Assembly (NCBI GenBank): GCA_947175055.1
Contig: CAMWLJ010000034.1
Location: forward strand, 1-33,084
Reading direction: 5' to 3'
DNA length: 33,084 nt
Origin: an uncultured Lachnospiraceae bacterium
GTDB taxonomy: Bacteria > Bacillota > Clostridia > Lachnospirales > Lachnospiraceae
Of the stretch, positions 1 to 33,084 are shown in pieces. The notes under the pieces were generated by a model. The model was given only the letters and a program-made list of their open reading frames with translations. It was not told the DNA's origin and did no database searches. Within the stretch, counting starts at the first letter, position 1, and each line of letters opens with the position of its first letter. The translations under genes were made by a program, and so were the position numbers.

Positions 1-101
1 TGGTGAAGTTCGCTAACAACAATATTCTTGCGCAGGCGGGGCAGTCCATGCTCAGCCAGGCGAATCAGGGCAATCAGAGTGCGCTGGCGCTGCTGCAGTA
101 G
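1..101 (+). CDS. Flagellin, 3' end only (gene starts before the window)
   Basis: Only the last 32 codons are present (frame beginning at base 3, TAG at 99-101). They encode the C-terminal D0 helix of flagellin, with the typical NNNILAQAGQSMLSQANQ stretch and the terminal LLQ. This helix packs in the core of the flagellar filament. The sequence is almost identical, in protein and DNA, to the last codons of the next gene (1258-1358), so the two are tandem paralogues whose ends are kept alike by recent duplication or gene conversion. The N-terminal and central domains lie outside the window, so the paralogue type cannot be named. Confidence 0.9.
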   Translation, partial: VKFANNNILAQAGQSMLSQANQGNQSALALLQ

Positions 102-142
102 GTGTTGTGTGAGATTGAACTGCTTCACGGATAGAAGAGAAT

Positions 143-189
143 GAGGGTGTAAGGCATGCAGGCAGGATCACAGCTTTACACCCTTTTTT
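143..189 (+). terminator. Rho-independent terminator after the first flagellin gene
   Basis: A 12-bp stem (agggtgtaaggc with gctttacaccct, one G-T pair) closes a 17-nt loop and is followed by six T. It lies between the two flagellin genes and ends only about 14 nt before the ribosome site of the second. Its stem and loop resemble the terminator after buk at 19533-19577; both loops contain ggatcaca. Confidence 0.85.
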
Positions 190-212
190 GACACTTCGGA
201 ATGGAGGAAAAT

Positions 213-1358
213 ATGGTCGTAAAACATAATATCATGGCGATGAATTCAAATCGCATGTTCAACTTGACAAACAAGAGTCAGGCCAGATCTACGGAGAAAT
301 TGTCTTCGGGTTATAAGATCAACCGTGCGGCAGACGACGCGGCAGGCTTATCGATATCAGAGAAAATGCGTCGTCAGATCAGGGGCCTTACACAGGCGTC
401 TGCCAATGCAGCGGACGGTATTTCCTGCGTGCAGACGGCGGAGGGAGCTTTGAATGAAGTCCACGATATGCTGCAGCGCATGAATGAGCTTGCGGTCAAA
501 GGTGCAAACGGGACATTGACTACAACGGACAGAAGCTATGTCCAGATGGAAGTCCGACAGTTGATGAGTGAGATTGACCGCATACAGTCCACCACCACTT
601 TTAACGAACAGAATCTGCTTGATGGTTCTTTTCAGAATATCGGGCTGCAGGTTGGAGCGGAATCCGGGCAGCATATTGCGATCACGATAGGGAATATGTG
701 CACGAATGACCTGATCGCCAGTGCCTTGTCGAAGGGAATCTGTTACCAGACGAATGACAAGACACCCTTGTGTACAGGACAGGATCTGCCGCCGACCGGG
801 ACAGAGAGGCCGGATGGACTGTATTATCAGTATGCGCGCCCGTTTACTTCTACGCATGCGAAAATAGAATATGTAAATTTAAACACGATCCAGCCATGGA
901 GTGCAGCGGGACATTCGCATCTTCTGGCGGCAAGAGATTTGACTATTTTTCATAGTTTTTCTTATGATTCGATCACAGATGAAAGGGTGAAGAACAGACT
1001 TACGATCGACGGCGCCAGTAATCCGAGTCCGACAGGAGGTATGGAGGAAGCACTGTCCGACAGAGCGCCTGATGTGCGGGATTTCCAGGCGCTGAATGTT
1101 TTTGCCAAGAGTGCGATCGCCGATGTGTCGGAGGTGCGTTCCAACCTGGGGGCTATTCAGAATCGCTTAGAGCACACGATCAGCAATCTGGATAATGTTG
1201 TGGAGAATACCACGTCGGCGGAATCGGCCATCAGGGATACGGATATTGCTACGGAGATGGTGAAGTACGCCAATAACAATATTCTTGCGCAGGCGGGGCA
1301 GTCTATGCTCAGCCAGGCGAATCAGAGTAATCAGAGTGCGCTGTCTCTGTTGCAGTAG
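213..1358 (+). CDS. Flagellin with an atypical, cysteine-containing central region
   Basis: Structural subunit of the flagellar filament, 381 aa from ATG 213. I chose this start because GGAGG at 203-207 sits 5 nt upstream; an in-frame ATG at 201 overlaps that ribosome site. Residues 1-150 form the conserved N-terminal D0/D1 region (SSGYKINRAADDAAGLSISE; LQRMNELAVKGANG near the TLR5-contact segment). The last ~90 residues form C-terminal D1/D0 (NLGAIQNRLEHTISNLDN and the LLQ end). Residues ~160-285 are a variable middle unlike any flagellin domain I recognise. The protein has Cys at about 72, 163, 177 and 187, which is unusual because flagellins are normally cysteine-free. Both conserved ends are intact and in one frame, so it is probably functional. 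No clear promoter lies between it and the preceding terminator. Confidence 0.93.
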   Translation: MVVKHNIMAMNSNRMFNLTNKSQARSTEKLSSGYKINRAADDAAGLSISEKMRRQIRGLTQASANAADGISCVQTAEGALNEVHDMLQRMNELAVKGANGTLTTTDRSYVQMEVRQLMSEIDRIQSTTTFNEQNLLDGSFQNIGLQVGAESGQHIAITIGNMCTNDLIASALSKGICYQTNDKTPLCTGQDLPPTGTERPDGLYYQYARPFTSTHAKIEYVNLNTIQPWSAAGHSHLLAARDLTIFHSFSYDSITDERVKNRLTIDGASNPSPTGGMEEALSDRAPDVRDFQALNVFAKSAIADVSEVRSNLGAIQNRLEHTISNLDNVVENTTSAESAIRDTDIATEMVKYANNNILAQAGQSMLSQANQSNQSALSLLQ

Positions 1359-1424
1359 CAGGTTAGTGTTTGCTCTGCTGCATCCCTTTCGCAGGGCTAA
1401 TGGCACGGGCGCGCAGAAAGTTTA

Positions 1425-1453
1425 TTGTATTTTCTGGTCTGTGGTGTTAGAAT
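1425..1453 (+). promoter_or_regulatory. Candidate sigma-A promoter of aspS
   Basis: TTGTAT (1425-1430), a 17-bp spacer and TAGAAT (1448-1453), preceded by TGT as an extended -10. Transcription would begin near 1460, about 37 nt before the aspS start. No T-box leader is visible. Confidence 0.6.
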
Positions 1454-1496
1454 GAGAAAAGCATTTGTCAGAAGAGAAAGGAATCAGGAGAATATG

Positions 1497-3260
1497 ATGC
1501 AGTCAAGAACACACACATGTAATGCGCTCAGACTGTCAGATACAGGAAGCCGGGTGACATTGGTCGGATGGTTTGAGAATATCAGACAGGTCAGCAAGAA
1601 TTTGGGATTTCTGCAGCTCCGGGATTTTTACGGGGTGACACAGATTGTTTTCGAGACAGAAGAAATGATGGAACGGTTGGAGGGTGTGAACAAGGAGTCT
1701 ACTCTGCTGATCGAGGGTACGGTGCGGGAGCGTTCCAATAAGACGAATACTATTCCCACCGGAGAGATCGAGGTGGTGCCCGACCGCGTGGAGGTGTTGG
1801 GTAAGTGTACGAATAATGTACTGCCTTTTGAAATCAGGCAGTCTAAGAATGCGGATGAGAATATCCGTCTGAAATACCGGTATTTGGATCTGCGTAATCC
1901 GGAAGTGAAGGATAAGATCCTGCTGCGCAGCCGTATTGTCACCGAGCTTCGCCAGAGAATGAATGATCTGGACTTTGTGGAGATCACGACGCCGATCTTG
2001 ACCTGTTCTTCGCCGGAAGGGGCAAGAGACTATCTGGTGCCGGCCAGGAATCATCCGGGCAAATTCTATGCGCTGCCCCAGGCACCGCAGCAGTTTAAAC
2101 AGATCCTGATGGCTTCCGGGTTCGACCGCTATTTTCAGATCGCGCCCTGCTTCCGGGACGAGGATGCCAGGGCAGACCGTTCACCGGGTGAATTCTATCA
2201 GCTGGATATGGAGATGGCTTTTGCCTCCCAGGAAGATGTATTTGCCGTGATCGAGCAGGTGCTGCCGCCGGTATTTGAGAAGTATGGTACGTACGATCAG
2301 GCTTCCATAGCGCCGTTTGTGCGGATCCCTTATCTGGAAGCATTGGAGAAGTACGGCACTGACAAGCCTGATCTGCGGATCGATCTTGTGGTGCAGGATG
2401 TGACAGAGCTGTTCGGGCAGCTTGACTTTGCACCGTTCAAGGATCATGTGATCAAGGCAGTGGTGACAGACGGTTATACGGCTACAAGGAAAGAAATCGA
2501 TAAGATGTGCGCAGATGTGGAGGTGGAGACCGGCAACAAGGCTTACTGGTTCCGCGTGGATGAGAGTGGCAATTATGTGGGCGGTATCTCCAAGTTCCTC
2601 ACAGAGCGCAAAGAAGAGGTAGACAAGCTGCTTGGATTAAAACCGGGCGATTTCGTGGGCGTGACGGCCGGTGATAAGAACGCGGCAGTGAAGACTTCCG
2701 GTGTGCTGCGCAGGATGCTGGGCATGAAGTCGGAGGGACATTTCAGGCAAGCCTGTTATGAGTTCTGCTGGATTGTGGACTTCCCCATGTATGAGATTGG
2801 GGAGGAGTCCGGAGAGATGGAATTTTGCCACAATCCTTTTTCTATGCCCCAGGGTGGTATGCAGGCGCTTGAGACGATGGAGCCGCTTGACATTCTGGCA
2901 TACCAGTATGACCTGGTATGTAATGGCGTGGAACTGTCTTCCGGGGCGGTCCGTAATCACGACCCAGAGATCATGGTGAAGGCGTTCCAGCTGGTAGGAC
3001 TGGGCGAGGAAGACGTGAAGGCGAAATTCCCGGCCATGTACAACGCATTCTGCTACGGCGCACCGCCGCATGCAGGCATTGCACCCGGTGTGGACAGGAT
3101 GGTCATGCTGTTGGCAGGCGAGGACAGTATCAGGGAGGTCATTCCCTTCCCGATGAACAAGCAGGCGCAGGATATCATGATGGGAGCACCGGCGCAGGTG
3201 GATGCAAGACAGCTTAAGGATGTGCATATTGAGATCAAATTGCCGAAGGAAGAGAAGTAG
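1497..3260 (+). CDS. aspS: Aspartyl-tRNA synthetase
   Basis: Charges tRNA-Asp with aspartate in the cytoplasm (class II synthetase). The product is about 588 aa, the normal size for the bacterial type. In order it shows an N-terminal OB-fold anticodon-binding domain (GWFENIRQVSKNLGFLQLRD), the class II core starting at RYLDLRN with motif 2 near FRDEDARADR, the bacterial GAD insertion in the middle (GVTAGDKNAAVKTSGVLRRM), and motif 3 near the end (GIAPGVDRMVMLLAG). ATG 1497 is preferred because AGGAG at 1486-1490 lies 6 nt upstream; ATG 1494 directly before it is possible. Longer starts would run into the promoter. It appears monocistronic, with a terminator directly after. Confidence 0.96.
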   Translation: MQSRTHTCNALRLSDTGSRVTLVGWFENIRQVSKNLGFLQLRDFYGVTQIVFETEEMMERLEGVNKESTLLIEGTVRERSNKTNTIPTGEIEVVPDRVEVLGKCTNNVLPFEIRQSKNADENIRLKYRYLDLRNPEVKDKILLRSRIVTELRQRMNDLDFVEITTPILTCSSPEGARDYLVPARNHPGKFYALPQAPQQFKQILMASGFDRYFQIAPCFRDEDARADRSPGEFYQLDMEMAFASQEDVFAVIEQVLPPVFEKYGTYDQASIAPFVRIPYLEALEKYGTDKPDLRIDLVVQDVTELFGQLDFAPFKDHVIKAVVTDGYTATRKEIDKMCADVEVETGNKAYWFRVDESGNYVGGISKFLTERKEEVDKLLGLKPGDFVGVTAGDKNAAVKTSGVLRRMLGMKSEGHFRQACYEFCWIVDFPMYEIGEESGEMEFCHNPFSMPQGGMQALETMEPLDILAYQYDLVCNGVELSSGAVRNHDPEIMVKAFQLVGLGEEDVKAKFPAMYNAFCYGAPPHAGIAPGVDRMVMLLAGEDSIREVIPFPMNKQAQDIMMGAPAQVDARQLKDVHIEIKLPKEEK

Positions 3261-3269
3261 GCAAATTTT

Positions 3270-3299
3270 AGAGCGTCAGATATGATCTGGCGCTCTTTG
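3270..3299 (+). terminator. Terminator between aspS and the convergent AraC gene
   Basis: An 11-bp stem (agagcgtcaga with tctggcgctct, one wobble) with a 5-nt loop, followed by TTTGAT. It lies 10 nt after the aspS stop, between convergent genes, and may serve both strands. Confidence 0.75.
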
Positions 3300-3328
3300 A
3301 TATATCTTATATGACAAAAAGCAATATA

Positions 3329-4168
3329 TTACGATACAGGCGGCCGATGCGCCTGTCTGTAATCTGCGGGAGAGATCCCGTATTTTTTTTTGAACTGAAT
3401 GTAGAAACTTTGCCGGGAACCCATACCGATCACGGTATCTATTTCACCGATGCTGATGTCGGAATGGGTAAGCAGGTTTTTGGCTGCTTCAAGGCGCAGG
3501 GAAGTCAGATACTGCCAGATAGTATTGCCAGTGCACTTTTTGAAGATACGTTCCATGTAAGTGGGGTTCAGATTGACATGCTCTGCTATCTCGGCAACGG
3601 AACGGATCTTGCTGTAATGGTATTGGATATAGAGTTTGATCTGCCTGATATAGTCAATCCGGTTGGTATCATACTGCGTGAAAAGGCGGGGAATATCCAT
3701 CAGCAGTTTGGCCGTCGCACATGTAAGATAGAAGCTGCTTTCTTCGTTGCAGAAGATTTCGTAAAGATTAAGCAGGTCAGCATAAATACTGCGGCCGTCA
3801 GGCAGGACCCGGGCAGCAGTAAAAAGAGACCAGAAGCGCTGGGCGGCAGGATCTTTGTGAAGAAGTATATCTGCATCTGCCAGGCCGATGATTCCCTCCT
3901 GCATGGTGAAGGAAGCACCCAGCACGGTACAGGGAGTGTCCGGATGAAAAATTTTACGGTGAGGCAGACTGGAATCCAGGACCAGCAAGTTCCTGCACGA
4001 TAAGTCATAGGGGACATCATTGACCAGATAAGTGCATGAGCCCTCGACGATATAATTAAGTTCCAGCCATCCATGGGCATGAGGTGACATGGAATAGTGC
4101 TTCCAATCGGAATTGATATAGGCATTGTCCGGGTTAAAGACCAGACCAGATAAATTCGTTGTTTTCAT
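3329..4168 (-). CDS. AraC-family transcriptional regulator
   Basis: Cytoplasmic regulator of 279 aa. Residues ~1-100 form an AraC-type cupin sensor half (MSPHAHGWLELNYIVEGSC, then a second beta segment around LLVLDSSLPHRKIF). Residues ~180-275 form the two helix-turn-helix units: AEIAEHVNLNPTYMERIFKK, then IGEIDTVIGMGSRQSFYIQF, ending in the classic KKYGISPADYR. The gene is divergent from an aldo/keto reductase gene, with 146 bp between the starts holding a pair of repeated GCAAC/TTGCA sites, so it probably controls that gene and itself. The cupin suggests a small sugar or related ligand, which is not identifiable here. No clear Shine-Dalgarno sequence precedes the ATG. Confidence 0.92.
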   Translation of the reverse strand: MKTTNLSGLVFNPDNAYINSDWKHYSMSPHAHGWLELNYIVEGSCTYLVNDVPYDLSCRNLLVLDSSLPHRKIFHPDTPCTVLGASFTMQEGIIGLADADILLHKDPAAQRFWSLFTAARVLPDGRSIYADLLNLYEIFCNEESSFYLTCATAKLLMDIPRLFTQYDTNRIDYIRQIKLYIQYHYSKIRSVAEIAEHVNLNPTYMERIFKKCTGNTIWQYLTSLRLEAAKNLLTHSDISIGEIDTVIGMGSRQSFYIQFKKKYGISPADYRQAHRPPVS

Positions 4169-4198
4169 AGTGTCTTATTATAAAGGATAATGTTAAAA

Positions 4199-4290
4199 AT
4201 AGCAACTTTTGTTTGCATGATAAGTTGGGAAAAATGCTGGTTTTTGGAGTATAAAATTAATATAATATAGCAACAGTATTTGCAATATGA
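4199..4290. promoter_or_regulatory. Divergent control region with two copies of an AraC-type candidate operator
   Basis: ATAGCAAC followed by TTTGCA occurs at 4199-4217 and again at 4267-4284, exactly 68 bp apart in the same orientation; each copy has GCAA/TTGC dyad character. A possible promoter for the reductase, TTGGGA (4225-4230) with TATAAAAT (4250-4257), lies between them. Paired direct repeats bracketing a promoter are a common arrangement for AraC-family regulators. That the neighbouring regulator binds here is inference. Confidence 0.5.
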
Positions 4291-4314
4291 TCATAAAAAG
4301 AGAGGAGAATTACA

Positions 4315-5319
4315 ATGTATCAAGCTGAGAAAACACGATATGATTCAGGAATGATCTATAACAGATGCGGCAGAAGTGGTCTTCTGCTTCCGGCTTTTTC
4401 TCTGGGAATGTGGCATAATTTCGGGTCGGTTGACAGTATGGAGAATATGAAAAAAATACTGTTCACGGCGTTTGATAACGGGATTACTCATTTTGACCTG
4501 GCGAACAACTATGGGCCGGTATATGGGAGTGCGGAAGAAAACATGGGGCGGATCTTGCGGTCCGATTTGCTGCCTTACAGGGACGAGCTGGTGATATCCA
4601 CCAAGGCAGGATATGATATGTGGCAAGGTCCCTATGGAAACTGGGGATCGAAGAAATATCTGACTGCAAGTCTGGATCAGAGCCTGAAAAGAATGGGGCT
4701 TGATTATGTGGACATTTATTATCATCACCGTCCCGATCCTGAGACGCCCTTGGAGGAGACTATGATGGCGCTTGATCTGCTGGTGCGTCAGGGGAAAGCA
4801 CTCTATGTGGGAATCTCCAATTATAATAAAGAGCAGACGAAGCAGGCCTACAGGATTCTCCAGGAGTTAAAAACGCCGTTTATCATACATCAGGTTTCGT
4901 ACTCCATGCTAAACCGATGGATCGAAGAGGACGGACTGAAAGAGTATCTGTACGGGAAGGGAATCGGCTGTATCGCGTTCAGTCCTCTGCAGCAGGGGAT
5001 TCTGACGGGAAAATATCTGACAGGGATTCCGAAAGACTCCAGGATCGGGCAGCACAAAAGTCCTTATCTGCATGAAAGTGATCTGGATCAAGGGATGCTG
5101 CATAAGGTACAGGCACTCCATGAAATTGCGGAAGAAAGAGGACAGTCTCTGACCCAGATGGCACTGGCATGGCTCTTGCGGGATGATAAGGTCACATCGG
5201 TATTGATCGGTGCGAGCAGGCCTCAGCAGATCCTGGAAAATATCAAGGCGCTGGATCACACCTCCTTCAGTGGGGAAGAACTGGCGAGGATCGATGCGAT
5301 CGTTTATGGGGGAGCATGA
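4315..5319 (+). CDS. Aldo/keto reductase, YghZ/L-glyceraldehyde-3-phosphate reductase-like
   Basis: NADPH-dependent aldehyde or ketone reductase with a TIM-barrel fold, 334 aa. The catalytic tetrad is visible: Asp61 and Tyr66 (FDLANNYG), Lys97 (ISTKAGYD) and His138 (YYHHRPD). The C-terminal cofactor segment SVLIGASRPQQILEN is also present. Overall it most resembles the AKR14/YghZ group, which reduces L-glyceraldehyde 3-phosphate and methylglyoxal, but the true substrate is unknown. The start is supported by AGGAG at 4303-4307, 7 nt upstream. It is divergent from the AraC regulator and followed after ~210 bp by a sugar ABC operon in the same direction, which suggests, but does not prove, a role in the same carbohydrate pathway. 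Confidence 0.9.
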   Translation: MYQAEKTRYDSGMIYNRCGRSGLLLPAFSLGMWHNFGSVDSMENMKKILFTAFDNGITHFDLANNYGPVYGSAEENMGRILRSDLLPYRDELVISTKAGYDMWQGPYGNWGSKKYLTASLDQSLKRMGLDYVDIYYHHRPDPETPLEETMMALDLLVRQGKALYVGISNYNKEQTKQAYRILQELKTPFIIHQVSYSMLNRWIEEDGLKEYLYGKGIGCIAFSPLQQGILTGKYLTGIPKDSRIGQHKSPYLHESDLDQGMLHKVQALHEIAEERGQSLTQMALAWLLRDDKVTSVLIGASRPQQILENIKALDHTSFSGEELARIDAIVYGGA

Positions 5320-5435
5320 GAAGAATATTTATGCTTATGCACGGATATTCCATTTGGAACACGTTCTATCCATGGTTTTTGCGAATGAGGGCGGGTATAC
5401 TGACAGCATGATACACAAAACGAACGCGTACATAA

Positions 5436-5517
5436 GCAAAACGCAAAATTTTCAATCGCGAGATTTGTGTCTGCGCGTTGCTTGCCACAAACTCGATATG
5501 CGCAAAAAGCAGCGCAG
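5436..5517 (+). promoter_or_regulatory. Structured leader of the sugar transport operon with two alternative hairpins
   Basis: The 212-bp gap before the binding-protein gene carries overlapping inverted repeats. One pairs 5436-5445 (GCAAaaCGCA) with 5472-5481 (TGCGcgTTGC). The other pairs 5471-5483 (CTGCGC, GT bulge, TGCTT) with 5507-5517 (AAGCAGCGCAG) and ends 4 nt before the GGAGG ribosome site. Both use 5471-5483, so they cannot form together. A weak -10-like TATACT is at 5396-5401. Regulation is inferred from pairing only. Confidence 0.4.
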
Positions 5518-5531
5518 AAATGGAGGTAATT

Positions 5532-6932
5532 ATGAAAAGAAGAATTGCAGCTTTGATGCTTGGCATGGTGGTGATGGCAGTTTCTTTGACAGGGTGTGGA
5601 AAGGCAGATAAAGCGCCTGCAGCACAGCCGGAAAAGACGGCGGAGGAAAGTGCATCTGCGGAAGAAAGTGTACAGGTGGAGGATAGTACACAGGCAGAGG
5701 ACAGTGCACAGTCTGCAGAAGACGGTAGTGTGGGAAGTGACAAGGAAGCAGAGATCACGATCTATACTTACTATTCGGAGGCGGCAAAAGTGACGATCGA
5801 TGCCGCTCTGCCTCAGATGCAGAAACTTTATCCGAATGTTACATTCCATATTGAGCATAGGACGGATGCGGACGGTTCCGTACTCCGTACCAGGGCAGCG
5901 GTCGGAGAACTGCCGGAGATCATGGAACTGACAGGTGCGTTAACGGAGACCTTTGTGCAGTCGGATGATATCCTGCCGTTGGACGATGCGATAGAACGCA
6001 CAGGGTTTATGGATAAGTTTATTCCCGGCGCGTTGGACGGAAAGCAGTTCGCGGACGGACACTATTACGCGATCGGCCCATCTATTCCCGAGAATGCCAT
6101 GTTCTATTATAACAAGGCGGTTTTTGAGGAATTGGGATTGAGCGCTCCGAAGAATTATGATGAATTTAAGAATGTTATACAGACTCTGAAAGATGCCGGG
6201 AAAATACCGTTGGCGCTTTTTGGACAGGAGCAGTGGCCGGGACTGCAGATGTATGATCTTGCGGTGATCGCAGAGGGCAATGTGGAAGGAATAGGCGCGC
6301 TGGAAAAGGAGAATATCATTACATCCGACGAGGCTTATCTGAGAGCGGCGGAGAAATTACAGGAGCTGGTACAGATGGGGCTGATCGGAAGCGGCGCTTT
6401 CAGTACCAACAGTGCGCAGGCGATGGAGAATGTGAAACTTGGAAATGCCGGCATGTATTTCTGCGGAGCATGGTATCTGACCGACTGTGCGGAATATGGA
6501 GATAACATTGATTTCTTTGATTACAATCCCTTTGCGGACGCCGGAAAAGAAGAGGAACTGCGTTGGTATAAATCCGGCGGTAAGGCGGCGGCAGGCGGCT
6601 ACGGGGTCAGCGCAAACTGTGAAGATCCCGATCTGATCAAAGAGATAGCACTTCAATTTTCCATAGAGAAGACAAGAGCGGCGACGAAGGCAACTTCCGC
6701 GATCAACCTGCTGAGTGAGGATGTACAGCCTGACCAGCCCAGGAGCGAATCTTTTGAACGGTATGCGACAAGTGTGACAAGTTACGAGAATATGTCTAAG
6801 TACGGATGGGCTTTGGAGAGTCCGGAACTCTATACAGTTCTTCAGTCCTCTACTGAGAAACTGCTTACCGGAACTGTTGAACCGGAAGCATACATTGCGG
6901 AACTCGACCAACTGATTTCCGAGATTGAATAG
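5532..6932 (+). CDS. ABC transporter sugar-binding lipoprotein
   Basis: Extracellular solute-binding protein of the family 1 (MalE/UgpB-like) type, 466 aa from ATG 5532, which has GGAGG at 5522-5526 five nt upstream. It begins with a lipoprotein signal peptide (MKRRIAALMLGMVVM) and lipobox LTGC, so Cys22 would be lipid-anchored. A low-complexity acidic Glu/Ser/Ala tether (~28-70) follows, and the mature domain starts near ITIYTYYS. Typical family 1 segments include ENAMFYYNKAVFEELGL and GNAGMYFCGAWYLTD. It delivers its ligand to the two permeases downstream. The ligand is probably an oligosaccharide or other sugar, not deducible here. A hairpin just after the stop may keep its expression above that of the permeases. 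Confidence 0.93.
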   Translation: MKRRIAALMLGMVVMAVSLTGCGKADKAPAAQPEKTAEESASAEESVQVEDSTQAEDSAQSAEDGSVGSDKEAEITIYTYYSEAAKVTIDAALPQMQKLYPNVTFHIEHRTDADGSVLRTRAAVGELPEIMELTGALTETFVQSDDILPLDDAIERTGFMDKFIPGALDGKQFADGHYYAIGPSIPENAMFYYNKAVFEELGLSAPKNYDEFKNVIQTLKDAGKIPLALFGQEQWPGLQMYDLAVIAEGNVEGIGALEKENIITSDEAYLRAAEKLQELVQMGLIGSGAFSTNSAQAMENVKLGNAGMYFCGAWYLTDCAEYGDNIDFFDYNPFADAGKEEELRWYKSGGKAAAGGYGVSANCEDPDLIKEIALQFSIEKTRAATKATSAINLLSEDVQPDQPRSESFERYATSVTSYENMSKYGWALESPELYTVLQSSTEKLLTGTVEPEAYIAELDQLISEIE

Positions 6933-6939
6933 AAGGAGG

Positions 6940-6969
6940 GAGGGTGGATGTGATCAGACAACCACCCTC
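6940..6969 (+). terminator. Intercistronic hairpin, probably a leaky terminator or mRNA stabiliser
   Basis: A perfect 8-bp stem (GAGGGTGG with CCACCCTC) around a 14-nt loop, 7 nt after the binding-protein stop and followed by TTTATG. Such hairpins are common between binding-protein and permease genes, where they give excess binding protein. The weak T-run argues against full termination. Confidence 0.55.
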
Positions 6970-7007
6970 TTTATGTGTCTATATGATTTGGAAAGGCAGG
7001 TGTCTGG

Positions 7008-7892
7008 ATGAATATTCTATTTCAACGAAACAAAAGAGCGCTGATCGTTTTTATGGCGCCATTGATCATGATCTTTATGGTGATCATCATCATTCCATTG
7101 GGGCATGCTTTTGTGATGAGCTTTACCGAATGGGATGGTGTGAATGAAGCTGCGTTCACGGGACTCACTAATTATAAGAAACTGTTTACCTCCCCGGATC
7201 TTGTGATCTCCTTGAAAAACAGCGCGATATTTTCAGTGTTTCTGACGGTTTATCAGCTGGGTATAGGGTTACTGTTTGCTTTTATCCTCGTAAACAGTAA
7301 AATAAAAGGAAAAAAATTTTTTAAGGACGCTTTTTTTCTGCCGCAAGTGCTTTCGGTGTCTGTCGTAGCGCAATTGTGGATCTCTGTCTATCATGGAGAT
7401 TTCGGATTGATCAATCAGTTGGCAGCAGCGCTTGGGCTGGAATGGCGGCAGCAATGGCTGAGTGAGCCTGTTAAGGGGATCATAGCCATCGTGGCGGCAG
7501 AATCGTGGAAAGGTATGGGATATCATATGTTGATCCTGTATGCAGCCATGCATAATGTGCCGAAAGTATATTATGAAGCGTCCACTATTGACGGGGCAAG
7601 TGCCTGGCAGCAATTCAGAAATATCACGATTCCGTTGATCGCACCGACTTTAAAGGCATGCTTTATCATGGCATTTACATTTGGATTTCGTGCTTTTGAG
7701 CAGATTTTTATCATGACGAAAGGCGGACCGGGGAATTATACATATACGTTGTCGATCATGTTGTATAAATCGCTGTTCGGCATGCAGAAATACGGATACG
7801 CCAATGCAGTCGCCATGCTTATTGTCGTGATCTGTGTTGCAATCATGCTCATTGTGGAAAGGGTAACAAAAAATATGCAGGTGGAATATTAA
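7008..7892 (+). CDS. ABC sugar transporter permease (MsmF/UgpA-like)
   Basis: Inner-membrane permease of the MalF superfamily, carbohydrate uptake type 1, 294 aa. There are six predicted membrane segments, the first at ~10-32 (FMAPLIMIFMVIIIIPLGHA). The EAA loop that docks on the ATPase is visible at YYEASTIDGASAWQQFRNIT followed by IPLIAPTL. The FIMTKGGPGNYTYTL stretch near the C-terminus is typical of this subgroup. A Shine-Dalgarno-like AGGCAGG lies 7 nt before ATG 7008. It pairs with the permease 13 nt downstream. No ATPase gene lies in the operon; as in many Firmicutes, a shared MsmX/MsmK-type ATPase elsewhere probably energises uptake. Confidence 0.94.
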   Translation: MNILFQRNKRALIVFMAPLIMIFMVIIIIPLGHAFVMSFTEWDGVNEAAFTGLTNYKKLFTSPDLVISLKNSAIFSVFLTVYQLGIGLLFAFILVNSKIKGKKFFKDAFFLPQVLSVSVVAQLWISVYHGDFGLINQLAAALGLEWRQQWLSEPVKGIIAIVAAESWKGMGYHMLILYAAMHNVPKVYYEASTIDGASAWQQFRNITIPLIAPTLKACFIMAFTFGFRAFEQIFIMTKGGPGNYTYTLSIMLYKSLFGMQKYGYANAVAMLIVVICVAIMLIVERVTKNMQVEY

Positions 7893-7905
7893 GGAGGGCA
7901 GCGGC

Positions 7906-8736
7906 ATGACGAAAAGAAAGATCGGAAAAACACTTTTGTATGGATTACTGGGAATCTATGCCGTGATCTCACTGTATCCGCTGGTGTGGATGGCTTTTTA
8001 TTCCCTGAAGAGCAACGAAGAGATCTTCGTGACAAACCCTTTCGGGCCGCCGCTGAAGCCGCTGCCTGGTAATTATTACCGGGCAGCGACAGAATTTAAT
8101 ATTCTGGTCTATTTTAAGAACAGTATATTGATCTCCGCAGCGGCTTTATTCATAGGGATCATGTGTGCGCTGATGTTTACCTATGTAGTGGCCAGAGTTA
8201 AGACCAGGACGACTGACAGTCTGCGCTCTATCGTTATCTTGGGCATGTTCATTCCTATTCAGGCAGTGATGACACCGCTCGTTGTGATGGTAAAAAGCCT
8301 GCATCTGACAAATACACATTGGGCGTTGATCATTCCCTATGCGGCGCTTAGTTTTCCCTTTGCGGTGATGGTGCTTTATGGGTTTTATGCCAGCCTGCCG
8401 ATCGAGTTGGAAGAATCAGCCTATATTGAGGGTGCAAGTTTTTATCAGGCTTATTTCAAGGTCATTCTGCCGCAGATGAAATCGGTGATCATGGTTCTGT
8501 TGATCTATCAATTCATGTCAAATTGGAATGAGTTCAGTCTTGCGCTTGTATTGATCACAAAAGATGCCTTAAAAACGCTGCCTTTGGGACTCGTAGCATT
8601 TACGGGGCAGTTTTCCACGGACTGGGGACCGGTGGGGGCATCACTGGTAATGGCCAGTCTGCCTGTTATTTTACTGTACATCTTTTTCAGTGATGAGGTG
8701 GGGGATGCAATGGTATTATCCGGTATGAAAAACTGA
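7906..8736 (+). CDS. ABC sugar transporter permease (MsmG/UgpE-like)
   Basis: Second permease of the importer, MalG superfamily, 276 aa. It shows the N-terminal segment LLYGLLGIYAVISLYPLVWM, further membrane helices, and the EAA loop ELEESAYIEGASFYQAYFKV followed by ILPQMKSV. The typical LPLGLVAFTGQF segment comes near the end. AGGAGG at 7892-7897 overlaps the end of the preceding gene and is 8 nt from ATG 7906, so the two permeases are probably translationally linked. It would form the heterodimeric channel with the 7008-7892 product and receive substrate from the lipoprotein. Confidence 0.94.
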   Translation: MTKRKIGKTLLYGLLGIYAVISLYPLVWMAFYSLKSNEEIFVTNPFGPPLKPLPGNYYRAATEFNILVYFKNSILISAAALFIGIMCALMFTYVVARVKTRTTDSLRSIVILGMFIPIQAVMTPLVVMVKSLHLTNTHWALIIPYAALSFPFAVMVLYGFYASLPIELEESAYIEGASFYQAYFKVILPQMKSVIMVLLIYQFMSNWNEFSLALVLITKDALKTLPLGLVAFTGQFSTDWGPVGASLVMASLPVILLYIFFSDEVGDAMVLSGMKN

Positions 8737-8795
8737 TCGACGGGAAACGGATGTAAGATTAAGACAGCTATGTAAAAGGTGGAGGATACGGCAGA

Positions 8796-10583
8796 ATGAT
8801 GAATTGGAGAAAAAAGTGGAATTCGGTTTCTTTATCAAAGCGAATTGGTTTTTCATTTATTGTTCTCTGTACCCTCCTGGTGTGTGGTGTCACGCTCGTG
8901 GTCAACGTGACCTATCGCAGGCTGATGGATGAGCAGTTGCGGGAGAGGACCGCATATGAAAACCAGCTGATGGTCCAACAGCTTGAGCGGCTGTCGGAGA
9001 GTGTTAACAGCTGCTGTAACAATGTCATACTGAATCTGAATGTAGGGTTCCGTCAATATCCAACCGTGCCGGAATTTACAGGCTATTCCACGGCGGAGGT
9101 CAGCCGGATGTTTGTAAACGGATTGATCAGTAACCTGTTGCTGTTTGGTGAAGTGGAAAGGATCTCGGTGGTGCTGAGAACGGGCGCACTGTACAGCGGA
9201 AGCAGGGCTAATATGCGGGAGAGTTTCGGAAACGATCAGGATGTTTACGAATTTCTGCGGGAGGAAGGCGTCGGAACGAAGGGTTGCTGGTACTATGGAC
9301 TGGATAAGCGTTTTGGCAGTCAACTTGGCAGTATTTCTTATGTTAAGGGAATGAGATATATTGACAGAAATGAGGATGTGGGTTACGTGATCATCTGTAT
9401 TGCCCCGGAGTTTCTGGAGAGCATGATGAAATTCGGAAAGAGTAACGGCTATATACAATATGCTCTAATGGGAGAAGACGGATATATGCTGCTTCCTGAT
9501 GAGATGAAGTTTCTGGAGGAAGAAGGAATACTGTCACCAGCCGATATCTTGCAAAGACAGGAGAAAGAATCATTTCCGATCGAACAGCAGGGCAGGCAGT
9601 ATTATTGTGAAAAAATGAGTCTCGCCGGAAATGGAGGATGGGTACTCATATCTATCATAGACCGGGATATCGTACAAAAAGGTGTCAATCTTATTACTGG
9701 AAGTGTTTTATTGGCCGGGTTGTTTCTGACATTGGCGGCGGATATTCTGATTCTTCTGATGGCAGAGAGGATCAGCCGTCCGATCAGGCAGATGGCAAGG
9801 CATATGGTAAGTTTTTCCGATCATCTGCCGGAAACGCTGCCGCCTTATCAAGGGCGTGACGAGATTGGTATTCTGACTGAGAATTTTAACACTATGATAA
9901 CCAAGAACAGGGAGCTGATCGAGAAAGTGTATGAACAGCAACGACAGAAGAGACATTTTGAGCTTGCATTATTACAGGCCCAGATCAAACCGCACTTCCT
10001 GTACAATTCGTTGGACAGTGCGTATTGCCTGGTGGCGGATCGGAAGGAAGAACAGGCTCAGAAGATCTTGAAACTGTTAGCGGACTATTACCGCAGTGTG
10101 CTTAACCGTGGAGAAGAATGGATATCCGTAGCGAAAGAACTTGAGGCAGTGGAGAAGTATATCCAGATACAGCAGATAAGATACAGGGGATTATTTACTT
10201 ATGAAATAGACGTGGCTTATGAGATCATGCAGATGAGGATACCGAAATTAACATTGCAGCCATTGGTGGAGAATGCTATTTATCATGGTATAAAACCCCT
10301 GGGGAAAGATGGGCGGATACGGATCACCGGAGAAATGGACGGGAATTGGGCTTACATTAAGGTGGCGGACAATGGGATCGGTTTTGCGGAAGAGAGCTTT
10401 TATCGGGTGTTGGAGCAGGGAAGGGCAGACAGTGACGGTGATAGTCTGGGACTTAAGAACAGTGCAAGGAGGATCGCCATGTTCTATAACAGTGACAGCG
10501 GACTTTCTTTGGAGAAAGGAGAGAACGGGGAGACTGTTCTTATAATACGTATCTGTCTTGGAACGGAGGATATAGATGTATAA
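8796..10583 (+). CDS. YesM-type sensor histidine kinase
   Basis: Membrane sensor of 595 aa. It has an N-terminal membrane helix (~17-38), a large extracellular sensing region (~40-293), a second helix (~297-322), a HAMP linker (AERISRPIRQMARHMVSFSD), a His_kinase domain with phospho-acceptor His400 in QIKPHFLYNSLDSA, and a C-terminal ATPase domain with LTLQPLVENAIYHGI and VADNGIGF. This is the LytS/YesM class, which usually senses extracellular sugars or the loaded binding protein. GGAGG (8781-8785) lies 10 nt before ATG 8796. It overlaps the response-regulator gene by 8 bp and lies 59 bp after the permease gene, so it probably controls the transport operon it sits in. Confidence 0.94.
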   Translation: MMNWRKKWNSVSLSKRIGFSFIVLCTLLVCGVTLVVNVTYRRLMDEQLRERTAYENQLMVQQLERLSESVNSCCNNVILNLNVGFRQYPTVPEFTGYSTAEVSRMFVNGLISNLLLFGEVERISVVLRTGALYSGSRANMRESFGNDQDVYEFLREEGVGTKGCWYYGLDKRFGSQLGSISYVKGMRYIDRNEDVGYVIICIAPEFLESMMKFGKSNGYIQYALMGEDGYMLLPDEMKFLEEEGILSPADILQRQEKESFPIEQQGRQYYCEKMSLAGNGGWVLISIIDRDIVQKGVNLITGSVLLAGLFLTLAADILILLMAERISRPIRQMARHMVSFSDHLPETLPPYQGRDEIGILTENFNTMITKNRELIEKVYEQQRQKRHFELALLQAQIKPHFLYNSLDSAYCLVADRKEEQAQKILKLLADYYRSVLNRGEEWISVAKELEAVEKYIQIQQIRYRGLFTYEIDVAYEIMQMRIPKLTLQPLVENAIYHGIKPLGKDGRIRITGEMDGNWAYIKVADNGIGFAEESFYRVLEQGRADSDGDSLGLKNSARRIAMFYNSDSGLSLEKGENGETVLIIRICLGTEDIDV

Positions 10584-12126
10584 GGTACTGCTGGTAGACG
10601 ACGAGGATATATTTTTAACTCATTTATACAGAACGGTGGAATGGAAAGAGTTTGATTGTCTTGTCTGTGGCAGTGCGCGGGACGGACGGGAAGCTTTACA
10701 GGCGGTGGAGGAGCTGAATCCGGATATTGTTTTTATGGATATAAATCTGCCGCATAAGAATGGCTTGGAAGTCTGCGATATCATCCGTGAATGGAAAAAT
10801 GCTCCCCATGTCATCATATTGACTGCGCACGGGGAATTTAGCTTTGCCCATAAAGCGATCAGGATGGGAATATTTGACTATCTGTTGAAGCCGTTTGACA
10901 AAAAAGAGCTGACGGAAGCGCTGCTTAAATGTATAGAAGATATACGGATGAAGAAAGGGCAGAGGGAAATTGAGGAAAGGCTGCAGACAAGAGAAGCGGA
11001 AGCTTATTTTAAAGATCTGCTGGATCTGGACGGCGCCGAGACCGGAAAGAAGATCCAGCTCTCCAGAGAAACGCGGTTTCTGGCGGCGGTGGTGCAACTG
11101 GAATATCTTGAACATGAAAATCTTATGAGAATCTCCCGGGAAATAAAGGAAGGGTTAGATCGGGATGATAAGATCAAGAGCTATCTGATCGGACTGCGCA
11201 ACGGGGTATTTACGGTCGTGCATCTACTGACGCGGGATTTGGATATTAAGCGCATGAAAAGCATGTGGGCAGAAGTCCTGTCGAGAATATGCGATCAAGA
11301 AGAGGGCAGGGATTGTGTGGCGCTAGGAAAGCTCGTAGATGATACGGATGCTATCGCCGTGAGCTATCAGCAGGCATTAACGGCGCTGGAGAATCGAAGC
11401 AGAACAGGTACGTCTGTCATTGCGTATGAAGATGTGGAGGACCTGCACGTACCGGAGACGATGTTCAGCCAGCAGGACATGAATCTTTTGATCAAATTGT
11501 TTGAAAACGGCCAGTATGAAAGCGCCGATAAAGCGATCGAAAAGATCTTTGGACTTTCGGAGGAAAGGATGCTTTCTTTCCAGTATGTAGTCTCAATCTA
11601 TTATTCGATCGTAGTGCAGATCCTTGGACATTTTGCCTGCGAAGGATCGCGTGAAGCTTATACGGCGGTGGATCAGAAGGAATTGTTGAAAGAACTGGGA
11701 ATCTGTACGAACACACAAGAGATCACGGAGATCCTTAAGAATAATATTCATGAAGTTTTCAGTGAATGTATTTCGATCCAGCTTCCCAAAAAAGGGGATA
11801 TACTTGCCAATAAAATAGAGAAATATCTGTGTGTCCATTATCGGCAGTCCAACTTGTCGGTGGAGCAGATCGCCAGGGAGCTTTTTTTTGAAAACAGCTA
11901 TGTACGAAGAGTTTTTAAGTCGCAGACCGGGAAGACCATTGTGCAGCGGTTAGAAGAGATCCGGATGGAGAAAGCAAAGGAACTGCTGGCAGATATCGAT
12001 GTCCGTCACAGTGATGTGGCGGAAGCAGTAGGCTATGCGGATCCCTTTTATTTCAGTAAGAGATTTAAGCTATATAGTGGGATGTCTCCTACGGAATATC
12101 AGGCACGGTTCCACAGACATAAGTAG
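10576..12126 (+). CDS. YesN-type response regulator with AraC output domain
   Basis: Cytoplasmic transcription factor of 516 aa. The receiver domain covers residues 1-~120, with acidic pocket Asp8/Asp9, phospho-acceptor Asp55 (IVFMDINLPHKNG), Thr83 and Lys105 (FDYLLKPFDKKEL). A middle region (~130-400) typical of YesN proteins follows. The final ~100 residues are an AraC-type double helix-turn-helix (LSVEQIARELFFENSYVRRV; VAEAVGYADPFYFSKRFKLY; SGMSPTEYQ). ATG 10576 lies inside the end of the kinase gene and has GGAGG just upstream, so the pair is translationally coupled. It is the expected partner of the YesM-like kinase and likely activates the sugar-uptake operon. Confidence 0.95.
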   Translation: MYKVLLVDDEDIFLTHLYRTVEWKEFDCLVCGSARDGREALQAVEELNPDIVFMDINLPHKNGLEVCDIIREWKNAPHVIILTAHGEFSFAHKAIRMGIFDYLLKPFDKKELTEALLKCIEDIRMKKGQREIEERLQTREAEAYFKDLLDLDGAETGKKIQLSRETRFLAAVVQLEYLEHENLMRISREIKEGLDRDDKIKSYLIGLRNGVFTVVHLLTRDLDIKRMKSMWAEVLSRICDQEEGRDCVALGKLVDDTDAIAVSYQQALTALENRSRTGTSVIAYEDVEDLHVPETMFSQQDMNLLIKLFENGQYESADKAIEKIFGLSEERMLSFQYVVSIYYSIVVQILGHFACEGSREAYTAVDQKELLKELGICTNTQEITEILKNNIHEVFSECISIQLPKKGDILANKIEKYLCVHYRQSNLSVEQIARELFFENSYVRRVFKSQTGKTIVQRLEEIRMEKAKELLADIDVRHSDVAEAVGYADPFYFSKRFKLYSGMSPTEYQARFHRHK

Positions 12127-12153
12127 GAAACACGCTACGGAATGGAGGAAAGA

Positions 12154-12678
12154 ATGATAGTAGATGTTTTGAGAAACAGTGAAAAGTACTTGTCCATGCA
12201 TCCGTATTTTCCGGTCGCATATGAGTATTTAAAGAAAGTGAGCGCAATGGATCCTGAAAGCCTGCCGGTCAATGAGGAGGTAGAGCTGGTAAAGGATCAT
12301 GTCTTTGCAACAGTATGGAAAGACAACAGCAAGCCAAAGGAGAAGGTGCGGTGGGAAGCACATGAGACGTTTATTGACTGGCAGATCCTGCTGAAAGGGC
12401 AGGAGATCATATACTGGACGCCAAAGGATACGCTGCAGGTAAAGGATGACTCGCGTGCCGGGGAGGATATTATTTTCTTTCATGAGCCAGCGGACTGCAG
12501 CGCGGCCTATCTGTCTGCGGGGTATTATGTCATCGTCTTTCCGGATGATGCCCATCAGCCGGATTGTGATTGGGATGGAGAACATGAGAGGATCAAGGTC
12601 ATGATCAAGATTCGGATGTGCAGCAGGGTGCAGGGCATCGTGAATAGTAACGAACTGTTACATTTTTATAAAAGATAA
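12154..12678 (+). CDS. YhcH/YjgK/YiaL (TabA) family protein
   Basis: Small cytoplasmic double-stranded beta-helix protein, 174 aa. The start is ATG 12154, with GGAGG at 12144-12148 five nt upstream; an ATG at 12142 overlaps that site and is unlikely. Family hallmarks are HETFIDWQILLKGQEIIYW, the FFHEPAD segment, and YYVIVFPDDAHQPDC with a conserved His, followed by KVMIKI. Members are found in sialic-acid, gulonate and other sugar-acid gene sets and in biofilm regulation; they are thought to act on sugar derivatives (isomerase- or epimerase-like), but the biochemistry is not settled. Its place as last gene of the transporter/two-component operon suggests it handles the imported sugar. No kinase or glycosidase accompanies it. 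Confidence 0.85.
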   Translation: MIVDVLRNSEKYLSMHPYFPVAYEYLKKVSAMDPESLPVNEEVELVKDHVFATVWKDNSKPKEKVRWEAHETFIDWQILLKGQEIIYWTPKDTLQVKDDSRAGEDIIFFHEPADCSAAYLSAGYYVIVFPDDAHQPDCDWDGEHERIKVMIKIRMCSRVQGIVNSNELLHFYKR

Positions 12679-12783
12679 AAAATTAGATATTGAAATTTGT
12701 CATTTGTCGTGGTATGCTTCTATATACTTTATCTATCGGACATGTTCCTTATGCATTTGAGGTTTATTTTGTTAACCTCTTGC

Positions 12784-12812
12784 TTGAAACTTTGTCCGGC
12801 TTGTTATATGAT
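12784..12812 (+). promoter_or_regulatory. Candidate sigma-A promoter for the small membrane protein gene
   Basis: TTGAAA (12784-12789), a 17-bp spacer and TATGAT (12807-12812). It lies in the 264-bp AT-rich gap after the sugar operon and would give a leader of about 125 nt before ATG 12943. I see no gene in the gap. Confidence 0.55.
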
Positions 12813-12942
12813 TAAGATATATTTTTCGACAAAACAGTTCCGGGAAGGATCTGCGGCCAGAAGCGATGTCTCATATGTCTGCGGATCGAAGCGGTAGGGT
12901 CTGCCGGGTTCAGGACCGGGTCGAATACAGGAGGTATCATAA

Positions 12943-13437
12943 ATGAGTGAAACATATGTAGAATGTCTGGTGGCCAGGAAACCTTCGGTGCTCCTGTCTT
13001 TTTTGAAAATACTGTTGATCATGCTGACGGTGGTATTCCTTATGGTAGGCGGTGTGTTCCTTCCGGGTCTGGTGGTGGCGATCATTACGGGAATAGGTGC
13101 CTATTTTGCCACCATGAACGCGAATATTGAGTATGAGTACCTGTACCTGGACAGGGAGATTAGTGTGGATAAGGTGATGGCGAAAAGCCGCCGGAAGAAG
13201 GCCAATACCTTTTCGGTGGATAAGATGGAAGTGCTTGCGCCGCTGAATTCCCATAGGCTGGATTCTTACAGGAATCGTAATTCCAAGACGCTGGATTACA
13301 GCTCTGGTGTTGCTGCGCAGCCGGAGAAGAGATATATGATGGTCTGTGAAGGAGATCTGAAGGTTATTTTCGAGCCAAACGCGGAGATGGTGAAAGCGAT
13401 CCAGAGCATTGCACCGCGCAAGGTGTTTACAGATTAA
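12943..13437 (+). CDS. Small membrane protein of unknown function
   Basis: 164 aa. AGGAGG lies just upstream of ATG 12943. After a short N-terminus (MSETYVECLVARKP) come two closely spaced hydrophobic segments (~16-38 and ~41-60; LIMLTVVFLMVGGVFLPGLV then GIGAYFATMNANIEYEY). A ~100-residue soluble part follows, with a basic patch (KSRRKKANTFSVDKMEVLAP). The pattern of two helices followed by a small beta-rich domain resembles PH-like membrane proteins of unknown function in Lachnospiraceae (perhaps the DUF6106 group, which I cannot verify). It has its own candidate promoter and a terminator after it, so it is probably monocistronic. Neighbours give no functional hint. Confidence 0.8.
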   Translation: MSETYVECLVARKPSVLLSFLKILLIMLTVVFLMVGGVFLPGLVVAIITGIGAYFATMNANIEYEYLYLDREISVDKVMAKSRRKKANTFSVDKMEVLAPLNSHRLDSYRNRNSKTLDYSSGVAAQPEKRYMMVCEGDLKVIFEPNAEMVKAIQSIAPRKVFTD

Positions 13438-13527
13438 TTATTTATAGAATATTTGTGACCTCTTTTCATGCAGGGTCTGTGTTAAGACGGTGTCGGACAC
13501 GGATGCGCATGTGATCATGGAAAAGAA

Positions 13528-13562
13528 ATACTGTCAGTTAGATTAACTGGCAGTATTCTTTA
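13528..13562 (+). terminator. Terminator before guaB
   Basis: A 13-bp stem (atactgtcagtta with taactggcagtat, one wobble) with a 3-nt loop, then TCTTTACAT. The flanks (aaagaa and tcttt) extend the pairing. Confidence 0.75.
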
Positions 13563-13590
13563 CATAAATGTAACTATCGATACTGCTTAA

Positions 13591-15069
<1,479 letters not shown>

Positions 15070-15119
15070 AAGGACGAACTATTAACTTTAATCATATGGA
15101 AGGCAAGGTTATTTACGAT

Positions 15120-15833
15120 ATGGAAAAGAAATCTTTGGCACAGGAGCTTTCCGGGAATGCATATCCGGGCAGAGGGATCGTGATCGGAAAGTCTGCGGAC
15201 GGGAAATATGCGGTGACGGCCTATTTTATCATGGGCAGGAGTTCTAACAGCAGGAACAGGATCTTCGTGGAAGACGGCACGGGGATCAGAACGCAGGCGT
15301 TCGATCCTTCTAAGCTGGAAGATCCCAGTTTGATCATCTATGCACCGGTGCGTGTGCTTGGTAATAAGACGATCGTCACCAACGGCGACCAGACCGACAC
15401 CATCTATGAGCTGATGGATAAACAGCAGACATTTGAGCAGGCGCTGCGTACGAGAGAGTTTGAGCCTGATGGGCCGAATTATACCCCCCGTATCTCGGGT
15501 ATCATGCATCTGGAGAACGGCGGGTACAATTACGCCATGTCGATCCTGAAAAGCAACAATGGAGATCCGGCATGCTGCAACCGCTTTACGTTTGCTTACG
15601 AGAAGCCGTTAGCTGGTGAGGGGCGGTTTATCCATACTTATATGGGCGATGGCGATCCGCTGCCGAGTTTTGAAGGCGAGCCGACCCTGATTGGTATCGA
15701 GGGCGATATTGACAGTTTTACAAAGATGATCTGGGAGAACTTGAACGAGGAAAATAAGGTTTCGCTGTTTGTAAGATTTATCGAGATAGAGACTGGAAAG
15801 TATGAGACGCGAATCCTCAATAAGAATCAGTAA
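15120..15833 (+). CDS. IMP cyclohydrolase, PurO (archaeal-type) family
   Basis: Closes the ring of FAICAR to give IMP, the last step of purine synthesis. About 237 aa from ATG 15120; an in-frame ATG at 15096 has a poorer ribosome site. Recognisable family segments are YPGRGIVIGKSADGKYAV, AYFIMGRSSNSRNRIF, DGPNYTPRISGIMH and RFIHTYMGDGDPLPSFEG. This is the stand-alone IMP cyclohydrolase family (COG3363-like), not the N-terminal MGS-like cyclohydrolase domain of bacterial PurH. Its position between guaB and a stand-alone AICAR formyltransferase strongly supports the role: the two separate proteins together replace bifunctional PurH. The assignment rests on family memory and context; residue-level catalysis is not established from the sequence. 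Confidence 0.85.
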   Translation: MEKKSLAQELSGNAYPGRGIVIGKSADGKYAVTAYFIMGRSSNSRNRIFVEDGTGIRTQAFDPSKLEDPSLIIYAPVRVLGNKTIVTNGDQTDTIYELMDKQQTFEQALRTREFEPDGPNYTPRISGIMHLENGGYNYAMSILKSNNGDPACCNRFTFAYEKPLAGEGRFIHTYMGDGDPLPSFEGEPTLIGIEGDIDSFTKMIWENLNEENKVSLFVRFIEIETGKYETRILNKNQ

Positions 15834-15932
15834 TATGAAGTGATCATTCAGCGTCAATATATCAGAAATTAATTATTCGCTGTACGAGTACACTAGTCAG
15901 GATGGAGAAAGGGATAAGAGGATAAGAGATTC

Positions 15933-17114
15933 ATGAATGAATTAGAATTAAAATATGGCTGTAACCCTAATCAGAAGCCGTCCCGCATCTATATGGCGGA
16001 CGGAAGCACGCTGCCGATCAAGGTACTGAACGGCAGACCGGGATATATCAATTTTCTGGATGCCTTTAACGGGTGGCAGTTGGTGAAGGAACTTAAGAAG
16101 GCGACCGGACTTCCGGCGGCCACTTCTTTCAAGCATGTGTCTCCCGCAGGGGCGGCGGTTGGTCTGCCGCTCAGTGATGTGGAGAAGAAGATTTATTGGG
16201 TGGACGATTTGGATATGGAGTTTACGCCGCTGGCCAATGCTTATGCGAGAGCCAGAGGCGCGGATAGGATGAGTTCTTTCGGTGATTTTATCTCCCTGTC
16301 GGATGTGTGTGACGTGGCAACTGCCAGGATCATCAAGCGGGAGGTTTCGGACGGCGTGATCGCTCCCGGATATGAGCCGGAGGCGCTGGAGATCTTGAAG
16401 GCGAAGAAAAAGGGCGCCTATAACGTGATCGAGATCGATGAGAACTATGTACCCGCGCCGGTAGAAGTGAAGCAGGTATATGGCATCAGCTTCGAGCAGG
16501 GTAGAAATGAATTGAAGATTGATGATGATTTCTTCAATAATATCGTGACGGTGTCGAAGGAACTTCCAGAAGAGGCCAGAATCGATCTGGCCATCGCCAT
16601 GATCACACTCAAATATACGCAGTCCAATTCGGTGTGTTACGTGAAGGGCGGACAGGCGATCGGTATCGGCGCCGGGCAGCAGTCCCGCATTCACTGCACC
16701 AGGTTAGCAGGTTCCAAGGCGGACAACTGGTTCCTGCGGCAGTCACCGAAAGTGCTGGGTCTGCAGTTTGTGGACGGAATCGGCCGCGCAGACAGAGATA
16801 ATTCCATTGACTTGTATATCGGCGAGGACTATATGGATGTGTTGGCTGATGGTGCCTGGCAGAAGATCTTCAAGGTGAAGCCGGAAGTCTTCATGGCGGA
16901 AGAGAAGCGGGCGTGGCTGGATCAGATGAGTGATGTGGCGCTGGGATCCGATGCGTTCTTCCCCTTTGGCGATAACATCGAGCGGGCCCATAGAAGCGGT
17001 GTAATGTATGTGGCGCAGCCAGGAGGTTCCGTGCGGGACGACAATGTGATCGCGACCTGCGATAAGTACGGCATGACCATGTGCTTTACAGGGATTAGGC
17101 TGTTCCATCACTAA
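15933..17114 (+). CDS. AICAR formyltransferase (stand-alone PurH C-terminal type)
   Basis: Transfers a formyl group from 10-formyl-tetrahydrofolate to AICAR, giving FAICAR. The length is 393 aa, shorter than bifunctional PurH (~510 aa) and lacking its N-terminal cyclohydrolase domain. The start MNELELKYGCNPNQKPSRIY matches the beginning of the AICARFT domain. Catalytic Lys67-His68 lie in SFKHVSPAGAAVG. The downstream SNSVCYVKGGQAIGIGAGQQ and RSGVMYVAQPGGSVRDD segments are family hallmarks. A weak Shine-Dalgarno sequence (AGAGG) lies about 11 nt before ATG 15933. It is 99 bp after the PurO-type gene, with which it forms a functional PurH pair. Enzymes of this length occur in other Clostridia. 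Confidence 0.93.
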   Translation: MNELELKYGCNPNQKPSRIYMADGSTLPIKVLNGRPGYINFLDAFNGWQLVKELKKATGLPAATSFKHVSPAGAAVGLPLSDVEKKIYWVDDLDMEFTPLANAYARARGADRMSSFGDFISLSDVCDVATARIIKREVSDGVIAPGYEPEALEILKAKKKGAYNVIEIDENYVPAPVEVKQVYGISFEQGRNELKIDDDFFNNIVTVSKELPEEARIDLAIAMITLKYTQSNSVCYVKGGQAIGIGAGQQSRIHCTRLAGSKADNWFLRQSPKVLGLQFVDGIGRADRDNSIDLYIGEDYMDVLADGAWQKIFKVKPEVFMAEEKRAWLDQMSDVALGSDAFFPFGDNIERAHRSGVMYVAQPGGSVRDDNVIATCDKYGMTMCFTGIRLFHH

Positions 17115-17153
17115 ATTTTGCCTTATGCGGCAGGTAGAAAATACGCATATAAT

Positions 17154-17182
17154 TTGATTTTTTGGGCCGATAGTGTTATTAT
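17154..17182 (+). promoter_or_regulatory. Candidate promoter of the ptb-buk operon
   Basis: TTGATT (17154-17159), a 17-bp spacer and TATTAT (17177-17182) with TGT before it (extended -10). A small inverted repeat (TATGCG/CGCATA, ~17123-17148) followed by a T-rich stretch lies just upstream and may terminate the purine operon. Confidence 0.6.
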
Positions 17183-17295
17183 TTTAACGATGGAGCTGCC
17201 ACGAGCAATGATTGCACTGCGGCGGAGCAGATTTACTTTTTTGCAGGGCAGCAAGGGCAGCAGTACGATGATAAAACAAAGGAGTGGAAGGGAAA

Positions 17296-18216
17296 ATGAG
17301 TAAGAGTTTTGAGGATTTGTTATCGAAGGTTTCCGAGTGCAGCGTCAAGAAGGTAGCGGTAGCGGTAGCGCAGGACAGTGCTGTGCTGGAAGCGGTAGCA
17401 GCGGCGAAGGAGAGAAACATTGCCGAGGCAGTGCTGGTAGGCGATGCAGATAAGATCAAGGAAGTGGCGGCAGCAGATAACGTGGATATCAGCGGTTTCG
17501 AGATCATCGACGAGAAGGATGACTACACAGCAGCGCTTAAGGCAGTGGAACTGGTACACCAGGGTAAGGCAGACATGTACATGAAGGGTCTGATCGACAC
17601 CAAGTCTTTCTTAAAGAGTGTGCTGGATAAAGAAGTGGGACTGCGGACCGGTAAGGCACTGTCCCATGTATGTGTGTTTGAAGTAGAGGGTATCGATCAT
17701 CTTCTTTTCCTGACAGACGTGGCTTTCATGACCTATCCGACTCTGGAAGACAAGGTACATATCATCGAGAATACAGTGGATGTATGTCATGCGTGCGGCA
17801 TTGCGAATCCCAAGGTAGCGCCGCTGGCAGCAGTGGAAGTAGTCAACCCCAAGATGCCGGTCACGGTTGAAGCGGCAGAATTGACGAAAATGTGCGAGGA
17901 AGGCAAACTGACAGGCTGTGTTGTGGACGGACCGCTTTCCTTAGACCTGGCTATCGATCCGGAAGCAGCGAAACATAAGGGAGCGGAGGGCAGGAAGATC
18001 GTAGGTGATGCTGACGTACTTCTTTTCCCGGATATCCATGCAGGCAACCTGGTATATAAGTGCCTGGTACATACAGCGAAGGTGAAGAACGGCAACATCC
18101 TGACAGGAACGAAGGCTCCGGTCATTCTGACATCCCGTTCCGATGATTTCGAGACGAAAGTAAACTCTCTGGCATTGGGTGCAGTGATGGCGGAAGCATT
18201 ATCCAAGATGAATTAG
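17296..18216 (+). CDS. ptb: Phosphate butyryltransferase
   Basis: Converts butyryl-CoA and phosphate to butyryl phosphate and CoA in the cytoplasm. The length is 306 aa, as usual for the phosphate acetyl/butyryltransferase family. Recognisable parts are the N-terminal VKKVAVAVAQDSAVLEAV, the AVLVGDADKIKEVA segment, DMYMKGLIDTKSFLKSVLD (phosphate/CoA site region), DHLLFLTDVAFMTYPTLEDK and VVDGPLSLDLAIDPEAAKHK, with a C-terminal VILTSRSDDFETKVNSLALG. ATG 17296 is chosen over GTG 17284 because the purine-rich ribosome site lies between them. Butyrate kinase follows 160 bp later, so the function is butyryl rather than acetyl transfer by context. Confidence 0.93.
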   Translation: MSKSFEDLLSKVSECSVKKVAVAVAQDSAVLEAVAAAKERNIAEAVLVGDADKIKEVAAADNVDISGFEIIDEKDDYTAALKAVELVHQGKADMYMKGLIDTKSFLKSVLDKEVGLRTGKALSHVCVFEVEGIDHLLFLTDVAFMTYPTLEDKVHIIENTVDVCHACGIANPKVAPLAAVEVVNPKMPVTVEAAELTKMCEEGKLTGCVVDGPLSLDLAIDPEAAKHKGAEGRKIVGDADVLLFPDIHAGNLVYKCLVHTAKVKNGNILTGTKAPVILTSRSDDFETKVNSLALGAVMAEALSKMN

Positions 18217-18376
18217 TATGCGGGATATTTCCGAAACTTCAGGCGTTTGTCTTAAAGTACTAGACTTTGTATCATAGATTCTTTTTGCGCCGGAGAATGC
18301 TCGGGAACAGGGCATGTTCTGCGCGAATATCAGTAGTATAATACAGCAAACTGTATGACACAGGAGGTAAAACAGC

Positions 18377-19444
18377 ATGTCAGTAAAAAGTTTGATCATT
18401 AATCCGGGCTCCACTTCCACTAAGATCGGTGTGTTTGAGGATGAGACCCTTTTGTTTGAAGAGACCCTGCGGCATTCCACGGAAGAGATCGCACAGTATG
18501 CGACGATCGTGGATCAGAAAGATTTCCGCAAGGATATCATCGTAAACTTGTTAAAAGAGAAAGCGTTCGATATCAATTCCCTGAATATGGTAGTAGGCCG
18601 CGGCGGTATGTTAAAGCCGATTCCGGGTGGTACTTATGCAGTCAGCGATGACCTTCTGGAGGATCTGAAGATCGGCAGACAGGGACAGCACGCTTCTAAT
18701 CTGGGAGGCATTCTGGCGAGAGAGATTGGAGATTCCATTGGTGTGCCGTCTTATATCGTAGATCCCGTAGTCGTTGACGAGCTGGAGCCCATCTCCAGAT
18801 ATTCCGGTGTACCGGAACTGCCCAGAACCAGCGTATTCCATGCGCTGAATCAGAAGGCGGTGGCGAAGCGCTTCGCGAAAGAGTCCGGCAAGGACTACAA
18901 TGTGCTGAATCTGGTTGTCGTACATATGGGCGGCGGTGTTTCCGTAGGTGCGCACAGACAGGGTAAGGTAGTGGATGTATTTAACGCACTGGATGGTGAT
19001 GGCGCTTTTTCACCGGAGAGAGCGGGCGCGGTGCCCAGCGGCGCGCTGATCAAGATGTGCTTCTCCGGCCAGTATACCGAGAAGGAAGTTTATAAGAAGA
19101 TTGTGGGCGGCGGCGGTTTCAACGCTTACTGCGGCACCAACGATATGCGTGATGTAGACAAGATGGTGGATGAAGGCGATGCGAAAGCGGAAGAAGTGCG
19201 CGCAGCGTTCATCAGGCAGGTGGCGAAAGACATCGGTTCCATGGCATGTGTTCTGGAAGGCAAGGTTGATCAGATCGTTGTTACCGGTGGTATCGCTTAT
19301 GATAAGGCAGTCGTAGACGGGCTTAAGGAACAGGCGGGATGGATCGCACCGATGACCGTATATCCCGGTGAGGATGAACTGTTGGCGTTGGTGCAGGGCG
19401 GACTGCGCGTGCTGAACGGGGAAGAGGCAGCGATGGTTTATTAG
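18377..19444 (+). CDS. buk: Butyrate kinase
   Basis: Makes butyrate and ATP from butyryl phosphate and ADP (acetokinase/ASKHA superfamily), 355 aa. The N-terminal phosphate-binding strand is [17 protein letters not shown]. The middle shows [20 protein letters not shown] and [20 protein letters not shown] with [17 protein letters not shown]. The ADP-binding part is [17 protein letters not shown] near the C-terminus. AGGAGG precedes ATG 18377. With ptb it gives the kinase route to butyrate, rather than the butyryl-CoA:acetate CoA-transferase route common in related genera. A TATAAT at 18337-18342 in the 160-bp gap could be an additional promoter but lacks a good -35. A strong terminator follows. 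Confidence 0.96.
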
Positions 19445-19532
19445 TATAACGCTTTACCAGGGATGAGACCGGCAGCGATCGCTGAGGTAAAGATAGAAGG
19501 ATATAGAGATATAATGATATAGCGAGCAGAAC

Positions 19533-19577
19533 AGGGTGTAAGGCCAGTGAACGGATCACAGGCTTTGCATCCTGTTT
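19533..19577 (+). terminator. Rho-independent terminator after buk
   Basis: A 14-bp stem (cagggtgtaaggcc with ggctttgcatcctg, including three G-T pairs), a 15-nt loop containing ggatcaca, then TTTT. It is strikingly similar to the flagellin terminator at 143-189. Confidence 0.8.
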
Positions 19578-19640
19578 TCGCTTTTGAGATGGTGCAGACT
19601 TTATATTTCAAGGTTTTTTACATGGTCGGTCGATAAGTGC

Positions 19641-19688
19641 TTGACAGTACTAATTAATTGATATAAACTAGTTTATAATATAAACTAT
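19641..19688 (+). promoter_or_regulatory. Promoter region with a perfect 16-bp palindromic operator
   Basis: Consensus -35 TTGACA (19641-19646) is followed by TATAAACTAGTTTATA (19662-19677), a perfect palindrome lying where the -10 should be. A further TATAAACTA half-site follows at 19679-19687. A repressor bound here would block the promoter. The winged-helix regulator two genes downstream (20643-20939) is the obvious candidate, which would make the cluster self-regulated; this is inference. Confidence 0.6.
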
Positions 19689-19739
19689 AGTAATGTGATA
19701 TTTTTTAAGACAGATGGTCGGGGAAGGGAGGATACTATC

Positions 19740-20432
19740 ATGAATGAGAGAATCGACAGTGCATTGCAGGATATTACGGTCATAAGAGAGACATTGGACG
19801 ACACGAAGGTGCATTACAGGGGGATGTATCTGATGTGTTTTGTGATGGCGGCATTTAACGGTGTCAAGTATTTATGGGTACTGCTGAAGCTATGGTTTAT
19901 GCCGCAGATGATGGTAGGAGGTATCTTGATCTGCTACCTCTGGCCGCTTTGCCTGGTGGCCAGCTACTTGTGTATCTACCGGCGTGAGAAGAAGTATTCC
20001 AACAAATATTACCTGAGTATGCTGGGGGTCTGGGGTTTCATGGCGGGGGTTATCCCGGCGATGGCGGCGCTTGTGAACGTTATCAGGTTTTTCATGGCAG
20101 ACGGAAGTGTGCCTGTGGAAGCGGCGCAGATGCGGGGCAGTCTTTTTATGGAGAGCATTTCGAGTATCTTGCTGCTTTCGATCTTGTTAGTGATATGTGC
20201 CTATATTCTGCAGAACAGAACCTTTATGATCCTGGCTATTTTGAATCTGTTCTGTTTTATGGTACTGGAGCAGTGCTTTCCTTCTGCGGGCATTCCTTTT
20301 CATGTCGGCGGACAGACGCAGACACTGCTTGTGTATAGTGCGGCATACTCTATGATGGTCAATTGTCTGGGCTATCTGGCACTGGGAGTGTATCTGTCGG
20401 GAAGACGTGCAAATTTGACTAGATGCAGCTGA
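19740..20432 (+). CDS. Polytopic membrane protein of unknown function
   Basis: 230 aa from ATG 19740, with AGGGAGG about 8 nt upstream. After a ~30-residue soluble N-terminus (MNERIDSALQDITVIRETLD) there are about six membrane segments, for example MYLMCFVMAAFNGVKYLWVL, MMVGGILICYLWPLCLVASY, YYLSMLGVWGFMAGVIPAMA, SISSILLLSILLVICAYILQ and FMILAILNLFCFMVLEQCF. No enzyme or transporter motif is recognised. The gene lies behind a palindromic operator and ahead of a small winged-helix regulator. This membrane-protein/regulator pairing is frequent in Firmicutes, and the regulator usually represses the pair. Its function is unknown. Confidence 0.8.
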   Translation: MNERIDSALQDITVIRETLDDTKVHYRGMYLMCFVMAAFNGVKYLWVLLKLWFMPQMMVGGILICYLWPLCLVASYLCIYRREKKYSNKYYLSMLGVWGFMAGVIPAMAALVNVIRFFMADGSVPVEAAQMRGSLFMESISSILLLSILLVICAYILQNRTFMILAILNLFCFMVLEQCFPSAGIPFHVGGQTQTLLVYSAAYSMMVNCLGYLALGVYLSGRRANLTRCS

Positions 20433-20492
20433 ACAGGTACGTACGGCACAGACCTCTACGTGCGCGGAATTGGGTTAGGGCCAGCGTAGAAT

Positions 20493-20595
20493 TATAGTTA
20501 ACGACATTAGAAATTTCGTTTTCGGCCTTACAGGAGCTACCGTATATGGCTCCTGCAAGAGCCAGAAACAGAAATTTGTTATGCCGTTTACTATA
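20493..20595 (+). other. Long imperfect hairpin (~103 nt) between membrane-protein and regulator genes
   Basis: The arms pair over the whole length with small symmetric interruptions: TATAGT with ACTATA; AACG.CAT.A with its partner; AAATTTC (20511-20517) with GAAATTT (20571-20577); TTT with AAA; GGC with GCC; and an apical 9-bp stem CAGGAGCTA (20531-20539) with TGGCTCCTG (20547-20555). There is no T-run, so it is not a simple terminator. It could be a processed structured RNA, an mRNA stabiliser or a miniature mobile repeat. Confidence 0.6.
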
Positions 20596-20642
20596 GGTCA
20601 AATGACCGGATAAGAAGGAACAGACAGAGTGGAAAGAAAGGT

Positions 20643-20939
20643 ATGATCGTTACCATGAAGATAGAAAATATACCCGAGGCATTCAGCGTGACGCTGCGCC
20701 TTAAGATCATAACGGCCTTAGTCAGTTCTGCGAGAACCTTTAAGGAGCTGCGTGAGATCACGCAGGCGACACAGGGGAATCTAAGCGTACAGCTGACCAA
20801 GCTGGAGGAATGGGGATATCTTACCTCTGAGAAAATGATAGAGAAGAAGAAGACCAAGTCGACTTATACGATAACGGAATTTGGGCTGCAGCAGTTTGAA
20901 GCCTATGTGTCTTTACTGCAGTCAGTGCTGCAGAAGTGA
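20643..20939 (+). CDS. Small winged-helix transcriptional regulator (HTH_34-like)
   Basis: 98 aa and almost entirely one DNA-binding domain. Residues ~12-32 are helix 1 (SVTLRLKIITALVSSARTF). ELREITQATQGNLSVQLTKL (~34-54) forms the recognition helix region. EEWGYLTSEKMIEKKKTKST is the wing, ending in YTITEFGLQQFEAYVSLLQS. This matches the small single-domain winged-helix family often paired with a membrane protein (MarR/PadR-related fold). GGAAAG 6 nt before ATG 20643 supports the start; an in-frame ATG at 20655 is an alternative. No sensing domain is present, so it may respond through dimerisation or its partner. A plausible target is the palindrome at 19662-19677. Confidence 0.85.
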   Translation: MIVTMKIENIPEAFSVTLRLKIITALVSSARTFKELREITQATQGNLSVQLTKLEEWGYLTSEKMIEKKKTKSTYTITEFGLQQFEAYVSLLQSVLQK

Positions 20940-20978
20940 AATATTAGGGGATATGTATGATGGTAACAGATCAGCTCA

Positions 20979-21171
20979 GGCCTTTGCATTAACTGCAAAG
21001 GCCGTGCGAAAGCATAAAGGTTGAGAAGAATCCGGCCTCTTTGCCGAAGGCAAATCAGGAATAGGCCGGATTCAGTAACTATGAAGCTGAAGGCTGAATA
21101 GTTACATACGAAGTGCCAATACGGCAAATGCACGGCGGGCAGCCCTGCAACCTGAAGTTGACAAAGTGCAT
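20979..21171 (+). other. Run of four hairpins in the gene-free stretch 20940-21321
   Basis: In order: GGCCTTTGCA/TGCAAAGGCC (10 bp, 20979-21003); GAATCCGGCCT/AGGCCGGATTC (11 bp, 21028-21073) with an inner TTTGCC/GGCAAA stem; GTAACTAT/ATAGTTAC (8 bp, 21075-21105) with an inner AGC/GCT; ATGCAC/GTGCAT (21128-21171) with an inner AAC/GTT. None has a proper T-run and no open frame of interest covers them. The series could be a structured RNA or a composite repeat; I cannot assign a known class. Confidence 0.6.
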
Positions 21172-21321
21172 CGCAGGAAAGATAGAAGATTACAATCAGC
21201 TGTACTATTATGATCGAGCAGACCGAGTCCGGAGATGTAAGGGCTTAGGGACTGCAGAGTAACTTCCGTGGAGACGGAGAAAGGATGTATGAGCGTAAAA
21301 CGCTTCGGAATGGAGGAAAAG

Positions 21322-22095
21322 ATGAAGTTAGGAGAGAAAATAGTTAAGCTGAGAAAAGAAAAGGGTCTTTCGCAGGAGGCGCTGGCCGAGCAGATCGGCA
21401 CGACCAGGCAGGCCGTAAGCAAATGGGAGAACGACCAGGGTTTTCCGGAAACGGAGAAGCTGCTGCAGTTGTCTAACGTATTTGAGGTGTCGGTAGACTT
21501 CCTTTTAAAAGATGAAAAGACAGAAACCGGCAGCGATGAGAAAGGCTATTATGTCAGCCGGGAATTTGCCAGAGGGTATCTTGCGAATACGAAGAAGACC
21601 CTCCTTTATTTGGGGGCATGCTTCTTATTCTGGGCCTTGGCGGGGGTGCCCTGGGTACTTTTCAGGGAGAATGAGACTTGGCGCATGGCGGGGATAGCCG
21701 TGTGCGGGATCCTGGGCGTTCTGGCGCTGGTGTTTGGAATGTTTGCGGAAGAGGACCGCTATAAGATCCTGAAACGGGAGCCGCTTCTGTTCGACTATGA
21801 TGTCTTGAAGGAATTGGCTGCAGAATATGACTTTGTGGGAAAGAAGTGCAGACTGATAGCGATCCCCAGTGTTTCTTTGTTTATCATTGGCTTTCTCGCC
21901 ATTTCCCTTACGATGAGCGGGACCATCCCCTGGACCGGGTACCATGTGCTTGTATTTCTTGTCTTTGCGGTCAGTCTTTTCGGGTATGTGTATTCTCTCG
22001 GTGTTATGGAAGCTTATGAGCTGCTGGTCAGGAACGAAAAGCATACAGGCAGTTTGTGGTTCAGGGTGAGGAAGAAATTCAGAGAGATGCTCTGA
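21322..22095 (+). CDS. XRE-type helix-turn-helix regulator with membrane domain
   Basis: 257 aa from ATG 21322 (GGAGG at 21312-21316, 5 nt upstream; upstream in-frame ATGs lack a site). Residues ~1-65 are a Cro/CI-type HTH: LGEKIVKLRKEKGLSQEALA, EQIGTTRQAVSKWENDQGFP, LLQLSNVFEVSVDFLL. After a linker come about four hydrophobic segments (~92-250; LLYLGACFLFWALAGVPWVL, AGIAVCGILGVLALVFGMFA, IPSVSLFIIGFLAISL, GYHVLVFLVFAVSLFGYVYS). This HTH-plus-membrane-helices layout is common in Firmicutes and suggests a membrane-tethered regulator sensing an envelope or peptide signal. The target is unknown. Confidence 0.9.
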   Translation: MKLGEKIVKLRKEKGLSQEALAEQIGTTRQAVSKWENDQGFPETEKLLQLSNVFEVSVDFLLKDEKTETGSDEKGYYVSREFARGYLANTKKTLLYLGACFLFWALAGVPWVLFRENETWRMAGIAVCGILGVLALVFGMFAEEDRYKILKREPLLFDYDVLKELAAEYDFVGKKCRLIAIPSVSLFIIGFLAISLTMSGTIPWTGYHVLVFLVFAVSLFGYVYSLGVMEAYELLVRNEKHTGSLWFRVRKKFREML

Positions 22096-22106
22096 TTTTT
22101 CTTTTC

Positions 22107-22135
22107 GGTTGAATTTACCTTCTAAATCTGCTACA
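22107..22135 (+). promoter_or_regulatory. secA promoter
   Basis: TTGAAT (22107-22112), a 17-bp spacer and TACAAT (22130-22135). Transcription would begin near 22142, giving a leader of about 147 nt. Confidence 0.7.
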
Positions 22136-22144
22136 ATATACGTT

Positions 22145-22208
22145 GGTCAAATGCCTGCAGCCTGTCAGTGCCGCAGGCCGCTGTTTAGTCAGTTTGCAGC
22201 GGGTATTT
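22145..22208 (+). promoter_or_regulatory. Three-way-junction fold in the secA leader
   Basis: The closing stem is TCAAAT (22145-22150) with ATTTGA (22203-22208), extendable by G-C and G-T pairs. Inside it are two hairpins: GCCTGC/GCAGGC (22151-22156 with 22171-22176) and CCGCTG/CAGCGG (22176-22181 with 22195-22200). The fold starts about 3 nt after the predicted transcript start and covers most of the first half of the leader. No T-run follows. A regulatory role is inferred. Confidence 0.5.
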
Positions 22209-22288
22209 GATTTCAGCAGCCAAAGGAAGGTAAGTTGTGTATCGGGTTGAAGGGCGAAGTGCATCCGACGCACGGAAACGAGGCGGTC

Positions 22289-24853
22289 ATGAGTGTAATA
22301 CAGAAAGTATTTGGAACGCATAGTGAGAGGGAGATTAAGCGCATCAACGGTCTGGTGGATAAGATCGAGGGTCTGCGCCCCGGCATGATGGAATTGTCGG
22401 ACGAGCAGCTGCGTGACAAGACGAAAGAATATAAGAAGAGGCTGGCGGAAGGAGAGACGCTGGACGATCTCTTGCCGGAGGCCTATGCCACAGTGCGTGA
22501 GGCGGCCCGCAGGATCCTGAAGACGGAACACTACCGGGTGCAGCTGATCGGCGGTATCGTACTGCATCAGGGACGGATCGCTGAGATGAGGACCGGTGAA
22601 GGTAAGACGCAGACCTGTCTTCTGCCGGCTTATCTGAACGCGTTGGAGGGTAAGGGTGTACACGTTGTTACCGTCAACGATTATCTGGCGAAGCGTGATG
22701 CGGAGTGGATGGGACAGGTACATGAATTCCTGGGGCTGAAGGTTGGCTGTGTCCTGAACGATATGAAATCCGACGAGCGCCGGGAAGCCTATAATTGTGA
22801 CATCACTTATGTAACGAACAATGAGCTGGGCTTCGATTATCTGCGCGATAACATGGTGATCTACAAAGAGCAGCTGGTGCTGCGTGACCTGCATTATGCC
22901 ATCATCGACGAGGTGGACTCGGTGCTGATCGATGAAGCCCGCACACCTCTGATCATTTCCGGGCAGAGCGGCAAGTCCACGAAGCTCTACGAAGCCTGCG
23001 ATATCCTGGCCAGACAGCTGACCCGCGGCGAAGACATGGAAGAACTGACCAAGATGGATGCCATCATGGGTGTGGAACGTGAAGAGACAGGTGACTTTAT
23101 CGTCAATGAGAAGGATAAAGTGGTGAACCTGACTGCCCAGGGCGTGAGCAAGGTTGAACGCTTTTTCCAGATTGAGAATCTGGCCGATCCGGAGAATCTG
23201 GAGATCCAGCATAATATCATTCTGGCGTTGCGTGCCCACAATCTGATGTTCCGCGACCAGGATTATGTAGTGAAAGACGATCAGGTGCTGATCGTGGATG
23301 GTTTTACGGGCCGTATCATGCCGGGCAGACGTTATTCCGACGGATTGCATCAGGCGATCGAGGCCAAGGAACATGTGAAGGTGAAGCGGGAGAGCAAGAC
23401 GCTTGCCACCATCACGTTTCAGAACTTCTTTAATAAATTTGAGAAAAAAGCCGGCATGACCGGTACGGCGTTGACAGAGGAAAAGGAATTCCGTGACATT
23501 TACGGCATGGACGTAGTGTCAATCCCGACCAATAAGCCTATTGCGCGTATCGATCATCAGGACAGTGTATACAAGACGAGAAAAGAGAAACTGCGTGCCA
23601 TCGTCATGGCGGTGGAGGCGGCTCATGCCAAGGGGCAGCCGGTGCTGGTGGGTACCATTAATATCGATGCCTCAGAGGAGTTGAGCGGTCTGCTGAAACG
23701 GCGCGGCATCGAGCATAAGGTGTTGAACGCCAAATTCCATGAGATGGAGGCGGAGATCGTAGCGGACGCCGGTATTCACGGGGCGGTGACTATCGCCACC
23801 AATATGGCGGGTCGTGGTACGGATATCAAGTTGGATGAGGAAGCCAAGGCGGCAGGCGGTTTGATGATCGTCGGCACGGAGCGTCATGAGTCCAGACGTA
23901 TTGACAATCAGCTGCGCGGACGAAGCGGCCGTCAGGGCGATCCGGGTGAATCCAGATTCTATATTTCACTGGAGGATGACTTGATGCGTCTGTTTGGTTC
24001 CGACCGGATGATCACTATGTTTAATGCATTGGGGATTCCGGAAGGACAGGAGATTGAGCATAAGGCGCTGACGAAGGCTATCGAGTCGGCACAGAAGAAG
24101 ATTGAGAACAACAACTTTGGTATCAGAAAAAGCCTGTTAGAATATGATCAGGTCATGAACGAGCAGAGAGAGATCATCTACGAGGAGAGAAGGCGTGTCT
24201 TAAACGGCGAGAGTATGCGGGATGTCATCTACAAGATGATCACGGATATCACGGAGAATTGCGTGGATATCTGCATCGGCGACGATACGGATTTTGAAGA
24301 GTGGGATTTCAATGAGTTGAACACACTGCTTCTGCCGACGATTCCTCTGAAGCCTTTGAGCGCTGAGCGGGTGTTAAAGCCGAAGAAGAACAGCTTAAAG
24401 CAGCAGCTGAAGGAGGAAGCAGTCAAACTCTATGAGGCTAAAGAGGCAGAATTTCCCGAGCCGGAGGCGATCAGAGAGATTGAGCGCGTGATTCTGCTGA
24501 AAGTGATCGACAGGAAATGGATGGATCATATCGACGATATGGATCAGCTGCGGCAGGGTGCAGGCCTGCAGGCCTATGCCCAGAAGGATCCGCTTGTGGA
24601 ATATAAGATGAACGGTTATGAGATGTTCGACGATATGACCCAGAATATCAGGGAAGAGACCGTCAGACTCTTACTCCATGTGCGCATCGAGCAGAAGGTG
24701 GAGAGGGAACAGGTAGCCAAAGTGACCGGTACGAACAAGGACGATACGATCCAGAAGGGGCCGGTAAAACGCATGGAGGCCAAGGTGTATCCCAACGATC
24801 CCTGTCCGTGCGGATCCGGGAAGAAGTATAAGCAGTGCTGTGGCAGGAAATAA
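22289..24853 (+). CDS. secA: Preprotein translocase ATPase SecA
   Basis: Motor ATPase that pushes secretory proteins through SecYEG; cytoplasmic and membrane-bound. 854 aa from ATG 22289, where GAGG lies 5 nt upstream and [20 protein letters not shown] fits the family N-terminus. Walker A is RTGEGKTQT (~101-109). Walker B is [20 protein letters not shown]. The preprotein-crosslinking region and IRA1 helices follow, then NBD2 with [12 protein letters not shown] and [20 protein letters not shown]. The C-terminal zinc-binding tail (Cys839, Cys841, Cys850 within [14 protein letters not shown]) for SecB or ribosome contact is intact. prfB follows 36 bp later, the classic secA-prfB order. Upstream is a good promoter and a structured leader. 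Confidence 0.98.
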
Positions 24854-24889
24854 AATAATTCAAAATAAATAAAAAGGTGGTGACGTTAA

Positions 24890-25991
24890 GTGGTAGAATT
24901 GGATAACATGAAATCCGAACTCCTGGCTTATGAAAGTCCCTTAGCGGAAGTGAGGGATTCACTTTGACTTAGCGAATAAGTCGAAGCGGATCGAGGAGTT
25001 GGAAATGGAAATGCAGGCGCCTGATTTCTGGAACGATCCGGAGAAGTCGAACCAGAAGATGAGGGAGGCCAAGAATCTGAAGGATATTGTTGGCACGATG
25101 GACGGCTTGTCCAGTCAATATGAGGATATCCTGACCCTGATCGAGATGGGATATGAGGACAACGATCCCGCGATCATACCGGATATAGAACAGGAATTGA
25201 AAGAATTCAAGGAAACTTTTGAAAATATCCGGATCAATACGCTTTTGTCCGGGGAGTATGACAGGAATAATGCCATCCTCAAATTAAATGCGGGCGCGGG
25301 CGGCACAGAGAGTTGCGACTGGTGCAGCATGTTGTACCGTATGTACACGAGATGGGCGGAACGCAAGGGATTTGCTCTTGATGTGATCGACTATCTGGAC
25401 GGTGACGAGGCAGGTATCAAGTCAGTGACTTTCCAGATCAACGGCGAGAATGCCTACGGCTATCTGAAATCAGAGAAAGGTGTTCACAGGCTTGTGCGTA
25501 TATCGCCTTTTAATGCGCAGGGCAAGCGGCAGACCTCTTTTGTGTCGCTGGACGTGATGCCGGACATCGAGGACGATGTGGATGTGGAAGTTAAAGACGA
25601 GGATATCCGTATCGATACCTATCGAAGCAGTGGTGCGGGCGGACAGCATATCAACAAGACGTCTTCGGCGATCCGGATCACCCATTTTCCGACGGGGATC
25701 GTGGTAACCTGCCAGAACGAGCGGAGCCAGTTCCAGAATAAGGATAAGGCGATGCAGATGTTAAAGGCGAAGCTGTATATGCTCAAACAGGAAGAGAATG
25801 CCGAGAAACTGTCCGATATCCGGGGCGACGTGAAGGAGATCGGCTGGGGCAACCAGATCCGTTCTTACGTCATGCAGCCCTACACGATGGTCAAGGATCA
25901 CAGGACCAATGAGGAATCCGGCAATGTGGATGCAGTTATGGATGGAGCCATCGATCCGTTTATCAATGCGTATCTGCGGTGGATCAATTGA
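24890..25991 (+). CDS. prfB: Peptide chain release factor 2 (programmed +1 frameshift)
   Basis: Recognises UGA and UAA stop codons and releases the finished peptide. It is encoded in two frames: GTG 24890 through CTT 24962-24964 (25 codons), then +1 slippage over the in-frame TGA at 24965-24967 into the frame ending at 25991, giving about 366 aa. The start follows an excellent ribosome site (AAGGTGGTGA, 24874-24883). With the frameshift counted, SPF is at 205-207 (stop-codon recognition) and GGQ at 250-252 (peptidyl-tRNA hydrolysis), the same numbering as E. coli RF2. The PDFWNDPEKSNQ segment is typical of domain 1. The gene is self-regulated: low RF2 favours slippage. Confidence 0.96.
24953..24968 (+). 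promoter_or_regulatory. prfB programmed frameshift site
   Basis: AGGGATTCACTTTGAC: a Shine-Dalgarno-like (G)AGGG, then the slippery CTT TGA C. The internal ribosome-binding element, CTT slip codon and weak UGA-C stop context match the conserved RF2 recoding signal. Confidence 0.93.
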
Positions 25992-25996
25992 TTCCC

Positions 25997-26069
25997 GCGA
26001 GCAACGAGCCGAGTGGCTGCTTGCAGACATTTGGCGACTGCTGCGAGGGTCAAATACCCCGTTGCTTGC
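25997..26069 (+). repeat. Structured element after prfB, possibly a dispersed repeat
   Basis: The outer arms GCGAGCAACG (25997-26006) and CGTTGCTTGC (26060-26069) pair over 10 bp with one G-T. Internal pairings include ATTTG with CAAAT and GGGT with ACCC. It starts 6 nt after the prfB stop, is GC-rich and is not followed by T residues; a separate terminator lies at 26100. I have the impression of similar gene-end elements in other Lachnospiraceae genomes but cannot verify that here. Confidence 0.45.
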
Positions 26070-26099
26070 AGCGAGGTCTTTGATTTGGTGAATAATAGG

Positions 26100-26134
26100 A
26101 AAGCGGCTAACTGTCTGACAGTCAGCCGCTTTTA
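26100..26134. terminator. Bidirectional terminator between prfB and the DUF975 gene
   Basis: AAAGCGGCT (26100-26108) pairs with AGCCGCTTT (26124-26132) and encloses an ACTGT/ACAGT stem. T residues flank it on one strand and A residues on the other, as expected between convergent genes. Confidence 0.85.
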
Positions 26135-26156
26135 TGATGTGCGAAAACTCGAAAAG

Positions 26157-26885
26157 TTAGTGCGCGTGATCGGAATTGTTGATGATACTCATATAAAATT
26201 CTGCCAGCGTCGCATTCATGTAAGGCGACACCCAGAGAAGTGCGATTCCGCAGGAGAGTAGGCCCAGCAGCAGAAGCGGCACGAAACTGAGAAAAATATA
26301 AAACAGCCGGATCTTGTTGCCTGACATCAGCTTTCTGCTCATGGAGAGCAGTTCCCTGGCGGTATACTGCGGAAAGTCATGCAGCAGGAAAAAGGCCGGT
26401 GCGTAGAGCAGATTCAATGCAAGGGAGACCACACCGGAGAGGATCATACACACGCCGTACCGTGCGATTGCAGAAGCATCCGGAGAAGAAGGCATCCTGT
26501 ATAGCACGATATATTCGGGCAGGCTGCCGATGAAAGTGATCAGCGTAAGCCAGGCCTGGATCGTCAAGGCTTTGTCAGAGTGCATACGAAAACCGTAGAA
26601 GACATCATTGACAACGGCAATATGTCCGGTCACGATCTTCAGATAAAAATATGCAATCCCGGAAGACAGCAGCCCGGTAAAAACGGATACCGCAAAGAGC
26701 AGCGCATAATGAATCAGAGCTCCGAGCGGAGTATTTGTGCTTCCGGCTACTGAAGTGATGGAAACGGTAGCAAAGCCCGTGAGAAAGGTCACGAGCAGGC
26801 AGGCGCCTACGGCGCTGCCGTAACGGCCAAACATATGCTCCCTTGCGGCAGCTTTGAGTGCCGCAGAAGATTGATGCAAACTCAT
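26157..26885 (-). CDS. DUF975 family integral membrane protein
   Basis: 242 aa. The N-terminal soluble helix SAALKAAAREHMFGRYGSAV is followed by about six membrane segments (for example VGACLLVTFLTGFATVSITS, LIHYALLFAVSVFTGLLSSG, AWLTLITFIGSLPEYIVLYR, YGVCMILSGVVSLALNLLYA, FLSFVPLLLLGLLSCGIALL). The family signature lies near the C-terminus: LLSMSRKLMSGNKIRLFYIF, then ALLWVSPYMNATLAEFY. Its function is unknown in all members. A GGGAGGT ribosome site lies before ATG 26885, only 15 bp after the stop of the HEXXH protein gene, so the two are probably cotranscribed. Confidence 0.88.
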   Translation of the reverse strand: MSLHQSSAALKAAAREHMFGRYGSAVGACLLVTFLTGFATVSITSVAGSTNTPLGALIHYALLFAVSVFTGLLSSGIAYFYLKIVTGHIAVVNDVFYGFRMHSDKALTIQAWLTLITFIGSLPEYIVLYRMPSSPDASAIARYGVCMILSGVVSLALNLLYAPAFFLLHDFPQYTARELLSMSRKLMSGNKIRLFYIFLSFVPLLLLGLLSCGIALLWVSPYMNATLAEFYMSIINNSDHAH

Positions 26886-26900
26886 ATAGAACCTCCCAAA

Positions 26901-27410
26901 TCAAAATCCGGTGTCAAAATTTCTTCCCCGGTACTTACCTGCGGCATCGGAAGATTTCATTTCTTTCTGGTACGGATTATCTTCGTTGTAGTATTTGATC
27001 TGTGTAGCCGTAGTGCCGCCGGATACGTAGGTACGGCCGCATTCCGGACAGACGGCTGTCTTGATCGATACATTGCAGGATACGACCTTGCCGTTGTTCT
27101 GTGCAGCATCCTTGTAGGCATTGCTTACATGCTCCTGTTCGTGGCTACGCACCTTAGATGCGGCTGCACTCGGGTCAATATGGGAAGCAGCTTTGAAAGA
27201 GACGTTCTCGTCGGAACCGTCTTGATACTTGCGTTCCTTACAAGTCTGGCACTCAGCAGGTGAGGATTCCTTGCCTGCTTTCTTCTCGGTGGACTGACCC
27301 GGGTTGCGGATGATGGTACGTTCGGCTTCCGGTCCTGTTGCTGCAGCAGCATTTCCGGCGGTATAAGAACGGTCATAGCCGTTTACTGTATTATAGGTTG
27401 AACCGATCAT
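26901..27410 (-). CDS. Cysteine-rich HEXXH protein, possible SprA-like metalloprotease
   Basis: 169 aa. The N-terminal ~50 residues are low-complexity, with no signal peptide. A CQTC pair (54, 57) precedes KERKYQDGSDENVSFK. Residues 87-97 are VRSHEQEHVSN, a HEXXH zinc motif (His90, Glu91, His94) like that in SprA-related proteins (VRAHEQAH). Cys112 and a CPEC pair (121, 124) in CPECGRTYVSGGTT follow. Four paired cysteines plus HEXXH suggest a zinc-ribbon together with a minimal metalloprotease-like helix. Whether it is catalytic is unclear because no third metal ligand is identified. It is in an apparent operon with the DUF975 gene. A GAAGGAAA ribosome site lies before ATG 27410. Confidence 0.75.
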   Translation of the reverse strand: MIGSTYNTVNGYDRSYTAGNAAAATGPEAERTIIRNPGQSTEKKAGKESSPAECQTCKERKYQDGSDENVSFKAASHIDPSAAASKVRSHEQEHVSNAYKDAAQNNGKVVSCNVSIKTAVCPECGRTYVSGGTTATQIKYYNEDNPYQKEMKSSDAAGKYRGRNFDTGF

Positions 27411-27466
27411 AATAGTTTCCTTCTTTCCTGAATGTTTGTGATGCTATATATAAAAGTACTGGCCGG

Positions 27467-27940
27467 TTACGGGGCGCTGATGCCGCCGTCATCCAGTATC
27501 ATCCTGAGCATTTCTTCATAAGACATGCCGTACTGGCTCTCGAAGAGATCATTGACCTGATCCATGATCTCCGGCTTCGTGTAGAGCATGTAAATACTTG
27601 TTCCGCACAGGGCGCAGTTGGCGATCAGGCCAATGGTTGCGCAGATGATGCCAGCTCTTGCCTTGACGTTCATCTTAGGGATACGCCCTCTGGACAGCAG
27701 CGCCAGTACAATGGCGATACTGCCAAAGACGAAGGGCGGATAGATTGTCATGGAGATAAAAGTAGCCAGGGTAAGGATACCCATGATCATCGCTGCCGAT
27801 GCCAGCCGCTCTCCGGAAAACCTGTTCGGATAGCGTCCACGGCCCGGATTCCCATAGGGATTACCGTTGCCGTAAGGATTGCCGTTGCCAAAGGGATTAT
27901 CGTTATTGTTAGTATTGTTGTATGGATTGTTATCGTACAT
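27467..27940 (-). CDS. Asn/Gly-rich membrane protein, DUF4190-like
   Basis: 157 aa. The N-terminal ~38 residues are a hydrophilic low-complexity tail with repeated NGNPYGN units. Two or three membrane segments follow (ASAAMIMGILTLATFISMTI, YPPFVFGSIAIVLALLSRG, AGIICATIGLIANCALCGTS), then a short soluble C-terminus (MDQVNDLFESQYGMSYEEML). The layout matches DUF4190-type proteins, which have an N-rich cytoplasmic tail and paired helices and no known function. AAAGG lies 7 nt before ATG 27940. A -10 element (TATACT, minus strand 28022-28017, with TGG before it) about 75 bp upstream probably drives this and the next two minus-strand genes. Confidence 0.8.
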   Translation of the reverse strand: MYDNNPYNNTNNNDNPFGNGNPYGNGNPYGNPGRGRYPNRFSGERLASAAMIMGILTLATFISMTIYPPFVFGSIAIVLALLSRGRIPKMNVKARAGIICATIGLIANCALCGTSIYMLYTKPEIMDQVNDLFESQYGMSYEEMLRMILDDGGISAP

Positions 27941-28132
27941 AGAATACCTTTCTGTCTTGCCGTAGCCGGTGATAGAAAACGACAGCGGATGGAATGCTGG
28001 CCGCTGACATAGATTCAGTATACCACAGTTTATGTGGAAAGACTACAGAAATTATGTGTTCAGAGACTGTTACGACTTTGCTCTTTTCTATATAAATTAG
28101 GTGGCGGGAATGGGAGGGTTCATGATATAATA

Positions 28133-28192
28133 GAACATGAAGTTGTACTAAGGTGCTGAAGGACAGCACACAAGTACAACTAAATCATGTTC
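28133..28192 (+). repeat. Hairpin unit 1 of the array upstream of tex
   Basis: GAACATGA (28133-28140) pairs with TCATGTTC (28185-28192). AGTTGTACT (28141-28149) pairs with AGTACAACT (28173-28181). The inner stem is GTGCT/AGCAC around GAAGGAC. The internal loops are AAG/ACA, and there is an AAA bulge on the 3' side. It abuts unit 2, which has the same architecture with different bases. A candidate extended -10 (TGATATAAT, 28123-28131) lies at its edge, so it may be the start of the tex transcript. Confidence 0.7.
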
Positions 28193-28250
28193 GACATAGA
28201 GTTCTGCTAAGGCTGCAAAGAACGCAGGCCAAGCAGAACTAGACTATGTC
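28193..28250 (+). repeat. Hairpin unit 2, same architecture with compensatory changes
   Basis: GACATAG (28193-28199) pairs with CTATGTC (28244-28250). AGTTCTGCT (28200-28208) pairs with AGCAGAACT (28232-28240). The inner stem is CTGC/GCAG around AAAGAAC. The internal AA on the 5' side and the 3-nt AGA bulge on the 3' side match unit 1. Both arms change together relative to unit 1, indicating selection on pairing. Confidence 0.7.
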
Positions 28251-28252
28251 TA

Positions 28253-28279
28253 GGAGAATGCAAAAAGCATGCATTCTCC
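28253..28279 (+). repeat. Hairpin 3 of the array upstream of tex
   Basis: A perfect 10-bp stem, GGAGAATGCA with TGCATTCTCC, around a 7-nt A-rich loop. No T-run follows. Confidence 0.65.
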
Positions 28280-28297
28280 GTGAGTAGTGGCAGGTCT

Positions 28298-28336
28298 AGT
28301 TGTACTAAGGTGCTTGAAGGACAGCACACAAGTATA
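28298..28336 (+). repeat. Degenerate second copy of hairpin unit 1
   Basis: Bases 28298-28334 repeat 28141-28176 with a single inserted T (AGTTGTACTAAGGTGCT, then GAAGGACAGCACACAAGTA). The 3' arm then breaks off (AGTATATAAAG), so only the inner stem and part of the outer stem remain. It lies about 50 nt before the tex start. Confidence 0.7.
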
Positions 28337-28387
28337 TAAAGGAAAAGCAAAATCATATCGTTAAGGAAGAAAGGCACAAGAGCAAGG

Positions 28388-30784
28388 ATGGACATTATTT
28401 TAAAACTCAAGGATGAACTGAAAGTGGAGAAATGGCAGGTGGAAGCTGCCGTGAAGCTGATTGATGAAGGGAATACCATTCCTTTTATCTCCAGATACCG
28501 TAAGGAAGCGACGGGGTCCCTCAATGATGAGGTGCTGCGTGACCTGCATGAGCGGCTTACTTATCTGCGGAATCTGGAAGAGAAGAAGGAACAGGTTTTA
28601 AAAAGCATAGAGGAACAGGGAAAACTGACCGAGGAGCTGCAGGCGAAGATCGTGGCGGCGGAAACCATGGTGGTGGTGGAGGACCTTTACAGGCCTTACC
28701 GTCCGAAGCGTAAGACCAGGGCCAGCGTGGCCAAGGAGAAAGGATTGGACGGCCTGGCGCAGTTTATTCTGGCGCAGGAGACGACGGCTCCCATTGAGGA
28801 GGAAGCGGCCAAATATGTCCACGAGGATGAAGATGCCGCCAAGACAGTGGCTACCGTGGAAGATGCCATTCAGGGCGCTAAGGATATCATCGCCGAGATG
28901 ATCTCGGACGAGGCGGATTATCGTATCTATATCCGTAATATCACGATAGAGGAAGGTAAGCTGACAAGCGTTGCCAAGGATGAGAAGGCTGAGAGCGTGT
29001 ACGAGATGTATTATCAGTACGAAGAACCGGTGAAAAAGGTTGCCGGCCACAGGACGCTTGCCCTGAACCGCGGGGAGAATGAGAAATTCCTGGTGGTGAA
29101 GGTGGAGGCGCCGGTGGAGCGTATCTTACAGTACCTGCGCACGAAGGTGATCACCAGGGACAATGAGGTCACTTCCCCGATCCTGGAGGATGTGATCGAA
29201 GACAGCTACAGCAGGCTGATCGCACCGGCCATCGAGCGGGAGATCCGCAACGATCTGACGGAAAAGGCGGAGGACGGCGCGATTTCCGTATTTGGCAAGA
29301 ACTTAGAGCAGCTTCTGCTGCAGCCGCCCATCGCCGGCAAGGTGGTTCTGGGCTGGGATCCGGCTTTCCGTACCGGCTGTAAACTGGCGGTGGTGGACGA
29401 GACGGGCAAAGTGCTTGACACGAAAGTTATCTATCCCACTGCACCGCAGAACAAGGTGACAGAAGCCAAGGCAGAGCTTAAGAGATTGATCAGGAAATAT
29501 AATGTATCCCTGATTTCCGTCGGCAACGGCACGGCTTCCAGAGAATCCGAGCAGGTGATCGTGGAACTGTTGAAAGAACTGGATACGCCGGTACAGTATG
29601 TGATCGTCAACGAGGCGGGCGCGTCGGTGTACTCTGCGAGTAAGCTGGCCACAGAGGAGTTCCCCAACTTCGACGTGGGACAGAGGAGCGCCGCTTCTAT
29701 TGCCAGAAGGCTGCAGGATCCGCTGGCGGAACTGGTGAAGATCGATCCGAAATCCATCGGTGTGGGCCAGTATCAGCACGATATGAACCAGAAGAAACTG
29801 AGCGAGGCGCTGCACGGCGTGGTGGAAGACAGTGTGAATAAAGTAGGCGTGGACTTGAATACCGCTTCTGCCTCCCTTCTGGAATATGTCTCCGGCGTGA
29901 GCAAGGTGGTCGCCAGAAATATCGTGGATTACCGGGAGACTAACGGCAGATTTTCCAACCGGGCGCAGCTGCTTAAGGTGGCCAAGCTGGGGCCGAAGGC
30001 TTATGAACAGTGTGCGGGATTTATGCGCATTGCGGACGGCGACAATCCGCTGGATGCCACCAGTGTGCATCCGGAGTCATACGAGGCGGCAAAGAAGCTG
30101 CTTGACAGGATGGGCCTGACCATGGAAGACGTGAAGGAAGCCCAGAAAAAGGCGGCCGCGCAGAAGGCGTCGGGTAAGAAGGCAGCAGCAGCGCCGGTTA
30201 AAGAAAAGAAAAAACCGCAGCCGAAGGTGGTCATCCGCAATACCAACACCGCCATGGGCAAGGCGTTGGCGGCTGCTATGGGCGGCATGACGCTGGAAGG
30301 GGAAGATACTGACAGGAATAATAACGGCAATGCCGGCAGGAAGGCGGCTAAAGGCGGCGATAAGCCGGATATGACGGTCAGCAGCTTAGAGAAGAAGATC
30401 AAGGATAAAAAGAAGCTGGCGGAGGAACTTGGCATCGGTGAGATCACGCTGACCGATATTCTCAAAGAACTGGAGAAACCGGCCAGAGATCCTCGTGACG
30501 ATATGCCGGCGCCGATCCTGCGCAGCGATGTGCTGGATATGAAGGACTTAAAACCGGGTATGATCTTGAAAGGCACGGTGCGGAACGTGATAGACTTCGG
30601 GGTGTTTGTGGATATCGGCGTGCACCAGGACGGACTTGTACATATTTCGCAGATCACCAATCGCTATATCAAGCATCCGCTGGAGGCAGTCAGTGTGGGC
30701 GACGTGGTGGATGTGCAGGTGCTTACGGTGGATGTGGCCAAGAAGAGAATCGGACTGACTATGAAGATCAAGCAGGAAGCCTGA
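28388..30784 (+). CDS. tex: Tex family RNA-binding transcription accessory protein
   Basis: Cytoplasmic nucleic-acid-binding protein of 798 aa, a little longer than typical Tex (~720-780). In order: N-terminal Tex helices (EKWQVEAAVKLIDEGNTIPF, SRYRKEATGSLNDEVLRDLH), a YqgF-like RNase H fold (VVLGWDPAFRTGCKLAVVDE), helix-hairpin-helix units (GVDLNTASASLLEYVSGVSK), a Lys/Ala-rich linker, and a C-terminal S1 domain from ~722 (ILKGTVRNVIDFGVFVDIGV, QDGLVHISQ). The linker (~580-690) is about 100 residues of charged sequence (KKAAAAPVKEKKKPQPK; RNNNGNAGRKAAKGGDK). Tex proteins affect transcription and toxin expression in several bacteria. The ribosome site before ATG 28388 is weak (AGCAAGG), and the leader contains the hairpin array. 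Confidence 0.95.
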   Translation: MDIILKLKDELKVEKWQVEAAVKLIDEGNTIPFISRYRKEATGSLNDEVLRDLHERLTYLRNLEEKKEQVLKSIEEQGKLTEELQAKIVAAETMVVVEDLYRPYRPKRKTRASVAKEKGLDGLAQFILAQETTAPIEEEAAKYVHEDEDAAKTVATVEDAIQGAKDIIAEMISDEADYRIYIRNITIEEGKLTSVAKDEKAESVYEMYYQYEEPVKKVAGHRTLALNRGENEKFLVVKVEAPVERILQYLRTKVITRDNEVTSPILEDVIEDSYSRLIAPAIEREIRNDLTEKAEDGAISVFGKNLEQLLLQPPIAGKVVLGWDPAFRTGCKLAVVDETGKVLDTKVIYPTAPQNKVTEAKAELKRLIRKYNVSLISVGNGTASRESEQVIVELLKELDTPVQYVIVNEAGASVYSASKLATEEFPNFDVGQRSAASIARRLQDPLAELVKIDPKSIGVGQYQHDMNQKKLSEALHGVVEDSVNKVGVDLNTASASLLEYVSGVSKVVARNIVDYRETNGRFSNRAQLLKVAKLGPKAYEQCAGFMRIADGDNPLDATSVHPESYEAAKKLLDRMGLTMEDVKEAQKKAAAQKASGKKAAAAPVKEKKKPQPKVVIRNTNTAMGKALAAAMGGMTLEGEDTDRNNNGNAGRKAAKGGDKPDMTVSSLEKKIKDKKKLAEELGIGEITLTDILKELEKPARDPRDDMPAPILRSDVLDMKDLKPGMILKGTVRNVIDFGVFVDIGVHQDGLVHISQITNRYIKHPLEAVSVGDVVDVQVLTVDVAKKRIGLTMKIKQEA

Positions 30785-30834
30785 GAACCGAGAAAGACGT
30801 TACATGATAATACGGGATATGGATGTTTAGGAAA

Positions 30835-30981
30835 GGGCTGTTGCAAAAGTAGATGAATAATCGCTACTGGCGCAATGGCCCCGTTTTTTTGTGTCTAAAA
30901 TCAGAAAAGCAGACTCCGAAGAGCCTGCCATCCGTGGTATAATAAGTTATGATTGGTAGTCGAAAATACCAGATTTTGTAA
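30835..30981 (+). mobile_element. Left-end remnant of an IS1182-like insertion sequence
   Basis: Starts with GGGCTGTTGCAAAAG, the kind of terminal repeat seen in IS1182-group elements. A hairpin follows (GGGC/GCCC, TTGC/GCAA and GTAG/CTAC nested, 30835-30881) with seven T, which would also stop transcription from tex. Next come an extended -10 promoter (TGGTATAAT, 30935-30943) and an ATG at 30949 opening only ten codons (MIGSRKYQIL) before a stop. The transposase body is missing here; a decayed one lies at 32619-32885. Confidence 0.5.
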
Positions 30982-31084
30982 CACCTCCATCTATAGTATT
31001 ACAAATATAAATAGCGAAATAGGTTCTTGATAAAATATTAGTAGAGAATTAAAAATTAATTCCTGTGATAATAAAGATATTTCC

Positions 31085-31113
31085 TTATGAGATAACAACC
31101 ATTGTGTTATAAT
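31085..31113 (+). promoter_or_regulatory. Candidate promoter of the BREX relic/nuclease unit
   Basis: Extended -10 TGTTATAAT (TATAAT at 31108-31113), with a weak -35 (TTATGA, 31085-31090) at 17 bp. A purine-rich ribosome-site-like GTGAAAGG follows at 31121-31128. The surrounding 30982-31152 is AT-rich with no other recognisable content. Confidence 0.4.
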
Positions 31114-31152
31114 TAGGGCGGTGAAAGGAACAGGGTTATATAAGTGAATTAA

Positions 31153-31458
31153 ATGAAAGGCTACAATGTGTATCAGATATTTCTCGAAATATGTGATGAA
31201 AAGCGCATTATAAACGGTGCGCCTGCTATAGAAGATAAAGGAAAAAGATTACCTGTTGCAACAGATACAGCGTTTTGCAAATAACAAGACTTTTGTGGAA
31301 AGGATACAATACAAACCACATAACGCGGGGATGTGCTGATGCTCACTGGAATAGGAGAAGTATTTCCATTTATGAGAATCCATTCATTATTGGAAGTATT
31401 ACAGCCAGAGTTCGGATATACTGAGATGAATATCATAAGAAGAGTTGGAGGAGAATAG
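31153..31458 (+). pseudogene. Decayed DUF1788/BrxB gene (BREX defence component)
   Basis: About 100 codons spread over two frames read as a DUF1788 (BrxB) protein. From 31153: YNVYQIFLEICDEKRIING, then EDK. After a frameshift near 31235: KEKDYLLQQIQRFANN, then KTFVERIQYKPHNAG. After a compensating shift near 31329: DVLMLTGIGEVFPFMRIHSL, then LEVLQPEF, ending NIIRRVGGE with TAG at 31456-31458. The LTGxGEVFPFMRxHxLLxxLQ block is the family's most recognisable part. Intact members are about 190-200 aa, so the N-terminal half is gone, and the jump from LQPEF to the tail implies an internal deletion. BrxB is a core BREX phage-defence protein. The stop codon abuts the ATG of the nuclease gene. Confidence 0.7.
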
Positions 31459-32553
31459 ATGGATAGCAAAAATGAAATAATAGAAACGAATAAGTCTTTA
31501 GATATGTTGATTGCAGATTCCATTGAACTAATCCAATATGCACGACAGATTACTGCAAAACAGGTTAATCTGGTGCAGTTAATGACATACTATTCACTTG
31601 GAAAATGGATTGTTGAAGAACAGCAGGAAGGGAAAGAACGGGCTAAATATGGAAAGCAGGTTTTGAAAAAATTATCAGAAAGTCTTACAAAAGAATTTGG
31701 AAGAGGATTTTCGGAAACAAACTTGGAGTATGCTAGAAAATTTTATTTCACATATGCAGACCGAATATCTCAAACAGTGTTTGAGGAATTTGCAGTTAAA
31801 AAATCCCAAACAGTGTTTGAGGAATTGGATAAGGAACAACCTTTTCTTGTTTCATGGTCGCATTATTTGCAGCTAATGCGGATAGAAAATGCGGATGAAC
31901 GAAAATTTTATGAGATAGAATCAGCAAAATCCGGCTGGGGAATACGTACATTACAAAGACAGTATAATTCGAGTCTATATGAGAGGTTGGCGCTGAGCAG
32001 AGATAAGGATGAGGTGATGAGGCTAGCTAAAGAGGGCAATGTCATTACAAAACCGCAGGATATTGTGAAACAACCCACTGTGCTTGAATTTCTTGGGTTA
32101 GATGAAAAAGCAAAATATGTGGAGTCTGATTTGGAAACTGCAATTATCAATAAACTGCAAAAATTTTTGTTAGAGTTAGGCAAGGGCTACTTATTTGAAG
32201 CAAGGCAGAAGCGGTTTACATTCAAAGAAGATAGCTTTTATGTGGATCTTGTGTTTTATAACAGGCTTTTACGTTGCTACGTGCTGATAGATTTGAAGAT
32301 TGACAAACTTACACATCAAGATTTGGGGCAGATGTTGATGTATGTGCATTACTATGACAGATATGAGAAGCTGCCCGAGGAAAATCCAACGGTAGGAATT
32401 TTGTTATGTAAGGAAAAGGATGATGCCCTTGTAGAAATTACATTACCGGATGATGCCAATATTTATGCATCAGAGTATCAGTTGTATTTGCCTGATAAGC
32501 AGGAGCTGCAGAAAAAATTGAAGGAATGGATAGAGGAAGGAACGGATTTGTAG
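31459..32553 (+). CDS. DUF1016/YhcG-type PD-(D/E)XK nuclease
   Basis: 364 aa. The N-terminal DUF1016_N helical domain covers ~15-180 (LIQYARQITAKQVNLVQLMT, YYSLGKWIVEEQQEGKERAK, GFSETNLEYARKFYFTY, SWSHYLQLMRIENADERKFY). The C-terminal nuclease domain has the catalytic pattern Asp263 (SFYVDLVFYN) and Asp278-Leu-Lys280 (CYVLIDLK), then the family segment LTHQDLGQMLMYVHYYDRYE. GGAGGAG at 31447-31453 supports the start. The ATG directly follows the stop of the BrxB pseudogene, so it was probably cotranscribed with it. YhcG-like proteins accompany restriction and other defence loci; their role is unsettled. The frame is intact while its neighbours are decayed. An internal 24-bp direct repeat duplicates SQTVFEE. 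Confidence 0.92.
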   Translation: MDSKNEIIETNKSLDMLIADSIELIQYARQITAKQVNLVQLMTYYSLGKWIVEEQQEGKERAKYGKQVLKKLSESLTKEFGRGFSETNLEYARKFYFTYADRISQTVFEEFAVKKSQTVFEELDKEQPFLVSWSHYLQLMRIENADERKFYEIESAKSGWGIRTLQRQYNSSLYERLALSRDKDEVMRLAKEGNVITKPQDIVKQPTVLEFLGLDEKAKYVESDLETAIINKLQKFLLELGKGYLFEARQKRFTFKEDSFYVDLVFYNRLLRCYVLIDLKIDKLTHQDLGQMLMYVHYYDRYEKLPEENPTVGILLCKEKDDALVEITLPDDANIYASEYQLYLPDKQELQKKLKEWIEEGTDL

Positions 32554-32618
32554 ATAGTTTTATTGTAGACACAATTTTTAAAACATACTAAAAATGTTGC
32601 TACACTGTCGCAACAATT

Positions 32619-32885
32619 ATGTGGAGGGGAAATTACCCCAAGACTATGTTCAAGATCCTGGCATATGCTTATTCACAAAATATCTATTCTTTGAGAAAGA
32701 TCGAAACCGCCTGCAGGCGTGAAATTAACTTTATGTGAGAAAGACTTTTCTATCAGATGGTAAAAAGGCTGGAACAGGCGGATGAACTGTCAAAGGAAAC
32801 GGTATTCATAGACGGGATAAAGTTAGAAGCGTTATTAAGGTACGCCCTAAATCCAGCAGATTTTCTTAAAATAGGAAAATACTAG
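32619..32885 (+). pseudogene. Decayed IS1182-family transposase
   Basis: From ATG 32619 the frame reads GNYPKTMFKILAYAYSQNIY then SLRKIETACRREINFM, the N-terminal segment of IS1182-type transposases, and stops at TGA 32736-32738. In the same frame, after an evident deletion, comes FYQMVKRLEQADELSKETVF then IDGIKLEA, the block holding the first catalytic Asp. Unrelated codons follow to TAG 32883-32885. The gene is far shorter than an intact transposase (~450-550 aa), so it is inactive. It may be the other part of the element whose left end is at 30835. Confidence 0.8.
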
Positions 32886-32911
32886 ACTTTTTGTTAGTAG
32901 AAATAGAAGAA

Positions 32912-32960
32912 GGGTATCGCTCAATCATCTGATTTGATGATTGAGCGACTGCCCTTTCTT
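32912..32960. terminator. Strong hairpin at the end of the IS relic
   Basis: TCGCTCAATCATC (32917-32929) pairs perfectly over 13 bp with GATGATTGAGCGA (32936-32948). GGG/CCC extends it beyond a small internal loop, and TTTCTT follows. It may end the IS and also serve the opposing minus-strand gene, whose stop codon lies within the stem. Confidence 0.7.
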
Positions 32961-33084
32961 GTATAGGTCACGGGAATCTGGTTATATTGAATTGTCAGGT
33001 TATATTCTGTATCCGGGTCAGCCGAAGTGCAGGAAAAGGCCAACAGCACATAATGATTGGCAGCTTCTATTCTTTGAAGGTGCG
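32921..33084 (-). CDS. 3' end of an unidentified minus-strand gene (starts beyond the window)
   Basis: An open minus-strand frame enters from the right edge and runs 53 codons to TGA (plus-strand 32921-32923). It reads HLQRIEAANHYVLLAFSCTS, then ADPDTEYNLTIQYNQIPVTY, then TRKGSRSIIKSDD. The composition looks protein-like, with beta-type alternation and a charged C-terminus, but I do not recognise a family. The stop lies inside the 13-bp terminator stem, so the last residues may have been created by joining to the IS end. The call could be chance, given the short length. Confidence 0.4.
   Translation of the reverse strand, partial: HLQRIEAANHYVLLAFSCTSADPDTEYNLTIQYNQIPVTYTRKGSRSIIKSDD

Follow-up and report, generated by a model that had tools for sequence, protein, structure and literature searches.

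An intact DUF1016 gene beside the remnant of a BREX locus in an uncultured Lachnospiraceae bacterium

Anatomy of the insertion

We analysed a window of 33,084 nucleotides (the whole stretch of DNA under study), which near its right end carries a remnant of brxB (31164-31424) followed by an intact gene for a DUF1016/YhcG-type PD-(D/E)XK nuclease of 364 aa (31459-32553). Both are on the forward strand, as are the other features of the insertion unless stated otherwise. They lie within a stretch (30801-32955) downstream of the large ORF 28388-30784, which we take to be a tex-like gene (Tex). A sister genome (G030, contig C106) matched the flanks of this stretch at 28326-30800 (97%) and 32956-33084 (93%), with 56 bp between the two. 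Because the flanks are only 56 bp apart there, 30801-32955 is, on this alignment, an insertion relative to G030, and G030 is the empty site.

The window shares its last 55 bp (33030-33084) with another contig of its genome, C194, which is itself collinear with G030. From this overlap and collinearity the two contigs are probably adjacent. We considered whether the draft assembly might have put non-adjacent pieces on one contig, as it consists of 225 contigs and is 80.9% complete, and insertion-sequence DNA is repetitive. Such an artefact is highly improbable, since both flanks agree with G030 and the contig continues into C194.

Assigned blocks on either side belong to one insertion sequence. 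Its left end, up to the start of the transposase gene, was found at 30832-30971 (90% identical to L157 in genome G050 over 30832-30951 and 85% to L160 in genome G037 over 30832-30971). Part of the N-terminal region of the transposase of the same insertion sequence occupies 32635-32830 (85-91% to L157 and L160), with an internal deletion near 32737. A palindromic repeat at 32903-32955, to which no strand was assigned, is the probable right end; it is repeated in several genomes of the genus and stops where the flank match to G030 starts. Stretches of 31 bases (30801-30831), 16 bases (30972-30987) and 72 bases (32831-32902) fall outside the assigned blocks. A 30-bp sequence (30804-30833) recurs several times in the window genome and in G030.

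Within the insertion, four blocks match a single locus in Lachnospiraceae A4 (KE159534.1) and a single one in genome G555, with order and strand preserved. The leftmost is the upstream (promoter) region of a BREX operon (30988-31115), identical at 112/128 positions to G555:511985-512112, which lies upstream of the regulator and brxA, and 89% identical to A4 over 31042-31115. It includes TGTTATAAT at 31105-31113, which resembles an extended -10 consensus. A promoter scan gave 5 sites against 7.9 in shuffles, i.e. no excess, and the 3 sites of a terminator scan (0.8 in shuffles) all lie on the minus strand. The brxB start region follows (31118-31163; 54/65 to G555:513084-513148 over 31118-31176), and between 31115 and 31118 a deletion has removed 971 bp (measured on G555) with the regulator and brxA. 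Next comes the brxB remnant, covering codons about 66-153, with about 155-170 bp of brxB missing before 31164.

The last of the four blocks is the DUF1016 unit. The 3' flank of the DUF1016 unit (32554-32632) is 86-89% identical to L049, L050, L054, L057, L059 and L088, with matches ending at 32629-32632. Downstream of the stop codon lies a 19-bp near-palindrome (32596-32614). In L144 (L144:1506) the identical sequence codes for a piece of the linker (VATLSQQ) in a different DUF1016 gene, and near copies occur in L145 (1506 and 1849).

The brxB remnant, its junction with DUF1016 and the intact islands

The initial annotation had read three reading-frame segments as a BrxB/DUF1788 protein, and profile searches agreed. 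Three window peptides, searched apart, matched the PADLOC BrxB profile PDLC02466 in order (profile positions 64-91, 98-121 and 124-152; E 1.6e-5, 0.0038 and 2.1e-7). The third also exceeded the cut-off of Pfam BrxB (PF08747; 31.6 bits against 26.8), and the first two were without a Pfam match. A search of the genome read BrxB across 31162-31416 (43.6 bits) with two internal TAA codons. At the DNA level, 31164-31424 was 90.6% identical to brxB of A4 (E 4e-100) and 91.7% to that of G555; such identity to intact brxB excludes a chance match.

Compared with A4, the remnant lacks 2 nt at 31235 and 1 nt at 31330. These two breaks compensate each other, as had been proposed together with deletions, and stretches of brxB are indeed missing, but there is a further 2-nt break at 31410, beside the junction. 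With these frame breaks and deletions the remnant holds no intact BrxB reading frame. The position from which the piece had been read, 31153, is not its original start; the brxB start region aligns from 31118/31140.

Homology to brxB runs to 31424, and homology to the DUF1016 unit of A4 begins at 31416. The two alignments thus overlap in a short microhomology (31416-31424), which, judged from the aligned DNA, marks the site of a deletion or recombination. With the closest DUF1016 relatives (87-92% identical), DNA homology sets in at 31416-31443. The stretch 31416-31458, with a ribosome site, is the nuclease gene's own leader: it matches the A4 leader at 37/41 positions, and the 3' part is found again in relatives whose upstream DNA is unrelated, with the end GGAGGAGAATAGATG, or a sequence close to it, occurring in close relatives of this kind. 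We therefore rejected an in-register fusion of brxB to DUF1016, as the leader belongs to DUF1016. The contact between a stop codon and the ATG, previously ascribed to the end of brxB, is likewise part of this leader.

In A4 the order is regulator, brxA, brxB, brxC, pglX, pglZ, brxL, a PDC-S54 gene and DUF1016, with extra genes inside, including a methyltransferase. We take a BREX type 1 system to be brxA, brxB, brxC, pglX, pglZ and brxL together; PADLOC profiles matched all six in A4. The window keeps only pieces of brxB and lacks the regulator-brxA stretch. In its genome (80.9% complete), brxC and pglZ were not found in searches run without a positive control, nor were pglX and brxL in searches that matched A4 and G555 as controls. 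The weak brxL match (22%, C-terminal part only, in an 817-aa frame) was read as Lon. By these searches, the window and its genome fall short of the six-gene set.

In G555, a one-contig genome, the corresponding island spans 26.9 kb between the 3' end of an EF-Tu gene and a repeat of the tuf tail. It contains a tyrosine integrase (PF00589), an actin-like protein, a NikA-like protein, a relaxase (PF03432), the brx set, a PDC-S54 relative, a trypsin-like protein and, by the right end, DUF1016. The tuf-tail repeats are at 504404-504466 and within 531124-531308. By its gene content and repeats, the G555 island is an integrative mobilizable element with a defence module. The window copy, in contrast, no longer has mobility genes or either end: no integrase, relaxase or attachment site is present in the assigned blocks of 30801-32955, and the locus is not at tuf, so that it would not itself be classed as such an element. 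Searches of the open-licence literature returned no paper on mobilizable BREX in Lachnospiraceae and none on EF-Tu as an insertion site of integrative and mobilizable elements, which is no proof of novelty.

The view of a decayed BREX locus holds, and in A4 and G555 BREX does lie upstream of a DUF1016 gene that is 94-95% identical to that of the window; the view of a gene fusion does not hold. On the intact islands DUF1016 lies further downstream, with 16,112 bp (G555) and 21,813 bp (A4) between the point where the relic's brxB stops and the DUF1016 leader. Among the intact loci compared, none had DUF1016 directly after brxB, the arrangement that the initial annotation had suggested looking for. 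In A4, in four other loci and in G555, brxB is followed by brxC, and DUF1016 as the direct follower was rejected for these loci.

The DUF1016 gene and its neighbourhoods in relatives

The gene itself is as it had been described, intact and full-length with a ribosome site. Its 364-aa frame is open, and the protein matched Pfam YhcG_C (PF06250, 175 bits) and DUF1016_N (PF17761, 129.6 bits), as well as the PADLOC candidate profile PDC-S02 (PDLC04807, E 3.5e-134). Residues D263, D278 and K280, which we take to be the PD-(D/E)XK motif residues, are invariant among 18 aligned proteins. The protein thus resembles the DUF1016/YhcG family in both domains (each over the cut-off), in length and in the motif. 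NCBIfam gave no match, and no solved structure is related to the protein by sequence (best E 0.46). The predicted structure has a mean pLDDT of 62 and is good only for about residues 11-170; values are around or below 50 from residue 191, leaving the nuclease half at low confidence. In the literature, 2715 PDC-S02 annotations are reported in rumen genomes (PMC13356809), DUF1016 is named in a figure legend on prophage neighbourhoods (PMC11341870), and a study of Proteus mirabilis mentions both DUF1016 and BREX, in passages that treat them separately (PMC8547009).

The linker between the two halves (window 31760-31860, residues ~100-131) differs greatly in length from one relative to another and contains a repeated unit (ISQTVFEEF..., SQTVFEEL...); L047 is without 12 residues here. 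A tandem-repeat finder reported nothing in the gene, the linker repeat included. The RNA of 31760-31860 folds better than shuffles (z -4.1), via palindromic repeats.

With the window DUF1016 protein we found 51 loci and fetched flanks of up to 8 kb, with at least 5 kb upstream in 38/51. Brx core genes, searched with queries from BREX loci like that of A4, were present within the fetched flanks of only two relatives (L050 and L083). A PDC-S54 gene alone was seen near L049 and, weakly, near L088, and a regulator fragment near L094. By comparison, the DNA of the element right end lay no more than 1.3 kb downstream of DUF1016, on the same strand, in 15/51 loci (L046, the source of the query DNA, included); three loci were too short and 33, among them L047, were without it. 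Right-end DNA located elsewhere than downstream of DUF1016 occurred only in L073 and L086. DUF1016 was the last ORF of at least 90 codons before the right-end DNA in 11 of the 15, with one ORF of 168-313 codons in between in L055, L063, L073 and L087. Its frame is open in 12 of the 15 and broken in L073, L087 and L088.

We ran PADLOC on selected upstream ORFs of nine of the 15 right-end loci (18 proteins of eight loci, plus A4). Defence-type matches were obtained in eight of the nine: BREX in L050, Gabija with a type III REase in L060, type I M and S in L087, PDC-M46A/B in L055, NsnA in L051, Thoeris in L073, and methyltransferases with a kinase in L053 and L054. Methyltransferase or kinase matches alone, as in the last two, are weak evidence of defence. 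The upstream ORFs of L046 gave only a weak LmuB match. A tuf tail stands between Thoeris and DUF1016 in L073, so this Thoeris may belong to a neighbouring element. In L051 an upstream relaxase is 85% identical to that of G555.

Several loci are wrecks of such elements. L063:4713-8299 is a shrunken one, in which tuf is followed by two relaxase remnants (74-76%, E 1e-7 and 6e-7), DUF1016, a 186-aa ORF and right-end DNA, and in L090 and L095 tuf is followed by DUF1016 fragments. A second BREX wreck was found in L083 (Bacterium D16-50, 610-14473): the start of the regulator is joined to brxL from codon 432, then comes a broken DUF1016, and tuf tails lie on both sides.

The nuclease had been taken for an accessory of BREX, co-inherited with brxB and left over after the core decayed. 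BREX does lie upstream of DUF1016 in A4 and G555, and L083 combines a BREX relic with a broken DUF1016, but 49 of the 51 relatives have no Brx core gene in the fetched flanks, other defence genes occupy the same place, and in many relatives DUF1016 follows unrelated upstream genes, the finding that was to count against the initial annotation. With right-end DNA by DUF1016 in 15/51, varied cargo and a Brx core near 2/51, we regard DUF1016 as more probably a gene of the element than an accessory of BREX; the relatives suggest a link to the end of the island rather than to BREX.

From the BREX side, a brxL search of 397 genomes of the family gave 56 matches, and we examined the windows of the best 34 of the 56 except that of G092 (n=33). 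DUF1016 homologues were present in three of them, against a rough background expectation of ~0.15 (210 matches in 194 genomes, 3.25 Mb each assumed). This excess favours an accessory role, but a general clustering of defence genes would also explain it, and only one of the three is close (G555, 95%), the other two being 42% and 28% identical. Taken with the neighbourhoods, an accessory nuclease left behind by BREX is an unlikely origin for the window gene. Distant DUF1016 homologues were also seen beside pglX or pglZ in other BREX loci (L169:16841-17365, L190:1797-2873 and L193:7736-8680).

Selection, allele exchange and the collapse of the island

The DUF1016 genes of the window and A4 are separated by 22, 6 and 90 changes at first, second and third codon positions (dN/dS 0.036). 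In the brxB remnant, substitutions relative to A4 are flat over the codon positions (6, 7, 6), as in a functionless gene, whereas the brxB genes of A4 and G092 differ mostly at third positions (24, 8, 71). Changes found only in the window DUF1016 numbered 3, 2 and 6, and the window lineage has thus seen few amino-acid changes. At positions 1 and 2 together there are 5/728 such changes in DUF1016 against 13/168 in the remnant; at the remnant's rate about 56 would be expected in the 728 sites (26 at the low end of the rate), a contrast that is indicative, as reference sets and counting rules differ and the pieces are assumed always to have been neighbours. This pattern fits the proposal that DUF1016 stayed open while the core decayed, but the silent sites suggest separate histories for DUF1016 and brxB.

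At third positions where A4 and G555 agree, the window differs at 65/323 in DUF1016 and at 3/83 in the brxB remnant (Fisher p 1e-4), so that joint inheritance of the two is improbable. The test is imperfect, since a similar gap appears between A4 and G555 (7/185 in brxB and 41/364 in DUF1016, p 0.004). Even so, it speaks against simple co-inheritance of the two pieces, and the differing silent divergence also weighs against an accessory inherited with brxB. In the tree, the window DUF1016 pairs with L047 (support 90 on all sites and 82 on third positions), and A4, L049 and G555 form a separate group (97). The flanks of L047 contain no Brx gene, and a special kinship of these flanks with the window was dropped: upstream they are unrelated, and downstream there is only a short match to a shared repeat. 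We read the tree and the silent sites as an exchange of DUF1016 alleles, or as recombination between two elements. An exchange between elements probably gave the locus its present allele, either before the collapse or in its course.

The same data could be taken to mean that illegitimate recombination in the insertion sequence brought together a free-standing DUF1016 and a BREX fragment that had not been linked before. In favour of this, the DNA upstream of the closest DUF1016 (L047) is unrelated, the window allele stands apart from the BREX-linked ones in the tree, and the junction is a short microhomology. We regard this origin as improbable, because order, strand, DUF1016 leader and 3' flank all match the intact islands and chance would have to reproduce them.

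We consider it fairly likely that the window holds a collapsed integrative mobilizable element of the A4/G555 kind, of a family targeting tuf and now stranded in a broken insertion sequence, in which DUF1016 survives as a gene. Three deletions or recombinations would have taken away the regulator with brxA, a piece of brxB, and the whole stretch between brxB codon ~153 and the DUF1016 leader. DUF1016 would have stood at or next to the right end of the element, where the upstream defence genes vary. It would now be translated from its own leader, with transcription possibly from the BREX operon promoter, about 345 bp upstream.

As its neighbours change and the gene is conserved, we infer that the DUF1016 protein may be a working PD-(D/E)XK nuclease that acts independently of BREX and, as a single gene, blocks incoming DNA. 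Relative to the family as a whole, it stands out by a linker of variable length with repeated units and by the element right-end DNA close downstream in 15/51 relatives. More tentatively, a family of mobilizable elements that target tuf in Lachnospiraceae could have DUF1016 as its fixed nuclease, with interchangeable upstream cargo (BREX, Gabija, restriction-modification and others). In this role DUF1016 might benefit the element itself, for instance by keeping competing DNA out, be exchanged between elements via the shared right end, and be kept on collapse at tuf (L063) or elsewhere (the window).

The explanation of a single-gene defence candidate such as DUF1016 is usually sought in the adjoining system. 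Here gene and neighbour are separable: near the element end, the nuclease is preceded by different systems, and it is intact in a locus that has lost BREX. If DUF1016 works alone, a common uncharacterised nuclease would become directly testable, and the element family would show how a single mobile chassis may have its defence modules exchanged.
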